Assembly (NCBI GenBank): GCA_017938155.1
Contig: JAGBCD010000038.1
Coordinates: forward strand, 61,504-125,503
From: Paludibacteraceae bacterium
GTDB lineage: Bacteria; Bacteroidota; Bacteroidia; Bacteroidales; Paludibacteraceae
Reading direction: 5' to 3'
Length of the DNA: 64,000 bases
The notes below the pieces were generated by a model. It was not told the origin of the DNA. It searched no databases and saw only the letters and a program-made list of their open reading frames with translations. Shown in pieces: positions 1-64,000 of this stretch. How positions within the stretch are numbered: position 1 is the first letter of the stretch; the number at the start of each line of letters is the position of its first letter. Both the position numbers and the translations under genes were made by a program.

Positions 1-1449
1 GACTCAACCGCAGGAATTATCTATTCCGTATTCTATTGCGGTATTTACGTTCTAAGTTTAGTAGGCGGTTTTATAGCAGACCGTACACGCAACTATAACC
101 GAACCATTCAATGGGGATTGATCATCATGGCCTTAGGTTATATCGCCCTTTCTATTCCTGTATTTAGCCAAACGAGCGGCGATAGTACTTGGTGGGGTAT
201 TTTAGTCTTTACATGTTTAGCGCTCTTGATGATTGCTTTTGGTAATGGTTTATTCAAAGGCAACTTGCAAGCTATCGTTGGTAAGATGTATGACGAATTT
301 GAAGCTGAAGCTGCTAAGAAAGGTCCTGAAGCATTGGCTCAAGCGAAAGATAAACGTGACTCAGGTTTCCAAATCTTCTACGTGTTTATCAACGTGGGTG
401 GTTTGATTGCTCCTTTTGTAGCTCCATTGATTCGCCAATGGTGGTTAAAAGCACATGATTTTATATACAATGCAGATATGCCTGCACTATGCCATCAATA
501 TTTGGCTGACGGAGTCATTACTACCAAGTTTACCGAGACAATGGAAGCAGCCAAAGCTGCTACCTACCAATGGGTAGATAATGCTACTTTCTGCCAAGAT
601 TATATTGAGGTTTTCAACCAAGGTATCCACTTCTCGTTCATTGCTTCAGTGGTAGCAATGTTGATTTCATTGACTATTTTCATGGCAACCAAGAAGATTT
701 TCCCACAACCTGCAAAAAAAGAGAAAGCTGCCGTAGTTGAATATACCGCTGCTGAAAAAGCTGCTATGGCTAATGAAATCAAGCAACGTCTATACGCATT
801 ATTTGCAGTTTTGGGCATCGTTATTTTCTTCTGGTTTAGCTTCCACCAAAATGGACAATCACTATCATATTTTGCACGCGACTTCGTCAATACAGATTCT
901 ATTGCTCCTGAGATTTGGCAAGCACTCAATCCATTCTTTGTGATTGTCCTAACACCTGTTATTATGTGGATTTTCAGTGCATTAGCACGCCGTGGAAAAG
1001 AGATCTCTACCCCTCGCAAAATTGCTATTGGTATGGCAATTGCAGGAACAGCCTTCTTGTTCCTAACCATTTACTCTTATGCTTACAATTACCCATCTGC
1101 TACCGAATTCCGTAGCATGGATGCCAACACAATGGCAGCTGCAGGTTTGACTAAATCAGGGCCTATGGTGTTGGTAATTACTTACTTCCTACTCACGGTA
1201 GCCGAACTTTTCATTTCCCCTCTCGGACTCAGTTTCGTGAGCAAAGTTGCTCCACGACACATGGTAGGTCTTTGCCAAGGCCTTTGGTTAGGAGCTACTG
1301 CCTTGGGCAATGTCATGTTATGGGTAGGTCCTCTCATGTACAATGCATGGGCAATCCAATATTGCTGGGCAGTGTTTGCTATCGTATGCGCTATCTCAAT
1401 GGGCGTAATGTTTGGCATGGTTAAATGGTTAGAGAAAGTTGCTAAATAA
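1..1449 (+). CDS. POT-family peptide transporter, 5' end cut by window
   Basis: The reading frame is open from base 1, so the start lies outside the window. It encodes a proton-coupled oligopeptide transporter (POT/PTR branch of the MFS) in the inner membrane, importing di- or tripeptides. The first visible residues include GGFIADR, the loop signature of the family. Many hydrophobic segments follow, then the motif FFWFSFHQNGQSLSYFARD and a late SPLGLSFVSKVAP segment typical of Bacteroidetes members. A paralogue lies at 2349-3998 with the same landmarks, and the gene between them (1474) follows by 24 nt, so the three probably form an operon. The internal TTG at 118 is not a believable start because homology runs upstream of it. 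Substrate is inferred from the family only. Confidence 0.93.
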   Translation, partial: DSTAGIIYSVFYCGIYVLSLVGGFIADRTRNYNRTIQWGLIIMALGYIALSIPVFSQTSGDSTWWGILVFTCLALLMIAFGNGLFKGNLQAIVGKMYDEFEAEAAKKGPEALAQAKDKRDSGFQIFYVFINVGGLIAPFVAPLIRQWWLKAHDFIYNADMPALCHQYLADGVITTKFTETMEAAKAATYQWVDNATFCQDYIEVFNQGIHFSFIASVVAMLISLTIFMATKKIFPQPAKKEKAAVVEYTAAEKAAMANEIKQRLYALFAVLGIVIFFWFSFHQNGQSLSYFARDFVNTDSIAPEIWQALNPFFVIVLTPVIMWIFSALARRGKEISTPRKIAIGMAIAGTAFLFLTIYSYAYNYPSATEFRSMDANTMAAAGLTKSGPMVLVITYFLLTVAELFISPLGLSFVSKVAPRHMVGLCQGLWLGATALGNVMLWVGPLMYNAWAIQYCWAVFAIVCAISMGVMFGMVKWLEKVAK

Positions 1450-1473
1450 TTTATAGACAAGTTTAGGATAGAT

Positions 1474-2292
1474 ATGAATAATTCACTCATCCAATCCATT
1501 CAAGAATACACATCTTCTTTAGAGCAGCACATAGCTGCTCTTGAGAAACGTGTACTACAATTAGAAGAGCAGTTAAAAACACTCCAAGACAACGAAAACA
1601 ACTACACGACTACTATTCATCAACTGCAAGGGGTTATAGAACAAATCAATCAAACCCTACAAGCAAACGCTACGCAACAGATGAATCAAGAACCTGAAAT
1701 AGAAGTAGAACTCATTGTCTCAGATACCGAGAGCGAAGAGGAAACGATAGAGACTCAAGAGAACACACCTATAGAAAAGGATATTGAGGAGACTTCTACC
1801 CACACCACCATTGCTTCACAAGAAGACATTCTTCCTATCGTTGAAAACGAAGAGGAAGAGATGCAAACACCTCAAGAAGTAGTACCCGTTGAAGAAACTA
1901 CTATAGAAGAAAAAACTATAGTTGAAACGGTAGTAGAAAAGACGCAAGAAGAGATAAAAGAAGCGGTAGTACCAGAAGTAGTAGCCCAGGAAGCAGCGAC
2001 ACCTGAAAAGCCGAAGGAAAAAGAAACAAAAACGACTTTCTACCCTACCCAAACTACCCTGTTCGGATCCTCTGTTGATGACATTCGTCAAGCCATCTCT
2101 TTAGGAGACCGGTTCTTATTCCAACGCGAACTATTTGGCGGCAATGGTGAACTCATGCAAAAAACATTGGATATACTAAACCAAAAGCATGACTTTGACG
2201 ATGCATTGGCATATATCAACAAGAACTTTGAGTGGAACCAAGATAGCAGCACCTATGAATTGTTCATCAACGTACTGCATCGCCGTTTTTAA
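1474..2292 (+). CDS. Coiled-coil, acidic-linker protein of unknown function
   Basis: A 272-residue protein without signal peptide or membrane segment. Residues 1-75 form a probable coiled coil rich in Leu, Gln and Glu. Residues 80-185 are a low-complexity acidic stretch rich in Glu, Val and Thr. The last 80 residues form a compact region beginning TLFGSSVDDIRQAISLGDRF and ending ELFINVLHRRF. That tail looks like the folded, conserved part of a family I associate with Bacteroidetes, but I know no function for it. It lies between two POT transporter genes, 24 nt after the first and 56 nt before the second. A role linked to transport is only suggested by position. Confidence 0.8.
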   Translation: MNNSLIQSIQEYTSSLEQHIAALEKRVLQLEEQLKTLQDNENNYTTTIHQLQGVIEQINQTLQANATQQMNQEPEIEVELIVSDTESEEETIETQENTPIEKDIEETSTHTTIASQEDILPIVENEEEEMQTPQEVVPVEETTIEEKTIVETVVEKTQEEIKEAVVPEVVAQEAATPEKPKEKETKTTFYPTQTTLFGSSVDDIRQAISLGDRFLFQRELFGGNGELMQKTLDILNQKHDFDDALAYINKNFEWNQDSSTYELFINVLHRRF

Positions 2293-2348
2293 CACCATCA
2301 AATTATCTAAAATCAACACCCATTAATTGACACACAATACTATTTGAT

Positions 2349-3998
2349 ATGTTCAAGAATCAACATAGAGGACTATATCCATTGGCCTTAGCCAATACGG
2401 GCGAACGCTTCGGATACTACATCATGCTTGCCACTTTGGTCCTATACATGCAAGCAAAATTCGGTTTTGACGAAAACATTGCCGGATTGTATTACTCCAT
2501 CTTCTTGGCTGCAGTTTATTTTATGCCTGTTGTGGGGGGATGGGTAGCAGACAAAATAGGATTTGGCAAATGTGTTGTAACAGGTCAACTGCTCATGATT
2601 GCAGGTTACTCATGCATGGCCATTCCTGCAATGCCTAATACGGGGGGGCTCATACTTATGGCTGTCGCCTTAGGGCTCATCTCTACTGGTGTAGGTTTTT
2701 TCAAAGGCAACTTAGTTACCATCTTTGGCAACCTATACAATAGTCCCGATTATGCCAAGGGACGAGAATCGGCCTTTTCATTGTACTACATGGCAAATAA
2801 TATTGGTGCGATGTTTGCTCCCGCAGCTGCTACCAAGGTTACCAATGTTTATATGGCATCCAAAGGTTTCTTCTACAACGCCAATGTTCCTTCATTAGCA
2901 CACCAATATCTCAATGGAGATATCAACGAAGAAAACCTCAGTTTGTTGCAAGAGTTTGCCAATGCTATGGGATTTGGAAACAACCTCGCTGCGTATTGCC
3001 AAAACTATATTGATGCACTTTCCCAATCATTCAATATCGGTTTTGCTATTGCTGTGCTGTCATTGATTGTATCTGCCATCATTTATTTTGCATTCCGTCC
3101 ATGGTTCAAACATGCGGATTATAATGGTAAGACCCAATCTTCAGAAGAGAAGGAGTTGACTCCAAAACAAACAAGAGATCGCATCATTGCACTATGTATG
3201 ATATTTGCTGTCATCATCTTCTTCTGGATGGCCTTCCACCAAAATGGCACATCACTCACATATTTTGCTCGCGACTACACAGCAACCAGCGTTAGTGGTT
3301 GGGTACGCATGAGTTTCAATATAGGTGTACTTGCTATTATTGCAGTGATGATGTTCACTTTGTTTGGCATCTTCCAAGCAGAAACCAAGAAGGGCAAAAC
3401 AATATGCACCATTGTAACCCTATTACTTGCTCTCTCTATTGGATACATCTATCTCAATAATGAAGGTTCACGCGACATCTTACCACAAGAGTTCCAACAA
3501 TTCAATCCATTCTTTGTTATCGCACTGACACCTGTTTCTTTGGCTATATTTGGTAGTTTGGCCAAGAAAGGTAAAGAGCCAAGTGCTCCAATGAAGATTG
3601 CGATAGGTATGGTGGTAGCCGCTGTAGGATATTTGATCCTGGTTATGTGCTCCATTGGATTGCCAGATCCAAGCACACTAAACGGCAAAACCTGTGCTAC
3701 ACCTGTCATTCCAGAGTACCTAATCAGTACGTACTTGGTATTAACCTTTGCTGAGTTGTTGTTAAGCCCTATGGGATTAAGCTTTGTAAGCAAGGTTGCA
3801 CCTCCAAAGTACAAAGGATTGATGATGGGACTTTGGTTTGCATCAGGAGCTATTGGAAATTATCTAAGCCGCATACCATCCATGTTATGGAAAGAGATAC
3901 CATTATGGCTCAACTGGGCTATCCTAATGATTCTATGCGTTATCTCAGCCGTTATCATGTTTGGTTTGCTCAAAAAGATTAACGAAGCCACAAAATAA
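2349..3998 (+). CDS. POT-family proton/peptide symporter
   Basis: A 549-residue inner-membrane transporter of the POT/PTR family. The N-terminus holds ANTGERFGYYIM, containing the ExxERFxYY motif that couples proton and peptide movement; GGWVADKIGFGK follows, then GVGFFKGNLVTIFGNLY. The central FFWMAFHQNGTSLTYFARDY matches the upstream paralogue. It is longer than the usual 450-500 residues because of extra-membrane insertions: one around residues 170-220, and one around 320-375 that contains added hydrophobic helices. RsmI begins 6 nt after the stop, so read-through is likely. Peptide import is known for the family; the exact substrate is not visible. Confidence 0.94.
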   Translation: MFKNQHRGLYPLALANTGERFGYYIMLATLVLYMQAKFGFDENIAGLYYSIFLAAVYFMPVVGGWVADKIGFGKCVVTGQLLMIAGYSCMAIPAMPNTGGLILMAVALGLISTGVGFFKGNLVTIFGNLYNSPDYAKGRESAFSLYYMANNIGAMFAPAAATKVTNVYMASKGFFYNANVPSLAHQYLNGDINEENLSLLQEFANAMGFGNNLAAYCQNYIDALSQSFNIGFAIAVLSLIVSAIIYFAFRPWFKHADYNGKTQSSEEKELTPKQTRDRIIALCMIFAVIIFFWMAFHQNGTSLTYFARDYTATSVSGWVRMSFNIGVLAIIAVMMFTLFGIFQAETKKGKTICTIVTLLLALSIGYIYLNNEGSRDILPQEFQQFNPFFVIALTPVSLAIFGSLAKKGKEPSAPMKIAIGMVVAAVGYLILVMCSIGLPDPSTLNGKTCATPVIPEYLISTYLVLTFAELLLSPMGLSFVSKVAPPKYKGLMMGLWFASGAIGNYLSRIPSMLWKEIPLWLNWAILMILCVISAVIMFGLLKKINEATK

Positions 3999-4004
3999 TT
4001 CCCT

Positions 4005-4673
4005 ATGCTTTACGTTGTCCCTACTCCAATAGGAAACCTTGAAGACATTACATTACGAGCCCTGCAAGTACTCAAACAAGTTGATTTAATACTTGCAGAG
4101 GACACTCGTACTTCCTCTGTTCTACTGAAACATTATGATATACATACTCCCTTGAAATCTCATCATAAGTTCAATGAACATGAAACATCAATGGCTTTGG
4201 CGCAACGAATGGCAGCGGGAGAAAATATCGCACTTATTTCAGATGCTGGTACCCCATGCATTAGTGACCCAGGCTTCTTTTTGGTACGTGCCTGTGTAGC
4301 CGCAGGAGTAGAAGTACAATGCCTACCTGGCGCAACAGCATTTGTCCCTGCACTGGTCAATAGCGGACTACCTAACGATCGATTCTATTTTGAAGGTTTC
4401 TTGCCACAAAAGAAAGGAAGACAAACTCGACTCAAACAATTGGCACAACTTGAACACACATTCATCTTGTATGAGTCGCCCTTCCGCTTGGTCAAAACAC
4501 TTGAACAATTGGCCGAACATATCGGTAGTGAACGACTGGCAAGTGTGAGTAGAGAAATCAGCAAACTACATGAAGATACCCAACGTGGGACACTATCTGA
4601 ACTATGCGAATATTACAAAACAAATCCACCTAAAGGAGAGATCGTTATCATCGTGGAGGGAAAGAAAGAATAA
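4005..4673 (+). CDS. rsmI: 16S rRNA (cytidine-1402-2'-O)-methyltransferase RsmI
   Basis: SAM-dependent methyltransferase of the tetrapyrrole methylase fold that 2'-O-methylates C1402 in the decoding centre of 16S rRNA. Landmarks in order: VVPTPIGNLEDITLRAL (residues 4-20), AEDTRTSSVLLKHY, ALISDAGTPCISDPGF (SAM-binding loop), LPGATAFVPALVNSGLP, and FEGFLPQKKGRQ. At 222 residues it lacks the extra C-terminal domain of the E. coli protein (about 285 residues), which I believe is normal in Bacteroidetes. It begins 6 nt after the POT gene and is followed by a long inverted repeat that probably ends the transcript. Confidence 0.96.
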   Translation: MLYVVPTPIGNLEDITLRALQVLKQVDLILAEDTRTSSVLLKHYDIHTPLKSHHKFNEHETSMALAQRMAAGENIALISDAGTPCISDPGFFLVRACVAAGVEVQCLPGATAFVPALVNSGLPNDRFYFEGFLPQKKGRQTRLKQLAQLEHTFILYESPFRLVKTLEQLAEHIGSERLASVSREISKLHEDTQRGTLSELCEYYKTNPPKGEIVIIVEGKKE

Positions 4674-4690
4674 AACCAAGTCAACGGGCA

Positions 4691-4738
4691 TATAATACAA
4701 TCGTGACGTACTGCTTGATACGTCACGATTATATTATA
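4691..4738 (+). terminator. Long inverted repeat after rsmI, probable terminator
   Basis: Arms TATAAT (4691-4696) and ATTATA (4733-4738) enclose a perfect 12-bp stem, AATCGTGACGTA at 4699-4710 with TACGTCACGATT at 4719-4730, separated by two unpaired bases on each side. The loop is CTGCTTGA. There is no clean U run, so it could also be an RNA stability hairpin or a protein site. Its position 3' of rsmI and 5' of a new gene favours termination. A GTG inside it (4703) is in frame with the next gene but is unlikely to be a start. Confidence 0.6.
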
Positions 4739-4765
4739 AATCAACTTATTTACATTGGTTCTATT

Positions 4766-5449
4766 ATGATAAAAAGTTCCAAATTACAATTAACAATACA
4801 AGCTTTAGTCAAATTGGTTTTAGGAATCGGAATCATTGGGTTATTGCTTTTTCTACCAGCAGGAACATGGCAATATGGTCATGCATGGTTGTTTATTTCA
4901 CTTCTTTTCATACCTATGTTAGGAGTCGGTATTTGGCTGCTAATATGCCATCCCCATTTACTCATCAAACGACTCAATCATAAGGAAAAGGACAAAGAAC
5001 AAAAACGTGTTGTGTCATTGTCGGGAATCATGTTTATCGTTGGATTTCTTGTATGCGGATTGGATTTTCGCTATGGGTGGTCTCATCTCCCCGTAGGGAT
5101 AGTAATAGGCGCGTCAGTTCTTTTCTTATTATCCTATGCCTTATACGCTGAGGTAATGCGTGAGAATGCATATTTGTCACGTACCATTGAAATACAAAAC
5201 AATCAAAAACTCATCGACACAGGGCTATATCGTATAGTAAGGCATCCTATGTACACCGTCACAATACTAATGTTCCTTACAATGCCTTTGATTTTAGGTT
5301 CTGCGTGGGGATTGGTTGTTTTTGCATTTTATCCTATATTGATTGTACTACGCATACGTAATGAAGAACAATTACTTATGAATGGTTTGGAGGGATATCG
5401 TGATTATCAAAAACGAGTACCTTACCGCCTCATTCCATGGGTATGGTAA
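4766..5449 (+). CDS. Isoprenylcysteine carboxyl methyltransferase-like membrane protein
   Basis: A 227-residue integral membrane protein with about five hydrophobic segments. The C-terminal half carries the ICMT/PEMT-type landmarks: GLYRIVRHPMYT, then RNEEQLLMNGLEGYRDYQKRVPYRLIP near the end. These form the SAM-binding part of the ICMT superfamily. Bacterial members are common, but their substrate is mostly unknown; they may methylate lipids or small molecules. I chose the ATG at 4766 over the in-frame GTG at 4703, because the latter lies inside the rsmI terminator stem. It has no partner gene in the immediate context: the next gene has its own promoter. Confidence 0.82.
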   Translation: MIKSSKLQLTIQALVKLVLGIGIIGLLLFLPAGTWQYGHAWLFISLLFIPMLGVGIWLLICHPHLLIKRLNHKEKDKEQKRVVSLSGIMFIVGFLVCGLDFRYGWSHLPVGIVIGASVLFLLSYALYAEVMRENAYLSRTIEIQNNQKLIDTGLYRIVRHPMYTVTILMFLTMPLILGSAWGLVVFAFYPILIVLRIRNEEQLLMNGLEGYRDYQKRVPYRLIPWVW

Positions 5450-5455
5450 ATATCA

Positions 5456-5487
5456 TTTGCACATATACAAAATTTTCAATACTTTTG
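5456..5487 (+). promoter_or_regulatory. Bacteroidetes-type promoter for the flippase gene
   Basis: TTTG at 5456-5459 and TACTTTTG at 5480-5487 are separated by 20 nt. This fits the established Bacteroidetes housekeeping consensus TTTG - about 20 nt - TAnnTTTG. The gene starts 34 nt downstream. Confidence 0.75.
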
Positions 5488-5521
5488 TAGTAGATTTATC
5501 TATTTAGTCTAAATCACGAAT

Positions 5522-7042
5522 ATGAGCAGCAACTTACAAATGAAAATCTTAGCCAAAGAGACGGCTATTTATGGTATGTCATCCATTATAGGCAAATTTC
5601 TCAACTGGCTATTGGTTCCCCTCTATACGTATGTATTACAACAACAATCAGACTATGGTATCGTTACCAATCTATATGCATGGACAGCATTGTTATTGGT
5701 AATATTAACCTATGGAATGGAAACGGGGTTCTTTCGATTTGCTAACAAGGAAGGCGTACACCCTAAGACCGTTTACAGCACATCCTTGATAGCCTTGTTT
5801 AGTACCTCAGCACTCTTTGCTATACTATGTGCCATCTATTCTCAACCGATAGCGAATGCATTGGGATACCCTACCCACACAGAGTTTATCACCTTGCTGG
5901 CCATAGTTGTAGCGATGGATGCATTTGCCAGCATTCCATTTGCTTACCTTCGATATACCAAACGTGCATTGCCTTTTGCCGCACTTAAGTTATTGTTTGT
6001 GTTCTTGAATATTGCGCTCAATATCTTTTTCTTGGTCATCTGTCCAAAGATTCAAGAATGGGCTATTATTGGAGCATGGTACAATGCAAGTTATGGTGTG
6101 GGGTATGTCTTTGTTGCCAATATCATTGCTACGGCTATTCAAACACTATGTCTCCTCCCCTACATAATAGAAGGTTTCAAAAAAAGCAATACCAGCGAAG
6201 CAAATACTCTTCCACAGACCTACTTTTCCTGGGATATTTTGAAGCAAATGCTACGCTATTCACTTCCTTTGCTCGTTTTAGGGGTATGCGGCATTATGAA
6301 TCAGACATTGGACCGAATACTATTCCCTTTCTTCTACCAAGGAGCTGACGCCCAAACACAATTGGGTATCTACGGCGCTTGTTTCAAAGTAGCCATGGTG
6401 ATGATGATGTTTACTCAAGCCTTTCGATATGCCTACGAGCCCTTTGTTTTTGCTAAACATAAAGACAAACAATCGGTAGAAGCATATGCGGATGCTATGA
6501 AATACTACATCATTTTCTCGTACATGATACTTCTGGGTATGATCTTCTACTTGGACCTGCTCAAGTTTATTATCGCTCCCAGTTATTGGGAAGGGTTAAA
6601 GATTGTCCCTATCGTACTATGGGCATACGTCTTCCAAGGTGTATATTTCAACCTTAGTTTTTGGTACAAATTGACCGACAAGACACAATGGGGAGCATAC
6701 TTTTCGATGATAGGAGTCGTCATAACGATTGCAATACAAGTACTATTTGTACCACGTATTGGGTACATGGCTTCGGCATTGAGCGGAGCCATTTGTTACT
6801 TCATCATTATGGTGCTTTCATATTTGATTGGTCGAAAATATCTTACCATACCTTATGATTTGAAAAGTATTGGTATATATACCCTAATGACAATAGCATT
6901 GTTAGGCATATACTACCTCTTGAAAGGGTGTATTACTGGTTGGAATGAATATATCTTTATGATCGTCGGGACCCTACTATTTGCTTTATATATCGTCTTG
7001 TTCTATCGAAAAGATTTACGTTTTTTGCTGAAGCGAAAATAG
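5522..7042 (+). CDS. Polysaccharide/lipid-linked oligosaccharide flippase (MOP superfamily)
   Basis: A 506-residue polytopic membrane protein with about 14 hydrophobic helices, matching the polysaccharide-exporter/flippase group of the MOP superfamily (Wzx/RfbX-like). The N-terminal AKETAIYGMSSIIGKFLNWLLVPLYT is typical: an amphipathic start followed by LxPLYT. The family flips undecaprenyl-linked glycans across the inner membrane. No glycosyltransferases lie next to it, so a specific pathway cannot be assigned. It stands alone with its own promoter and ends convergently with the comM remnant. A second flippase of different sequence lies at 28748-30241. Confidence 0.88.
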   Translation: MSSNLQMKILAKETAIYGMSSIIGKFLNWLLVPLYTYVLQQQSDYGIVTNLYAWTALLLVILTYGMETGFFRFANKEGVHPKTVYSTSLIALFSTSALFAILCAIYSQPIANALGYPTHTEFITLLAIVVAMDAFASIPFAYLRYTKRALPFAALKLLFVFLNIALNIFFLVICPKIQEWAIIGAWYNASYGVGYVFVANIIATAIQTLCLLPYIIEGFKKSNTSEANTLPQTYFSWDILKQMLRYSLPLLVLGVCGIMNQTLDRILFPFFYQGADAQTQLGIYGACFKVAMVMMMFTQAFRYAYEPFVFAKHKDKQSVEAYADAMKYYIIFSYMILLGMIFYLDLLKFIIAPSYWEGLKIVPIVLWAYVFQGVYFNLSFWYKLTDKTQWGAYFSMIGVVITIAIQVLFVPRIGYMASALSGAICYFIIMVLSYLIGRKYLTIPYDLKSIGIYTLMTIALLGIYYLLKGCITGWNEYIFMIVGTLLFALYIVLFYRKDLRFLLKRK

Positions 7043-7058
7043 TATATTTTAGATGCAT

Positions 7059-7079
7059 AAAATGCTGCTCTGCATTTTT
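7059..7079. terminator. Convergent terminator hairpin
   Basis: AAAATGC (7059-7065) pairs with GCATTTT (7072-7078) around a six-base loop, followed by T on the plus strand and preceded by A-rich sequence. It lies between the flippase stop (7042) and the comM remnant stop (7079-7081) and could serve both strands. Confidence 0.55.
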
Positions 7080-7804
7080 CACTCACCCCAACTATCCCTA
7101 TCCAAACTTCTATAGGAGATAGCCTCCATTAGGTGCGCCACTTGAATTGTCTCCATGCCATCTAAGTCCGCGATGGTTCTTGCCACTTTCAAGATACGGT
7201 CGTATGCACGAGCAGACAATCCAAATTGTGCCATGGCTTGCTCCAGCAGTTGATCACTCATCGCATCCAAAACGCAATATTTGCGAAGCATTTTAGGCGT
7301 CATTTGTGCGTTGCAATAAACGGTTGTATTGGACTCATCAGCCTTGAAACGTTCTATTTGTATCTCTCGGGCACGCACCACTCGAGCACGGATATCCTTG
7401 CTGGGTTCTCCTGGTTCCATCTTGCTTAGTTCGCTATATGGAACAGCCTGAACAGGAACGGTGATATCTATTCTGTCCAACAACGGACCTGAAATCTTAT
7501 CCTTGTAGCGATGGACTTGACTGGGGGTACACGTACAAATCGTATTCGGATCGCCATAGTGACCACATGGACATGGGTTCATAGCTGCTACCAACATAAA
7601 CGTAGCAGGGTACTCTACCGAGAAACGACTCCTGGAAACAATGATCTTGTGGTCCTCCAATGGTTGGCGCATTACCTCCAACGCACTACGCTTATACTCT
7701 GGCAATTCATCCAAGAATATAGACTTGTGCCATTCATATAATCCGCTGTGTATGAGAAGATTAAATATCAAAAAAGCCACTATTTTTGAACTAAAAAATA
7801 TCAT
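7079..7804 (-). pseudogene. comM: 3' remnant of comM (YifB/Mg-chelatase-like ATPase), N-terminal half missing
   Basis: The last 209 residues, from [22 protein letters not shown] to [12 protein letters not shown], are the C-terminal half of a ComM/YifB helicase. They keep [22 protein letters not shown] and [21 protein letters not shown]. The Lon-like N-domain and the Walker A motif are absent. The first 32 residues of the open frame ([14 protein letters not shown] and onward) do not resemble ComM. By eye the remnant is roughly 60% identical to the matching part of the intact copy at 19765-21309, so it is not a recent duplicate. Homology ends near 7718-7735. I read it as the original gene's 3' end, displaced when the island at 7.8-19.7 kb arrived. 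Confidence 0.85.
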
Positions 7805-7836
7805 AATTTTAGGGTTGTCGGAGATTTAACTATCTA

Positions 7837-7959
7837 TTATAACTTCCTATACTCTGCAACTAATTTCTTCAATTCTGCCTTTTCGTTTAATACTACTGCT
7901 GCTCGGATTGCCAATAATAGATGCTGCTTCCGGGTGATATCATCTTCTGTCATTACCAT
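7837..7959 (-). CDS. Small hypothetical protein, 40 aa
   Basis: An open frame encodes a charged helical peptide, MVMTEDDITRKQHLLLAIRA to AEYRKL; the second Met (7953) may be the real start. A TACCTTTG -7 element (8019-8026, minus) lies upstream. Between them is a tiny frame of eight sense codons (MSTFLTVW, 7953-7979) whose stop overlaps the ATG at 7953 as TAATG, an arrangement that would couple translation. No homologue recognised. It lies at the left edge of the island, just 5' of the comM remnant. It could be an uncalled real gene or chance. Confidence 0.4.
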   Translation of the reverse strand: MVMTEDDITRKQHLLLAIRAAVVLNEKAELKKLVAEYRKL

Positions 7960-8018
7960 ACAGTTAGAAAAGTCGACATACTCGTCTTTTTATTATTGCT
8001 AATTTTCAAAATCGAGCG

Positions 8019-8026
8019 CAAAGGTA
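8019..8026 (-). promoter_or_regulatory. -7 promoter element for the small ORF at the island's left edge
   Basis: TACCTTTG on the minus strand (CAAAGGTA on plus) follows directly after the U-run of the AAA gene's terminator and reads toward 7959. It matches the Bacteroidetes -7 consensus. I see no clear TTTG partner at the usual distance. Confidence 0.5.
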
Positions 8027-8032
8027 CAAAAA

Positions 8033-8077
8033 AAATCTGACATACACAAATTTATTTAGATATTGTATGCCAGATTT
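8033..8077 (-). terminator. Rho-independent terminator of the AAA ATPase gene
   Basis: Minus-strand stem: AAATCTG-GCATAC pairs with GTATG-T-CAGATTT (plus arms 8033-8045 and 8065-8077), with one internal mismatch, followed by a run of eight U residues. It lies 40 nt beyond the stop of the AAA gene. Confidence 0.8.
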
Positions 8078-8117
8078 TAATTTTTGAAACGCAAACTTGA
8101 ATTTTTATTTAGATTCA

Positions 8118-9776
8118 CTAACAGAATCCAATTCGTCGCGAATTGCTACTACTGAAGAGTTCTGTCTTGCAAGCTTCGAGTATAGAATCCATTTTCACTT
8201 TGTCATCTCCCGATAGTACCGCATTAACGATCTGTTTCCGTGCAATATTCTCAATCTGTCCTCCACTAAATGAATATTGTTTGGCAAGTTCATAAGCTTC
8301 TTTTTCAGAAATCTCCGGCAACATACTATGCCATATATGCTGACTTTCATTTGGTGTTGGCTTCGGGAACTCAATCTTATAGAGGAAGCGGCGTTCAAAT
8401 GCAGTATCCAAGTTGCCGGTGAGATTAGTAGTCGCAATCATTATACCATCCAACGTCTCCATTTCCTGTAAGATGATGTTCTGCATAGCGTTCTCCATCT
8501 TATCTACACTATCTTCTGCTCCTTCTTTGCGTTTACATAGGATAGCATCAGCCTCGTTGAATAGCAAGATCGGCGCTAGTTCTGCCTTTTTACAGCTGTT
8601 ACGGTATCTCTCAAAAATAGCTTTGGTGTTCTTCTCTGTATCTCCCACCCATTTGCTCCGTAAGTTAGGCACATCCACAATCATTATGCCTCTACCTGTC
8701 TTACGTGCCAGTTGCAGAACCGATTCTGTTTTTCCTGTTCCCGGAGCGCCGTAGAAGATACATGCAAAACCACGTCTCATCCCATGTTTCGTTAAGTTTT
8801 CTTGCACAACAGAAAAACGTTCTGATTGCAATAACGTCTCCAATTGTTCTACTTGTTTAGTAACAGACGGATTGAAGAATAACTTCTTCGGTGTGATTGA
8901 ATCTGGATTTTTGATATTTTTGTCTTCCTTTACGGCTCCACTCGTATCTATGTCTACTAAAAAACGCTCCTTGGCTGTATTGGACAGTTTCCACGCATCT
9001 ATCTCCGTTTGACCATTACTATCACTATAATCCACCAATCCCGCTTCTTGTAAAGGGTGCGTTCCGCTTTCCAATAAGCGTGCATGGGTACGCATCTGCC
9101 ACCGCTGTTCAAACACATCCTCTATATCACTTTTGATAATATGTTCATCATGGTTTTGTATATATAAGTTCGTCATTGCTGCGAATACCAACATATCCTC
9201 GAAGTCTGTAATCTTTGCCATTTCACTCGCGATAATAAGGTGTGGATTTTCATTTATCAATTGCAATAGAGCCGTTCGGAAATTTTCATACGATATTCGA
9301 TCCCGGTCTTTTTTCTCCATCAATACGCTTAAATCCCCTATCCATTGTTCAAGTGTTAGATTTTTATAATCCTTTGGCGTATATACCCTATTTTCACGAA
9401 CAGCCTCAATCGCCTCATTTGGAATAGAATAAAATACATCGCCATCTGAATCCTTAAATTGAGACACATATTGAAACTTCATTAATTCTTCAACCGCTGG
9501 CCAATACGTAAGAATCTTAATTTGATTGCAATCATAAAAATAAGCAAGATCTTTGATACGTATTCGAGAATCAGAGAGGTCATCGAAAAATGCAGAGAAG
9601 AGCATCGCAGCATCATCAGAAACATTGATTCGTCTGGCAAAAGTCTGAATATACGGCAAGGCAGCTGTGATACTTGCTTCTGATAGTTTTTTCTTTTTCA
9701 TAGCACTGATAATTCCATCTAGCAACTTCACCTGCGTGAATTTTTCTAAATCCTGGGGCATTGTTTTCGTTTTCAT
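8118..9776 (-). CDS. AAA+ ATPase of the island
   Basis: A 552-residue soluble protein. The N-terminal 300 residues are helical and unrecognised. The C-terminal AAA+ module has Walker A GAPGTGKTE (about residues 342-350), a Walker B-like ILLFNEADAIL, sensor-1-like ATTNLTGNLD and an arginine-finger segment FERRFLYKIEFP. Walker B has Asn where Asp is usual (FNEAD), while the catalytic Glu remains. I chose ATG 9776 because the longer TTG start at 9812 would lie inside the -7 promoter element. It is divergent from the WYL operon and its promoter shares that operon's box, so it probably belongs to the same system as an ATP-driven remodeller or translocator. It lacks any nuclease motif I can see. 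Confidence 0.85.
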   Translation of the reverse strand: MKTKTMPQDLEKFTQVKLLDGIISAMKKKKLSEASITAALPYIQTFARRINVSDDAAMLFSAFFDDLSDSRIRIKDLAYFYDCNQIKILTYWPAVEELMKFQYVSQFKDSDGDVFYSIPNEAIEAVRENRVYTPKDYKNLTLEQWIGDLSVLMEKKDRDRISYENFRTALLQLINENPHLIIASEMAKITDFEDMLVFAAMTNLYIQNHDEHIIKSDIEDVFEQRWQMRTHARLLESGTHPLQEAGLVDYSDSNGQTEIDAWKLSNTAKERFLVDIDTSGAVKEDKNIKNPDSITPKKLFFNPSVTKQVEQLETLLQSERFSVVQENLTKHGMRRGFACIFYGAPGTGKTESVLQLARKTGRGIMIVDVPNLRSKWVGDTEKNTKAIFERYRNSCKKAELAPILLFNEADAILCKRKEGAEDSVDKMENAMQNIILQEMETLDGIMIATTNLTGNLDTAFERRFLYKIEFPKPTPNESQHIWHSMLPEISEKEAYELAKQYSFSGGQIENIARKQIVNAVLSGDDKVKMDSILEACKTELFSSSNSRRIGFC

Positions 9777-9801
9777 AAGTCCATTTTTTTGAAATTCGCT
9801 G

Positions 9802-9832
9802 CAAAGGTACAATATACGGCTCCCACGAAACG
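9802..9832 (-). promoter_or_regulatory. Island promoter A (AAA gene) with shared GTGGGAG box
   Basis: Read on the minus strand: CGTTTCGTGGGAG (plus 9820-9832), 10 nt, TACCTTTG (plus 9802-9809), then CA. The same spacing and box occur at 9941-9971 and 16776-16806. Here the box is also half of an inverted repeat, CTCCC - 7 nt - GGGAG, which could be an operator for a dimeric regulator. Confidence 0.75.
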
Positions 9833-9899
9833 GGAGACATCATTTTTTTATTTTTTTTGTTACAATTTCCACATTTTAGAGTACATTTACCTCTAAAAA

Positions 9900-9930
9900 T
9901 TTGTTCAAGTCATTTTTTTTACTAATTTTG
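9900..9930 (+). promoter_or_regulatory. Upstream canonical promoter of the WYL operon
   Basis: TTTG (9900-9903), 19 nt, TAATTTTG (9923-9930): an ideal Bacteroidetes promoter pointing into the WYL operon. It lies just upstream of the boxed promoter at 9941-9971, so the operon appears to have two tandem promoters, one without the box. Confidence 0.65.
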
Positions 9931-9940
9931 CAAGCGTATT

Positions 9941-9971
9941 CATTTTGTGGGAGTACAAAGCCGTAATTTTG
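9941..9971 (+). promoter_or_regulatory. Island promoter B (WYL operon) with shared GTGGGAG box
   Basis: CATTTTGTGGGAG (9941-9953), 10 nt, TAATTTTG (9964-9971), then CA. It is nearly the same as the promoter at 16776-16806. The TTTG of the box is only 16 nt from the -7 element, shorter than the usual 19-21 nt, which argues that the box is a regulator site rather than an ordinary -33 element. Confidence 0.75.
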
Positions 9972-9991
9972 CAACCGAAAATTTAACACGC

Positions 9992-10906
9992 ATGAATAAA
10001 AAATCATCAACAGCTTATCTTTTTGAGTGCTATATCTGGTTGGTAAACACTATCGCACGTGGTCCTATATCTCGCGCGGATATAGATGACAAGTGGGCGC
10101 GATCTTCTGTGAATGACTACAAAAAGGATTCTATTCCGGAAAGTACGTTTCATCGTTGGCGTGAAACAGTACAGTTACTTTTCGATATTACTATTAAGTG
10201 CAATACGCATGGCGAGTATTACATTGAGGAGGCTGCGAGCTTACGCGACACAGACATGCGCACACGCATGTTAAACCTTATGTCTGTTAATAGTCTTCTT
10301 AAAGACAGCAAAGGTTTACGCGACCAGATTCTATATGAACCTGTTCCTTCCGGGGATAAATTCCTATCACCTATCATTGAAGCATTACGAGATAGATGCG
10401 CTATTATGTTGACGTATCAAAGTTTCAGCAAAACGCAACCTACTACATTTGAGGTTGAACCATATTGCCTCAAAATGTTTAAACAGCGTTGGTATATGTT
10501 GGCTTTATCTACAGGGATAGACGAAATACGTGTTTATTCTCTTGACCGTATCCATGCCATTGAGCCGACTTCGCGCAAATATAAGTTACCGAAAGGTTTT
10601 GATGCCGAACTATATTTTAGAAATACTTATGGCGTTAGCGGTATGGAGTGTGATCCGCAACTAGTAGAAATACGCATTGAGGCATATCAGGCTAATTATC
10701 TACGCACCTTACCGATTCACTCTTCGCAAGAAGAAATTGAGAAGAACGATGATTATTCTGTGTTCCGGTATAATATTGTTCCTACATTTGAGTTTATGCA
10801 AGAACTACGGAAACAAGGCTCTACTTTGGAAGTCCTCAGTCCTAAGTGGCTAAGAGACGAGTTTACTCAGGAGGCGGTTAACTTATATGGAATATATAAA
10901 GGTTAA
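9992..10906 (+). CDS. WYL-domain transcriptional regulator
   Basis: A 304-residue regulator with an N-terminal winged-helix-like part (about residues 5-90), a central WYL domain with the strand VEPYCLKMFKQRWYMLALS and EIRVYSLDRIHAIEPTSRKY, and a C-terminal WCX-like extension. WYL proteins such as BrxR and CapW control defence operons by binding operators in their promoters; this one resembles that layout. I chose ATG 9992 because the longer GTG start (9947) lies within the promoter box. It is the first gene of the island's plus-strand operon; the exonuclease gene follows after 6 nt. It is the best candidate to bind the shared TTTYGTGRGAG box. Confidence 0.9.
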   Translation: MNKKSSTAYLFECYIWLVNTIARGPISRADIDDKWARSSVNDYKKDSIPESTFHRWRETVQLLFDITIKCNTHGEYYIEEAASLRDTDMRTRMLNLMSVNSLLKDSKGLRDQILYEPVPSGDKFLSPIIEALRDRCAIMLTYQSFSKTQPTTFEVEPYCLKMFKQRWYMLALSTGIDEIRVYSLDRIHAIEPTSRKYKLPKGFDAELYFRNTYGVSGMECDPQLVEIRIEAYQANYLRTLPIHSSQEEIEKNDDYSVFRYNIVPTFEFMQELRKQGSTLEVLSPKWLRDEFTQEAVNLYGIYKG

Positions 10907-10912
10907 GTAGGA

Positions 10913-11467
10913 ATGAAAGATTTTGCAGCAATAGATTTTGAAACAGCTAATGGCCAACATTCCAGTATTTGTTCTGTGGGTCTTGTGGTCGTCCGGAATG
11001 GCGAAATAGTGGATACCTATTATTCACTTGTAAAGCCAACACCAAACTACTATGCCTGGTTCTGCCAAGAAGTGCATGGATTAGATCGTTGTGACACCGA
11101 CAAAGCTCCTGTCTTTTCAAAGGTTTGGGCTGAGATTGAGAATCTGCTTGCACGCGACTTTCAAGATCAATTCTCGGATTCAGACGAACCACTATGCGAC
11201 AAGCTATCCAACTCAGTTATTCTTGTTGCACACAATGCCCGGTTTGATCAATCGTGCTTGAATGCTGCATTTTCGACTTACGGCATCCATGATCGTTATT
11301 ACACCTTCTTGGATACGCTGGCTCAATCGCGTCGTCATTTTGGGAATGCCCTCCCGAACCACCAACTACAAACTATAGCAGCAGCTTGTGGTTATGACTT
11401 AAAGAATCACCACCATGCACTTGCTGATGCAGAGGCGTGCGCATGGATAGCAAGAGAAATATTGTAA
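10913..11467 (+). CDS. DEDDh 3'-5' exonuclease (DnaQ-like)
   Basis: A 184-residue stand-alone exonuclease domain. The four acidic metal ligands and the general-base His are visible: DFET near residue 8 (Asp, Glu), VAHNARFDQS (Asp), and HHHALADAEACA (His and Asp). The family degrades DNA or RNA from the 3' end. No polymerase or helicase is fused to it. It sits 6 nt after the WYL gene and 16 nt before the first DUF262 gene, so it is part of the operon. As a DnaQ-like proofreading subunit it would be out of place; a nuclease effector or processing role in the island is more likely. Confidence 0.9.
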   Translation: MKDFAAIDFETANGQHSSICSVGLVVVRNGEIVDTYYSLVKPTPNYYAWFCQEVHGLDRCDTDKAPVFSKVWAEIENLLARDFQDQFSDSDEPLCDKLSNSVILVAHNARFDQSCLNAAFSTYGIHDRYYTFLDTLAQSRRHFGNALPNHQLQTIAAACGYDLKNHHHALADAEACAWIAREIL

Positions 11468-11483
11468 AAGAAAAATTAGTTAT

Positions 11484-13379
11484 ATGGAAGACAATAAAAT
11501 ATACACCCTTACAGTGAGTGAAATCTCAGGTAAAAAATTCTTCATTCCTGCATATCAGAGAGGATATAGATGGACTGAGCAACAGGTTTTGGATTTGCTT
11601 AATGATGTGAATGAATTTAAAACCGGTGGTGACAATGCATGGTATTGCTTGCAGCCATTAGTTGTCCGGTTAATGAATCCTGAAGACAAAAGACTAGTAC
11701 TAGAAAATGACAAAAGTGAATGGTATGAAGTCATTGATGGACAGCAACGATTAACTACTACATTTTTGATTATACATTATTTCAATGAAATGTATAATGG
11801 AAAAAAGAAAAAGGAGCTTCCATATATAAAATATGAGACAAGAACACATAGTTATGATTATTTGAAGTCATTGGAAATAAGTGAGACAGGGGATGTCTTG
11901 TACGAAAACAAGCTACCAGATAGTATAGATTTTTATTATATGAAACTGGCTTACAAGGCTATTGATAAATGGGTAGACAGTCATCCGGATTTTGATGAAA
12001 ATGAATTCCAAACAAAATTTATAAGGAAGACAAGCTTTATATGGTATGAATCTGTTGAAGAAGATCCTATCAAAGTGTTCACGCGCTTAAACATTGGAAA
12101 AATTTCCTTAACCAATGCTGAACTTATTAAAGCATTGTTCTTGAACCGTTCAAATTTTAGATCTGAAGATGATAATCATTTGATATTACGCCAACAAGAA
12201 ATAGCAAGTGAGTGGGATGCCATAGAATATTCATTACAAAAAGATGAGTTCTGGCTTTTCCTTAATTCACCGGGTTATCATCGTCCCACAAGAATTGATT
12301 TTATTTTTGAATTAATATGCAATCAAAACAAATTGCAATTATCGTTAGAGAAACTTAAGTTGATAGGTACTGATGATTATAGAACATTCCGATATTTTTA
12401 TGAGTATTTTAAGTCTGGCGATGCCAGTATTGAAGAATGCTGGAAAGAAATAAAAAACTATTTCCAAGTCTTCAAGGAATGGTATGACGATGTAGAACTA
12501 TATCACTATGTAGGGTATTTGGTAGAATATAAATATAAAATAGCTGACATTGTAAATGCATGGGAAAAATCTGAAGATAAGTCTGCATTTATCAAAAAAC
12601 TTAAAGAAAAGATTAGAGATATTATTTTGAACAGTTATCCCAAGGGGATTCAAACGCTAAAAGACGCGATGAATTTCCAATTTAAGGAGGACGGTAGCGA
12701 TAAGGGGAGGTGCAAACCCATATTATTATTCCATAATATCCAAACAATCATTAATCAAAACAAGACGAAAGAAGATAATGAAAAATATCAAATAGGTGTA
12801 TTTTATAAGTTCCCATTCCATTTGTATAAGATTGAGAATTGGGATGTTGAACATATAAACTCTAATACGACGAATCCAGAGGAAGGAGAAGACACACAAA
12901 AAGAATGGTTGTTTAATATTTACTTAGGAGTAAATGATGAGATTCAAGCACTTATTAAAAACTATTTTGAAGAAGATGATGTTGATGTAAAAAACACATT
13001 GTTTGAACAAATACAACAAATATATCCTTCACAAGTTGAGTGGTCTGATCAGGAGAAGAATAGAATCTGGAATTATACACTTTTGGACTCGTCTACTAAT
13101 AGAAGTTATGGAAATTCAATTTTCTCAGGAAAACGACGTGTAATCATAGGAAAGGATAAGGGAAAATTAATTCCAATTCCGAAATGGTCAAAAAACAAGG
13201 CTTTTGTGCTGGATACTGAAGAAAAAGAAGCGACATCATCTTTTATTCCCCAATGTACAAAACAAGTATTTATGAAATACTATTCATCTATCTTTAGTGA
13301 TCCTAATTACTGGACTAAGGAAGACGCATTGGGGTATAAGAACGATATCTTAGGTTGTATTAAAACATTGGAGGATTAA
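11484..13379 (+). CDS. DUF262 protein with C-terminal HNH-like region (GmrSD/type IV restriction-like)
   Basis: A 631-residue protein. The N-terminal DUF262 (ParB-like NTPase) domain has IPAYQRGYRW (residues 21-30) and IDGQQRLTT (84-92), motifs that bind and hydrolyse nucleotide in GmrS. Further in, TRLNIGKISLTNAEL matches the domain's conserved FxRxNxxG-like strand. The C-terminal part carries WDVEHINSNTT (about residue 455) and NYTLLDSSTNRSYGNSIFSGKR (about 530-550), which fit the His and Asn segments of a DUF1524/HNH nuclease. Family members cleave modified phage DNA. The sequence is clearly AT-rich. The second DUF262 gene begins 2 nt after its stop, so the two products are probably made in fixed ratio. 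Confidence 0.88.
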   Translation: MEDNKIYTLTVSEISGKKFFIPAYQRGYRWTEQQVLDLLNDVNEFKTGGDNAWYCLQPLVVRLMNPEDKRLVLENDKSEWYEVIDGQQRLTTTFLIIHYFNEMYNGKKKKELPYIKYETRTHSYDYLKSLEISETGDVLYENKLPDSIDFYYMKLAYKAIDKWVDSHPDFDENEFQTKFIRKTSFIWYESVEEDPIKVFTRLNIGKISLTNAELIKALFLNRSNFRSEDDNHLILRQQEIASEWDAIEYSLQKDEFWLFLNSPGYHRPTRIDFIFELICNQNKLQLSLEKLKLIGTDDYRTFRYFYEYFKSGDASIEECWKEIKNYFQVFKEWYDDVELYHYVGYLVEYKYKIADIVNAWEKSEDKSAFIKKLKEKIRDIILNSYPKGIQTLKDAMNFQFKEDGSDKGRCKPILLFHNIQTIINQNKTKEDNEKYQIGVFYKFPFHLYKIENWDVEHINSNTTNPEEGEDTQKEWLFNIYLGVNDEIQALIKNYFEEDDVDVKNTLFEQIQQIYPSQVEWSDQEKNRIWNYTLLDSSTNRSYGNSIFSGKRRVIIGKDKGKLIPIPKWSKNKAFVLDTEEKEATSSFIPQCTKQVFMKYYSSIFSDPNYWTKEDALGYKNDILGCIKTLED

Positions 13380-13381
13380 TC

Positions 13382-15832
13382 ATGGATACCAATAACACAA
13401 CGGTTAAATCAACATTCTGGGATTTTATAAAGCAATATAAAATTGAAATTCCTATCATTCAACGCGACTACGCTCAAGGACGGCTTGGCAAGGAGAATTT
13501 GAGAAAAGGTTTTTTATCCGATTTAAAAAAAGCTCTTGACAATCCCCAAAACGAAATGAAATTGGATTTCGTTTATGGTTCAACGGATAATGATACTTTA
13601 TTTCCTTTGGATGGTCAGCAACGATTAACCACACTTTGGCTACTTCATTGGTATATTGCTTTGCGCGCCGATTGTTTGACACAAGAAAATTGTCAGATAT
13701 TCAAGAAATTTTCATATGAGACACGCATCTCTTCCCGTGAGTTCTGTCAGAATCTATGTGAATACGAATATTTTAAACAGTTTGATGGTAATGATATAGT
13801 GAGTTATATTAAACGTCAAACCTGGTTTTATTCAGTATGGAAGCAAGATCCTACAATTCAATCCATGCTTCGCATGTTAGGGGGAACGAATATACACAAT
13901 AAAAAGGGCGAAGACATTGTAGATGGTTTGGAAGAGATCTTTTCCGATACAGAAGAACGCGAATTCAAAGAGTATTGGAACATCTTAACAACTACTATTT
14001 GTCCTATTGTTTTCTATCATTTGCCTCTTGATAATTTTGGACTTTCTGATGATTTGTATATTAAGATGAATGCACGAGGAAAACAATTAACAAGTTTTGA
14101 GAATTTCAAAGCGGATTTAATTGGATACATCCGACACCAAGCCTATAATGAGAATCTATCAGAAGAGGTACACGTTAAATGGGAAAGATTGCTTGATCCT
14201 GCAATTGGTATTCCTATTAAAATGGATACTACATGGACAGATTTGTTCTGGAATAATAGATCAAAAGGCATTAAACAGGCTGATGGAAACATTATCTTAA
14301 CTGATCAAATAGATGAAATTTATTATGCATTCTTAAATCGTTTCTTCTGGAATGAACTATTTAATGCCAAGGATGCAGAAAATAAGTACATTCTCACGCT
14401 AAATGGTAGAGAAAGAGAAAATAGTTCTTACTTCTTCTTAAATGATGAAAAAAATGATAAAGGTTATGATGAAAAGATAGCTTATCAAGGCTTGGATGTA
14501 TATAAGTATTTCAACGGAGAAATTCCATTAGAATGCTTTGAGAAGTTAATGCGCATATTGGATAATTTACATAATTTCAAAGGTAACATTCCGATTTGTT
14601 CCTGGAATAATTCATTTAAGTTTGTCCCAGAATACGAAAATGTCAAGGATGAAAATGGCATAGAAAGAGAAGAGAATATTAAAATCATTAATAACTCATC
14701 GGATTCTATTCTAAAAGTCACTACATTAACCCAAATTCATAGGATTACCTTCTTCGGTTTATGTAAATATTTTAACGAAGATGCTGGAGATGAAATTTCT
14801 CTAAAACGGTGGATGAGAGTGGTATGGAATTTAATATCGGGAGAAGCATCAGATGGTCGTCCGCAAATCAGAAGTACAGATGCTATGCGGAGTGCTATTG
14901 AGATAATAGATAAATTGGATAGCCATAACGTATACGAGAGTTTGAATGAAGATAAAGCAATGATTCTCTCAAAAGGGAATAGGTTATCAGATATTGAGCA
15001 AAGATATAAAGAAGAAGTTGAAAAAGCGAAAAAGATTCTTGAAGCAAGAATAGATAATAGATCATGGGAAAATGATATCATTATTGCTGAAAATGAAGCG
15101 TTCTTTAAAGGAGCTATTCGGTTCTTGTTTACCGATGAAAATGGCACATATAACTGGAGCGATTTTGATATAAAAGCCGCAAATGCCAAGTGCTATTTTG
15201 ATAGAGATGGTGTCAGAAAGGATTATTCGCCAATACTTATGCGTAGGCTAATCTCATATTATGATGATTGGGGTATGTTTTTTAATATAACATATGATTC
15301 CACAAAAGAAACATGGCTAAAAATGTTATTAGAAGACAAGTGGAAGAAACCGATTCATAAATTACTTTTCGATAATAGTCAAAATGATTTGGTGGCCTTT
15401 CAGTCTCCTCTGGCAGACTCCCACCAGAAAAGAATCCATGAAGAAATGGTCCAATCAAACATTCTGCAATATATAGAAAAGGGATGTTTCTTGAACGATC
15501 GAACCACATATCAGATTTTATATCCTTATAACGCACATGCAGAATGGAAAAAATATATCATAGGCTCAAACAGAAATCCTATTTTGTCGTCCCTTTGTGA
15601 CAGCAAGACAATATCAACTAAACAACGATTAAATAAAACATGTAATTTCTTTTGGGGATGGGATGTCACTTTTAAATATAGCGAAAAAGATTTTATTTGG
15701 ACATGGAACAACAAGCTAGTCACTTACTTTAATGATAAAAGGATAGAACGAGAACTTAGTCAAGAAGAATCAATAGAGTCGATCCAATCAAAATTAGAAG
15801 ATATAATAAAAGAGATTGTAGCTATTGAATAA
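13382..15832 (+). CDS. Large DUF262 protein without a visible HNH motif
   Basis: An 816-residue protein. DUF262 motifs are IPIIQRDYAQGR (residues 23-34) and LDGQQRLTTLWLLHW (76-90), followed by LYIKMNARGKQLTSFENFKADL, the conserved central segment. The remaining 550 residues are AT-rich and unrecognised. I see no DUF1524-type His-Asn pair, so this may be the NTP-dependent sensor partner of the HNH-bearing protein encoded just upstream. One 60-base line, 14641-14700, has 17 G/C, well below the window's housekeeping genes, which suggests horizontal transfer. Tandem DUF262 pairs occur in defence islands, but I cannot match this pair to a named system. Confidence 0.85.
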   Translation: MDTNNTTVKSTFWDFIKQYKIEIPIIQRDYAQGRLGKENLRKGFLSDLKKALDNPQNEMKLDFVYGSTDNDTLFPLDGQQRLTTLWLLHWYIALRADCLTQENCQIFKKFSYETRISSREFCQNLCEYEYFKQFDGNDIVSYIKRQTWFYSVWKQDPTIQSMLRMLGGTNIHNKKGEDIVDGLEEIFSDTEEREFKEYWNILTTTICPIVFYHLPLDNFGLSDDLYIKMNARGKQLTSFENFKADLIGYIRHQAYNENLSEEVHVKWERLLDPAIGIPIKMDTTWTDLFWNNRSKGIKQADGNIILTDQIDEIYYAFLNRFFWNELFNAKDAENKYILTLNGRERENSSYFFLNDEKNDKGYDEKIAYQGLDVYKYFNGEIPLECFEKLMRILDNLHNFKGNIPICSWNNSFKFVPEYENVKDENGIEREENIKIINNSSDSILKVTTLTQIHRITFFGLCKYFNEDAGDEISLKRWMRVVWNLISGEASDGRPQIRSTDAMRSAIEIIDKLDSHNVYESLNEDKAMILSKGNRLSDIEQRYKEEVEKAKKILEARIDNRSWENDIIIAENEAFFKGAIRFLFTDENGTYNWSDFDIKAANAKCYFDRDGVRKDYSPILMRRLISYYDDWGMFFNITYDSTKETWLKMLLEDKWKKPIHKLLFDNSQNDLVAFQSPLADSHQKRIHEEMVQSNILQYIEKGCFLNDRTTYQILYPYNAHAEWKKYIIGSNRNPILSSLCDSKTISTKQRLNKTCNFFWGWDVTFKYSEKDFIWTWNNKLVTYFNDKRIERELSQEESIESIQSKLEDIIKEIVAIE

Positions 15833-15849
15833 AAAGCAGCTACTCTTCT

Positions 15850-16365
15850 ATGATACAATACATAGCCGACATAGACCACTATTCTCAAGTCATAGCACAG
15901 ATTCCCAAGGTTAAGCGCCTACTTTGGATTGCGACTGCGGATTTGAAGGATTTGTATATTGAAAAGAAGGACAAATCTATTGTCCCACTTCTTCAAGTTC
16001 TTAATGACTTGGTGAAAAAAGGTGTTGAGGTGCGGCTCCTTCATGCCAAAGAGCCAGGACAACCATTCAGGGAAGACTTCGACAAATATCCAGCTTTATG
16101 GGGAGGCATGGAGCGTCACCTATGTTCGCGTGTACACATGAAGCTAGTCGTAATGGATAGCGAATTGGTGTATATCGGTTCCGCAAATCTTACTGGAGCC
16201 GGCATGGGCTTGAAATCATCTGTTAATCGCAATTTTGAAGCCGGTATATTAACTGATGAACCGGGATTTATTGATTCTGCTATGAGCCACTTCGATTCGG
16301 TATGGGAAGGCACTCATTGCAAGAAGTGTGGACGCAAAGAGTTTTGTGGAGATAGAATAAAATAA
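15850..16365 (+). CDS. Phospholipase D-like protein, one HKD motif, Cys-rich tail
   Basis: A 171-residue protein with one HKD motif: HMKLVVMD (His96, Lys98, Asp103) followed by YIGSANLTGAGMG. Single-HKD proteins of this size (Nuc/BfiI type) dimerise to form a nuclease active site; others are DNA-repair or defence effectors. The C-terminus HCKKCGRKEFCGDR has three Cys (157, 160, 166) and a His that might bind zinc. No signal peptide, so it is cytoplasmic, unlike secreted Nuc. It follows the second DUF262 gene by 17 nt and precedes a small unknown gene by 17 nt, so it belongs to the operon. Confidence 0.87.
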   Translation: MIQYIADIDHYSQVIAQIPKVKRLLWIATADLKDLYIEKKDKSIVPLLQVLNDLVKKGVEVRLLHAKEPGQPFREDFDKYPALWGGMERHLCSRVHMKLVVMDSELVYIGSANLTGAGMGLKSSVNRNFEAGILTDEPGFIDSAMSHFDSVWEGTHCKKCGRKEFCGDRIK

Positions 16366-16382
16366 TCTAAAACATAATTGAT

Positions 16383-16721
16383 ATGGAAGATGCATTTGAT
16401 TACGTTGTAAACGAAGTGGCAAAAATCGCTTTGAAAAAGCTCAATATGGATGAAAACGACTCTGGTAACGTATTCCTTATGGGGCATATTCTGGTTGGGC
16501 TTTGTGGCTCAGATAGTGATGAAATCATCGCAGCAAGATCTCTTGGCTATCTTATGATGTCCGGACGTTATCTACAGGAAGAAGAAGTCAAGAAGATGGT
16601 AGCCGAAACAAAAGAGAAATGTGGTATGCAGGTATTTGGTCTTCAGATGGCATATAATATCATCGAAGAATATGGCTGCTCCGGCATTGAAGCCCTAGCA
16701 CAGATACATCAATTTTTGTAA
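16383..16721 (+). CDS. Unknown 112-aa helical protein, last gene of the WYL operon
   Basis: Not recognised. A soluble, acidic, mostly helical protein: starts MEDAFDYVVNEVAKIALKKL, has a Gly-rich centre FLMGHILVGLCGSDSDEII, and ends EALAQIHQFL. No signal peptide, membrane segment or catalytic motif. The start is preceded by a purine-poor but A-rich leader. It ends the first plus-strand unit of the island: after it comes a 125-nt gap that contains the next boxed promoter. Confidence 0.75.
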   Translation: MEDAFDYVVNEVAKIALKKLNMDENDSGNVFLMGHILVGLCGSDSDEIIAARSLGYLMMSGRYLQEEEVKKMVAETKEKCGMQVFGLQMAYNIIEEYGCSGIEALAQIHQFL

Positions 16722-16775
16722 TACGTAATACTATTGGATAAAAGTAGATAAAATTCAAAAAAAATCATCAGCCTC

Positions 16776-16806
16776 CATTTTGTGAGAGTATAAAGCATTA
16801 ATTTTG
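16776..16806 (+). promoter_or_regulatory. Island promoter C with shared GTGAGAG box
   Basis: CATTTTGTGAGAG (16776-16788), 10 nt, TAATTTTG (16799-16806), then CA. It matches the WYL operon promoter (9941-9971) at 12 of 13 box positions and all 8 positions of the -7 element. It would drive the second plus-strand unit, 16847-19718. Confidence 0.75.
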
Positions 16807-16846
16807 CAGCGTGATTCAAAAGAGTCGCGCTGTAAATTTATATGTT

Positions 16847-17158
16847 ATGGGCAAGAAAATTCGTATAAAACAAGAATACTGGAGTCATAGACATGACTTC
16901 CCGATTGAGGAAATTTGGAATACAGAAAATGTTATTGCAGCTTTTATCGCACCTCGACTAAGGGCGTTCAAGGATTTGAAAAAACATGGATATCCCTCGG
17001 AAATGAATAGTGAGCGACAATGGAATAGCGCCATCCAAAGGATGATAGATGCCTTTGAGATATTAAGTAGCCCTTATACTCCAACTGACGAAGAAGATCC
17101 TATTGTAGAGGAAGGTCTTGATCTGTTCCGCAAGCATTTCCGGAATCTTTGGGATTGA
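16847..17158 (+). CDS. Unknown 103-aa protein, first gene of the second island operon
   Basis: Not recognised. Soluble, rich in aromatic and charged residues: MGKKIRIKQEYWSHRHDFPI at the start, RQWNSAIQRMIDAFEILSSP in the middle, FRKHFRNLWD at the end. No catalytic motif seen. I chose ATG 16847 rather than the GTG at 16811, because the -7 element ends at 16806 and transcription should begin only a few bases beyond. The FtsK-like gene follows after 30 nt. Confidence 0.75.
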   Translation: MGKKIRIKQEYWSHRHDFPIEEIWNTENVIAAFIAPRLRAFKDLKKHGYPSEMNSERQWNSAIQRMIDAFEILSSPYTPTDEEDPIVEEGLDLFRKHFRNLWD

Positions 17159-17188
17159 GAAGATTAACTATATACTGTAAAAAAAATC

Positions 17189-18142
17189 ATGGAGAGCTAT
17201 CAATTACCTTCTGACTCATTATTGAAAACATACCAACCGGAGTATGTGATCCAACGATATGTCTCGATGCATTCTGTCATCATGTCAGATAGATTTCTAT
17301 ACACACAAACCATGTCTCTTCCTGTTGCAATAGGGAGAAACATCCCCAATCCGCAGGTTGTACATGTTTTCGATTTAGCCAAAATGCCACACTTGCTGAT
17401 AGCAGGAGCGTGTGGGCAAGGTAAGACAAATGCTATTAGGGCAATCATAACCTCTCTGCTATTCAGAAAACGACCTTCCGAGCTGAAGTTTCTCCTTATG
17501 GATCCTTCCGGTATTGAGTATAAAGCCATGCGCTATATTAGTCAAATGTATATTGCTACGACATCGAATAATAAAGAGCCAATTATCACCAAATATAGTC
17601 AAGTAATTGATATGCTCAACTCATTGGTGGAAGAGGTGGAAAATCGGAAAAAAATAATATCAGAAGCTAAGTGTGCGAACATTGACGAATATAATAAGCA
17701 AGTCCAAGACATATCAAAAATGTTACCTTACATCGTTGTCGTGATGGATGAATATAGTGATTTCGCGTTACAAGGAGGAAATGAGATAGAACACCTTATT
17801 ATTTACCTCACCGGTGTTGCACATGAGGTCGGCATCCATTTCGTTCTTACAACAAAGCGTCCATCAGCTAAAGTTATAACGAATGAGATTAAGGGATGCT
17901 TTCGCGCAAAAATCGCTTTCCGAGCAGAGAATTCTTCAGACTCTTCAAGTATAATTGATCTTGATGCAGCCACAAATCTTTCAAGGGGAGAAATGCTTAT
18001 GGTTGGAAAAGGACTAGGTTGTATCGCCCAAGCCCAATGTGCTCTCATTGAGAGACAGGAATTTGAGGACTTTATTAAGTCTATCGCTAATCAACCTTAT
18101 ACAAAGCCTCAGTATATATTGCCTTGTATTGAAACAAACTAA
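17189..18142 (+). CDS. Soluble FtsK/SpoIIIE-like motor ATPase
   Basis: A 317-residue protein that is almost only the FtsK motor domain. Landmarks: HLLIAGACGQGKTNAIRAII (Walker A, residues 73-80), LLMDPSGIEYKAM, YIVVVMDEYSDF (Walker B, about 187), and GIHFVLTTKRPSAKVITNEI followed by CFRAKIAFRAENSSDSSSII and GEMLMVGKG. These align with chromosome-pumping FtsK, but the N-terminal membrane part and the C-terminal gamma domain that reads KOPS are missing. So it should be a cytoplasmic DNA translocase guided by other partners. FtsK/HerA-type motors recur in defence and conjugative systems; no conjugation genes are present here, which favours defence. Three small genes follow closely. Confidence 0.87.
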   Translation: MESYQLPSDSLLKTYQPEYVIQRYVSMHSVIMSDRFLYTQTMSLPVAIGRNIPNPQVVHVFDLAKMPHLLIAGACGQGKTNAIRAIITSLLFRKRPSELKFLLMDPSGIEYKAMRYISQMYIATTSNNKEPIITKYSQVIDMLNSLVEEVENRKKIISEAKCANIDEYNKQVQDISKMLPYIVVVMDEYSDFALQGGNEIEHLIIYLTGVAHEVGIHFVLTTKRPSAKVITNEIKGCFRAKIAFRAENSSDSSSIIDLDAATNLSRGEMLMVGKGLGCIAQAQCALIERQEFEDFIKSIANQPYTKPQYILPCIETN

Positions 18143-18155
18143 AGACAATTACTAT

Positions 18156-18413
18156 ATGGATTTACAATCAGTCAATGACCAGTTAGAATTACTGCGTCTC
18201 AAAGAATTATTCATGTCTAGTATTGACATTCGTAGCAAAATGGCCACTTTAATTTGTAGAGAAAGTCCATTCCGGGATTTCTGTAAACTAACTCATTGCG
18301 AGCCACGCCACGCAGAGATGTTCTCTCGGACGTTATTATTCGACATTATTCTCACTCCTGAAGAAATTTCCGCAGAACGTGAAAGATTAGAAAGAATCAA
18401 GAAAAGTTTGTAA
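18156..18413 (+). CDS. Unknown 85-aa helical protein
   Basis: Not recognised. MDLQSVNDQLELLRLKELFM at the start, a Cys-containing centre LICRESPFRDFCKLTHCEP, and a charged helical tail ending ERLERIKKSL. The longer frame from 18039 overlaps the FtsK-like gene and is not credible, so I use ATG 18156, 13 nt after the FtsK stop. The next gene begins 3 nt after its stop. Confidence 0.7.
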   Translation: MDLQSVNDQLELLRLKELFMSSIDIRSKMATLICRESPFRDFCKLTHCEPRHAEMFSRTLLFDIILTPEEISAERERLERIKKSL

Positions 18414-18416
18414 ACG

Positions 18417-18683
18417 ATGGAAAACATTAAAGATCGAGCTGAAGGATTACAGAACAAAGTAAAACTTTGGCAAACTGTAGAACCAAACGAAAAGGAGTTG
18501 AGAGAGTTTAGCCGTGACTATCTGACATTACGAAGAGATATTCGTAAACTTTCTTCAGATCTAGATAAAATGTATTATTCCTACCAACAAATGTATGCAC
18601 GGTGGAATAATAAACAAGATAGTGAACAGCAGTCCTCTTCCTTGGAATGGTTGAAGCAGCATCAATTAGAAATCAACTTTTAA
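18417..18683 (+). CDS. Unknown 88-aa coiled-coil-like protein
   Basis: Not recognised. Strongly charged and helical: MENIKDRAEGLQNKVKLWQT, then REFSRDYLTLRRDIRKLSSD and a Gln-rich end. It probably forms a short coiled coil and may be a structural subunit. Placed 3 nt after the previous gene and 6 nt before the next, so translation of the four last genes is likely coupled. Confidence 0.7.
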   Translation: MENIKDRAEGLQNKVKLWQTVEPNEKELREFSRDYLTLRRDIRKLSSDLDKMYYSYQQMYARWNNKQDSEQQSSSLEWLKQHQLEINF

Positions 18684-18689
18684 ACATAT

Positions 18690-19718
18690 ATGGAAAACAG
18701 TCATACTACAGATGATGAGGTATTGAACCTATCATGGAAAGAGCAAGTATTGTATCTTGCTAAAAAAGGTGCAGAAGAACGCATGGTTAGAGCACTAATT
18801 CGCACTATGCCGGAATCAGAATGGCAGCAATTAGAAAAAGAAGGAACGCCAAGCGTAGTCCGTATCGCATTAAATACTCTTTATTGGGAAAAGAGTAATG
18901 TGAGCTATGAGTATGAAGTTCAAGAACAGCCCAAGTACAGACCAGTATCCGAGGTTCTTGAAGAGTTCTTAGGAACCGGCAAACGGCAAGTAGCTCGAAA
19001 GGAACTGCAAATTCGGTTGCCCTATGTAACCGCCTTGGAGCAAAAACAAATAATATATGCGTTCTTGGATTCTGATGCAAAGTTAGACAGAGAATATGCC
19101 TGTAAATATCTCGATTCTCACTATGAACCAATGTATGAAAAGGCTATCGAGACTATATGGGGATTACACCATGATGCTGAAACCGCAAAAGTGCTTATTC
19201 ATTATGCTACAGATGAGTTCGTTTCTCAGAACTTTGACCAATTAGCAGCAGACTACCGTTATTTGCCGGTTCGGTTAAGAATGCCTAACGACTATCCGGT
19301 GGATCGTTCACAATTGGAACAACATGAGTTCCTTCATCTTTGTTCACGGCAACAGTTACCCATTACAGAACACGAAGCATTTGCAGTATTGTCCAACACC
19401 TTACTGCTACAGCTAATCCGACACCCACATTTTTCTTCATCGGAGTCGCTTTATAAACTACCATACATAAGTACGATTATAAACGATATTGGTCGTCTCG
19501 GATTCCGTAATATCATAGTGCATTTCTTTCTTGAAAACGAACGAACCAAGCCTTTGTTTACCGATGGCGATCCGTATCAGGTAAGTACGACTATTAGAGA
19601 TCAAATCTATCACGATGGTTTTTACTACTATCGCGACGTGCTGAATACAAAAGAAGATATCTCCAGAAGAAAATTAGCGAAACGATATAAGGAACATCCG
19701 GAAGAGTTTGAAGAATAG
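18690..19718 (+). CDS. Unknown 342-aa protein, last gene of the island
   Basis: Not recognised. The N-terminal 200 residues are helical with repeating patterns (MVRALIRTMPESEWQQLEKE, QIRLPYVTALEQKQIIYAFL, YEKAIETIWGLHHDAETAKV) that would suit a HEAT- or TPR-like scaffold. The C-terminal part (about residues 210-342) looks globular, with FRNIIVHFFLENERTKPLF and DGFYYYRDVLNTKEDISRRK. No nuclease or ATPase motif visible. A perfect 10-bp terminator stem follows, shared with the convergent comM. Confidence 0.72.
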   Translation: MENSHTTDDEVLNLSWKEQVLYLAKKGAEERMVRALIRTMPESEWQQLEKEGTPSVVRIALNTLYWEKSNVSYEYEVQEQPKYRPVSEVLEEFLGTGKRQVARKELQIRLPYVTALEQKQIIYAFLDSDAKLDREYACKYLDSHYEPMYEKAIETIWGLHHDAETAKVLIHYATDEFVSQNFDQLAADYRYLPVRLRMPNDYPVDRSQLEQHEFLHLCSRQQLPITEHEAFAVLSNTLLLQLIRHPHFSSSESLYKLPYISTIINDIGRLGFRNIIVHFFLENERTKPLFTDGDPYQVSTTIRDQIYHDGFYYYRDVLNTKEDISRRKLAKRYKEHPEEFEE

Positions 19719-19722
19719 AAAG

Positions 19723-19757
19723 AAGAAACGCGCACTCAGTACGCGTTTCTTTCATTT
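19723..19757. terminator. Bidirectional terminator at the island's right side
   Basis: AAGAAACGCG (19723-19732) pairs perfectly with CGCGTTTCTT (19742-19751), with T-rich sequence after it on the plus strand and A-rich sequence before it. It separates the convergent island operon and comM. Confidence 0.8.
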
Positions 19758-19764
19758 TAAACTC

Positions 19765-21309
19765 TTATCCTGCCCAGTTGCTTCTATCAAGGGAGCGGTA
19801 AGATATGGCTTCCAGTAAATGTTTCTTTTGTATGTCTTGTGAACCGTCCAAGTCTGCTATTGTACGGGCAACTTTCAGGATTCTATCATAAGCACGAGCA
19901 CTTAATCCTAATTTAGTCATTGTGAACTCCAGTAACTTGTCGCATTCTGCATCTAAAGCACAATATTGTCGTACCATTTTAGTAGACATCATCGCATTAG
20001 AGTGAATGAGCGCATTGTTAGCAAACCGTTGCTTCTGGACTTCACGAGCCTTAGTTACTCTTTCGCGCATCGCAGCAGAAGATTCACCCGGTGCTGTTTC
20101 GCGTAATTGCTCATAGGGTACAGCTTCGATTTCGCATTGGAGGTCAATTCGATCGAGCAAAGGCCCACTTATGCGGCTTAGATATCTATGAATTTGTGCC
20201 GGAGTGCAGGTGCATGGATGGGCTGGATTATTAGCTCCATAATAACCGCATGGGCATGGATTCATAGCGGCGACTAACATAAATGACGCAGGGAAATCAA
20301 CTGAAGATTTTGTCCGCACAACGGTAATATGGCGGTCTTCGAGCGGTTGGCGCAATACTTCTAGAGTAGCGGCACGGTATTCACTCAGCTCGTCTAGAAA
20401 CAACACACCATTATTAGCAAGGCTTATCTCACCTGGGCGTGGATTGGTTCCTCCACCCACCAATGCCACATCCGTTATTGTATGATGAGGTGCTCTGAAA
20501 GGACGTTGCGTCAATATAGAGTGATTCTTAGGCAGCAATCCTGCCACTGAATGAATCTTGGTGGTCTCTAATGCCTCTTTCAAACTCAAAGGAGGAAGAA
20601 TAGAGGGCAAACGCTTTGCTAACATCGATTTACCTGTACCTGGAGGACCTATCATAAGGATATTATGTCCACCAGCCGCAGCAATCTCCATGGCCCTACG
20701 AACGTTTTCTTGTCCTCTCACATCAGAAAAGTCTGCATCACAAACAGCTTGTCCTTTTTCAAACTCCTGCTGAATATCCACAGTTGTCTTCTCTATGGTT
20801 TGAATACCATTCAAGAAATGTACTACATCCATCAGATTTTCTGCACCATAGACATCCAATCCTTCTACCACAGCAGCCTCCAAAGCATTATCTTTAGGAA
20901 CGATTATTTCTTTCAACCCTTGCTCCTTTGCACACAACGCAATCGGTAGCATTCCATGGATAGGTTGCAACGTGCCATCCAACGACAACTCACCTACAAA
21001 CATGCGCCCTTCCAACGCGTTCGTTGGGATATGCTCACAAATAGCCAACATCCCTATTGCCAACGGTAGATCGTATCCAGCTCCTTCCTTTTTCAAGTCG
21101 GCAGGAGCCATATTGATGGTCAATTGTTTATGCGGTATATCATATCCATTTACTTGTAATGCCGCACGTATTCGGTCACGACTCTCACGCACCGCATTAT
21201 CAGGAAGACCTACCAACGTAAAATCTACACCTGCTACTGCATGAAGCTCAATAGTGATTAATAGCGCATGAATGCCTTCTACTGCTGCGGAATATGTCTT
21301 GATTAACAT
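19765..21309 (-). CDS. comM: Intact ComM/YifB magnesium-chelatase-like AAA+ helicase
   Basis: A 514-residue protein, full length for the family. The N-terminal Lon-protease-like domain (residues 1-170) includes VDFTLVGLPDNAVRESRDRI and LTINMAPADLKKEGAGYDLP. The AAA+ module has Walker A IGPPGTGKSML (about 215-225), RPFRAPHHTITDVALVGGG, Walker B NNGVLFLDELSEY and [12 protein letters not shown], and it ends SYRSLDRSNWAG. In naturally transformable bacteria ComM drives branch migration during DNA uptake. It starts 10 nt after the tamB stop, so it is co-transcribed with tamB. Its C-terminal half has a diverged duplicate at 7079-7804. In Acinetobacter comM is a known island insertion site; the same may hold here. 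Confidence 0.93.
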   Translation of the reverse strand: MLIKTYSAAVEGIHALLITIELHAVAGVDFTLVGLPDNAVRESRDRIRAALQVNGYDIPHKQLTINMAPADLKKEGAGYDLPLAIGMLAICEHIPTNALEGRMFVGELSLDGTLQPIHGMLPIALCAKEQGLKEIIVPKDNALEAAVVEGLDVYGAENLMDVVHFLNGIQTIEKTTVDIQQEFEKGQAVCDADFSDVRGQENVRRAMEIAAAGGHNILMIGPPGTGKSMLAKRLPSILPPLSLKEALETTKIHSVAGLLPKNHSILTQRPFRAPHHTITDVALVGGGTNPRPGEISLANNGVLFLDELSEYRAATLEVLRQPLEDRHITVVRTKSSVDFPASFMLVAAMNPCPCGYYGANNPAHPCTCTPAQIHRYLSRISGPLLDRIDLQCEIEAVPYEQLRETAPGESSAAMRERVTKAREVQKQRFANNALIHSNAMMSTKMVRQYCALDAECDKLLEFTMTKLGLSARAYDRILKVARTIADLDGSQDIQKKHLLEAISYRSLDRSNWAG

Positions 21310-21318
21310 GATGGAGTA

Positions 21319-24300
21319 TTAGTTTGCAATTGTGTCTATCGAATTTGTTATTGTATCATTTTCAATCGTTGGCATGAGCACCAAACTATCCGCGTTCTGC
21401 GCACCTATTGTTTCCAATCGTTTGCGCTGCATTCGTTTCCTCTTCGTATCACCAAAATTGAAATCATGTCTAAACACCAAGCCCACTCCTTGCACTGTGT
21501 TTGCTTGTTTCAAGGAGTACTTATCTACCGTATGCGTATAGGCTTTGGCTCGCAACTTACCATCTTTGGTCAATTGATATTCGATATCAACATCACCAAA
21601 GAAAGGACGATTGCTCAGGTCATTATAACGATAACCAAAATTGCCATTGATACTCAACTGATTGATTGGATGAATTTGGAATTGTGCTTCATACTCTTGA
21701 CTCGCATTGGCACCCTCTCCATCAGTCCTAAAGTTGAAACCTAAAGTGAACATATTCGTCAATCTACTCAACCACGAATTGATTTGTCCCGTTACTGTAG
21801 AAGATAGGAACGAATACGTTTCATTTAGTCCTACCGTCGTATTTTGCAAATATTCAGGTGTGAAGAAACGATTGAAGGCCAATAGATAGATTACTTGGCG
21901 CATAAGCATCTCGTCTGTATTGATGATAGACATCACTTGAGACGTTACCGACTCGTCTGATTGAGGCAACTCAATGCCAAAACGCAACACAGGGTCATAT
22001 ATGCTCTCAGATAAGTTGACGACACAGTTTACTGGAACAGAGTTTCTATTGGTAGCCAAATTGGCTGCATCAGAACCAAACAAGTCCTTCAAAGAAGCTG
22101 TCACTCTATATTTAGCAGTCACATTCAAAGTTGGTTCTTCTGGATTACCATTCCACGTTACCAATGAACCATTCTCAATAGAAAAATCACGTCGAACAAT
22201 ATTGCCTATAGAATAAGAAAACATACCTTCTTGCATAGAATAGGTTCCAAACAACTGTATAGCATCCCCATCCATTGTCAACCTTAAATTTCCTTCTCCT
22301 CGACCCACAATACCATCACCATTATGAGGATCAAGTGCCAAGTGCACTTTGGCCAACGGAGTCGCTTCAATAGCCAACGACAATTGCAAACGAGTCGTTT
22401 GCTTGTCTATACGTCTTTTCTTAGGGAAAAGGGATACTTTTTCTTCCTTAGTCGGCACAACAAACTCAATAAATTGATTATCCATAGCGTTGGATGCTGT
22501 TGCTACAGACAAATAAAAATCTGTCCCTTCACGAGTAGCTGCATTTACATTTACCTTAACCAACTGCTCGTCCCCTGATATATCCACACGCCCCGTAGCA
22601 TATGCTGTCCCATAATACATTGATTGCGGATCATAAGGCATATCTATAGCCAAGATATCTTGACACGATACGTTAAACTTGAAGTTGAAATCCTTGAATG
22701 CTTGATGGTTCAACCTTCCATTAAGTAATGCCTTGTTACCTTTCTTATCAAACAATTCAATATTGTCAAAAGCAATATACGCAGTGTCCATCGTCACCGA
22801 ATCAGTAAAGGAATAGGTCACTCCCGTATAAGGAATTGTCAATTGAGCATCCTTGGCAAATGCTTTGGCTGTTACCCAAGTACGTTTGTTTTGACCAAAC
22901 ACATGCACTAAACCAAAACCACGTCCCTTGATGTCTGTTAATATGCCATCCGTCCAATAATTGATAAACGATAGATCTGCTGAATCCGCTTTGATAAATA
23001 GTTCCCAATATCTCAACTCCGGTTTGACCAGTCCATCCACATGGGCTATCACTCGATCTTCACCTACAGCATCCCCTACAATGAGAATATGATTCGTTTC
23101 CCTATCCAGAGTTGCCATAGCATTCAGTTCACCTAAACTAACGCTATTCAAACGTGCATCGGGAACATGTACATTGGCTTCAAACATCGGTGTAGAGAAT
23201 AGATTATATAACGTAGCCCAACCTGTCACATCCCCATTGACCGTTATGGTATTCTTCAAGTCCACCAATTGTAAGAAATAAGCCAAGTCCAATTGTTTAA
23301 GGTTCACTACGATAGAATCTTTGGGGTGAGTGGAGGCTATACCATTGGCCTGTAGATGTTGGAACGAGGTATATAAGTTGAAACTATCTACAGTCAGTAT
23401 CGTATCTGCCATATTATAAGTAATCATCGCCTCATCCAAGGACCATATAGAATCTCCCAGATTGATAGTGGAAGGGTTCACATACGCTGATACAAAAGGA
23501 CGGGAAGCGTATTGCCCCAAATGAGTCTCTATATACACTTCATTGTTGGGCGATTCATCCACACTAAAATTGATATGCGTCAACAAGGAATCATTTCGAG
23601 CGGCCACTCTGGTTTGCAACATAAGGTTATCTATCTGCAATTTGGCCGAATCTTTATCTATCGGATAAGCCTGCAAAGATAATCCTATATTACCTTGCTG
23701 ATAAAAATTGTTGAACGATAAAGTCATATTCTCAACAGCAACATTCCCTTTGGCCAACAATGGAAGATAGGCCATCATATCATACGACTGTTCCGATTCA
23801 TGTATATATCCTTTCACGATAGGATTGGTCGGAATCATAACATCGTCAACATGTAACAGCTGCAAAATACTATCTACATGAAAAACATAGGCATAGAAAT
23901 CCAGGTCATTGTATTCGTTATGCGAATCAGGTTTACTAATTGTCGTTGGAAATAGTTCATGCCCGAATTGTTGAATCGTGCGCAACATAGAGGACCAAGC
24001 AAAGGTACCTGTCACACCGACATTGAAGAACTCCGATTGCAACTTCAATGAACGCAAATCATTATCCTCTAACAATAATTTGATTTGCTGCGATTGTAAT
24101 GTATCCACTCCATGAGCCAAGCGTAATGAATCCACGATAATATAACCATGCAGACGGTCCAAAATACTCGCATCCGTTCCTTCCGTAGAAAAATTGACAT
24201 AAGACGTAAGATGTACATCACTATCTACTGCCTTCGGAAGCAACCCTAACTTATCCAATCTAAGGTGGTCCAGTTGGATCGTTACATTCGCATCTGGAGC

Positions 24301-25599
24301 AGTAGTACTAATGTCAACCATACCATCCATGCGCACAGTCAAGTTGGGATCTTCCGCACTGAAAAAACCACTAATCACGTTATCCTCAAACTCGCCTTTG
24401 AAACACAAGTCTTTGTAGTTATATCCATTGAACTGAATAGACTGAATATGAAAATGCCCATTCGCTTCTAAAGGAGAATTCACGGCATAAGTACCATCTA
24501 CAGTCGCTTGCGCTGTAATACGTCCCAATTCATTCATACCCAACACTTTGCCCAATTCAAAATGCTTGGCTCCCACACTGCCGTCAAAACGGAAAGCATC
24601 AAAGTCCTTGCTTACCCCCAAATGACCATTCGTGGTGATTGTTCCTCTCTGCGTAGTGAACGCACCATGCAACGTTAGTACATCCAAATTACCCTCAAGA
24701 AGTCCTCTATAATGAACATCTCCCAATGCCTTCAATTCTTTGGGAAGTTCAAAAGGTTTACGAGTAATATCAGATACCAAATCTTGTATCAATAAACTAT
24801 TGGCAAACAAGTCTTGGCAATTGGCAGACACATAGAACGAATCAATAGACAACGGATTAACCACCGATACATTGCCTAACAATAAACGCTTCCCTTTGTA
24901 ATATACTTGCAACTGATCTGCATAGAGGGTATCCAAACCACCATGAAAACCTCCCAATATATGTGCATCAATGGATTGCAATTGAGCCTTCAAACTCAAT
25001 TGATCCACCCACGCTACCAACGTATCACTTCCCAACATCGGCATTTTAACATCGGCATTGATATCGCTAATCAATACATCTGTATTGGAAGGAAGATGGT
25101 GATAGCGAACACGAGCATCGGACAAGTTGATACAATCCATGTTAATCAAAAATGGTAGCACCACACGATCCCTCGGAGTATCAGAAGAAAAGGCACGAAG
25201 TAGAAAGTCCATATTTGTCCCCTTTTCACTTTGACGCAAAGACAAATAGGGTTCCAACAATTCTATTTGGGGAAAGTCTAAACGATTTTCTTCTATCGCA
25301 AAAGGATTGAACCGAACACGAACCGACTGCACATACAATAGTGTATCGCCTTGCTGATCTCCCACGTACAATCCATTTAGATTCAAGTTATTAAAGAATG
25401 TGAAATCAATCTCTCGAATATGTACATCCGCCCCTAAACCTTGAGACAATTGCTCTGTCAATAGTGAAATAGTAGCCGTTTGTACTTTACTGGAGCGCAA
25501 TAACATAATACTCATCCCTAAGGTAAGAATGGTACAAACGATAAAAACACCTATGACAAGCAATATGCGTTTCATAAACATTGCGGACCAATTAGCCAT
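21319..25599 (-). CDS. tamB: TamB-like translocation and assembly module protein
   Basis: About 1426 residues. An N-terminal signal-anchor helix (ILLVIGVFIVCTILTLGMSI) is followed by over a thousand residues of repetitive beta strands. The C-terminal DUF490/TamB domain includes GRGEGNLRLTMDGDAIQLFG, GTYSMQEGMFSYSIGNIV, then VINTDEMLMRQVIYLLAFNRFF-type sequence and a final outer-membrane-like barrel strand region. TamB-family proteins span the periplasm as hydrophobic troughs and help lipid transport or outer-membrane protein assembly. I chose ATG 25599 because the TTG at 25626 lies at the -7 element. comM follows directly. Confidence 0.9.
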   Translation of the reverse strand: MANWSAMFMKRILLVIGVFIVCTILTLGMSIMLLRSSKVQTATISLLTEQLSQGLGADVHIREIDFTFFNNLNLNGLYVGDQQGDTLLYVQSVRVRFNPFAIEENRLDFPQIELLEPYLSLRQSEKGTNMDFLLRAFSSDTPRDRVVLPFLINMDCINLSDARVRYHHLPSNTDVLISDINADVKMPMLGSDTLVAWVDQLSLKAQLQSIDAHILGGFHGGLDTLYADQLQVYYKGKRLLLGNVSVVNPLSIDSFYVSANCQDLFANSLLIQDLVSDITRKPFELPKELKALGDVHYRGLLEGNLDVLTLHGAFTTQRGTITTNGHLGVSKDFDAFRFDGSVGAKHFELGKVLGMNELGRITAQATVDGTYAVNSPLEANGHFHIQSIQFNGYNYKDLCFKGEFEDNVISGFFSAEDPNLTVRMDGMVDISTTAPDANVTIQLDHLRLDKLGLLPKAVDSDVHLTSYVNFSTEGTDASILDRLHGYIIVDSLRLAHGVDTLQSQQIKLLLEDNDLRSLKLQSEFFNVGVTGTFAWSSMLRTIQQFGHELFPTTISKPDSHNEYNDLDFYAYVFHVDSILQLLHVDDVMIPTNPIVKGYIHESEQSYDMMAYLPLLAKGNVAVENMTLSFNNFYQQGNIGLSLQAYPIDKDSAKLQIDNLMLQTRVAARNDSLLTHINFSVDESPNNEVYIETHLGQYASRPFVSAYVNPSTINLGDSIWSLDEAMITYNMADTILTVDSFNLYTSFQHLQANGIASTHPKDSIVVNLKQLDLAYFLQLVDLKNTITVNGDVTGWATLYNLFSTPMFEANVHVPDARLNSVSLGELNAMATLDRETNHILIVGDAVGEDRVIAHVDGLVKPELRYWELFIKADSADLSFINYWTDGILTDIKGRGFGLVHVFGQNKRTWVTAKAFAKDAQLTIPYTGVTYSFTDSVTMDTAYIAFDNIELFDKKGNKALLNGRLNHQAFKDFNFKFNVSCQDILAIDMPYDPQSMYYGTAYATGRVDISGDEQLVKVNVNAATREGTDFYLSVATASNAMDNQFIEFVVPTKEEKVSLFPKKRRIDKQTTRLQLSLAIEATPLAKVHLALDPHNGDGIVGRGEGNLRLTMDGDAIQLFGTYSMQEGMFSYSIGNIVRRDFSIENGSLVTWNGNPEEPTLNVTAKYRVTASLKDLFGSDAANLATNRNSVPVNCVVNLSESIYDPVLRFGIELPQSDESVTSQVMSIINTDEMLMRQVIYLLAFNRFFTPEYLQNTTVGLNETYSFLSSTVTGQINSWLSRLTNMFTLGFNFRTDGEGANASQEYEAQFQIHPINQLSINGNFGYRYNDLSNRPFFGDVDIEYQLTKDGKLRAKAYTHTVDKYSLKQANTVQGVGLVFRHDFNFGDTKRKRMQRKRLETIGAQNADSLVLMPTIENDTITNSIDTIAN

Positions 25600-25615
25600 A
25601 GTACTAATTAGTCCG

Positions 25616-25623
25616 CAAAGATA
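25616..25623 (-). promoter_or_regulatory. -7 promoter element of tamB-comM
   Basis: TATCTTTG on the minus strand (CAAAGATA on plus), followed by CGG; it lies 17 nt upstream of the tamB ATG and matches TAnnTTTG. Confidence 0.6.
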
Positions 25624-25647
25624 CAATTTTTGAATGAAATATACAAA

Positions 25648-28029
25648 TTAAATTTGCACTTTGATTACCTGCACAACATCTTGATGTTGTACTTTGAGCA
25701 GATAGATACCTGAGTGCAGCTGAACAAACACTTCTCCATCATGAACAACCTGCTCATAAATCATTTGACCTAACGAGTTGTAAACACTCACTTGTGAAGC
25801 CTCATTCACCCCCACAAGACCTACTCCATTCGGATTTACATACCACTCCAATTGAGGGAATGGAACAAACAAATTACCCGTCCATCCCTCTTCGGTCACA
25901 AACACTCCTTCTTCAGATACACTATATCCCTCAGGTGTCACTGTATAGAAATATTCTTCATTCTCAACCAACCCCGTAACTTGATGATACAATGCCCCAT
26001 AAACTGTTTGAGGATAGCCACTCAAAGAAGCTTTTACCTCTTTTTCACCTCCTGACACTACCTCTACTGTGGTAACGAACGCACGCTTACCTTTGGCCAT
26101 GGTAGTGATCTCAAGTGTCGCTGCAGATGAAACTGCAGGTATATTAACCTCATACGTCACAAACGCACTACTTAACTTAACGGTGTCACTATACGTATCC
26201 GCCTTGATTAAGAGAGAAGAGTTGTCCTCTTTGTAATATTTAGCTGTCAACTTCAATACACCCCCATTGCTTAAATCCAAATTTTTGTAAGTGATAGAAC
26301 CCAATTGCGATCCAGAACCCATACGCAAAGATTCTGATTCCACTGCGGTATATCCCCCTTTCGTTGCTTTGGCTCCATTAACATCAGACAAGATGATCGT
26401 CTCGGCATTGCCTTGAATAGTTTTTTGATACACATCCACCACATACGAAGCAACACCAGCATTGGTCCAGTTCAATTGAGCTGAATTACTATGAATATTC
26501 GTTGGAGGAAGCAAATCAAACAAACACTGACCCGTCAGAGCAATGGTACGCGTGCTAAATTCCCCTCCAAGACTGGATATCTGTAAGTTAATTGAATGTT
26601 TGCCTAATACATTAGGAGTGTATTTAACACGAACAGTCTTGCCTGCATTTACCTCTGCAGCTGTGAGTTGAGTAGCGGAAATACTAAATAGGGAAGCATA
26701 AGTACCCGAAGCTAACTTCAGCTGTACATCACGCGTTAGATTCACACCTTTTATTAGCAATTCTTGTTCTACTGTTTCATTCACATCATAGACAATGATA
26801 TCACTTACTTGTTGGGTAGGAGAAACCAACGATGCGGTACTGGAACCCGTCAAGGTAATCGTGCAAGCAGATATCTCAGTGGAAGATATGGTCAATATAG
26901 CACTGTGACTGCCAGTAGCATTAGGATGATACGATATTGTCACACTCACTCCATTATTTACCTCCGATGCGGTAAGACTCGTTTTGGATACACTGAAATA
27001 AGAAGCATTTGTACCACTTATGGTCAACTGTACCCCCTTGGTCAATAAATCTCCAGACAAACGCAACGTGCTTGAAATCGTTTCTCCCACATTGGCATTA
27101 CCTATATTAAGCGTTGTACCACGTTGAGGTTCTTGCAGCGTTGGTACTGTTGCCGAACAGTTGCAACCCGTCTTATCTGATGAGTTGTATTGTGCATCTT
27201 CGGTGGACATCAAGTTTTCCAATACGACAGTTTGTCCTTTGTACTGACCCCAAATATATTCTGCCAAGCAAGGATAATCAATAAAGGGATTACGATTCCT
27301 CTGTTTTGAGTAAGCAGCATTGTTTCTATCAATTTCTTTTTGACTTACAGGATCCTCACGATGCCATTTCATAAATAGATCAACAGCATAACTCGTCAGT
27401 CCTGTCACACCGCCAGAATAGGTGTATGTCACCGCACCATTGGCAGTCTCAGTAAAGGAAGTTTTGTAATAACATGCTACCATGTACATACAAGAACGTG
27501 CCAAATCACCCTTATATTCATCATCGGGTTCAAACACCTTACCAGAATACCCACTAAACGTGCTGGTACCTAATTTACCCAATGCTTTTGATGTAAGCCG
27601 CGTTCCATTGGCGCACTCACCATATGGATAGTTGCTACGTTGACCATTTACCTTACCATCCGTAGGATAGACATTGAAAACATCAGTCTTGGGTTTACCA
27701 CTTCCAAACCATGATTGAGGAGTAGTGTGCTCACGATTGTAGCAGTCACATACAGTGGAATAACTACCACACTTCTTTTGTCCATGAGTAAAAGTACAAG
27801 TAGAATAGATATCCCAGACTTGATTCGTTCCAGGTTTGGAATCCGTCTGCGGATAAACACTATACAAACCATCATATCCGACATCGGTATGCGAAGAAAT
27901 GATGCCATACAAGGCTGGTAAAATGGCACTACCACTCTTGCCATTTACAGCACTATAATAATTGTTTGGAATGGTTGCACTTACTGTACATACGACAAAC
28001 ATCAATGCAACAAGTAAATATTTACGCAT
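25648..28029 (-). CDS. Secreted endonuclease I with type IX secretion tail
   Basis: A 793-residue secreted multidomain protein. Residues 1-18 are a signal peptide (MRKYLLVALMFVVCTVSA). Residues 20-270 form an endonuclease I (EndA/NucM) domain with the metal-binding NREHTTPQSWF (98-108) and FEPDDEYKGDLARSCMYM. Two choice-of-anchor (ASH-like) repeats follow at roughly 290-400 and 405-500, then a fibronectin-like stretch. The tail VSVYNSLGQMIYEQVV to GIYLLKVQHQDVVQVIKVQI is a T9SS type A sorting domain. It probably degrades extracellular DNA for nutrition or within biofilm. It starts 12 nt after truA's stop. Confidence 0.92.
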   Translation of the reverse strand: MRKYLLVALMFVVCTVSATIPNNYYSAVNGKSGSAILPALYGIISSHTDVGYDGLYSVYPQTDSKPGTNQVWDIYSTCTFTHGQKKCGSYSTVCDCYNREHTTPQSWFGSGKPKTDVFNVYPTDGKVNGQRSNYPYGECANGTRLTSKALGKLGTSTFSGYSGKVFEPDDEYKGDLARSCMYMVACYYKTSFTETANGAVTYTYSGGVTGLTSYAVDLFMKWHREDPVSQKEIDRNNAAYSKQRNRNPFIDYPCLAEYIWGQYKGQTVVLENLMSTEDAQYNSSDKTGCNCSATVPTLQEPQRGTTLNIGNANVGETISSTLRLSGDLLTKGVQLTISGTNASYFSVSKTSLTASEVNNGVSVTISYHPNATGSHSAILTISSTEISACTITLTGSSTASLVSPTQQVSDIIVYDVNETVEQELLIKGVNLTRDVQLKLASGTYASLFSISATQLTAAEVNAGKTVRVKYTPNVLGKHSINLQISSLGGEFSTRTIALTGQCLFDLLPPTNIHSNSAQLNWTNAGVASYVVDVYQKTIQGNAETIILSDVNGAKATKGGYTAVESESLRMGSGSQLGSITYKNLDLSNGGVLKLTAKYYKEDNSSLLIKADTYSDTVKLSSAFVTYEVNIPAVSSAATLEITTMAKGKRAFVTTVEVVSGGEKEVKASLSGYPQTVYGALYHQVTGLVENEEYFYTVTPEGYSVSEEGVFVTEEGWTGNLFVPFPQLEWYVNPNGVGLVGVNEASQVSVYNSLGQMIYEQVVHDGEVFVQLHSGIYLLKVQHQDVVQVIKVQI

Positions 28030-28041
28030 ATTGATAAGATT

Positions 28042-28785
28042 TTAAATGTTTTCTATAAATATATCTTCACTATACTCTATACCTACCAAATAGAGGCCTT
28101 CTGCTGGAGCCGACTGACCAGCCACACATCGGTTTTTCGCTTGAATAATCTGCTTGAAATCCTCTATTGATTTTTTATGCCTTCCTACATCAAACAAGGT
28201 CCCCACCACTGCTCGCACCATGTTTCGCAAAAAACGATCGGCTTGTATATGGAACACTCCATCTTCCCAATAAGCAGCCATCACATTACAAAAGGTCGTC
28301 TTCACATCCGTATGCACCCGACAAAAAGATGCAAAATCATGACGTCCTAACAACAACTCTGCTGCCTGATTCATCAATGTCACATCCAAACCTGGTTCTA
28401 CTCGAGCCACCAACTTGTGTGCAAAGGGATCCTTGCAAGGGATCGTATGGTACTCATACGTCCGTGACAAGGCATCAAAACGAGCATGCGCATCCTCCTT
28501 AACGCGACGTATCTCTTTCACAGCGATTGCATAGGGAAGGAGATTATTCAATCTGCCTACCAAACGTTCTGGTTCCTCTATACGTTGCAATACATCAAAA
28601 TGAGCATACATACATTTGGCATGTACTCCTGCATCGGTACGCCCCGCAAAGGTCAGAGCCACTGGCACACGGAGTATCGTGTAGAAAGCATCTTCCAACA
28701 CCTCTTGTACTGTTATACCATTAGGTTGACGTTGCGAACCATGGTAATCAGTGCCGCGATATGAAAACAGAACAAAGTATCTCAT
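28042..28785 (-). CDS. truA: tRNA pseudouridine(38-40) synthase TruA
   Basis: A 247-residue enzyme that isomerises uridines 38-40 in the anticodon stem-loop. It begins MRYFVLFSYRGTDYHGSQRQ and contains FAGRTDAGVHAKCMYAHFD with the catalytic Asp, RTYEYHT, and DRFLRNMVRAVVGTLFDVG. I chose ATG 28785 over the upstream start at 28845, because the standard family N-terminus begins exactly there. The gene overlaps the 3' end of the upstream flippase gene by 38 nt in another frame. Confidence 0.95.
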   Translation of the reverse strand: MRYFVLFSYRGTDYHGSQRQPNGITVQEVLEDAFYTILRVPVALTFAGRTDAGVHAKCMYAHFDVLQRIEEPERLVGRLNNLLPYAIAVKEIRRVKEDAHARFDALSRTYEYHTIPCKDPFAHKLVARVEPGLDVTLMNQAAELLLGRHDFASFCRVHTDVKTTFCNVMAAYWEDGVFHIQADRFLRNMVRAVVGTLFDVGRHKKSIEDFKQIIQAKNRCVAGQSAPAEGLYLVGIEYSEDIFIENI

Positions 28786-30241
28786 AAACTTCAGGAGACA
28801 AACGCATCTTCCATGCCACCAAGAACCCACCGCCCAGCAATACAAAAGAACGGAGAATACTACTCAACCAAATATTATCTATCGGAATATATGTTTGCCA
28901 TAAATAGTTAAGAGCAAATACAATAATCAACAAAACAAGGATTTTAAGTTGATTCCAACTAAAGGGTAAAACCTTGCTTGATAATGCCAAAACACCTATT
29001 ACTCCCACAAAATAACCTATATATGAGAGCAAGTTACTCCATGCAGCTCCTTCCATACCTAACGAAGGTATCAACATATTATTGAGCCATATCGCACTGG
29101 CTGTCAATAACAAGGACAATATCAACGAAAATGCATAGAACTTCGAATAATTCAAAGCAGAAACGGTTATGTTGTAGGTTGATAATAGTAACTGCGATAA
29201 ACTAAGAATCAAAATAACATATTTAGCCACACTGTACACCTCACCATTCGGGAGAATGTGGAAAATCAAATCAATATTAATCCATATCGCAAGAAAGATA
29301 AACCCACCTATCAACAAAAGATTATTACTACATTGCCTCATAAGATTGGATGTAGCCTTCGTATCTTTGTCCTTGATTGTTTGCGCCAACTGAGGACTGG
29401 CTATTGCAGTCACTGAGCGATAAGGTATGCTTACCATAACCGACACATAAGTCGCAATGGCAAAAATACCCGTATAATTCAGTCCCATCTTGGCCGTGAT
29501 AAAAAAACTGGATAACGTGGGAGCCAAGACGGTAGCGAGAGCACTTACAACCAAAAATGCTGTGTAAAGCAAATAATTACGTATCAATGCCTTGTTCTCG
29601 CGTAGAAAGTCCCAATCAACACGGAGAGAAATGCGTCCTACATACCACAAATAAACCAGATTGATCAACGTAGCAAAGGCATACACCAAACTGATCGCTA
29701 TCACAAACCCATCCATTGATAGCACACGAAATGCATACAACAAGTAGGCAACCAACATCCCCACTCTCACCCCTACCTCACGTACTGCTCTGGGCACCAC
29801 AATACGCATCAAAGCATTCGCATTCGTCTCCAAGATAGTCTGATAAAGCATAAAAAATGCTATCGGCAACACCATGTAGTAATAGTCAACAAAAAGAGGT
29901 GATTTTTCGCTAAACCATTGACACAAAGGGACACTACATGCCCAATAGATAACGCTAATCAACAAAAAACCTATAAAGGGAACACATAGAGTCCAAAAGA
30001 AGAAGCCATGGTCTTGCTTCCCATCCTTGAAATATGGATAAAAACGAATAATCGAAGAAGATGTACCCAATTGGGCAATGCTAATAAAAAGAACGGCCGC
30101 ATCTACCAAAACGCGAGCCAAGCCAATCTCTTCAGCACTTAAGAAACGAGTTAAGACAAAGAATGTAGTAACAAAACCTATCGCGACTCCAAGGTAAGTC
30201 ACGATTGTTCCTTTGATACTTTGCCTTGCGATGATTCCCAT
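28748..30241 (-). CDS. Flippase / polysaccharide biosynthesis membrane protein
   Basis: A 497-residue polytopic protein with about 14 membrane helices, of the MOP superfamily (Wzx/MATE-like). The start GIIARQSIKGTIVTYLGVAIGFVTTF is the typical amphipathic beginning, followed by FLSAEEIGLARVLVDAAVLF. Family members move lipid-linked sugars across the inner membrane. There are no glycan genes nearby, and it is tied to truA by overlap, so its substrate is not inferable. It differs from the flippase at 5522-7042, so the two are not recent copies. Confidence 0.87.
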   Translation of the reverse strand: MGIIARQSIKGTIVTYLGVAIGFVTTFFVLTRFLSAEEIGLARVLVDAAVLFISIAQLGTSSSIIRFYPYFKDGKQDHGFFFWTLCVPFIGFLLISVIYWACSVPLCQWFSEKSPLFVDYYYMVLPIAFFMLYQTILETNANALMRIVVPRAVREVGVRVGMLVAYLLYAFRVLSMDGFVIAISLVYAFATLINLVYLWYVGRISLRVDWDFLRENKALIRNYLLYTAFLVVSALATVLAPTLSSFFITAKMGLNYTGIFAIATYVSVMVSIPYRSVTAIASPQLAQTIKDKDTKATSNLMRQCSNNLLLIGGFIFLAIWINIDLIFHILPNGEVYSVAKYVILILSLSQLLLSTYNITVSALNYSKFYAFSLILSLLLTASAIWLNNMLIPSLGMEGAAWSNLLSYIGYFVGVIGVLALSSKVLPFSWNQLKILVLLIIVFALNYLWQTYIPIDNIWLSSILRSFVLLGGGFLVAWKMRLSPEVYEILCSVFISRH

Positions 30242-30288
30242 AATACAGTGGTATTCAAGAACTTAAACACACATCGCTATGCGTTTTT

Positions 30289-30329
30289 ATACAACATTCG
30301 CCATTTTTATAGAATGGCGAATGTTGTAT
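30289..30329. terminator. 17-bp perfect stem-loop between FKBP and flippase genes
   Basis: ATACAACATTCGCCATT (30289-30305) and its exact complement (30313-30329) enclose a 7-nt loop. On the minus strand the stem is followed by A rather than U, so it may be a stability or rho-type element rather than a classical terminator. It lies 9 nt after the stop of the FKBP gene. Confidence 0.65.
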
Positions 30330-30338
30330 ATGACCAAA

Positions 30339-31592
30339 TTATTCCTTGATAATATCTATCAATTCAACTTCAAATATCAATGTTGAGTATGGAGGTATAT
30401 CACCAGCAGTTTGAGCACCATATCCTAACTCTTGTGGGATATAGAATCTAAACTTACTGCCGAGTGGCATCAATTGTACACCTTCAGTCCAACCCTTGAT
30501 TACTTGATTCAAACCAAACACGATAGGTTCGCCGCGCTCTACACTGCTATCAAATACTTTACCATCAATCAAAGTACCATGGTAATGTACTTTCACCTTG
30601 TCTGTTGCAGTAGGTTTTTTACCCTTACCCATTTTGAGCACTTCATATTGCAAACCACTTTCGGTGACTTGGATATTCTCTTTCAACTTATTCTCTTCCA
30701 AGAACTTCTCACCCATAGCTTTGGTATCACCATATTTGATATGATTCAATGCATTGGTAATATACATATTCGCTTCTTCTGGAGTCATTTGCTCTGTAAA
30801 GTCTTTTAGACCATTTACAAAACCTTGAAGAATCAAATCAAACTTGGTGATCAAGCTCTCTTCACCTATCAAACCAACAGCCTCTTGCTCTTTGATGCTC
30901 TTACCAATTTGCTCTCCCATAGAAACCAATTGAGGATTGTGCTTTTTCTCTTTCATACCAATGTTGATATACTTGATAAGTTCAGCACCTGCTGTACCCG
31001 TTGTATCTGCAGAAAGAACATACATACGCAACTCATTACCATTGAGCAATCCAAAAGCATAGTTCAAACTATCCATTTTGTCATTCAAAGTTACAGTCGC
31101 AACATTCTTCATACATTTAGCCTTGATTGCCTTACCAGCCTTCACGGTATCAGCTGATGAAGCTTGATAAGCATTTTGGAAGAAATCACGTGCAAAATCC
31201 ACTTTCATTACAGTGGTATCACCATAAACACCATTTACCAAACCTTGGAAAAATAGTTTCTCGTTCAAAGTCCAAACATCGTTACCTGCCAAACCAATGG
31301 CCTCACTTTGTTTGATAGAAGAACCAATACTTTTACCTACTCTTGCTACTTCGCTCAACTCTTCTACTTCACCATTATAGCCACGCTCCAACGCTGCCAC
31401 AAACTCATTTATAGCCTCTTCACTGCTATCGTTTGCCAAATACATCATCTTGATTTGAGAACCATTCACCAAACCCAAAGCATAGTTGATTGAGTCTTGC
31501 ATATCGGCCATCGCAACTTGCTTTGCATCGTAGCTATTACCACATGAAACCATTGCCAAAGCGGCAAGTAATAATAAAGATAGTTTTTTCAT
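30339..31592 (-). CDS. FKBP-type peptidyl-prolyl isomerase lipoprotein with duplicated N-domain
   Basis: A 417-residue lipoprotein: the signal ends LAMVSCGN with a lipobox Cys at residue 17. Two related helical FKBP-N (Mip-like dimerisation) units follow: DSINYALGLVNGSQIKMMYL near residue 33 and DSLNYAFGLLNGNELRMYVL near 172, each with a later GKSIKEQEAxGL-type motif. The C-terminal FKBP domain (about 305-415) contains VHYHGTLIDGKVFDSSVERG and GWTEGVQLMPLGSKFRFYIP. It likely folds periplasmic or outer-membrane proteins. The duplicated N-domain makes it longer than usual. Co-transcribed with the FKBP gene upstream (22-nt gap). Confidence 0.92.
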   Translation of the reverse strand: MKKLSLLLLAALAMVSCGNSYDAKQVAMADMQDSINYALGLVNGSQIKMMYLANDSSEEAINEFVAALERGYNGEVEELSEVARVGKSIGSSIKQSEAIGLAGNDVWTLNEKLFFQGLVNGVYGDTTVMKVDFARDFFQNAYQASSADTVKAGKAIKAKCMKNVATVTLNDKMDSLNYAFGLLNGNELRMYVLSADTTGTAGAELIKYINIGMKEKKHNPQLVSMGEQIGKSIKEQEAVGLIGEESLITKFDLILQGFVNGLKDFTEQMTPEEANMYITNALNHIKYGDTKAMGEKFLEENKLKENIQVTESGLQYEVLKMGKGKKPTATDKVKVHYHGTLIDGKVFDSSVERGEPIVFGLNQVIKGWTEGVQLMPLGSKFRFYIPQELGYGAQTAGDIPPYSTLIFEVELIDIIKE

Positions 31593-31614
31593 CGTTTTTA
31601 ATTACATTTATTAA

Positions 31615-32199
31615 TTATTCAATTCCTAACAATTCTACTGTAAAAATAAGTGCTGCATAAGGAGGGATATTAGCACCCGCACCTTGTGCTCCATAACCTA
31701 AATGGTATGGGATATACAACTTGTACTTGCTACCTACGGACATAAGTTGCAAGCCTTCTGTCCAACCTTTGATCACTTGATTCAAACCAAAAGTAATGGA
31801 TTCGCCACGTTTATAACTGCTATCAAAAACTGTGCCGTCTATTAGACTACCCTCATAATGTACACGCACTTTGTCTGTTGCTTTAGGTTTTTGACCTATC
31901 GTAGCCTCCAATACCTCGTATTGCAGTCCACTCTCAGTGGTCTTCACCTCTGCACGTTTGGCATTCTCAGCCAAAAACGCTTCACCAGCCGACTTTTGCT
32001 CACCAGCGATCTTCTCCTCAAGCTCAGAGAAAAATTTATTCAATAGAACTTGAGCCTCTTGGTATGATACCTTGGGTTGGTTCTTCTCCAAAACGTCTTG
32101 TATTCCCGCTGCCAAGTCAGCATAACTAAGAGAAGTTACTCCACTTCCCATCAAATTATGACCCATACTAAGGCCAATAGCATAACTAATCTTATCCAT
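31615..32199 (-). CDS. FKBP-type peptidyl-prolyl isomerase (FklB/Mip-like)
   Basis: A 194-residue isomerase without signal peptide: MDKISYAIGLSMGHNLMGSG opens the FKBP-N dimerisation helices, and the FKBP catalytic domain includes VHYEGSLIDGTVFDSSYKRG, GWTEGLQLMSVGSKYKLYIP and AALIFTVELLGIE. As it lacks a signal it should act in the cytoplasm, while the downstream lipoprotein acts outside. Its own promoter lies at 32244-32275. Confidence 0.93.
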   Translation of the reverse strand: MDKISYAIGLSMGHNLMGSGVTSLSYADLAAGIQDVLEKNQPKVSYQEAQVLLNKFFSELEEKIAGEQKSAGEAFLAENAKRAEVKTTESGLQYEVLEATIGQKPKATDKVRVHYEGSLIDGTVFDSSYKRGESITFGLNQVIKGWTEGLQLMSVGSKYKLYIPYHLGYGAQGAGANIPPYAALIFTVELLGIE

Positions 32200-32243
32200 T
32201 ATTCAATCTTTTTTGTTAAAATTCATTGTTCGTAAATTGCCGA

Positions 32244-32275
32244 CAAAGGTACATAAAATATTTCAAAACACCAAA
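32244..32275 (-). promoter_or_regulatory. Promoter of the two FKBP genes
   Basis: Minus strand TTTG (plus 32272-32275), 20 nt, TACCTTTG (plus 32244-32251). Fits the Bacteroidetes consensus and lies just beyond the 3' end of ribE. Confidence 0.75.
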
Positions 32276-32279
32276 TATA

Positions 32280-32897
32280 TTATTTGAGCAGCTGATGCAT
32301 TCGAGAAATATACTTACCTATAATATCAAATTCTATATTCACTACACTACCTACTTCGATATACTTGAAGTTCGTTTCTTCATGCGTGTAAGGAATAATA
32401 CAAACGCTCACATAGCCCATATCCCCGACTACATCAGGTTCACATACCGTCAGACTCACTCCATTGATAGTTACAGACCCTTTATCTACACAGAAGTACC
32501 CCCGACTAATCATTTCTTGACTTGTTGCATATTCAAAACGATAATACCAACTACCGTCTGTCTCTTTTTTCTCTACGCATCGAGCCACTTGATCCACATG
32601 CCCCTGCACAATATGTCCATCCAAACGTCCATCCAAACGCATCGAACGTTCTACATTCACCCAATCCCCTACACGCAACACGCCCAAATTGGAACGATTG
32701 AGTGTTTCCTGCATGGCCGTCACCACATATTCATCTCCCTTGAGCTCCACGACCGTCAAACAGACACCATTGTGTGCGATTGATTGGTCTATCGTAAGCG
32801 CCTCCGCAAATGGAGTACGCAATGTGAAATGCTTGTTGGTTTGCTCTTCATGCACATTGACTACTTGAGCCATTTTCTCTACTATTCCTGAAAACAT
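32280..32897 (-). CDS. ribE: Riboflavin synthase, alpha subunit
   Basis: A 205-residue enzyme that dismutates two 6,7-dimethyl-8-ribityllumazine molecules to riboflavin. It has the two tandem lumazine-binding barrels: MFSGIVEKMAQVVNV and NGVCLTVVELKGDEY in the first, IVQGHVDQVARCVEK and KGSVTINGVSLTVCEP in the second. It stands alone with its own promoter; other rib genes are not in the window, and no FMN riboswitch was seen upstream. Confidence 0.96.
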   Translation of the reverse strand: MFSGIVEKMAQVVNVHEEQTNKHFTLRTPFAEALTIDQSIAHNGVCLTVVELKGDEYVVTAMQETLNRSNLGVLRVGDWVNVERSMRLDGRLDGHIVQGHVDQVARCVEKKETDGSWYYRFEYATSQEMISRGYFCVDKGSVTINGVSLTVCEPDVVGDMGYVSVCIIPYTHEETNFKYIEVGSVVNIEFDIIGKYISRMHQLLK

Positions 32898-32925
32898 ATT
32901 AACTCCTTAAGTTTAATTTGCTCTG

Positions 32926-32957
32926 CAAAGATACAAGTATTTTAGTGGATATGCAAA
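32926..32957 (-). promoter_or_regulatory. Promoter of ribE
   Basis: Minus strand TTTG (plus 32954-32957), 20 nt, TATCTTTG (plus 32926-32933); starts 28 nt upstream of the ATG. Confidence 0.75.
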
Positions 32958-33059
32958 TTTATAAAACAGAAAGGATACTCCGTGAACATTTCTCTGCTTT
33001 TTAGCAGAAATCAAAATGGCAGTGATAAAGAAACATATCCTAAACATGGGTTTAATCAA

Positions 33060-33212
33060 AATTCTTAATTCATAATTCAAAAAACTCTTCCCCTAAATTA
33101 GGGTGAGGTGCCCAAAGGGCGGAGGGGTATGTAATTCATACTTCATAATTCATAATTCAAAATTATCCCAAGGGTATAGCAAGGGTATAGCAAGGGTATA
33201 CGTGACCGTCGG
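33060..33212. repeat. Intergenic short repeats: AATTCATAATTC copies and 11-bp tandem array
   Basis: Between ribE and the 33732 gene. Copies of AATTCATAATTC-like sequence lie at about 33062-33080 and 33132-33160. Then three tandem 11-mers CAAGGGTATAG/C (33169-33179, 33180-33190, 33191-33201) run straight into a fourth 11-mer, GTGACCGTCGG (33202-33212). The last unit recurs as a tandem triplet at 57174-57206. More GACCGT half-copies lie at about 33377-33396. The rest of the 33213-33624 gap shows no convincing gene. Confidence 0.7.
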
Positions 33213-33624
33213 GAAAACATTAGAAGTTGTGGGTGATCATTGCAAACAAAACTTTAATTTACATGTATGGAGAATCTACCCTTTTAGACAAGTTGTTCTA
33301 TTTTTGTGCCATTTTCAAGACAATACCGAGACATTATCAAGGCAATGTCATACGCATCTCGTTCGCATCGCGGACCAGACCGTAGGGTGACCGTACCTTT
33401 TAAATACAAAAATACTTCCTTCTTTGCAAAGATAATACCTTCGATTTATACTATTTGTGACATTTTGCCTCATTCGCATCATCCTATATCAAAATCAAGT
33501 TAAAAGGGAGTTTTTATGTATCGAAATTGTAATCTCAGTATCGAAAATCTATCATGGCACATTTGAATGAGAGCTCTTTCGTTTCATTTTTTTGTATGAT
33601 TCAATTCAAGAAATACACTTTTTT

Positions 33625-33656
33625 TTTGCGTCTATAAAAAAAAAACACTACCTTTG
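33625..33656 (+). promoter_or_regulatory. Promoter of the secreted protein gene
   Basis: TTTG (33625-33628), 20 nt, TACCTTTG (33649-33656) then CA. The transcript has a leader of about 70 nt rich in A and T. Confidence 0.75.
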
Positions 33657-33731
33657 CACATTCAACTGATAGTAACAAAACTAAAACAAACAAAATAATT
33701 AACCCAATTTATTTATTTAACTTTTATTATC

Positions 33732-36230
33732 ATGAGAAAAATTTCTACTATTTTGTTTGCACTCTTCTGTGTTCTTTCTATGAGTGCAAAGACTTTCTAT
33801 CTCAAGCCCAATTCCAATTGGACTCAAGCAAATGCATGGTTTGCTATACACTATTTTGACAATAGCACAAGTCAAAAGGGTTGGGTAAAAATGACTGCAG
33901 TTGCCAACGACCCAGGTGTTTATGCTGCTGAGGTTGACGACAAGTATCCTACTCTTATTTTCTGCCGCATGAACCCCGACAAAAGCGCATTGGATTGGGG
34001 AAGCAAATGGAATCAAACAGGTGACTTGACAGTAAAAGGTAAAGCAGATAACTGCTGCGCCATCAATAAAGATCAATGGGACTGCGGAACCAATGTTACT
34101 TGGTCAAGCTACACTCCTCCTACCACAATAGCAGATTACTACTTGACTGGTACAGGCAACTTGGTTGGCGGTGGTGGATGGTCTGCAAAAGAGATTAAGA
34201 TGACCTACGATGATTCAACTAAGACTTATTCACATACTTTCGTTGGCTTGCAAGCTGGTGAGGAGTATCAAATGAAAGTCACAACAGGTACTTGGGATCA
34301 TAGTTGGGGATTTGCTAACCTCAAACCTGCAGTAGAAAATGTTACAGGTTCAAACGACGGCAACATTGTATTTGAAGTACAAAAATTGTCAGACGTTACC
34401 GTTACATTCGACGGAACCAACATCTCACTTGAAGGTAAATTTGGTCCTGCTCCTACTTACAAGTATGAGTTGAACGGTGGTTTATTCAACCCTAAAGGTT
34501 GGGCAACACAAGGTGAAATGTGCTTGGCTTTCCAACAAGATTGGAACGCTTATACCAACAAGACATCTGAATGGGTTAAACTTGAAGGTGGCGTTATCAA
34601 ATATCACGTTGACTTGACAGCTGCTCCTGCAGATGGCGCTGGTGAAGTTGGCACATGGGTGGACGAATTTACTGCATTAGGCGCTTGCGCTGCTCAAACT
34701 CCATTTATTCAAGGTGCTACTTGGTCTGGTACATATATTCTCAACACATGGATCAACGACTCTACTTTTGAATGGGGTTGGTTGACCAAATATGTGAGCG
34801 ATGTTCGCGTAGCTCAAGGCATGAGCGCTACCATTTCAGATGCTAAATCTGATGCTATTGCACGTAAAGAGATTTGTGCATTCTTCCTCCAATCACCTAA
34901 ACACACCGTATGGCCAGCATCTGCAGACTACACAGTAGCTGGTACTCCTGCTGCCTTTGCTCAAGCTTGGGGTTACACCTTCGGCAACCCTGCTTCAGTA
35001 GAAGATACAACCGACTTGGTTGCTCCTTACAAAGAGGGTTATATCTTCGGCGGTTGGTATGACAACGCAGCGTTCACAGGAAAACCTGTAACACAAATGT
35101 TCCCAGAACAAAACGTAACCTTGTATGCTAAATGGATTAGCAAAGATATGTCAGTACTCATGGCTGACCTCAACGTTCGCCGTGTACTTGCTAACAACGA
35201 GGGTATCTATGTATTGGCAACCGATACCAACCTCGTTCCTACTCTCGTAAAAGCAGACTTTGCAGGTCAAGTACAAACAATCTACAACACCGATTTCTGC
35301 AAATATGCAGGTTCTAAGGGAGTTGTAATGCCTCTTGCAGACATTGCACTTACAGAAGATGGTGTTCTTCTCGGTATCAATAGTGAGCACGTAACAACAA
35401 CCAAGACACATGACCAACAACCTCTCATTTACAAATGGAATGCTGATGGTACAGGTGCAATCTGGATTGACACAGATGACTTGGTAGGTAGCGATATGAA
35501 CTTTGCTGCTGGTAACTTTGGTAATGCTACTGTAGATATGCTTGCTTACAACGGTACACTTGCATCTGGTAAACTTGTAACACGTGCTTACACTCAAGGC
35601 TCTGGCAACAGAAGTCGTATGGGCGTTATGCAAATTACTGATACTGTTGCTACTAAGGCAAATACAGGTTACAACCAAGACCTTGCTGCTTGGACCGCTA
35701 CCGAAGGTCTTTATTTGATCGCAGCTCCTACTGCTACTGACAACTTCATTTGGAGTGGTGCAACTTGCGCACCTACAGAATGGGTTACCGTTCTCCCTGG
35801 AAAACAAGTTATTTCTGCAGCCGCAGCAACAATGGCTAACACCTATATGGGCGCTAAAGGTTTCACCTTTGCTACCGTTGACGAGCAAACCATCATGACT
35901 ATCCCTTCACTCACAGGCGTGAAAGTGTTGAACGTTACCGCTGGTATTGCTACTGCAACTGAAGTACAAGACCTCGTAGCTACTGCTGCTGTTACTGAAG
36001 CTGCTTGCATGTATGCTACTGTAGTTGAAGTAGAAGGTGCTAAGAAAGTATTGTTGGCTCGTGACCTCACCATCGAACTTCTCGACCTTCCAGAGATTCC
36101 AGAGCAAACAACCAACTTGGAAACACTCATCAACAACGCTAATGACGTGAAGAAAGTTATCATCAATGGTAACCTCTACATCATTCGCAACAACGCAATG
36201 TACAACGTACAAGGACAAATGGTAAAATAA
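33732..36230 (+). CDS. Secreted carbohydrate-binding-like surface protein with InlB repeat
   Basis: An 832-residue protein. Signal peptide 1-19 (MRKISTILFALFCVLSMSA). The first region, FYLKPNSNWTQANAWFAIHY with a following WVKMT, resembles starch-binding CBM-like domains of Bacteroidetes; a second sandwich (about 135-235) starts YYLTGTGNLVGGGGWSAKEI. A Listeria-Bacteroides (InlB) repeat lies at about 432-472: YKEGYIFGGWYDNAAFTGKP to VTLYAKW. The end, KVIINGNLYIIRNNAMYNVQ followed by GQMVK, looks like a short T9SS-type tail. No catalytic domain recognised; glycan binding is inferred from the fold-like patterns only. Codon use favours frequent codons, suggesting strong expression. Confidence 0.82.
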   Translation: MRKISTILFALFCVLSMSAKTFYLKPNSNWTQANAWFAIHYFDNSTSQKGWVKMTAVANDPGVYAAEVDDKYPTLIFCRMNPDKSALDWGSKWNQTGDLTVKGKADNCCAINKDQWDCGTNVTWSSYTPPTTIADYYLTGTGNLVGGGGWSAKEIKMTYDDSTKTYSHTFVGLQAGEEYQMKVTTGTWDHSWGFANLKPAVENVTGSNDGNIVFEVQKLSDVTVTFDGTNISLEGKFGPAPTYKYELNGGLFNPKGWATQGEMCLAFQQDWNAYTNKTSEWVKLEGGVIKYHVDLTAAPADGAGEVGTWVDEFTALGACAAQTPFIQGATWSGTYILNTWINDSTFEWGWLTKYVSDVRVAQGMSATISDAKSDAIARKEICAFFLQSPKHTVWPASADYTVAGTPAAFAQAWGYTFGNPASVEDTTDLVAPYKEGYIFGGWYDNAAFTGKPVTQMFPEQNVTLYAKWISKDMSVLMADLNVRRVLANNEGIYVLATDTNLVPTLVKADFAGQVQTIYNTDFCKYAGSKGVVMPLADIALTEDGVLLGINSEHVTTTKTHDQQPLIYKWNADGTGAIWIDTDDLVGSDMNFAAGNFGNATVDMLAYNGTLASGKLVTRAYTQGSGNRSRMGVMQITDTVATKANTGYNQDLAAWTATEGLYLIAAPTATDNFIWSGATCAPTEWVTVLPGKQVISAAAATMANTYMGAKGFTFATVDEQTIMTIPSLTGVKVLNVTAGIATATEVQDLVATAAVTEAACMYATVVEVEGAKKVLLARDLTIELLDLPEIPEQTTNLETLINNANDVKKVIINGNLYIIRNNAMYNVQGQMVK

Positions 36231-36250
36231 TCCATTTCCTAATACATACC

Positions 36251-36278
36251 AAAAAAGAGACCCGCGGGTCTCTTTTTT
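36251..36278 (+). terminator. Perfect palindromic terminator
   Basis: A 28-bp perfect palindrome centred on CCCGCGGG: AAAAAAGAGACCCG and its complement. The T6 run follows on plus. It ends the 33732 transcript and is symmetrical enough to work in both directions. Confidence 0.9.
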
Positions 36279-36279
36279 G

Positions 36280-36310
36280 TTGTAAATATACGCGAAATGT
36301 TGTATCTTTG
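36280..36310 (+). promoter_or_regulatory. Promoter of the 36330-40712 gene group
   Basis: TTG (36280-36282), 20 nt, TATCTTTG (36303-36310) then CA. The first gene starts 20 nt downstream. Confidence 0.65.
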
Positions 36311-36329
36311 CATCTAATAATGATAACCT

Positions 36330-36815
36330 ATGGAAGAGTTTGTACTAAACACACACAACAAAGCCGAATTTCCTCCTGCACACACGGCGGAACACCTACT
36401 CAATCAAACCATGTGTAGGATGTTTGGATGCAAACGTAGCAACAATACCCATATTGAACGAAAGAAAAGCAAGATTAACTTTGCTCTTCCCGATTGTCCA
36501 ACAAAGGAACAAATAGAGCAAATAGAACACACCATCAACCAACTAATACAAGCAGATTTACCCGTTTGCTATCAATATATCAAACGAGAAGATGTGCCCA
36601 TAGATGTTCCCAGTGAGCGCCTACCTCAACAAGCAAGTGAATGGCTTCGACTGGTACGTATCGGAGAATACGATACTTGTTTGTGCATAGGACAACATGT
36701 AGAATCAACACGAGAGATAGGAGAGTTTAAAATAACAAGCACCAGCTGGAATCAAGACTCATTCAGAATAGTATATCGGGTCTTCCCTCTCTATCCAGAT
36801 AAATACAATCAATAA
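36330..36815 (+). CDS. AlaX-like alanyl-tRNA editing domain protein
   Basis: A 161-residue protein resembling the second additional domain of alanyl/threonyl-tRNA synthetases. The zinc ligands are visible as HTAEHLLNQ (HxxxH, about residues 18-22) and later CLCIGQHV (CxxxH). Stand-alone forms hydrolyse mischarged Ser-tRNA(Ala) or related species. It lacks the glycine-rich motif part of longer AlaX forms. The DUF2027-Smr gene starts 1 nt after its stop, so the two are coupled. Confidence 0.85.
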   Translation: MEEFVLNTHNKAEFPPAHTAEHLLNQTMCRMFGCKRSNNTHIERKKSKINFALPDCPTKEQIEQIEHTINQLIQADLPVCYQYIKREDVPIDVPSERLPQQASEWLRLVRIGEYDTCLCIGQHVESTREIGEFKITSTSWNQDSFRIVYRVFPLYPDKYNQ

Positions 36816-36816
36816 A

Positions 36817-37389
36817 ATGGCAAAAATTAGTGACATACATATCCACGACAAAGTGCGCTTCTTAGATTCAGTAGGAGAAGGTGTTGTGGTAAAAATAGAT
36901 GCAAAACAAAACCTTGTATATGTACAAGACGAAGATGGATTTGATATCCCTATGCCTGCACAACAAATTGTGGTAATAGCTGCCACCCCTATACAACAAG
37001 AAAGACAAGCTATCCAACCAAGCGAAGGAGATAAAAAAGCCAAAGAACAAGGAACATTGCATGCAGCACATACTGCTGCCAAAGGTAAGAAAGAAGCAAA
37101 AAAAGAGAATATCCTCGAAGTGGATTTGCATATCGCACAACTGATTGAACATTGGCAAGGCATGCAAAGAGGAGAGATTCTTCAACTACAATTATCTACC
37201 TTCCACAACACCATGCGCAATAATATCAAGAATCGTGGACAAAAGATTGTCTTTATCCATGGTAAAGGAGAAGGCATTCTCAAAGCTGCCATCAATAAAG
37301 AATTGGACAAAGCCTACCCTACTTGCGTATACCACGATGCCTCATTTGCACAATATGGATTTGGAGCAACCATGGTCATCATTGCATAA
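36817..37389 (+). CDS. Short DUF2027-Smr domain protein
   Basis: A 190-residue protein. The N-terminal 50 residues, ISDIHIHDKVRFLDSVGEGV and VQDEDGFDIPM, match the small barrel of the Bacteroidetes DUF2027 family. After a Lys-rich linker (about 75-105), the C-terminus is a Smr domain: EVDLHIAQLIEHWQGMQRGE, VFIHGKGEGILKAAI with the HGKGxG motif, and DASFAQYGFGATMVII. Usual family members are about 340 residues with an extra middle domain, which is replaced here by the linker. Smr domains act as nucleases on DNA or RNA; here the function is unknown. Confidence 0.87.
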   Translation: MAKISDIHIHDKVRFLDSVGEGVVVKIDAKQNLVYVQDEDGFDIPMPAQQIVVIAATPIQQERQAIQPSEGDKKAKEQGTLHAAHTAAKGKKEAKKENILEVDLHIAQLIEHWQGMQRGEILQLQLSTFHNTMRNNIKNRGQKIVFIHGKGEGILKAAINKELDKAYPTCVYHDASFAQYGFGATMVIIA

Positions 37390-37417
37390 GATACAAACAA
37401 CTAACAATCGAACATAT

Positions 37418-38665
37418 ATGAATCATACTACTTCTACAATACATCAAGTGCCTGTGCTCTTGCTCACAGGATATCTTGGAAGCGGTAAAACAACGTTACT
37501 CAATCGCATCTTAACTAACAAGCAAGGCATTCGATTTGCTGTCATCGTCAACGATCTGGGTGAGGTAAATATAGATGCCGAACTTATTCAAAAAGGAGGC
37601 GTAGTTAATCAACAGGAAGATAGTCTCGTCGCCCTACAAAACGGCTGTATCTGTTGTACCCTCCAAACAGACCTAATAGAACAACTGCATGAACTGGTGG
37701 CAAGCAAATTGTTTGACTATATTGTCATCGAAGCAAGTGGTATTTGTGAACCTGCTCCAATAGCACAAACTATCTGCTCAATGCCTGCCATGGCACCCCA
37801 ATTGATAAAAGAGGGTGTACCTGCATTGGATGCTGTAGTTACTGTGGTGGATGCCCTCAGAATACGTGACGAGTTCTCCAACGGAAACGAACTAATTCAT
37901 AACCCAAATCCTGAAGAAGACCTCGCTTCATTAGTAATAGAACAAATCGAATTTTGCAACACCATACTACTAAACAAAATTGATGAAGTAAGCAAACTAG
38001 AAGCAGACCAAATCAAACACATCATCAAGGCTATCCAACCCAAAGCGCGCATCATCGAATGTAACTATTGCGATATTGACTTGGACCTAATCTTACACAC
38101 CCATAGTTTCCATTTCGACGAAGTAGCTACATCCGCCACTTGGATTCAACAATTAGAGGATAGTGAGGAAGAGCATGAGCATCATGAACATGAACATGAA
38201 CATGAACATCATGAGCACGAACATCATGGGCATGAGCATCATCATGGGCACTGCCATGACCATTGCCACGAGCATCATGGAGAGGCTGACGAATATGGTA
38301 TTACAACATTTGTTTACTATAGAAGACAGCCCATGGATATCAATCGCTTTGATGAGTTTGTAGCAAGGCAATGGCCCAAACAAATCATTCGTGCCAAAGG
38401 AATGTGCTGGTTCAGTACACAAAACGATATGTGTTTCCTATTCGAACAAGCAGGCAAGCAATTCCAAATCAAAGAAGCAGGAGCATGGTTCGCAACCATG
38501 CCACAAGAAGAACTAATGCAACAACTTGCTTATGATAAACAATTGCAACGCGATTGGGATGCCGATTGCGGCGATAGAATGCAAAAAATTGTATTCATAG
38601 GACAACACATGGACAAAAAACAAATAGAAGAGCTACTGGATAATTGTCTCGTTTGTAATGAATGA
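37418..38665 (+). CDS. CobW/COG0523 family GTPase, likely metal chaperone
   Basis: A 415-residue G3E GTPase. Walker A GYLGSGKTT (residues 18-26), metal-binding NGCICCTLQ (CxCC, 77-80), switch-like EASGICEPAPIA, and guanine-specificity motif LLNKIDE. A strongly His-rich insertion (about 248-290, repeats of HEHEHHEH) precedes the C-terminal CobW_C domain (TFVYYRRQPMDINRFDEF onward). COG0523 proteins deliver zinc to client enzymes or handle other divalent metals; the His tract supports zinc or nickel/cobalt binding. I chose ATG 37418: upstream frame overlaps the Smr gene and is unrelated. Its end overlaps uvrB by 8 nt. Confidence 0.91.
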   Translation: MNHTTSTIHQVPVLLLTGYLGSGKTTLLNRILTNKQGIRFAVIVNDLGEVNIDAELIQKGGVVNQQEDSLVALQNGCICCTLQTDLIEQLHELVASKLFDYIVIEASGICEPAPIAQTICSMPAMAPQLIKEGVPALDAVVTVVDALRIRDEFSNGNELIHNPNPEEDLASLVIEQIEFCNTILLNKIDEVSKLEADQIKHIIKAIQPKARIIECNYCDIDLDLILHTHSFHFDEVATSATWIQQLEDSEEEHEHHEHEHEHEHHEHEHHGHEHHHGHCHDHCHEHHGEADEYGITTFVYYRRQPMDINRFDEFVARQWPKQIIRAKGMCWFSTQNDMCFLFEQAGKQFQIKEAGAWFATMPQEELMQQLAYDKQLQRDWDADCGDRMQKIVFIGQHMDKKQIEELLDNCLVCNE

Positions 38666-40712
38666 TAAATTCAATATATCATCCATATACCAACCAACAG
38701 GAGACCAGCCACAAGCCATACAAAAACTGGTAGAAGGCATAAGGATGGGGGCTCCTGCCCAAACACTTTTAGGAGTGACAGGTAGTGGTAAAACATTTAC
38801 GATGGCCAACGTCATCGAACAAATCAATCGCCCTACCCTCATCTTAAGTCACAACAAGACGTTGGCTGCACAGTTGTTTTCGGAAATGAAAAGTTTCTTT
38901 CCCAACAACGCTGTGGAGTATTTCGTTAGTTACTACGACTACTATCAACCAGAAGCCTACATCCCCTCTACTGATACGTATATAGAAAAAGACCTTAGCA
39001 TCAACGAAGAGATCGACCGCTTGCGATTGAGTGCTACCGCAGCATTACTATCTGGAAGAAAAGACGTTATCGTTGTCAGTTCGGTGAGTTGCCTATATGG
39101 TATAGGAAGTCCACAAGATTTCTCGCAAAATTGTATCTCTATCCAACAAGGAGACACCATGCCTATGGACCATCTCCTACACAAATTGGTTGAAGCACAA
39201 TACCTAAGAAACGATTTGGAACTCAAAAGAGGATGTTTTCGTGTCAAAGGAGATACTGTGGACATCTATCTCGCCTATGCAGAACAAATTATACGTATCG
39301 AATTCTGGGGCAATGAAATAGACCACATCAGTTCCACAATAGCTAATCTTGGACAAGATATCAACACACAAGAAACGATAGAAAAGACCATCTCTTTTCA
39401 ACATATCAACATCTACCCTGCAACCATCTTCTGTACATCCCAAGAAAGAATGCAAGCCGCCTTCCAACAAATCAAAGTTGATACAGAAAAACAAGTACTC
39501 TATTTCGAAGAGTTGGGTGAAAGTCTCTATGCCAAAAGATTGGAAGAACGCGTCAAGTACGATCTGGAGATGATACAAGAAATAGGCTACTGCTCCGGTA
39601 TAGAGAACTACAGCCGCTACTTCGATGGCAGAGAGCCAGGTACCCCTCCCTACTGTCTGTTGGACTACTTTCCGCAAGATATGCTTGTCATCGTAGATGA
39701 AAGTCACGTTACCATTCCCCAAATAAGAGCAATGTACGGAGGAGACAAAGCAAGAAAAGACAACCTTATTCAATATGGTTTTAGATTGCCAGCCGCACGG
39801 GACAATAGACCTCTTACATTCGATGAATGGGAACAAAAAACAGGACAAACGATCTACGTCAGTGCTACCCCTAATGAATACGAGTTGGAGCAATCGGATG
39901 GTATCGTTGTAGAGCAACTTATTCGACCTACAGGGCTTCTGGATCCAGAGATAGAAGTTCGTCCAACTAAATATCAAGTGGACGACTTGATGGAAGAAAT
40001 ACAAATACGCATTGAGAAACAGCAACGTGTATTGGTCACCACCTTGACCAAAAACATGGCAGAGGAACTTGACTCCTACTTACGCGAATATGGGATCAAA
40101 TCTGCCTATATACATTCCGACATAGACACCATTGAACGCGTCAAGATAATGGAAGACCTAAGAAAAGGAATCTATGACGTATTGGTCGGAGTGAACTTGC
40201 TGCGTGAAGGTTTAGACCTCCCTGAAGTTAGTTTGGTTGCCATAATAGATGCAGACAAAGAAGGATTCTTACGAGACCATCGCTCCTTGACACAAACAGC
40301 CGGTAGAGCAGCGAGACATGTTGAGGGAAAAGTAATCATGTATGGCGACCACATTACAAAATCCATGCGACTTACTATCGAAGAAACACAACGAAGAAGA
40401 GATAAACAAATACAATACAACAAAGAACATAACATCACCCCTACTCCTGTACGTAAATCTTCAGACAATAGTCCACTAACGGTGCTATATCATGATGCTG
40501 AAGAAAAGCAAAAACAACTGCAAGAATCCATCAGCAAGGGCTGGAAAGATGCTGATTGGCAAACAATGGAGCCAAAGAAACTAAAAAAAGCAATTGAGAA
40601 CAAACGAAAAGAAATGTTCCAAGCAGCCAAAGACATGGACTTCAAACAAGCTGCTAAACTCAGAGATGAGATGTTTGCTATGGAAAATCGCCTACAAGCA
40701 ATAGAAGGCTAA
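38658..40712 (+). CDS. uvrB: Excinuclease ABC subunit B
   Basis: A 684-residue UvrB, full length. Landmarks: GDQPQAIQKLVEGI, Walker A LLGVTGSGKTFTMAN, the beta-hairpin region YFVSYYDYYQPEAYIPSTDTYI, helicase motifs VIVDESHVTIPQ, VSATPNEYEL and LTKNMAEELDSYL, NLLREGLDLPEVSLVAIID, TAGRAARH, and the C-terminal UvrC-binding UVR motif (EMFQAAKDMDFKQAAKLRDE). It loads on damaged DNA with UvrA and directs UvrC incision. It overlaps the CobW gene by 8 nt (ATGAATGA), so it is translationally coupled. Confidence 0.97.
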   Translation: MNDKFNISSIYQPTGDQPQAIQKLVEGIRMGAPAQTLLGVTGSGKTFTMANVIEQINRPTLILSHNKTLAAQLFSEMKSFFPNNAVEYFVSYYDYYQPEAYIPSTDTYIEKDLSINEEIDRLRLSATAALLSGRKDVIVVSSVSCLYGIGSPQDFSQNCISIQQGDTMPMDHLLHKLVEAQYLRNDLELKRGCFRVKGDTVDIYLAYAEQIIRIEFWGNEIDHISSTIANLGQDINTQETIEKTISFQHINIYPATIFCTSQERMQAAFQQIKVDTEKQVLYFEELGESLYAKRLEERVKYDLEMIQEIGYCSGIENYSRYFDGREPGTPPYCLLDYFPQDMLVIVDESHVTIPQIRAMYGGDKARKDNLIQYGFRLPAARDNRPLTFDEWEQKTGQTIYVSATPNEYELEQSDGIVVEQLIRPTGLLDPEIEVRPTKYQVDDLMEEIQIRIEKQQRVLVTTLTKNMAEELDSYLREYGIKSAYIHSDIDTIERVKIMEDLRKGIYDVLVGVNLLREGLDLPEVSLVAIIDADKEGFLRDHRSLTQTAGRAARHVEGKVIMYGDHITKSMRLTIEETQRRRDKQIQYNKEHNITPTPVRKSSDNSPLTVLYHDAEEKQKQLQESISKGWKDADWQTMEPKKLKKAIENKRKEMFQAAKDMDFKQAAKLRDEMFAMENRLQAIEG

Positions 40713-40762
40713 TGGGATGCTTTTGTCTTACAAATAATTTAATCATCATACATTGCATATAC

Positions 40763-40797
40763 AAAACAGCGTAACCTTATGGGTCACGCTGTTTTTG
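40763..40797. terminator. Convergent terminator between uvrB and rpoC
   Basis: AACAGCGTAACC (40765-40776) pairs with GGGTCACGCTGTT (40781-40793) with one mismatch, followed on plus by TTTTGTT and flanked on the other side by A residues. Both uvrB and rpoC transcripts can end here. Confidence 0.8.
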
Positions 40798-40817
40798 TTA
40801 TCGTTACTATCTTTCGA

Positions 40818-43800
40818 TTATTCTTCGTTCAAACGAGCTTCAGCAGCTGCTCGAGCAGCTTGAATTTGTGCATATTCCTCTGCGTTGTGCACAGACAATT
40901 TTTGGAATTCACGCAAACCAGTACCTGCAGGAATCAAGTTACCACAGATAACGTTTTCTTTCATTCCTTCCAAGTAGTCTACACGGCCTTGAATAGCTGC
41001 TTCATTAAGCACTTTGGTTGTCTCTTGGAATGAAGCAGAAGACATGAAGGATTTAGTACCCAAAGCTGCACGTGTAATACCTTGTAGTATTTGGCATGCA
41101 GTAGCACACATCGCATCTCTTGCTACAACCAATTTCTTGTCACGACGACGTAATGAAGAATTTTCATTGTGCAAACGTTGAGCTGTCACGATTTGACCTT
41201 CGTGTAGTACTTCACTATCACCAGCATCAACAACAACTTTCTTACCCCATATACGGTCGTTCTCCTCCAAGAAGTCAAGTTTATCAACGATTTGGTTCTC
41301 CAAGTAACGAGTATCACCCGCTTCTTGAATCTCAACTTTACGCATCATTTGACGAACGATAATCTCAAAGTGCTTGTCGTTGATTTCTACACCTTGTAAA
41401 CGATATACAGATTGTGCTTCGTTAACGATGTAGTCTTGTACTGCAGTAGGACCTTGGATAGCCAAGATATCATTCGGTGTAATTGCACCATCAGACAATG
41501 CCACACCTGCACGTACATAGTCTCCTTCTTGAACAAGAATTTGTTTTGACAATGGAATCAAATATGACTTCACTTCACCTAACTTGCTTGTAATAGTCAA
41601 CTCGCGGTTACCACGTTTGATCTTACCAAAGGATACCTCACCATCAATCTCAGCAACAATAGCTGGATTAGAAGGATTACGTGCTTCGAACAACTCAGTA
41701 ACACGTGGAAGACCACCCGTGATATCACCTGCAGTACCGAAGGAACGAGTAATGGTGAACAACAAGTTACCTGCTTTTACCTCAGACTTATCAGCATGTA
41801 CCAACATTGCTTTCACTGGCAAGTTGTAGGTGCGAAGGATATTACCTGATGCATCCAAAATATGCGCTGTAGGTAGTTTAGTCTTATCCTTTGAGTCTGT
41901 GATATAAACTTCATTCTTACCTGTTTGCTCATCTGTCTCTGTCTTAGATGTCAAACCTTCAATCACATCTTCATATTGGAGAGTACCACTTTGTTCAATA
42001 ACCAAAGAAGCTTTATATGGATCCCATTCACATACTACTTTACCCTTTTCATACATCTCACCAGGAGTTACAAAGAGTTTAGAAGCATAAGGAATATTAA
42101 AGGTTGTCAAAACAACTCCTGTTGTTGGGTCCACCAAACGAAGTTCATTCAAACGGCTAACCACAATCACTTCACCAGCATCCGTCGTGATAGTACGCAG
42201 ATCTTCAATCTCAACACGTCCATTGCGTGGTAGCGCATAGGTATTTTGAGTTGTAGCATTGCCTGCGACACCACCCGTGTGGAAAGTACGAAGAGTCAAC
42301 TGCGTACCAGGTTCACCAATAGCTTGCGCTGCGATGACACCAACAGCCTCACCACGTTGTACCATTTGACGTGTAGCCAAGTTACGACCATAACATTTTG
42401 CACAGACGCCACGTTTGCTCTCACAGGTGAGCACTGAACGTATTTCTACTTCTTCTATACCCGCAGCGTTGATTGCATCACAATGATTTTCGCGAATTTC
42501 TTCACCAGCAGCCACGATCAACTCACCATCATTATCATAGATATCATGCACACTTACACGACCTAAGATACGTTGTGTCAATGATGCTACTTCATGGTCA
42601 TTTTGCTTGATAGCACGTGCTGTCAAACCACGCAATGTACCACAGTCCTCATCGTTGATAATCACATCATGAGAAACGTCCACCAAACGACGAGTCAAAT
42701 AACCTGCATCGGCTGTCTTCAAAGCTGTATCGGCCAAACCTTTACGAGCACCGTGAGTAGAAATAAAGTACTCAAGCACAGATAGACCTTCCTTAAAGTT
42801 AGAAAGAATTGGGTTTTCAATTGTTTGACGACCTTCAGTAGAACCTGCTTTTTGAGGTTTAGCCATCAAACCACGCATACCTGCTAACTGCTTGATCTGC
42901 AATTGTGAACCACGGGCACCAGAATCCATCATCATGTAAACAGAGTTGAAACCCTGGTCTGCCTCTTTCATGCGTTTCATAAGAACAGTTGTAACTGCGT
43001 TGTCTATCTTATTCCATGCTTGAATAACGTTGTTGTAACGCTCGTCGTCACCCATCTCACCATAGTTGTACAACTCGGTGATTTGCTCAACTTCAGCATT
43101 ACCTTTCGCTACAAGTTCAGCTTTTTCTTCAGGAACGAGGATATCATTCAAATTGAACGACAAACCTCCCTTGAAAGCCATCTTATAACCTAAGTCTTTA
43201 ATATCATCCAAGAACTTCGCTGTACGAGCTACACCACAAGTTTTGATAACGTTAGAGATGATCTTCTTGACAGCACCTTTGTTCAAGGTTACATTTTGAT
43301 ATCCAACCTCCTCTGGTACATAATAATTTACTAACACACGACCTGGAGTGGTTTCAACCAATGAAGTCTTGCCTGTTATAGGATCTTGAATACGAACCTT
43401 CACCTTCGCATGGATATCAACCTTACCCTCATTCAATGCTATCTCACATTCCTCTGGAGAATAGAATGCCAATCCTTCTCCCTTAACACCTTCACGCTCT
43501 TTGGTGATATAATACAATCCCAAAATCATATCTTGTGAAGGAACAGTAATTGGGTTACCATTCGCTGGGTCCAAAATATTGTGTGAACCTAACATGAGCA
43601 ATTGAGCTTCAAGTATGGCCTCATTACCCAATGGGAGGTGCACTGCCATTTGGTCACCATCGAAGTCGGCGTTGAAACCAGCACATGCCAATGGATGCAA
43701 TTGAATAGCCTTACCCTCAATCATCTTAGGTTGGAAAGCCAAGATACCATGACGGTGCAACGTAGGAGCACGGTTCAACAATACTGGGTGTCCTTCCATC

Positions 43801-45092
43801 ACATGCTCAAGAATTTCCCATATGATAGTCTCTTTTCTATCAATAATCTTCTTAGCTGATTTAACGGTCTTAACAACACCGCGCTCAATCAACTTACGAA
43901 TAACAAATGGTTTATACAATTCGGCTGCCATATCCTTAGGAAGACCGCACTCGTGCATCTTCAACTCTGGACCAACCACAATCACTGAACGTGCAGAATA
44001 GTCAACACGTTTACCCAATAGGTTTTGACGGAAACGTCCTTGTTTTCCCTTCAATGAGTCAGAAAGAGATTTCAACGGACGATTTGCCTCTGATTTGATA
44101 GCCGTTGTTTTGCGTGAATTGTCAAACAATGAGTCAACAGCCTCTTGCAACATACGTTTCTCGTTGCGTAAGATGACATCTGGAGCCTTAATCTCCATCA
44201 AACGTTTTAGACGATTGTTACGTATGATAACACGTCTATACAAATCGTTCAAGTCTGATGTTGCGAAACGACCACCATCCAATGGAACCAATGGACGTAA
44301 CTCTGGAGGAGTAACTGGAATGACTTGAAGTATCATCCATTCTGGACGGTTCTTACCCTTGCTTGCTCTAAATGACTCAACTATTTGCAAACGTTTCAAT
44401 GCCTCTGTCTTACGTTGCATAGAAGAATCTTTGTTTGCACGGTCACGCAATTCGAAAGATAATTTGTCCAAATCAATAGCGCTCAACATGTCGTAGATAG
44501 CCTCAGCACCCATCTTTGCAATGAACTTGTCTGGATCACTATCTTCCAACATTTGGTTGTCCTCAGGCAAACGCGCAATCAATTCTTCGTATTGCTCCTC
44601 GTCCAAGAGCATTTTATCCTCTACTATCTCATCACCTATTTCAGTGCCTTTAAGGATACCTGCTTGGATAACAATGTACTTTTCGTAGTACACCACAGAA
44701 TCCATTTTCTTGGTAGGTACACCTAACAAAGCGGCCATCTTGCTTGGTAAAGAACGGAGATACCAAATATGAGCAACAGGAACAACCAATTTGATATGTC
44801 CCATACGCTCACGACGTACTTTCTTCTCTGTTACTTCAACACCGCAACGCTCACAAACGATTCCTTTGTAACGGATACGTTTGTATTTACCACAATGGCA
44901 CTCATAGTCACGTGTAGGACCAAAAATATGCTCACAGAACAAACCATCACGTTCTGGTTTGTAGGTGCGGTAGTTAATTGTCTCCGGTTTTAGGACCTCT
45001 CCACTAGACAAAGACATTATTTCGTCTGGTGATGCTAATCCTATTGATATTTTAGAAAAACCGGTTTTCTTATTATCTTGTTTATAAGCCAT
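40818..45092 (-). CDS. rpoC: RNA polymerase beta' subunit
   Basis: A 1424-residue beta' subunit, usual length for Bacteroidetes. Zinc-binding [20 protein letters not shown] near the N-terminus, the catalytic [15 protein letters not shown], the bridge/trigger region ([20 protein letters not shown]), and the second zinc site [14 protein letters not shown] are present. It follows rpoB after 37 nt and is the last gene of the secE-rpoC cluster. Confidence 0.99.
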
Positions 45093-45129
45093 AATCGTTG
45101 TTGTCTAATTGTTCTAATTGACTAGAGGA

Positions 45130-48100
45130 TTATTCCATTGTAATTGATAGTGCCAAACCTTGCAACTCATGAATCAAAACGTTCAAAGACTCTGGTAAAC
45201 CAGGAGTTGGCATAGGTTCGCCCTTAACAATCGCTTCGTATGTACGAGCTCTACCCGTAACATCATCAGATTTGACAGTAAGAATCTCTTGTAGTATGTG
45301 AGCAGCACCGTGAGCCTCCAAAGCCCAAACCTCCATCTCACCAAAACGTTGACCACCAAATTGAGCCTTACCACCCAATGGTTGTTGAGTAATCAAACTG
45401 TAAGGACCGATAGAACGTGCGTGCATCTTGTCGTCAACCATGTGACCTAACTTCATAAAGTATGTCACACCCACTGTAGCCATTTGGTCAAATGGTTCGC
45501 CAGTTCCTCCATCGTACAACTGTGTCTTACCTGCACGTGGCAAACCTGCCTTATCTGTCCACTCGTTCAAAGAGTCTAAGGTACAACCATCAAAAATTGG
45601 AGTAGCAAACTTAACGCCCAATTCTTTACCAGCCCAACCTAATACAGCCTCAAAGATCTGACCAATATTCATACGAGAAGGCACACCCAATGGATTCAAT
45701 ACGATATCTACAGGTGTACCATCTGCCAAGAATGGCATATCTTCTACACGAACGATCTTACTTACGATACCTTTATTTCCGTGACGACCAGCCATCTTAT
45801 CACCAACGCGAATCTTACGACTCTTAGCAACATAAACCTTTGCTACTTTGATGATACCATTTGGTAGTTCATCACCTATAGTCATATTGAACTTTTCACG
45901 CTTGAGCTTAGCGTCCAACTCTTTGTAGAGTTCTACGTACTTCATGATACATTGTTGTACCAATTCGTTGCGATGAGCATCAATTGTCCAATCTTGCAAC
46001 ATTACGGTTTGGAAATCTATTTGGTTCAAGCGTTCTTTCGTAAATACCACGCCTTTAGGTATCAACTCAGTACCCACCAAATCGCATACACCTTGAGATT
46101 GACGATTCTTGAGCAACGTAGCCAACTTATCAATCAACAAGTGACGCAAGTCTTCAGCTTTTTGCTTGAACTCAGCATCCAAACGTGCAATTTTCTCTTT
46201 GTCCTCCAATTTTTGCTTGCGTTCTTTTTGAGCGCGCGCATAGAGTTTCTTATCAATAACGACACCTGATAATGAAGGACTTGCTTTCAAAGAAGCATCC
46301 TTAACATCTCCTGCCATATCGCCGAAGATGGCTTTCAACAATTTCTCCTCTGGAGATGGATCTGATTCACCTTTTGGAGTAATCTTGCCAATGATAATAT
46401 CGCCTGGATTGATGTGCGCACCAATACGGATAATACCATTCTCGTCCAAGTCCTTAGTTGCCTCTTCGCTAACGTTAGGAATGTCAGCTGTAAACTCTTC
46501 CACTCCTCGTTTGGTCTCACGTACTTCTAACAATTGTTCTACAACGTGTACTGAAGTAAACATGTCCTCACGAACAATTCTTTCGCTCAAAACGATAGCA
46601 TCCTCGTAGTTGTAACCCTTCCAAGGAATATAAGCTACTTTAAGGTTCTTTCCAAGAGCTAACTCTCCATTTTCTGTTGCATAGCCCTCTGTCAATATTT
46701 GACCTTGTTCTACGCGATCACCCTTACGTACGATAGGACGCAAGTCAATGGTAGTATTTTGGTTAGTCTTTTGGAATTTAGGTAATCGGTATTCTTTTTC
46801 AGAAGAATCAAATGAAATAAATTCTTCCTCTTCTGTTCTATCATATTTTATGCGGATATAATCAGCATCTACATATGTTACTTCACCAGAACCCTCAGCC
46901 ACGATTTGTGTACGGCTATCTTGAATCAATTGTCCTTCGATACCTGTACCTACGATAGGCGCCTCGCTACGTACCAATGGAACAGCTTGACGCATCATGT
47001 TTGAACCCATCAAAGCACGGTTGGCATCATCATGCTCCAAGAAAGGAATCAAAGCAGCTGCAATAGAAGCAATCTGGGAAGGAGAAACGTCCATCAAGTC
47101 AACCTCAGCAGGAGCTACAACAGGAAAGTCTGCCTCATAACGAGATTTAACTTTTGTACGTATAAATGCACCATTCTCATCCAACGGAGCATTACCTTGT
47201 GCCACTGTTGCATTCTCTTCGTCCTCAGCGGTCATATATACGATATGATCGTTATCCAAATCAACTACACCATTTTCTGCTTTGCGATATGGAGTCTCAA
47301 TAAATCCAAGATTATTGATTTTCGCATAGATACACAATGAAGAAATCAAACCAATGTTTGGACCTTCAGGTGTCTCAATAGGACACAAACGACCATAGTG
47401 AGTATAGTGTACGTCACGCACCTCAAAACCAGCTCTATCACGACTCAAACCACCAGGACCCAAAGCTGACATACGACGCTTGTGAGTAATTTCTGCCAAT
47501 GGGTTTTGTTGATCCATAAATTGGGACAAAGCATTCGTTCCAAAGTAAGAGTTGATAACGCTTGAAATAGATTTAGCATTGATCAAATCTGTTGGTGTAA
47601 ATACTTCATTGTCACGTACATTCATACGTTCACGAATAGTACGACTCATACGAGCCAAACCAATATTAAATTGGTTGTACAATTGCTCACCAACGGTACG
47701 TACACGACGATTACTTAAGTGGTCAATATCATCTACCTCAGCATTTGAGTTAATCAGTTCAACCAAGTATTTGATAATTTCAATGATATCCTCTTTGGTC
47801 AACACCTTAACGTCTTCTGGAGTGGACATATTCAACTTGCGATTGATACGATAACGGCCCACTTTTCCTAAGTCGTAACGTTTTTCACTGAAGAATAATG
47901 TCTGAATCATTTCACGTGCAGTAGCGTCATCAGCAGGTTCAGCATTGCGCAACTGACGATAGATGTGCATTACAGCCTCTTTTTCGGAACGTGCAGGGTC
48001 TTTTTGAAGTGTATTGAAGATGATTGAATAATCCGCTTCATTCACTTCTTCCTTGTGCAATAAGATAGTCTTCGTTCCTGATTCTATAATCTTTTCACAT

Positions 48101-48942
48101 AACTCTTCCGTTAGTACTGTTTCGCGATCAATAATAACTTCGTTACGCTCAATAGTAACAACTTCGCCAGTATCCTCATCTACAAAATCCTCTGTCCATG
48201 CTTTCAAGACATTACCAGCCAAAGTACGTCCAACTATTTCTTCGATATTAGTCTTTGTCACGCGAACTTCTTCTGCCAATCCAAAGCAGTCTAAAATATC
48301 TTTATCTGACTCAAAACCAATTGCACGCAACAATGTGGTTACAGGTAATTTTTTCTTACGATCAATATAAGCGTACATTACCTTATTGATATCAGTAGCA
48401 AATTCAATCCAAGATCCACGGAATGGAATAATACGAGCAGAGTACAATTTAGTACCATTTGAGTGCATACTCGTACCAAAGAACACACCTGGTGAACGAT
48501 GCAATTGGCTAACAATCACACGTTCAGCACCATTGATAACGAAAGTTCCCTTAGGGGTCATGTAAGGAATTGTTCCCAAATATACATCTTGTATAACGGT
48601 ATCAAAATCCTCATGATCAGGATCCGTACAATACAATTTCAATTTCGCTTTCAAAGGTACACTATACGTTAAACCACGAGTTAAGCATTCCTCAATGGTG
48701 TAGCGTGGATGATCAACGTAATAATCTAGAAACTCTAGAATAAAGTTATTTCGTGTATCTGCTATTGGAAAGTTCTCCGAGAATACACGATAAAGTCCTT
48801 CCTGACGACGTTGTTCTGGAGTAGACTCCATTTGGAAGAAATCGTGGAAAGACTTAAGTTGAATTTCCAAAAAGTCAGGATAAGGCATTTGCTTTTGCAT
48901 TGCCGAAAAATTGACTCTTTGTGTTATTTTATTTGTAGCCAT
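45130..48942 (-). CDS. rpoB: RNA polymerase beta subunit
   Basis: A 1270-residue beta subunit. Visible regions: [15 protein letters not shown], the rifampicin-pocket segment [20 protein letters not shown] followed by [20 protein letters not shown], and the C-terminal [20 protein letters not shown]. The rifampicin region looks wild type by eye at the common resistance positions (Asp, His and Ser present). An attenuator-like hairpin lies between it and rplL. Confidence 0.99.
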
Positions 48943-49101
48943 TTCTGTATAGTAGGATGGTTATTTTTTTACAAGCTATAACTAATATGCAGAACCAACA
49001 TAAAAACCCTTTACCAATGATGGTGTTTTAATTTATTTTAATATTATAAATATATCTTTTACCATCTTTTAATATATTTTTATTATTCTGCTATATTGAG
49101 A

Positions 49102-49140
49102 GAAAAAGGTTTAGACTCCCAGGAACGGGAATCTAAACCT
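49102..49140 (-). terminator. Attenuator-like hairpin between rplL and rpoB
   Basis: Minus strand: AGGTTTAGATTCCC, loop GTTCCT, GGGAGTCTAAACCT, then UUUUU (plus arms 49107-49120 and 49127-49140). One mismatch in 14 pairs. It sits 25 nt beyond the rplL stop and about 160 nt before rpoB. In E. coli a partial terminator in the same place lowers rpoBC transcription relative to ribosomal protein genes. The rest of the 49001-49080 gap is A/T-rich with no gene seen. Confidence 0.8.
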
Positions 49141-49164
49141 ATTACCACATCTCGTGGCAGGGTA

Positions 49165-49539
49165 TTACTTGAGTTCAACCTCAGCACCAACCTCTTCAAG
49201 AGCTTTCTTGAGAGCTTCAGCAGTAGCTTTATCAACGCCTTCTTTAACGTTTGATGGAGCTGCGTCAACGATATCTTTAGCCTCTTTAAGACCAAGACCT
49301 GTTTGCTCTTTAACAGCTTTAACTACTTGAAGTTTGTTAGCACCAGCGCTCTTGAGAACAACATCGAAAGATGTTTTCTCTTCTACAGGAGCTGCTTCAG
49401 CAGCAGGACCAGCAGCAACTGCAACAGCTGCAGCAGCAGGTTCAATACCATACTCGTCTTTCAAAATTTGAGCGAGTTCGTTTACTTCCTTAACTGTAAG
49501 GTTAACTAATTGTTCAGCAAAAGCTTTCAAATCTGCCAT
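49165..49539 (-). CDS. rplL: 50S ribosomal protein L7/L12
   Basis: 124 residues. N-terminal dimer domain ([20 protein letters not shown]), Ala-rich hinge, and the C-terminal factor-binding domain ([20 protein letters not shown]). It forms the stalk that recruits translation GTPases. Follows rplJ after 85 nt, as in other bacteria. Confidence 0.98.
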
Positions 49540-49624
49540 TGTTGTATAATTTTTAGATGTTATTTTTAATATTCTTTAGTTTTGTGCTTCTGACTTTATT
49601 CAGACAGCTAATTTTGAATACTGA

Positions 49625-50158
49625 TTACTCAGCACGTTCACCCAACGTTTTGAGAACGCCATGGATGGTAGTACCTCCAGATTGGAGTGCGGAAACAACG
49701 TTCTTTGCAGGAGATTGCAATAGAGCAACCAAATCTGCGATAAGTTCGTTTTTCGACTTGATCGTTGAAAGGAATTCCAAATTTTGAGCACCTACATAAA
49801 CAGTTTCCTCTACGTAAGCAGCCTTCAATTGTGGTTTTGCCTCTTCTTTATTTTTTTCCTTCTTAGTAAATTCTTTGATGAGTTTAGCAGGAGCATTACC
49901 CGTATTGCTGAGCATCAATGCAGTATTACCTTTGAGTGCTGCAAAAATTTGCTCATCAATTCCCTTAGCTTCTAAAGCTTTTTGGAGGAGAGTATTCTTT
50001 GCTACCAACAATTTAACATCACTACTGAAGCACAAACGACGAAGAGCAGAAGTCTTCTCAGCATTCAAGCCTTCAATATTAGTAATATAGAAATGTTGAT
50101 ATTCGTCCAAATATTTTTGTAACTCAACAATGATAGCACTTTTATCTTCCTTTTTCAT
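49625..50158 (-). CDS. rplJ: 50S ribosomal protein L10
   Basis: 177 residues. KKEDKSAIIVELQKYLDEYQ and FYITNIEGLNAEKTSALRRL match L10, the stalk base that binds L7/L12 dimers and 23S rRNA. In many bacteria L10 represses its own mRNA; the leader here is only the 21-nt gap after rplA, so any such site would have to lie inside rplA. Confidence 0.98.
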   Translation of the reverse strand: MKKEDKSAIIVELQKYLDEYQHFYITNIEGLNAEKTSALRRLCFSSDVKLLVAKNTLLQKALEAKGIDEQIFAALKGNTALMLSNTGNAPAKLIKEFTKKEKNKEEAKPQLKAAYVEETVYVGAQNLEFLSTIKSKNELIADLVALLQSPAKNVVSALQSGGTTIHGVLKTLGERAE

Positions 50159-50179
50159 AATGTTGTCTATTACTTAAAA

Positions 50180-50872
50180 TTACTCAATGCTTTTAGGGTC
50201 AATCTTAATACCTTGACTCATAGTACTGGAAAGATAAATGCTCTTGATATAAGTACCTTTGCTTACAGCTGGTTTCAATTTGATAAGAGTTTGTACAAAC
50301 TCAGTAGCATTTTGAGCTATAGCTTCAGGAGTGAAAGATACTTTACCAATCGAAGTGTGTACAATACCGAACTTGTCTACCTTGAAATCAATTTTACCTT
50401 GCTTAACCTCTCGAACAGCTTTTGCTACATCCATAGTAACAGTACCTGATTTTGGGTTAGGCATCAAGCCACGAGGACCGAGAACGCGACCTAACGCACC
50501 AATCTTACCCATGATTTGTGGCATGGTGATGATAACGTCGATATCTGTCCAACCTCCTTTGATTTTTTCGATATACTCGTCCAAACCTACATAATCAGCT
50601 CCAGCTTCTTTAGCAGCAGCTTCTTGGTCAGGAGTACACAATGCGAGAACGCGAACTACTTTACCAGTTCCGTTTGGTAAACTAACCACACCGCGAACCA
50701 TTTGGTTAGCCTTACGTGGGTCTACACCTAAACGTACATCAATGTCAACGCTTGCGTCAAATTTCGTAGTTGTTATTTCTTTAACGAGAGCAGATGCCTC
50801 GTTCAAGGAATAGAGCTTACCTGCTTCAATCTTCTCAGCAGCAAGCTTTTGATTTTTTGTCAATTTTGCCAT
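50180..50872 (-). CDS. rplA: 50S ribosomal protein L1
   Basis: 230 residues. Family signature segments: [40 protein letters not shown] and [18 protein letters not shown]1 binds 23S rRNA at the E-site stalk and often its own mRNA. It follows rplK after 17 nt. Confidence 0.99.
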
Positions 50873-50889
50873 AATAAAAGAAGATTAAA

Positions 50890-51312
50890 TTATTTAATAG
50901 TAATACCCATACTACGAGCCGTTCCACGTACCATTGATTCAGCAGACTCAATTGTAAAGCAGTTTAAGTCAACCATTTTATCAGCAGCGATTTGACGGCA
51001 TTGCTCTTCAGTAATGCTAGCCACTTTTTTACGGTTAGGTTCGCTAGAACCACTTTTTTGCTTTGCAGCTTCCAATAGTTGAACAGCTACTGGAGGAGTC
51101 TTAACAATGAAATCGAACGACTTATCCGCATAAACGGTAATAACAACAGGCAACACTTTACCTGCTTTTTCTTGCGTTCTGGCATTGAATTGTTTACAAA
51201 ACTCCATGATATTGACACCCTTAGAACCCAATGCAGGTCCTACTGGAGGAGCAGGATTGGCAGCGCCACCTTTGATCTGGAGTTTAATAAAACCAGCAAT
51301 TTCTTTAGCCAT
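50890..51312 (-). CDS. rplK: 50S ribosomal protein L11
   Basis: 140 residues. [20 protein letters not shown] and [18 protein letters not shown] open the protein; the C-terminal rRNA-binding domain ends [20 protein letters not shown]11 forms the GTPase-associated centre. A 118-nt gap separates it from nusG, in which I see no strong promoter or hairpin. Confidence 0.99.
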
Positions 51313-51430
51313 AATAAATTAATTTTTTTACGTGAATCGGTCAACGGCACACAATGCCTTCCGGTCCACAGTTACACAGTTATTTAGTATTAAACTATCG
51401 AGTAGTACAACGGCTCGTAACAAACGCCTC

Positions 51431-51982
51431 CTACTCTTTATCTACCTGATTGAAACCCAATTCAAGGGAGGTTTGGCGATCAAAGATCGTAACCAACACC
51501 TTGAGTTTTCTTCTCTCATGTAAAACCTCATTGATGACACCATTGAACCCATTGAAAGGACCGTCAACTACTTTGACTTTCTCTCCAACTAAGAAGGTTT
51601 CATCAACTTGTAAAACGTCTGGCATCTCATCCACCTTGCCAATAAACATATTAACATCAGCTTGAGACACAGGCGCAGGTTTTGTAGAAGCTCTACTCTC
51701 ATTTAGAAATCCCAATACATTAGGAATATTTCTCAAGAGAGGATAGCACTCATCAGTCAAGTTACATTCAACAAGGACATAACCTGGTAACATATTCCGT
51801 TCTTTGACAACTTTTTTGTTACCACGTTGAGCCATTGTTTTCTCAGTAGGCACAAGCACTTGAGAGACGTACTCTCTAAATAAGGAAGAAGTAATCAAAG
51901 CTGACTCGATATACTCTTTCACTTTGTTCTCCTTACCGCTTATTGCACGGAGTACATACCATTTGTAGTTATTATCGGACAT
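51431..51982 (-). CDS. nusG: Transcription elongation/termination factor NusG
   Basis: 183 residues. NGN domain from KWYVLRAISGKENKVKEYIE, with NMLPGYVLVECNL, and a C-terminal KOW motif VGEKVKVVDGPFNGFNGVIN. NusG links RNA polymerase to Rho or ribosomal S10. Placed between secE and rplK as in most bacteria. Confidence 0.98.
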   Translation of the reverse strand: MSDNNYKWYVLRAISGKENKVKEYIESALITSSLFREYVSQVLVPTEKTMAQRGNKKVVKERNMLPGYVLVECNLTDECYPLLRNIPNVLGFLNESRASTKPAPVSQADVNMFIGKVDEMPDVLQVDETFLVGEKVKVVDGPFNGFNGVINEVLHERRKLKVLVTIFDRQTSLELGFNQVDKE

Positions 51983-52001
51983 AATAATTAAAACTAATTA
52001 A

Positions 52002-52190
52002 TTAAAATAAACCGTAAATAAACTGCATGAAATTCTCAAATACTAAGTCTATAAGCCACACAACCAGTGCCAGAACAAGGGAAGCAACCAACACCAATAC
52101 TGCGCTTTGAACCAACTCCTTACGAGTAGGCCAACTAACTTTGTGCACTAACTCATTGTAAGACTCTTTTATGCTATCTACAAGTTTCAT
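52002..52190 (-). CDS. secE: Preprotein translocase subunit SecE
   Basis: 62 residues, the short single-helix form. MKLVDSIKESYNELVHKVSW with the conserved VSWPTRKEL amphipathic helix, then one membrane helix (SAVLVLVASLVLALVVWLID). I chose ATG 52190; the longer frame to 52265 runs into the space after tRNA-Trp and adds residues not found in the family. Confidence 0.96.
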   Translation of the reverse strand: MKLVDSIKESYNELVHKVSWPTRKELVQSAVLVLVASLVLALVVWLIDLVFENFMQFIYGLF

Positions 52191-52316
52191 ATTAGTAGAA
52201 TTTTCTTTAATAATTATCAATCTATTTTGCGCCAACAAACTGGCCTTGACTACGCACCATCGCACAAATCAAAGTCAGTTGGAAGCTATTTTTGTAACAT
52301 CAGACTTTCGTCTTAG

Positions 52317-52387
52317 CACGGAAGGCAGGAATCGAACCCACATTGACGGTTTTGGAGACCGCTTTCTTACCATTAGAAGACTTCCGT
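52317..52387 (-). tRNA. tRNA-Trp (CCA)
   Basis: Acceptor ACGGAAG pairs with CTTCCGT, discriminator G. D arm TCTT-AAGA, anticodon loop CTCCAAA with CCA, T loop TTCGATT. It lies between tuf and secE, as in many bacteria. CCA is not encoded. Confidence 0.95.
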
Positions 52388-52391
52388 AAGT

Positions 52392-52416
52392 GGTAGAGCA
52401 GTCAAGCTGCTCTACC
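52392..52416 (-). other. Hairpin between tuf and tRNA-Trp
   Basis: GGTAGAGCAG (52392-52401) and CTGCTCTACC (52407-52416) form a perfect 10-bp stem with loop TCAAG. There is no U run, so it may be a processing or stability hairpin between tuf mRNA and tRNA-Trp. One arm has the same sequence as a tRNA D-arm (GGTAGAGC), possibly a relic. Confidence 0.6.
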
Positions 52417-52429
52417 GAATATTTGTTGA

Positions 52430-53617
52430 TTAGTCAATCAAACCAGTAATTTGTCCTGAACCTACAGTACGTCCACCTTCGCGGATAGCGAAACGAAGAC
52501 CCTCTGAGCAAGCAACTGGGTAAATCAACTTAACAGTGATTTCCAAGTTATCGCCTGGCATTACCATTTCAGTTCCTTCTGGAAGAGTGATTTCACCAGT
52601 AACGTCCATAGTACGGATATAGAATTGTGGACGATAGTGGTTGTGGAATGGTGTGTGACGGCCACCTTCTTCTTTCTTCAAGATATAAACAGAAGCTTTG
52701 AACTCGCTATAAGGTTTAACAACACCTGGGTGTGTCAATACCATACCACGACGTACTTCATCTTTGTCAATACCACGGAGAAGTAGACCTACGTTATCAC
52801 CAGCCTCACCTGTATCAAGAAGCTTACGGAACATCTCAACACCAGTTACAACTGACTTTCTACCCTCAGCGCCAAGACCGATCAATTGAACTTCATCACC
52901 TACTTTTACTACACCAGTTTCAATACGGCCAGTAGCAACAGTACCACGACCTGTAATTGAGAATACGTCCTCAACTGGCATCAAGAAAGGTTTATCTACA
53001 GCACGTGGAGGCAATTGGATCCATGAATCGCAAGCATCCATCAATTCCATAACTTTCTCTTCCCATTCTGGAACACCATTCAATGCACCAAGAGCAGAAC
53101 CACGGATAACAGGAGTATTATCACCATCGAACTCATAGAATGAAAGAAGCTCACGCATTTCCATTTCAACGAGATCCAACATCTCAGCATCGTCAACCAT
53201 GTCGCATTTATTCATAAATACAACAAGACTTGGTACGTTCACTTGGCGAGCCAAAAGAATGTGCTCACGTGTTTGAGGCATAGGACCATCAGTAGAAGCA
53301 ACTACGATGATAGCACCATCCATTTGAGCAGCACCAGTAACCATGTTCTTAACGTAGTCAGCGTGACCAGGGCAGTCAACGTGTGCGTAGTGACGGTTAG
53401 CAGTTTGATACTCAACGTGTGCAGTGTTAATAGTAATACCACGCTCTTTCTCTTCAGGAGCATTGTCAATTGAGTCAAATGAACGAAGTTCTGAAAGACC
53501 CTTCTTTGCCAATACAGTAGTGATAGCTGCGGTCAAAGTAGTTTTACCGTGGTCAACGTGACCAATAGTACCGATGTTCACGTGTGGTTTCGAACGGTCA
53601 AATTTTTCTTTTGCCAT
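52430..53617 (-). CDS. tuf: Elongation factor Tu
   Basis: 395 residues, standard length. G1 [10 protein letters not shown]3 [13 protein letters not shown]4 NKCDM, effector [12 protein letters not shown]; domains 2 and 3 follow ([37 protein letters not shown]). Delivers aminoacyl-tRNA to the ribosome. It is preceded by four tRNA genes and followed by tRNA-Trp, so tRNAs and mRNA come from one transcript. Confidence 0.99.
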
Positions 53618-53716
53618 AATTCTAGAATTTGTTTATTAACGTTAATAAAATAGATTATTTCTCGTTTCAAAAAAACGGCGAGATTACCCGCCTAATTATC
53701 TAACATTAAAATTCTG

Positions 53717-53788
<72 letters not shown>

Positions 53789-53817
53789 AATTACTTGTGT
53801 AATATTCAAAAAAAATG

Positions 53818-53890
53818 AGCGGAAAACGGGACTCAAACCCGCGACCCCCAGCTTGGAAGGCTAGTGCTCTATCGACTGAGCTATTTCCGC
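53818..53890 (-). tRNA. tRNA-Gly (TCC)
   Basis: Acceptor GCGGAAA pairs with TTTCCGC; anticodon loop CTTCCAA with TCC; T arm CGGGTTTGAGTCCCG. Lies 29 nt from tRNA-Thr in the tRNA-tuf transcript. Confidence 0.96.
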
Positions 53891-53985
53891 AAATTACCTT
53901 ATTTCCGGCCAACCCCTTCCACGTCAGGTCGCAACAAGTCTCAACCATGTCATAGAAAAGATATCTACAATAAGGTTAAAATATG

Positions 53986-54068
53986 TGGGTGCGGATGGAT
54001 TCGAACCACCGAAGTCGAAAGACAGCAGATTTACAGTCTGCCCCATTTGGCCGCTCTGGAACACACCC
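53986..54068 (-). tRNA. tRNA-Tyr (GTA)
   Basis: An 83-nt class II tRNA with a long variable arm. Acceptor GGGTGTG with CGCACCC, discriminator A, anticodon loop CTGTAAA with GTA, T arm TGGTTCGAATCCA. Confidence 0.96.
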
Positions 54069-54099
54069 AATATTTTTCACATCTTATTAGATCACTCTG

Positions 54100-54172
54100 A
54101 GCCTCTAGTCGGACTCGAACCAACGACCGCTGGATTACAAATCTAGTGCTCTACCAACTGAGCTATAGAGGC
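54100..54172 (-). tRNA. tRNA-Thr (TGT)
   Basis: Acceptor GCCTCTA pairs with TAGAGGC; anticodon loop TTTGTAA with TGT; D arm TAGCTCAGTTGGTAGAGCA. First gene of the tRNA-tuf-rpoC transcript. Confidence 0.96.
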
Positions 54173-54224
54173 AATTTGCTTTTCAATCCGATCAGCATAA
54201 GCATCATTCGGCGGAAATGCGGTG

Positions 54225-54255
54225 CAAAGGTACTGCTTTTTTTTGAACTGACAAA
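54225..54255 (-). promoter_or_regulatory. Promoter of the tRNA-tuf-secE-rpoC cluster
   Basis: Minus strand TTTG (plus 54252-54255), 19 nt, TACCTTTG (plus 54225-54232) then CA. A textbook Bacteroidetes promoter about 50 nt upstream of tRNA-Thr(TGT). Confidence 0.8.
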
Positions 54256-54335
54256 CTATTTTTCAAAAAAAATGCAAAAAAAGTGTTTTTTTATGCTTTT
54301 ACACTCTCCACATCGCTTTATAAATAGCCAAATAA

Positions 54336-54370
54336 CATACAGGATGGACATGACGAGTCCACCCTGTATG
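54336..54370 (-). terminator. Terminator hairpin after hpf
   Basis: CATACAGGATGGAC (54336-54349) pairs with GTCCACCCTGTATG (54357-54370), one mismatch, 7-nt loop. It lies 10 nt beyond the hpf stop and ends the kinase-xerC-hpf transcript. It lacks a strong U run. Confidence 0.7.
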
Positions 54371-54380
54371 TAGTGATAAT

Positions 54381-54671
54381 TTATTTATCTTTCATTTTTT
54401 CTATTTGACGATCAATAGCCTCTAAGCATTCATCTATTCCTTGTTCGAATGTATCGCATGTTTTTTGGACAAAAATTTCTTGTCCCACACCTAAAACACG
54501 GATTTGCGTTTCTTTGTTCAGATTCGTTTCTGGTTTAACAACCGACATCCGAATCTCCATCTCTGCGCTTGGACTAACAAGAAGTTTCTCGTAGCGACGC
54601 GTTTTTTTCTCAATGTACTTTTCAAGACGCTCTGCAATCTCAAAATTAACTGCTTGTGTTTTCAGTTTCAT
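54381..54671 (-). CDS. hpf: Ribosome hibernation-promoting factor (short HPF/RaiA)
   Basis: 96 residues of the S30AE/RaiA family: MKLKTQAVNFEIAERLEKYI, RRYEKLLVSPSAEMEIRMSV, CDTFEQGIDECLEAIDRQIE. Binds the 30S subunit in stationary phase and causes dimer formation or inactivation. The short form lacks the C-terminal dimerisation domain. It begins 2 nt after the recombinase stop codon. Confidence 0.92.
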   Translation of the reverse strand: MKLKTQAVNFEIAERLEKYIEKKTRRYEKLLVSPSAEMEIRMSVVKPETNLNKETQIRVLGVGQEIFVQKTCDTFEQGIDECLEAIDRQIEKMKDK

Positions 54672-54673
54672 GG

Positions 54674-55477
54674 TTACTCCTTTCTTTTAGTTGCCCTTGG
54701 GTGGGCAGTTTTATATACATTTTTGATTTGTTCAAAAGTAGTATGCGTATAAACTTGTGTAGCAGCCAAACTAGCATGTCCCATCAAGCTTTGTATCGTG
54801 CGAATATCCGCCCCATTGTCCAGCATCGTAGTCGCAAAAGTATGTCTCAAAACGTGTGGCGAGTGTTTTTTCAGAGTAGATACCTCTCCCATGCGTGCGC
54901 ATACAATACGATATAGGACACCTTTGGTCATAGGCTGCATACCTTTCTTATTACACACACGCACAAAAAACGCGCCAATATTTCCAAATTCTTCACGAGC
55001 ATGCAAATATTTTTTTATTTGCTCTACCAAAGAATCTCCAATAGGTATTATGCGTTCTTTTCGCCGTTTTCCAAAGACCCTTATTTGTCTTTGATTGACG
55101 TCCACATCCTTGTCTTGCAAACCCAACAGCTCTGCTTGTCGCATTCCCGTTTGGTATAGCACATTGATGATTAAGGTATCACGAATGCTTTCAAAATCAT
55201 CAGCGGCATCGTTATAAGCCGTTGCTCTTTGCATCTCATGTGGTTTGAAAAAGACAGGTAATGGTTTATCTATTTTTGGAGAAAGAATCATGCGGGTAAT
55301 GTCTTTTTCGACAACACCCACTTTTAACAAAAAACGATAAAAACTCTTCAGGCAGGACAATTTTCGCTTAATAGAACGTGGAGACTGTTTTTCTTCATCC
55401 ATCAAAGAAACCAACCACATTTTAACCTCATGCTCATGAACTTTAGAAACATCCAGAGCATCTACCTCCACATTCAT
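54674..55477 (-). CDS. XerC/D-like tyrosine recombinase, N-terminus apparently frameshifted
   Basis: The open frame encodes 267 residues. The catalytic set is complete: TGMRQAELLGL (Arg), a Lys in the FGKRRKERIIPIG hairpin, HVLRHTFATT (His, Arg), LMGHASLAATQVYTHTT (His and Tyr). Homology runs upstream of ATG 55477: in the same frame 55478-55588 reads FLEYIAVEKKYSPRTVEAYRDD and more, the SAM-like N-domain of XerC/D, but contains no ATG, GTG or TTG. An ATG at 55579-55581, 2 nt after the kinase stop, is in another frame; one extra G in its GGGG run would join it. Probably the housekeeping chromosome-dimer recombinase, so a sequence error or unusual start is likely. It is co-transcribed with the kinases and hpf. 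Confidence 0.85.
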   Translation of the reverse strand: MNVEVDALDVSKVHEHEVKMWLVSLMDEEKQSPRSIKRKLSCLKSFYRFLLKVGVVEKDITRMILSPKIDKPLPVFFKPHEMQRATAYNDAADDFESIRDTLIINVLYQTGMRQAELLGLQDKDVDVNQRQIRVFGKRRKERIIPIGDSLVEQIKKYLHAREEFGNIGAFFVRVCNKKGMQPMTKGVLYRIVCARMGEVSTLKKHSPHVLRHTFATTMLDNGADIRTIQSLMGHASLAATQVYTHTTFEQIKNVYKTAHPRATKRKE

Positions 55478-55583
55478 AAATCCGCAAAAACTCTGTAAAT
55501 CATCACGATAAGCTTCTACGGTTCGAGGAGAGTACTTCTTCTCAACAGCTATATACTCTAAGAAACGAGCTATTACCCCATAA

Positions 55584-56234
55584 TCAAATTATTTCTTTTC
55601 CCACTGCATTTTCTTTTTCAAATGGGAACAAACCAAACAATTCTGCATCAATACGATCTGTCACATAGCGAAAATCCTCAGGATTGTCACCGAACTTTAT
55701 CGTATCTCCATCTATAATCAACAATTTTCCTTTGTAATCCGCAATCCAACTTTCATACAAATCATTCAATCCCTGTAGATAATCTATACGCATTCCTGCT
55801 TCGTATGAACGTCCACGTTTTTGTATTTGAGCGACCAAGTTAGGAATTGTAGAGCGAATATAAATCATCAAGTCAGGCATCTTGACCAACGACATCATCA
55901 ACTCGAACAAGTCACAATAATTATCGAAATCTCTATCCGACATATATCCTTGTCGATGCAAGTTAGGAGCAAAGATACGTGCATCCTCGTATATCGTACG
56001 GTCTTGTATGATATATTCGTCTGATTGGGAAATATCCACAACATCCTTGAAACGTTTGTTCAAGAAATATATTTGAAGATTGAACGACCAACGAGCCATG
56101 TCTCCATAAAAGTCCTCCAAATAAGGATTAAAATCCACAGACTCAAAACGAGGAGTCCATCCATAATGTTTGGCTAACATATTGGTCAATGTCGTTTTGC
56201 CACAACCAATATTTCCTGCAATCGCGATATGCAT
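55584..56234 (-). CDS. Deoxynucleoside kinase, copy 1
   Basis: 216 residues of the dNK family (dGK/dAK/dCK-like). P-loop GNIGCGKTTLTNML, then PRFESVDFNPYLEDFYGDMA, the DRTIYEDARIFA motif (ERS/DRS), and IYIRSTIPNLVAQIQKRGRS with the LID Arg residues. It phosphorylates salvaged deoxynucleosides. A paralogue with the same order of motifs lies 57 nt upstream, so the pair arose by duplication; in other bacteria such pairs divide substrates (dG and dA). Confidence 0.93.
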   Translation of the reverse strand: MHIAIAGNIGCGKTTLTNMLAKHYGWTPRFESVDFNPYLEDFYGDMARWSFNLQIYFLNKRFKDVVDISQSDEYIIQDRTIYEDARIFAPNLHRQGYMSDRDFDNYCDLFELMMSLVKMPDLMIYIRSTIPNLVAQIQKRGRSYEAGMRIDYLQGLNDLYESWIADYKGKLLIIDGDTIKFGDNPEDFRYVTDRIDAELFGLFPFEKENAVGKEII

Positions 56235-56291
56235 ACTTACTTTATTTTTATATTCGTTTGTAACTAAAGAATTATTCGTTATCCATCAATC

Positions 56292-56909
56292 TCACGAAAA
56301 TAGTCCATACAATTGTGCATCTATTCGGTCGATTATTGAACGAAAATCTGCTGGACAATTCTCAAAATCTAACCCATCAGACTCTACCACTAACACTTTC
56401 CCTTCGTAATGATTGAAAATAAAATCTTCGTAACGTTCATTAAGGTCTTTCAAATAATCAATTTGCATACCTTTTTCATACTCACGTCCACGTTTCTGTA
56501 TCTGTGCTATCAAGGAAGGAACGGTTTTTCGCAAATAAATCATCAAATCTGGCAACTGCATCATACGTTTCATATGACCAAACAGTTCCATATAGTTTTC
56601 ATAATCACGCTCACTGAGATCCCCTCGTTTGTAGTTGTTCGTAACAAAGACATAAACTCCCTCAAATATACTGCGGTCTTGTACGATTGTGTTTTCCGAT
56701 TTGGTAATGGCTAACATATCCTTGAAACGCTCCTTCAAGAAATACGTTTCCAAGCTAAAAGACCAACGCTTGATATCGGAATAATAATCTTCCAAATAAG
56801 GATTGAAACCCACACTTTCGAAACGAGGTTCCCACCCATAATGTTTCGCCAGCATTTTAGTCAAAGTAGTTTTACCCGCACCAATATTTCCTGCAATTGC
56901 TATGTACAT
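56292..56909 (-). CDS. Deoxynucleoside kinase, copy 2
   Basis: 205 residues, paralogous to the downstream kinase: P-loop GNIGAGKTTLTKML, PRFESVGFNPYLEDYYSDIK, QDRSIFEGVYVF, IYLRKTVPSLIAQIQKRGRE. The substrate-site region differs (VGFNPY against VDFNPY and EGVYVFVTN against EDARIFAPN), which suggests different base preference. I use ATG 56909; the ORF's TTG at 56912 is one codon upstream. First gene of a four-gene unit with promoter at 56977-57008. Confidence 0.93.
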   Translation of the reverse strand: MYIAIAGNIGAGKTTLTKMLAKHYGWEPRFESVGFNPYLEDYYSDIKRWSFSLETYFLKERFKDMLAITKSENTIVQDRSIFEGVYVFVTNNYKRGDLSERDYENYMELFGHMKRMMQLPDLMIYLRKTVPSLIAQIQKRGREYEKGMQIDYLKDLNERYEDFIFNHYEGKVLVVESDGLDFENCPADFRSIIDRIDAQLYGLFS

Positions 56910-56976
56910 CAACCTAAAAAATGGGTTACAATATTTAATCCGAAAATTATCCTAAATTCTTATTCCTTTTGGTTTG

Positions 56977-57008
56977 CAAAGATAAGACAAAAAAATTAGA
57001 TATACAAA
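56977..57008 (-). promoter_or_regulatory. Promoter of the kinase-xerC-hpf unit
   Basis: Minus strand TTTG (plus 57005-57008), 20 nt, TATCTTTG (plus 56977-56984) then GC. About 68 nt upstream of the first kinase ATG. Confidence 0.75.
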
Positions 57009-57173
57009 TAAAAACCTTCAAAAAAATCCAACAATTTTAAGGGCGCAGCAATATTCACAATCTGACCACACAAAGGCAATCATTTTTTATTCTAAAAAGA
57101 ATAGGATAGGAAGCTTTAGCAAGGACATTGTAAGATACAATCATTACCCTTTAAGGGTACTCTCATGCAATCG

Positions 57174-57206
57174 TTGACCGTCGGTTGACCGTCGGCTGAC
57201 CGTCGG
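57174..57206. repeat. Tandem triplet of an 11-bp repeat (TTGACCGTCGG)
   Basis: TTGACCGTCGG at 57174-57184 and 57185-57195, CTGACCGTCGG at 57196-57206, in the gap between aroB and the kinase unit. The core TGACCGTCGG also ends the 11-bp array at 33169-33212. A short palindrome ACCCTTTAAGGGT lies just before. No gene seen in 57009-57293. Confidence 0.8.
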
Positions 57207-57293
57207 GAATGACTCGATAAACTCTCGGTAAATCCTTGAGATGCTTTTGGTATGTTCCCAAGAAGTATTTTTGTTTGAGAAAGTTGATTTGTT

Positions 57294-58340
57294 TTACAGC
57301 GAGAACAGATAATCCAGCGCTTCACGAATCATATTTTCTGGCACCACGCAATCAACCACAGGTTGACCAATTGCACGGAGCAATGTAAATGAGATGGTGT
57401 GACAAGAAACATTTTTCTTATCTTGCTTCATTAGTTTGATCAATTCGTCATAATCGGAGCAAGCGCATGAAGCATGTCCATAATGCGTCACCATAATATG
57501 ACTCAACTGCCGCAGCACTTCACGATCCAGTCCCATCATTGTAACACTGAGATAAGCAGCCGCAACCAAACCTTGCATTACCGCATATCCATGACGTAAC
57601 GACTGATGCGACATTGAATATTCCTCTATTGCATGTCCAATAGTATGTCCCAAATTGAGGCATTTGCGAATCCCTTTTTCGTTATGATCCATTGTCACTA
57701 CATTAGATTTGATTGCTGCGCAACGAGATATCAAATATTCAAGGAGTTGCTCATCATTCAAGCATTCAAGCGCCATCAATGAATCATTGAAATCTTGTTG
57801 GCTGGAAAGCAAACAGGTTTTGATTAGTTCAGCATAACCAGACAAAAACTCTTCCGCAGGCAAGGTGCGAAGTAAAGGTGGATAAATATATGTCTGTATT
57901 GGTTCAGCAAAGGTCCCCACACAGTTTTTTATGCCTCCATAATTGACCCCCGTCTTTCCCCCGATGGCAGCATCAACCATTCCCAACAATGTAGTCGGAA
58001 TGTGTACAAAATCTATTCCTCTTTTGTAAGTAGAAGCCGCAAAACCGCCCAAATCTGTTATCACGCCCCCACCTAAGCAAATTAGTAAAGCATGCCGCGT
58101 AGCCTGGTGTTGGAGCAAAAGATCCCAAGTGAGAGCAACTGTATCCAATACTTTGGACGACTCTGAATCATCAATGAGTAATACAGGATAGTTATCCAGA
58201 CATTTCAAGAGTGCACCCTCCTTCGTTATCAAGATGTTGTGTAGATGGGGAGCGGTCAAGACAAACACCTGATTATCCTCGTAGGTATGAAGTAGATGTT
58301 TAAGTGCTTCTAAATCCTTATTCAACTGAATGTATGCCAT
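57294..58340 (-). CDS. aroB: 3-dehydroquinate synthase
   Basis: 348 residues. Second step of the shikimate pathway, DAHP to 3-dehydroquinate. NAD-binding ICLGGGVITDLGGFAASTYK, metal/substrate site IPTTLLGMVDAAIGGKTGVN, AELIKTCLLS and LNLGHTIGHAIEEYS with the zinc His residues. Divergent from the thioredoxin gene; other aro genes are absent nearby. Confidence 0.96.
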   Translation of the reverse strand: MAYIQLNKDLEALKHLLHTYEDNQVFVLTAPHLHNILITKEGALLKCLDNYPVLLIDDSESSKVLDTVALTWDLLLQHQATRHALLICLGGGVITDLGGFAASTYKRGIDFVHIPTTLLGMVDAAIGGKTGVNYGGIKNCVGTFAEPIQTYIYPPLLRTLPAEEFLSGYAELIKTCLLSSQQDFNDSLMALECLNDEQLLEYLISRCAAIKSNVVTMDHNEKGIRKCLNLGHTIGHAIEEYSMSHQSLRHGYAVMQGLVAAAYLSVTMMGLDREVLRQLSHIMVTHYGHASCACSDYDELIKLMKQDKKNVSCHTISFTLLRAIGQPVVDCVVPENMIREALDYLFSL

Positions 58341-58355
58341 GATTTTTTCAAAATG

Positions 58356-58387
58356 TTTGCAAAGATACGTTTTTTTTCGTAACTTTG
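58356..58387 (+). promoter_or_regulatory. Promoter of the thioredoxin gene, overlapping aroB's promoter
   Basis: Plus: TTTG (58356-58359), 20 nt, TAACTTTG (58380-58387). The aroB -7 element, TATCTTTG on minus (58360-58367), lies within the same 32 bp. The two divergent promoters overlap, so polymerase binding at one may block the other. Confidence 0.7.
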
Positions 58388-58406
58388 TCGCCTAATTTGG
58401 AAAAAT

Positions 58407-58823
58407 ATGCGAAAAATTTTTGTTTTATTAATTTTGATATGTGCAACAGCGTTACCTATCGTTGCCGAAAATGTAGTATATCTAACCACTGAACAATTCA
58501 AAGAACGTGTGTTTGATTATACAAAAGAGAAAGAATGGAAATACAAAGGAGACAAACCTTGTGTTATAGATTTTTACACGACTTGGTGTGGCCCATGCAA
58601 GAGGTTGGCTCCAATCATGGAAGCATTGAGTCAAAAATATTGTGATAAAGTTATTTTTTACAAGGTTGACACAGAAAAGGAAAGAGAATTGGCTTATGTA
58701 TTTCAAATCAATAGTATTCCACAGGTTTTATACATTCCTGTAGAGGGGCAACCTCTTTTGCTCAAGGGACTTTACCCGCAAGAAAATATTGAAGAAATTA
58801 TTGACACACACCTATGCAAGTAG
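58407..58823 (+). CDS. Secreted thioredoxin-fold protein
   Basis: 138 residues: signal peptide 1-20 (MRKIFVLLILICATALPIVA), then a thioredoxin fold with the active site FYTTWCGPCKRLAPIMEAL and the cis-Pro region INSIPQVLYIP. It is exported and may reduce or isomerise disulfides in the periplasm. It overlaps the antiporter gene start by 10 nt. Confidence 0.92.
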   Translation: MRKIFVLLILICATALPIVAENVVYLTTEQFKERVFDYTKEKEWKYKGDKPCVIDFYTTWCGPCKRLAPIMEALSQKYCDKVIFYKVDTEKERELAYVFQINSIPQVLYIPVEGQPLLLKGLYPQENIEEIIDTHLCK

Positions 58824-60433
58824 AACTTATCCTTCTCGTTCTATCGCTCCTCTTTTTTGCGAGCATTTTTACAGACAAAATCGGATATAAATTCGGTGTA
58901 CCTGCCCTATTGCTCTTCTTGGCAGTGGGTATGTTGTTTGGTCCTGACGGTATCGGTCGCCTCATTAACGACGACGGAGTAGGCTATATGCTGAATGTGG
59001 GCTCTGCTCAAGCTATTGGCACAATCGCGCTGTGTATTATCCTTTTCTCGGGTGGTTTGGATACCAAACTTTCGGATATCCGCCCTGTGATGGTGCCTGG
59101 TCTAACTTTAGCGACTATCGGTGTGCTGATTACCATGCTCGTGACGGGTGTGATTACCTACTATGTTTTCGGTTGGCTACATTCAGTGGCAAGTGTGAGT
59201 ATTGCTGTAGCCATGCTAATGGCATCCACGATGTCATCCACGGATTCTGCTTCGGTATTCTCTATTCTTCGTACCAACAAAATAGGACTAAAGCACAACC
59301 TTCGTCCGTTGTTGGAGTTGGAGTCGGGGGCCAACGACCCAATGGCGTATGTGCTTACCACTACTATGATTGGTATTGTGACTGCAACCAGCCATCAAGT
59401 GACAGCCCTTTCTGTAATACAGGATATTGTTATTCAGCTGATTATGGGTGCTGTGCTTGGCTTTATTTTTGGTAAAGGTATTGTTAGTATCATGCGCAAG
59501 GCGGACCTTGGCAATGAGTCGCTGTATCCTCTTATGGTGCTTACGGCATGTATCTTCATCTTCAGTATCACCTATTTCCTAAAGGGTAATACGTATTTGG
59601 CAGTATATATCGGTGGTCTGGTGATTGGTAATAGCAAGTTCACTCGCAAGCGTCAAACGCGCAGCTTCTTCGATGGACTTACATGGCTCAGTCAGTTGGT
59701 TATTTTCCTTGTCTTGGGTTTGATGGTGCGTCCGCATGAGTTATTCCAATTAGAAGTCTTGCTGCCATGTTTGATTATCAGTATTGTGATGATATTTATC
59801 TCGCGCCCTATAGCGGTATTCCTTTGTATGTTGCCATTCAAGCAGTACAAGCATAACGACAAGATGCTGCTCAGTTGGGTGGGATTGAAGGGTGCTGTGC
59901 CTATCATTTTCGCCATCATGTGCGAGGCGAATAATGTGCCGCATGCAAATTTGATATTCAACATCGTCTTCCTTTGCACGATAGTTTCGCTCATTGCGCA
60001 GGGTACAACCTTGTCGATGGTGGCAAAGAAACTCAAACTCTCTACTCCACCTGTGGAACTGAAGAAACTCACCCACTTTGATATTGATTTGCCCGAAGAG
60101 GTAGAGTCTTCTGCCACCGAGATTGAGGTGAAAGAGGAAATGCTCGTGCATGGCAATATGCTCAAGAACCTCATTTTCCCAGATAAGACTTTGGTTATCA
60201 TGGTGCGCCGTGGCGAAGACTTCTTTGTACCAACGGGCAATTCCGAATTGGAAGTGGGCGACCAACTATTGGTTATCACCGACAACGATGCGATGCTCGC
60301 TGCTCAGTATCGCGAAGAAACGGATGAAGAGGAGAGCAAACATTGGGGCATGCAACTCATCAACAACACATGGGACTTCGCCAAACAAAAATGGCAGCAA
60401 CTCGTGGCTGGCAAAAAGAATATTCAACAATAA
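58814..60433 (+). CDS. CvrA/NhaP2-type K+(Na+)/H+ antiporter with TrkA-C domain
   Basis: 539 residues. About 13 membrane helices in the first 400 residues with CPA1 motifs: GPDGIGRLI, SGGLDTKLSDIRPV, and STDSASVFSILR plus LESGANDPMAYVLT carrying the ion-binding Asp residues. A cytosolic RCK_C/TrkA-C domain follows (about 425-505: EEMLVHGNMLKNLIFPDKTL, SELEVGDQLLVITDND). Exchanges K+ or Na+ for H+ in osmotic and pH control. GC content rises inside this gene relative to the upstream thioredoxin. Confidence 0.92.
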   Translation: MQVELILLVLSLLFFASIFTDKIGYKFGVPALLLFLAVGMLFGPDGIGRLINDDGVGYMLNVGSAQAIGTIALCIILFSGGLDTKLSDIRPVMVPGLTLATIGVLITMLVTGVITYYVFGWLHSVASVSIAVAMLMASTMSSTDSASVFSILRTNKIGLKHNLRPLLELESGANDPMAYVLTTTMIGIVTATSHQVTALSVIQDIVIQLIMGAVLGFIFGKGIVSIMRKADLGNESLYPLMVLTACIFIFSITYFLKGNTYLAVYIGGLVIGNSKFTRKRQTRSFFDGLTWLSQLVIFLVLGLMVRPHELFQLEVLLPCLIISIVMIFISRPIAVFLCMLPFKQYKHNDKMLLSWVGLKGAVPIIFAIMCEANNVPHANLIFNIVFLCTIVSLIAQGTTLSMVAKKLKLSTPPVELKKLTHFDIDLPEEVESSATEIEVKEEMLVHGNMLKNLIFPDKTLVIMVRRGEDFFVPTGNSELEVGDQLLVITDNDAMLAAQYREETDEEESKHWGMQLINNTWDFAKQKWQQLVAGKKNIQQ

Positions 60434-60436
60434 CAT

Positions 60437-61963
60437 ATGAAAAAAACAATCTTCCTTACTGGTGCTACAGGCACTATGGGCTACGCAGGAATGCAAGAGA
60501 TACTGCGCTATCCCGAAAACTATCACTTGCGTATATTGGCTCGTCCAAGTGCTAAAAACAAAGAACTGCTTGCGCCATTGATGGACAAAGTGGAAGTCAT
60601 CTGGGGCGATCTAACCAAATATGAAGATATCCTGCGTGGTGTAACGGGTAGCGATATTGTATTGCACGTGGGCGGGATGGTGTCGCCACAAGCAGACTAT
60701 CGTCCTAAAGCGACCCTGCGCACCAATATATCCGCAGCTACCTATATCCGCGATGCGGTGTTGGCGCAGCCCGAAGAAAAACAGCCCAAAGTGGTGTATA
60801 TCGGTAGTGTCGCTCAGATGGGTGACCGCCGTGAGCCATTGCATTGGGGACGTGCAGGCGACCCTATCTGCGTGTCGGCATACGACCACTACGGTCTGAC
60901 CAAAGCGCAGGCAGAGCGCATCATTACCAATTCGCCTATCAAACAATGGGTGGCACTCCGCCAGTCGGGTATCCTCTACCCTGCTATCTTGAAGAACTAC
61001 GACCCTATCATGTTCCACGTGCCTATTCGTGGCGTGTTGGAATGGGCGACAGTAGAAGACAGCGGACGACTATTGGAGCGCGTGTGTCGCGATGAAGTAC
61101 CAGAGGAGTTTTGGAAGAACTACTACAATATTGGTTCGGGTCAAGAGTACCGCATTAGCAACTATGAGTTTGAGTGCCTTTTGCTGGATGCTATTGGTTG
61201 CCCTCGCCCAGAGAAAATCTTTGAGGCGAAGTGGTTTACTACACGCAATTTCCATGGTATGTGGTATATTGACGGCGACCGCTTGGAGAACTACTTGCAC
61301 TTCCGCGCCAATGTGCCCGTGAAAGAGTATTTTAAGCAGATGGCTAAGGCAGATAGCGTGCCTTGGGGCATCAAGTTCGCCGCTAAGACCAAGATTGCCA
61401 AACTCTTCCCACGCTGCGTGAAACTCGCTATGTACGCCATGGCGATGTCCAAGGAGCATGGTACGCAATGGTGGATTAAGCACAACAAGACCCAACGCAT
61501 CAGTGCATATTATGGCACTTTGGAAGCATACAAAGCCATTCCAGACTGGAAACATACCGATGTGTCGCACAATAGCGAAGAGTATGTATTGCTTGACCAC
61601 GGCTACGATGAGCAAAAGCCCAAGGCATTGTTTACCATTGAGGATATGCAAAAAGCTGCTGCTTTCCGTGGTGGTAAATGCCTATCAACTAAGATGGTGC
61701 AAGGCGACTGGGACACTCCGCTGGAGTGGGAGTGCGCTGAAGGGCATAAGTTTACGGCTACGCCACGCTTGGTATTGCTGGGTGGTCACTGGTGTGAGGA
61801 GTGTATGCCTTACCCTTATGCAGGCGAGAAGAATGCTCGTCCTTGGCAATGGGATAGAGTGGCAAAGAAGAACCCATTCTTTGCACAACTATGGGCTCCG
61901 CTTCATGATGCCAACGAGGACAATGTCTATGGTCCTGAAGTGTTTGATGGCTGGGAGAACTAA
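60437..61963 (+). CDS. NAD-dependent epimerase/SDR protein with C-terminal zinc-ribbon-like domain
   Basis: 508 residues. An extended SDR: Rossmann TGATGTMGYAG (8-18), VLHVGGMVSPQ, active-site YDHYGLTKAQAE (YxxxK). The last 110 residues are unusual: GGKCLSTKM, WECAEGHKF and HWCEECMPY give a C - C..GH - CxxC pattern, as in small zinc-binding domains. I do not know this combination by name. It begins 3 nt after the antiporter stop. It is GC-rich for the window (line 60781-60840: 33 of 60 G/C). Function beyond a nucleotide-sugar or other small-molecule oxidoreductase cannot be stated. Confidence 0.82.
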   Translation: MKKTIFLTGATGTMGYAGMQEILRYPENYHLRILARPSAKNKELLAPLMDKVEVIWGDLTKYEDILRGVTGSDIVLHVGGMVSPQADYRPKATLRTNISAATYIRDAVLAQPEEKQPKVVYIGSVAQMGDRREPLHWGRAGDPICVSAYDHYGLTKAQAERIITNSPIKQWVALRQSGILYPAILKNYDPIMFHVPIRGVLEWATVEDSGRLLERVCRDEVPEEFWKNYYNIGSGQEYRISNYEFECLLLDAIGCPRPEKIFEAKWFTTRNFHGMWYIDGDRLENYLHFRANVPVKEYFKQMAKADSVPWGIKFAAKTKIAKLFPRCVKLAMYAMAMSKEHGTQWWIKHNKTQRISAYYGTLEAYKAIPDWKHTDVSHNSEEYVLLDHGYDEQKPKALFTIEDMQKAAAFRGGKCLSTKMVQGDWDTPLEWECAEGHKFTATPRLVLLGGHWCEECMPYPYAGEKNARPWQWDRVAKKNPFFAQLWAPLHDANEDNVYGPEVFDGWEN

Positions 61964-62017
61964 TCGCATGAGCGAATGCGAGATAAGAAGTAACTCTACT
62001 TATGAATTATTATATCA

Positions 62018-62049
62018 GCAGCTACCGATTGGGTAGCTGCTTGTTTTTT
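62018..62049 (+). terminator. Terminator of the antiporter-SDR unit
   Basis: GCAGCTACC (62018-62026) and GGTAGCTGC (62032-62040) form a perfect 9-bp stem with a 5-nt loop, followed by TTGTTTTTT. A smaller stem, TCGCAT...ATGCGA, lies upstream near 61964-61981. Confidence 0.88.
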
Positions 62050-62098
62050 GAAAGTTTTCGTGTGCCGAAGGTTGTGGTAATTTTCAATGACTTTCTAT

Positions 62099-63364
62099 TT
62101 AAATTAAGCCATGCTCATTGACCCAATCCATAAAAGGTATTACTTGAATAGTGAACCCTTTTTCTTTGATTATTTCTTTGTGCTGGTAGGATATAATTTG
62201 TAAAGTTTGGCATTTTAATTCGCCTGCCACCTCAATCAATGCATCTATTTCACGGCGACGAGTCTTCTCGGATGTCAAATCATAACAAACTTGTATCAGT
62301 TTTTCGACTTTTACGCCTTTGCGAGTAACAAAATCCACCTCTTTATCGTTGCGTGAACGATAGTAGAATAATGTTTTTTCGGTGTTGTATCCTTGTCGTA
62401 TCAACTCTATAAACACTTGATTTTCAAGTAGGCGTCCTAAGTTCTCACTGATATTAAAAGCCGTTGTACTCACAAAGCCATTGTCCACTACATACACCTT
62501 GCGAGCCGCTTTCTTCATGGCTTTGAGTTTGTTGTTAAAGCGTTGGAGATAGAAGAATAAGTATGGTTCGTGCAAATAATTCAAGAATTTTTGCGTGGTA
62601 GTTACACTCTTCAGTCCGAATTCTTTGGTTATGTCATTGGCAGTAATGAGGTTGCAGAAGTTTGCTAATAAGTATCCTGCCAAGTTGTATAACCCATCTG
62701 TATTGCGAATTTTGTGGCGTTTTGCCACATCTTTCAGCAGAATGGAATCGTATAATGTACTCAAATAGCTTTGCGCCAATTCGCGCGCCTTAACAATCTC
62801 TGGATAACCGCCCAAACGCAAATACTCATCCTGCAATGAAACGGCTTTTGCTTGCTTTTCTGTTGGGATATTAGTTGGGGTAATGTCATACCATTGTAGT
62901 GTTTCAGGTAAACTGAATGGGTACATGGCTATAGGAATATAACGGCCTGTGAGTACTGTCGCCATTTCTTGGCTGAGCATGTGTGCGTTGCTTCCTGTGA
63001 TGATTAGATTATATCCTCTTCTGTAGAGTGTTGTTACCCACAAGTCCCAATTTGGCAGGTTTTGCACCTCATCCAAGAGTAGATATTGAAAATCAGGATA
63101 TACATCACTTAGCGTTTGCATGGCAATATCCTCATTCCAATTAGTGAGCAGTTGGTTGTCATCAAAGTTCAAGTATGCAAAGTTGGTGTTTTTAAGTACC
63201 AACAAAGCGAAGACTGATTTTCCGACACGTCGTGGTCCTGTAATCAGTTTGATCATAGGGCTTTGTAATAGCATATCTACTGGATAGGTGGTTTGCCTAT
63301 CGATGTATGGCAAACTGAGTAGTCGATCACGCTCTTCTCGTTGGTGTAAGATGATATTTCTCAT
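62099..63364 (-). CDS. AAA_14/DUF4143 ATP-binding protein
   Basis: 421 residues. P-loop LITGPRRVGKSVFALLVL (about 39-56), Walker B YLLLDEVQNLPNW, sensor LIITGSNAHMLSQE, then the DUF4143 C-terminal region ending in a PD-(D/E)XK-like segment (FYYRSRNDKEVDFVTRKGVK). The family is abundant and variable in Bacteroidales and is often associated with horizontal transfer; its role is unknown. Placed between direct repeats. Confidence 0.88.
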   Translation of the reverse strand: MRNIILHQREERDRLLSLPYIDRQTTYPVDMLLQSPMIKLITGPRRVGKSVFALLVLKNTNFAYLNFDDNQLLTNWNEDIAMQTLSDVYPDFQYLLLDEVQNLPNWDLWVTTLYRRGYNLIITGSNAHMLSQEMATVLTGRYIPIAMYPFSLPETLQWYDITPTNIPTEKQAKAVSLQDEYLRLGGYPEIVKARELAQSYLSTLYDSILLKDVAKRHKIRNTDGLYNLAGYLLANFCNLITANDITKEFGLKSVTTTQKFLNYLHEPYLFFYLQRFNNKLKAMKKAARKVYVVDNGFVSTTAFNISENLGRLLENQVFIELIRQGYNTEKTLFYYRSRNDKEVDFVTRKGVKVEKLIQVCYDLTSEKTRRREIDALIEVAGELKCQTLQIISYQHKEIIKEKGFTIQVIPFMDWVNEHGLI

Positions 63365-63406
63365 AGCGATAATGATTTATTGGAGCTAATACGTTCAAAA
63401 TCGCAG

Positions 63407-63414
63407 CAAAGGTA
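63407..63414 (-). promoter_or_regulatory. -7 promoter element of the AAA/DUF4143 gene
   Basis: TACCTTTG on the minus strand (CAAAGGTA on plus), followed by GC; the ATG is 43 nt downstream. No clear TTTG partner at the usual distance. Confidence 0.55.
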
Positions 63415-63738
63415 GTGGTTTTATTCAACATATGCAATTGTAATGGATAAAAAAGTGGAATTTTATCCATTATACCGCAAGATAGTGTATAAAATCTTAC
63501 AGAAGCCTCTATATAATATAGTGTTGCCGTATCTTCGGCATTTTGGTGATTTTGTGCCCAAGATAGGTGATTTTTGAGAGTGAAATGGCATATACAACAC
63601 GTGGAAGCATCTGTATTACAAGAGTTTCCGCGTGAGTGTATTTTTTGAAAAAAGTTTTCGTGTGCCGAAGATTGTGCCGAAGATTAGTATGTATTATACA
63701 AGAGATTGTTAGTGCAGAAAGGAGTAAATAGGCACAAA

Positions 63739-63820
63739 TATAGGAAAAGCGTGTGGAAAATCAGTTTCTTTTATAGGAAAAGCGTGTAATTTTTGTAACC
63801 AAAATATAAGAAAAGCGTAT
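63739..63820. repeat. 16-bp motif repeated three times at 33-bp steps
   Basis: TATAGGAAAAGCGTGT at 63739-63754 and 63772-63787, TATAAGAAAAGCGTAT at 63805-63820. The step is exactly 33 bp, with two unrelated 17-bp spacers. It lies just upstream of the promoter for the gene at 63882, so it may be a regulator-binding array. The rest of the 63415-63738 gap holds GCCGAAG-rich short repeats and no gene I can support. Confidence 0.75.
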
Positions 63821-63827
63821 TTCTTTC

Positions 63828-63858
63828 TTGCGTATGTCAAATAAAAGTAGTACCTTTG
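63828..63858 (+). promoter_or_regulatory. Promoter of the terminal AAA gene
   Basis: TTG (63828-63830), 20 nt, TACCTTTG (63851-63858). It begins 8 bp after the third 16-bp repeat; the ATG is 23 nt downstream. Confidence 0.65.
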
Positions 63859-63881
63859 AAGCGTTTTTTAGAATAAAATAT

Positions 63882-64000
63882 ATGCTACAGCGTAAATTTA
63901 CAACAGACTTATCCCGTTTTTTGCAAGAGGAACCCGATAAGATTATGCTCGTCAACGGAGCCCGTCAGATTGGAAAATCATACCTTATCCGCTATGTGAG
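63882..64000 (+). CDS. AAA_14 ATP-binding protein, 3' end cut by window
   Basis: Only the first 39 residues are visible: MLQRKFTTDLSRFLQEEPDK then IMLVNGARQIGKSYLIRYV, containing the P-loop GARQIGKS typical of AAA_14/DUF4143 proteins. It resembles the family of the gene at 62099-63364 but is not a copy by sequence. Too short to say more. Confidence 0.75.
   Translation, partial: MLQRKFTTDLSRFLQEEPDKIMLVNGARQIGKSYLIRYV

Follow-up and report, generated by a model that had tools for sequence, protein, structure and literature searches.

The window analysed here is a stretch of 64,000 nucleotides, and the island at 8118–19718 within it was confirmed, its genes, strands and coordinates being as earlier listed (table 1). 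The AAA, WYL, DEDDh, PLD and FtsK-like parts and the DUF262 pair named in the earlier note were all recovered by Pfam; u112, u115, u94, u88 and u342 gave no Pfam family above cut-off. The likely start codons are ATG at 9776 for AAA, 9992 for WYL, 16847 for u115 and 18156 for u94. In the AAA protein some 300 N-terminal residues without assigned family precede an IetA/CDC48-like AAA domain. Its Walker A motif (GxPGTGKT) and unusual Walker B motif (NEAD) are unchanged across 17 aligned sequences. The stand-alone FtsK motor domain is 44% identical to the full-length FtsK of the same genome.

Is the island AT-rich relative to its neighbours, and does it lie between two pieces of comM, as had been claimed? 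The first description holds for the DUF262 pair, at 32.9% GC, but not for the rest of the island, at 38.9–41.5% against 40.2% for the window. As for the second, there is a comM fragment on the left, but the right-hand comM is intact at 514 aa. Since the left fragment is just 62% identical to the full gene (residues 303–513), it does not represent a fresh split.

Table 1. Features of the island and its flanks, in window positions, with the evidence for each.
Feature	Position	Strand	Evidence
comM C-terminal fragment, left flank	7079..7804	-	Pfam Mg_chelatase, Mg_chelatase_C
AAA+ ATPase, about 550 aa, own transcription unit	8118..9776	-	Pfam AAA 5.9e-22
putative promoter/operator motif before AAA gene	9801..9830	-	pattern match
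putative promoter/operator motif before WYL operon	9943..9972	+	pattern match; 33-bp repeat
WYL/WCX transcriptional regulator	9992..10906	+	Pfam WYL 4.1e-16, WCX 1.9e-9
DEDDh 3'-5' exonuclease	10913..11467	+	Pfam Rv2179c-like, RNase_T; catalytic motifs seen by eye
24-bp end of DEDDh gene, left slot edge	11444..11467	+	DNA-level conservation unusually high
GrwA-like DUF262 protein, weak DUF1524 (HNH) region	11484..13379	+	GmrSD_N 2.7e-29
GrwB-like DUF262 protein, 816 aa, long C-terminal part without assigned family	13382..15832	+	GmrSD_N 4.4e-19
short single-HKD phospholipase-D-like nuclease (PLD)	15850..16365	+	Pfam PLDc_2 2.1e-14; alignment
u112, protein without family	16383..16721	+	homologues at 34-41% in four further loci of the genus
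putative promoter/operator motif before u115-FtsK operon	16778..16807	+	pattern match
u115, protein without family, shorter start chosen	16847..17158	+	homologues 79-88% in three loci
stand-alone FtsK/HerA-type motor domain	17189..18142	+	Pfam FtsK_SpoIIIE 4.2e-33
u94, small protein without family	18156..18413	+	homologues at 58-71% in 13 further loci of the genus
u88, small protein without family	18417..18683	+	
u342, protein without family	18690..19718	+	homologues: G260 93%, G173 57%
intact comM, right flank	19765..21309	-	Pfam ChlI, Mg_chelatase, Mg_chelatase_C

The promoter motif and the WYL regulator

The same putative promoter/operator motif opens each of the three transcription units that the earlier note had drawn, which supports that division at the level of sequence. 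In the 1.96 Mb genome the motif occurs exactly three times, all at the starts of these units. Across 178 genomes of the same genus there were 41 matches, in 26 genomes, the strict motif being missing from the other 152; neither the reversed motif nor a motif with scrambled core and retained promoter parts gave a single match in the same 178 genomes. The outer parts of the motif we take to be ordinary Bacteroidales promoter elements.

How closely is the motif tied to the WYL gene? For 38 of the 41 matches one of the related WYL genes listed is no more than 10 kb away and, conversely, the strict motif occurs within 2 kb of 25 of the 51 WYL genes of at least 56% identity. Among 30 WYL upstream regions that were read, 11 held the strict motif, 12 a variant recognized by eye and seven neither. 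The motif is thus conserved in sequence and is a candidate operator of the WYL protein, whose relatives in the PDB are PafBC (2.9e-9) and, weakly, CapW (0.005). With the WYL gene adjoining defence-type genes and one motif common to the three promoters, the claim of a WYL-regulated, defence-type locus is supported.

The DUF262 pair and its slot

The two adjoining genes at 11484–15832 each encode an N-terminal DUF262 domain, one of the traits of the GrwAB type. The first protein carries QR, DGQQR (ending at R89) and FxxxN, with EH at 456–457, N530 and N539; its match to GmrSD_C (E 0.0019, 18.6 bits) lies below the Pfam cut-off of 23. The second has QR and DGQQR (ending at R81) and, by eye, YxxxN; no FxxxN was found in it, and Pfam detected GmrSD_N alone, with no HNH family.

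In the parts of the published account considered here, GrwAB is an experimentally tested two-gene GmrSD system of modification-dependent restriction, which requires both its genes and acts on phages whose DNA is modified. The window pair resembles it, in architecture and motifs as described rather than by sequence-to-sequence comparison, in its order (DUF262 with DUF1524, then DUF262 with a C-terminus without assigned family), in the QR and DGQQR motifs of both proteins, and in a long catalytic H-to-N stretch (73, against 90 in GrwA) with nine between the two N; the H-to-N spacing ranges from 48 to 98 among relatives. It differs from GrwAB, as there described, in its weak HNH score, in YxxxN rather than FxxxN in the second protein, and in being embedded in a WYL–DEDDh–PLD frame.

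What occupies this position in related genomes? In the nearest relative found, G260, DNA identity to the window is 96% over 7689–11469, 93.5% over 15859–16734 and 84% over 16735–20694; the DNA directly flanking the pair is thus 93–96% identical, and no DNA identity was found across the pair itself. There a pair with TgvAB architecture takes its place, the boundaries of the swap being no more than 10 bp from the DEDDh stop codon and from the PLD start, which forms the right edge of the slot. Otherwise G260 keeps the gene order of the whole set, with one small gene added. In the excerpted account of TgvAB (PMC11411939) that system sits in a type I RM operon; the G260 pair shares with it DUF262 in the first protein, DUF262 with DUF1524 in the second, and an H-to-N spacing of 30 against 31. 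Unlike the GrwAB-like pair, the TgvAB counterpart fills the slot of G260 and not that of the present genome. In a third genome, G316, the slot holds a PD-(D/E)XK_4 gene and a gene without assigned family. Cassettes have 33–36% GC (four loci) and frame parts 38.7–41.5% (two loci measured).

The comparison shows that what lies between DEDDh and PLD, the putative effector slot, is exchangeable. One slot in two related species holds pairs with the architectures of two tested modification-dependent restriction systems, and the swap is therefore directly testable. The earlier note could match the parts as a whole to no named system; by architecture the pair matches the two-gene GmrSD systems GrwAB and TgvAB. 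The proposal that it may sense and cut is plausible. That other DNA-attacking enzymes fill the slot in relatives suggests a plug-in design of bacterial immunity.

Recurrence and effector classes across the genus

Co-location was above expectation in the 178 genomes: DEDDh lies within 10 kb of WYL in 27 of 75 cases (0.6 expected), PLD with DEDDh in 12 of 24 (0.1 expected) and PLD with WYL in 10 of 24 (0.2 expected). On the recurrence check set out in the earlier note, the genes recur together in variable neighbourhoods, but WYL, DEDDh, PLD and AAA also occur with other effectors or apart. At 35 of 80 PLD loci, some with short flanks, the search found none of the four others (WYL, DEDDh, AAA, DUF262). 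Among the loci examined, G000 and G260 alone have both AAA and the FtsK operon of the window complete; most other genus islands that were read are without AAA, PLD or FtsK, and in other genera the gene order is mixed.

Thirty related WYL genes were considered, three of them cut by a contig end. By recount, 25 of the other 27 are each followed by one, and just one, effector class out of three: a GmrSD pair, a PD-(D/E)XK_4 protein (matching the PADLOC candidate set PDC-S26) or a glycosylase-like family, the last a weak assignment. The two families concerned, k2 and k56, are homologous to each other. Matches were weak: a sequence search gave PDB 4zbx at E 0.018, Pfam UDG was matched by three of 15 members (best E 0.057), and single-protein searches bearing on uracil-glycosylase identity gave E 0.084 and 0.12, the latter for k28. 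Neither k28 nor one relative of k2 drew a useful match from the PDB. The comparison of the k2 profile with 28 UNG-type proteins failed (P 0.33); the unrelated k18 came out best of 13 families against that profile (P 0.005), a sign of how noisy the comparison is. When a single family-4 protein served as the target, P was 3.7e-4 for k2 and 8.6e-4 for k56, set beside at least 0.078 for eight unrelated families, 0.0044 for the UNG profile, 0.035 for k20 and 0.24 for k28. With weak searches and a failed UNG profile comparison, uracil-glycosylase identity was not upheld; we keep 'glycosylase-like' as a weak label for k2 and k56 only, and k20 and k28 receive none.

Interpretation and known systems

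We read the host as a Paludibacteraceae-like gut Bacteroidales and favour, with a probability of about 0.66, a WYL-gated, modular anti-phage island with a type IV-like effector. The WYL protein would bind a dyad-like site that overlaps the −33 element at the three promoters and so gate three operons: WYL–DEDDh–(effector slot)–PLD–u112, u115–FtsK–u94–u88–u342, and AAA. By analogy with published work on GrwAB and TgvAB, both DUF262 proteins would act jointly, nucleotide hydrolysis serving the sensing of modified phage DNA, which the HNH region of the first protein would cut. Much less certain are the roles of the accessory proteins. The DEDDh exonuclease and PLD nuclease may process the cut DNA, or may clear a nucleic-acid signal sensed by WYL; the AAA and FtsK motors may remodel complexes or DNA. 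This offers a concrete hypothesis for the on/off switching of WYL-gated defences, and the putative operator plus WYL is a DNA signature that picks out a family of such islands, regulated and of defence type, in uncultured gut Bacteroidales; many of these islands hold genes without a family.

Might the dozen proteins instead form a single pathway, the DUF262 pair sensing and cutting, the motors moving DNA, the exonuclease and PLD finishing? The common motif and the retention of nearly the whole set in G260 speak for it, but the same genome replaces the pair while keeping its neighbours, AAA, PLD or FtsK is missing from most other islands, and GrwAB and TgvAB (PMC11411939), in the portions of the accounts considered, function as two-gene systems expressed without island-type partners. 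Because the pair is replaceable, and because each of WYL, DEDDh, PLD and AAA is also seen beside other effectors or apart from the rest, the parts probably do not make up one indivisible system, and we consider the single pathway rather improbable. At the other extreme, independent defence genes may simply have gathered side by side, linked by position alone. The separate occurrence of WYL, DEDDh, PLD and AAA and the mixed order in other genera would fit; the sharing of one motif by the three units, the tie of that motif to WYL throughout the genus, the single effector class found with almost every uncut WYL gene and the clean slot edges make such a gathering unlikely. A DNA-damage regulon, in which a PafBC-like WYL protein responds to damage by switching on the exonuclease, motor and nuclease genes and defence comes second, gains from PafBC being the closest solved structure and from how well the exonuclease, the FtsK motor and what may be a glycosylase family fit repair. 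Sporadic presence and exchanged effectors tell against it, and GmrSD pairs and PDDEXK_4 proteins suit defence better; we regard it as very improbable.

The favoured WYL-gated island may have a further reach. Ring nucleases terminate type III CRISPR signalling, and in parallel DEDDh could be an off-switch that removes a nucleic-acid ligand of WYL. The whole would then be a plug-in platform, a constant shell of WYL operator and regulator around an effector socket, with cassettes that target foreign DNA (PD-(D/E)XK_4, the glycosylase-like family and GmrSD pairs of two kinds) swapped at the 24-bp DEDDh end and the PLD start, perhaps by specific recombination. This extension is possible but doubtful.

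Several known systems share single parts with the island. IetAS consists of an AAA ATPase and a protease partner, IetS; the island AAA domain resembles IetA (PADLOC 6.2e-31) but its N-terminal part is unlike, and with 96 bits where the cut-off is 510, and no protease family among the island proteins, IetAS was rejected. DISARM comprises DrmC with DrmA and DrmB, and the phosphorothioate systems Dnd/Ssp comprise the modification genes SspBCD or DndBCDE. In a scan of 10 island proteins the PLD scored 46.9 bits against the DrmC cut-off of 133, with no DrmA or DrmB match, and merely partial SspE-like and SspH-like matches appeared; neither assignment was kept. Regulation offers further parallels. 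On pEFER, in the part of the account considered (PMC9122601), BrxR regulates an island of BREX and BrxU through two operator sites. In common with it, as judged from the WYL gene, defence-type neighbours and an operator-like motif rather than from comparison with the BrxR sequence, are a WYL regulator, several operator-like sites, a 5-bp spacer separating repeats and an island including a GmrSD-family enzyme; the differences are that no BREX genes were found here, that there are three sites rather than two, and that the present island belongs to a genus-wide set with exchanged effectors. The RptR type I RM island (PMC12255303) likewise has a small repressor and site that travel with a defence island holding embedded genes but, by its description in part, it is non-WYL, has other effectors and lies in Gammaproteobacteria.

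As to origin, a phage source was rejected, the search giving a single 40-bp match to one unannotated phage record; when plasmids were searched for the second DUF262 protein, 17 records gave relatives, all of them partial. A comM match was present in 59 of 81 genus genomes searched. Since none of 20 comM neighbourhoods from those 59, some of them short, held island genes, comM was dropped as a general insertion hotspot. In two loci chosen because they contain the gene in question, AAA lies two genes from an intact comM (L073, G297) and a DUF262 pair lies near one (L017, G084). A comM fragment adjoins AAA in G000, G260 and G316.

Layout of the island and its flanks

Does the island stand apart from its surroundings? 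The earlier note placed it between two pieces of comM and called it AT-rich. The left flank is indeed a fragment, but the right comM is intact; and low GC is a property of the DUF262 pair (32.9%), the only clearly AT-rich part, whereas the remaining parts have 38.9–41.5%. By eye, DEDDh, PLD and FtsK have their catalytic motifs. The Walker motifs of the AAA protein are invariant across 17 aligned sequences, with Walker B reading NEAD. The nearest named relatives of the PLD gene come from Paludibacteraceae and Bacteroidales MAGs, several of them ruminant-derived. Elsewhere this genome carries a further PLD gene of that family (77% identity), at G000:C18:146304–146816, on a contig without a listed WYL or DEDDh match.

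Features in the window (bases 61504–125503 of contig 34; genome size 1.96 Mb); u-numbers are island proteins without an assigned family
Feature	Window position	Strand	Remark
comM fragment	7079–7804		left island flank
AAA gene	between comM fragment and intact comM	minus	
WYL, DEDDh, two DUF262, PLD, u112, then u115, FtsK, u94, u88, u342		plus	
start of DEDDh gene	10911–10950		40 bp at 95% to unannotated faecal phage record MT837679.1
u94	18156–18413	plus	
comM, intact	19765–21309		right island flank
five tRNA genes (Trp, Thr, Gly, Tyr, Thr)	52316–54172	minus	
GC-rich stretch, ~3 kb	59001–62000		GC 45–49.5%; 1-kb bins peak at 60001–62000; no Rfam match found

Exchange at the effector slot

What becomes of the island in a related genome? 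G260, of the same genus, carries the same island, enclosed there too by comM and a fragment of comM. At the protein level, identities to the window are high (AAA 99%, WYL 98%, DEDDh 96%, PLD 96%, u112 94%, u115 86%, u94 95%, u88 95%, u342 93%), with FtsK, at 79%, the least conserved apart from the DUF262 pair, and one additional small gene, c23, ahead of u115. Only the DUF262 pair departs from this. That of G260 differs (581 and 611 aa; GC also low, 34.5%), and only 97 and 78 of its residues align to the window's first DUF262 protein, at ~34%. DNA identity stops 2 bases past the DEDDh stop and restarts 9 bases inside the PLD gene. In another genome (G316, locus L090) this slot holds a PDDEXK_4 gene and a gene of no assigned family, and AAA and a comM fragment lie close by; at L089 it is filled by a GmrSD protein together with a small protein and one that weakly resembles EVE; at L086 PLD directly follows DEDDh. 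Comparison across related genomes shows exchange of the putative effector.

Which effectors follow related WYL genes? We surveyed up to 7.5 kb (some stretches are shorter) downstream of 30 such genes of at least 55% identity, a set that omits L048, L086, L083 and L224, and kept the supported families: k2 and k56 (glycosylase-like, a weak assignment), k12 and k40 (PDDEXK_4), and GmrSD pairs. Fifteen genes are followed by a glycosylase-like protein, seven by PDDEXK_4, three by GmrSD and five by none. Three of these five are truncated by a contig end; the others are L221, with a 327-aa gene of no assigned family, and L223, whose first WYL gene precedes k14, u342 and k20. Exactly one class is present in 25 of the 27 cases not cut by a contig end. 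Profile comparisons give no support to k20 and k28 as glycosylases; automatic labels that count them as such read 16 glycosylase, 6 PDDEXK_4, 2 GmrSD, 2 mixed and 4 none. Both PDDEXK_4 proteins scanned matched the PADLOC candidate set PDC-S26.

GrwAB (PMC12137116) and TgvAB (PMC11411939) are two-gene GmrSD-like systems that, in published experiments, require both genes and restrict phages with modified DNA. GrwA combines DUF262 and DUF1524 (H431, N521, N530), and GrwB DUF262 and unknown domains (PMC12137116). The window pair has a like gene order, its first protein carrying H457, N530 and N539 and a DUF1524 score under the Pfam cut-off; the G260 pair is ordered like TgvAB, its H-to-N spacing being 30 where TgvAB has 31. 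The likeness is one of described architecture and, in sequence, of the DUF262 domain. Among solved relatives, SspE gives E 0.013 with the first protein and 2e-6 with a profile of the second; another, a DUF262 protein, gives 3.4e-8.

The final DEDDh codons, adjoining the slot, are conserved at the DNA level. Among 10 same-genus DEDDh genes (two near-identical pairs omitted; pairs not independent), identical amino acids share a codon in 81% of cases over the last seven columns; elsewhere the figure is 47%. A 24-base pattern from this end has 16 matches in 15 of 178 genomes, and its reversed control none. The conserved end may be a recombination edge, or may merely reflect recent exchange.

A putative operator and its proposed regulator

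The WYL and u115 promoters are linked by a 33-bp repeat, and the AAA promoter has this pattern too, in register: TTTYGTGRGAG, 10 bases, TANNTTTGC. It matches exactly three times in the whole genome, always within the island, and not at all in 40 other genomes searched alongside. Since the motif was derived from these three sites, the independent test is other genomes. A slightly loosened form matches 41 times, in 26 of the 178 genomes of the genus (ours included), and never there when reversed or when the core is scrambled with the promoter parts retained. At 38 of the 41 sites (not L199, L218 or the second site of L223) the next downstream-frame start codon lies 2–79 bases away; a listed WYL gene lies within 2 kb of 32 and within 10 kb of 38. 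Setting aside our own genome and G260 leaves 35 sites: 21 stand directly before a WYL gene (57–71% identity) and 11 before some other gene of this kind of island, with 3 unassigned. Independence is incomplete for four of these (G173 twice, G191 contig 26, G329), their loci being known before the pattern was loosened; 18 of the other 31 directly precede WYL. The motif is not a universal rule, since among 30 WYL upstream regions 11 have it strictly, 12 have a variant by eye and 7 have none, and 152 of the 178 genomes lack the strict form. A 77-aa family, k3 (L207:6640–6870 and relatives), occurs in 12 motif-bearing loci; the member scanned is DUF6140.

The motif site overlaps the −33 element of the Bacteroidales-type promoter consensus. 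Several variants are, by eye, clear dyads with a 5-bp spacer, e.g. CTTTCA-TTTTG-TGAAAG. The same spacer is found in the inverted repeats bound by the WYL repressor BrxR at two promoters of its own island (PMC9122601). The closest solved structure to our WYL is PafBC, CapW and others being more distant; published studies deal with ssDNA binding by PafBC and with a WYL regulator for CBASS.

How might the parts work together? The analysis itself shows a common motif, the swapped pair and co-location of the parts. Beyond that we infer that WYL would sense a nucleic-acid product of infection, releasing the three promoters. The DUF262 pair would attack modified DNA, DEDDh and PLD would process the products or clear the signal, and AAA and FtsK would act as motors. 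WYL-regulated islands carrying type IV enzymes are already known, as with BrxR. Searches of the open PMC literature, at the level of titles and abstract openings, yielded no description of the WYL–DEDDh–PLD frame or its operator. What is new is an exchangeable effector slot under a genus-wide putative operator.

Recurrence of the parts

Does the island recur as a unit, a check that the earlier note suggested? Of the 178 genus genomes, 22 carry PLD and 57 carry DEDDh. DEDDh has WYL within 10 kb at 27 of 75 places, against 0.6 expected; for PLD the figures are 12 of 24 with DEDDh (0.1 expected) and 10 of 24 with WYL (0.2), the expectations assuming 2 Mb per genome, ignoring contig ends and taking WYL as the 150 rows listed. 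Among 80 named PLD loci, the best 80 of at least 571 relatives, WYL accompanies 33, DEDDh 27, AAA 19 and DUF262 16; none of the four was found in 35. The second DUF262 protein is present in 41 of 300 genomes of the family. Of the 38 stretches around it, from 36 of those 41, all but L019 and L053, in which the contig stops near the match, contain both DUF262 proteins; WYL, DEDDh, PLD or AAA, singly or together, are present in 25 of the 38. The parts co-locate above expectation, as a recurring kit and not a fixed operon.

u94 also occurs in 13 genus loci (L082, L198, L202, L207–L212, L215, L216, L219, L221). In 12 of them it is followed by k1 (~212 aa, no assigned family), which, unlike u94, is absent from the window. 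The region ahead of u94 looks variable across these 13 loci, holding FtsK-like motors, k23 (metallopeptidase-like), u115, or, by eye, a secreted-looking k6 (203 aa) or a leucine-rich-looking k18.
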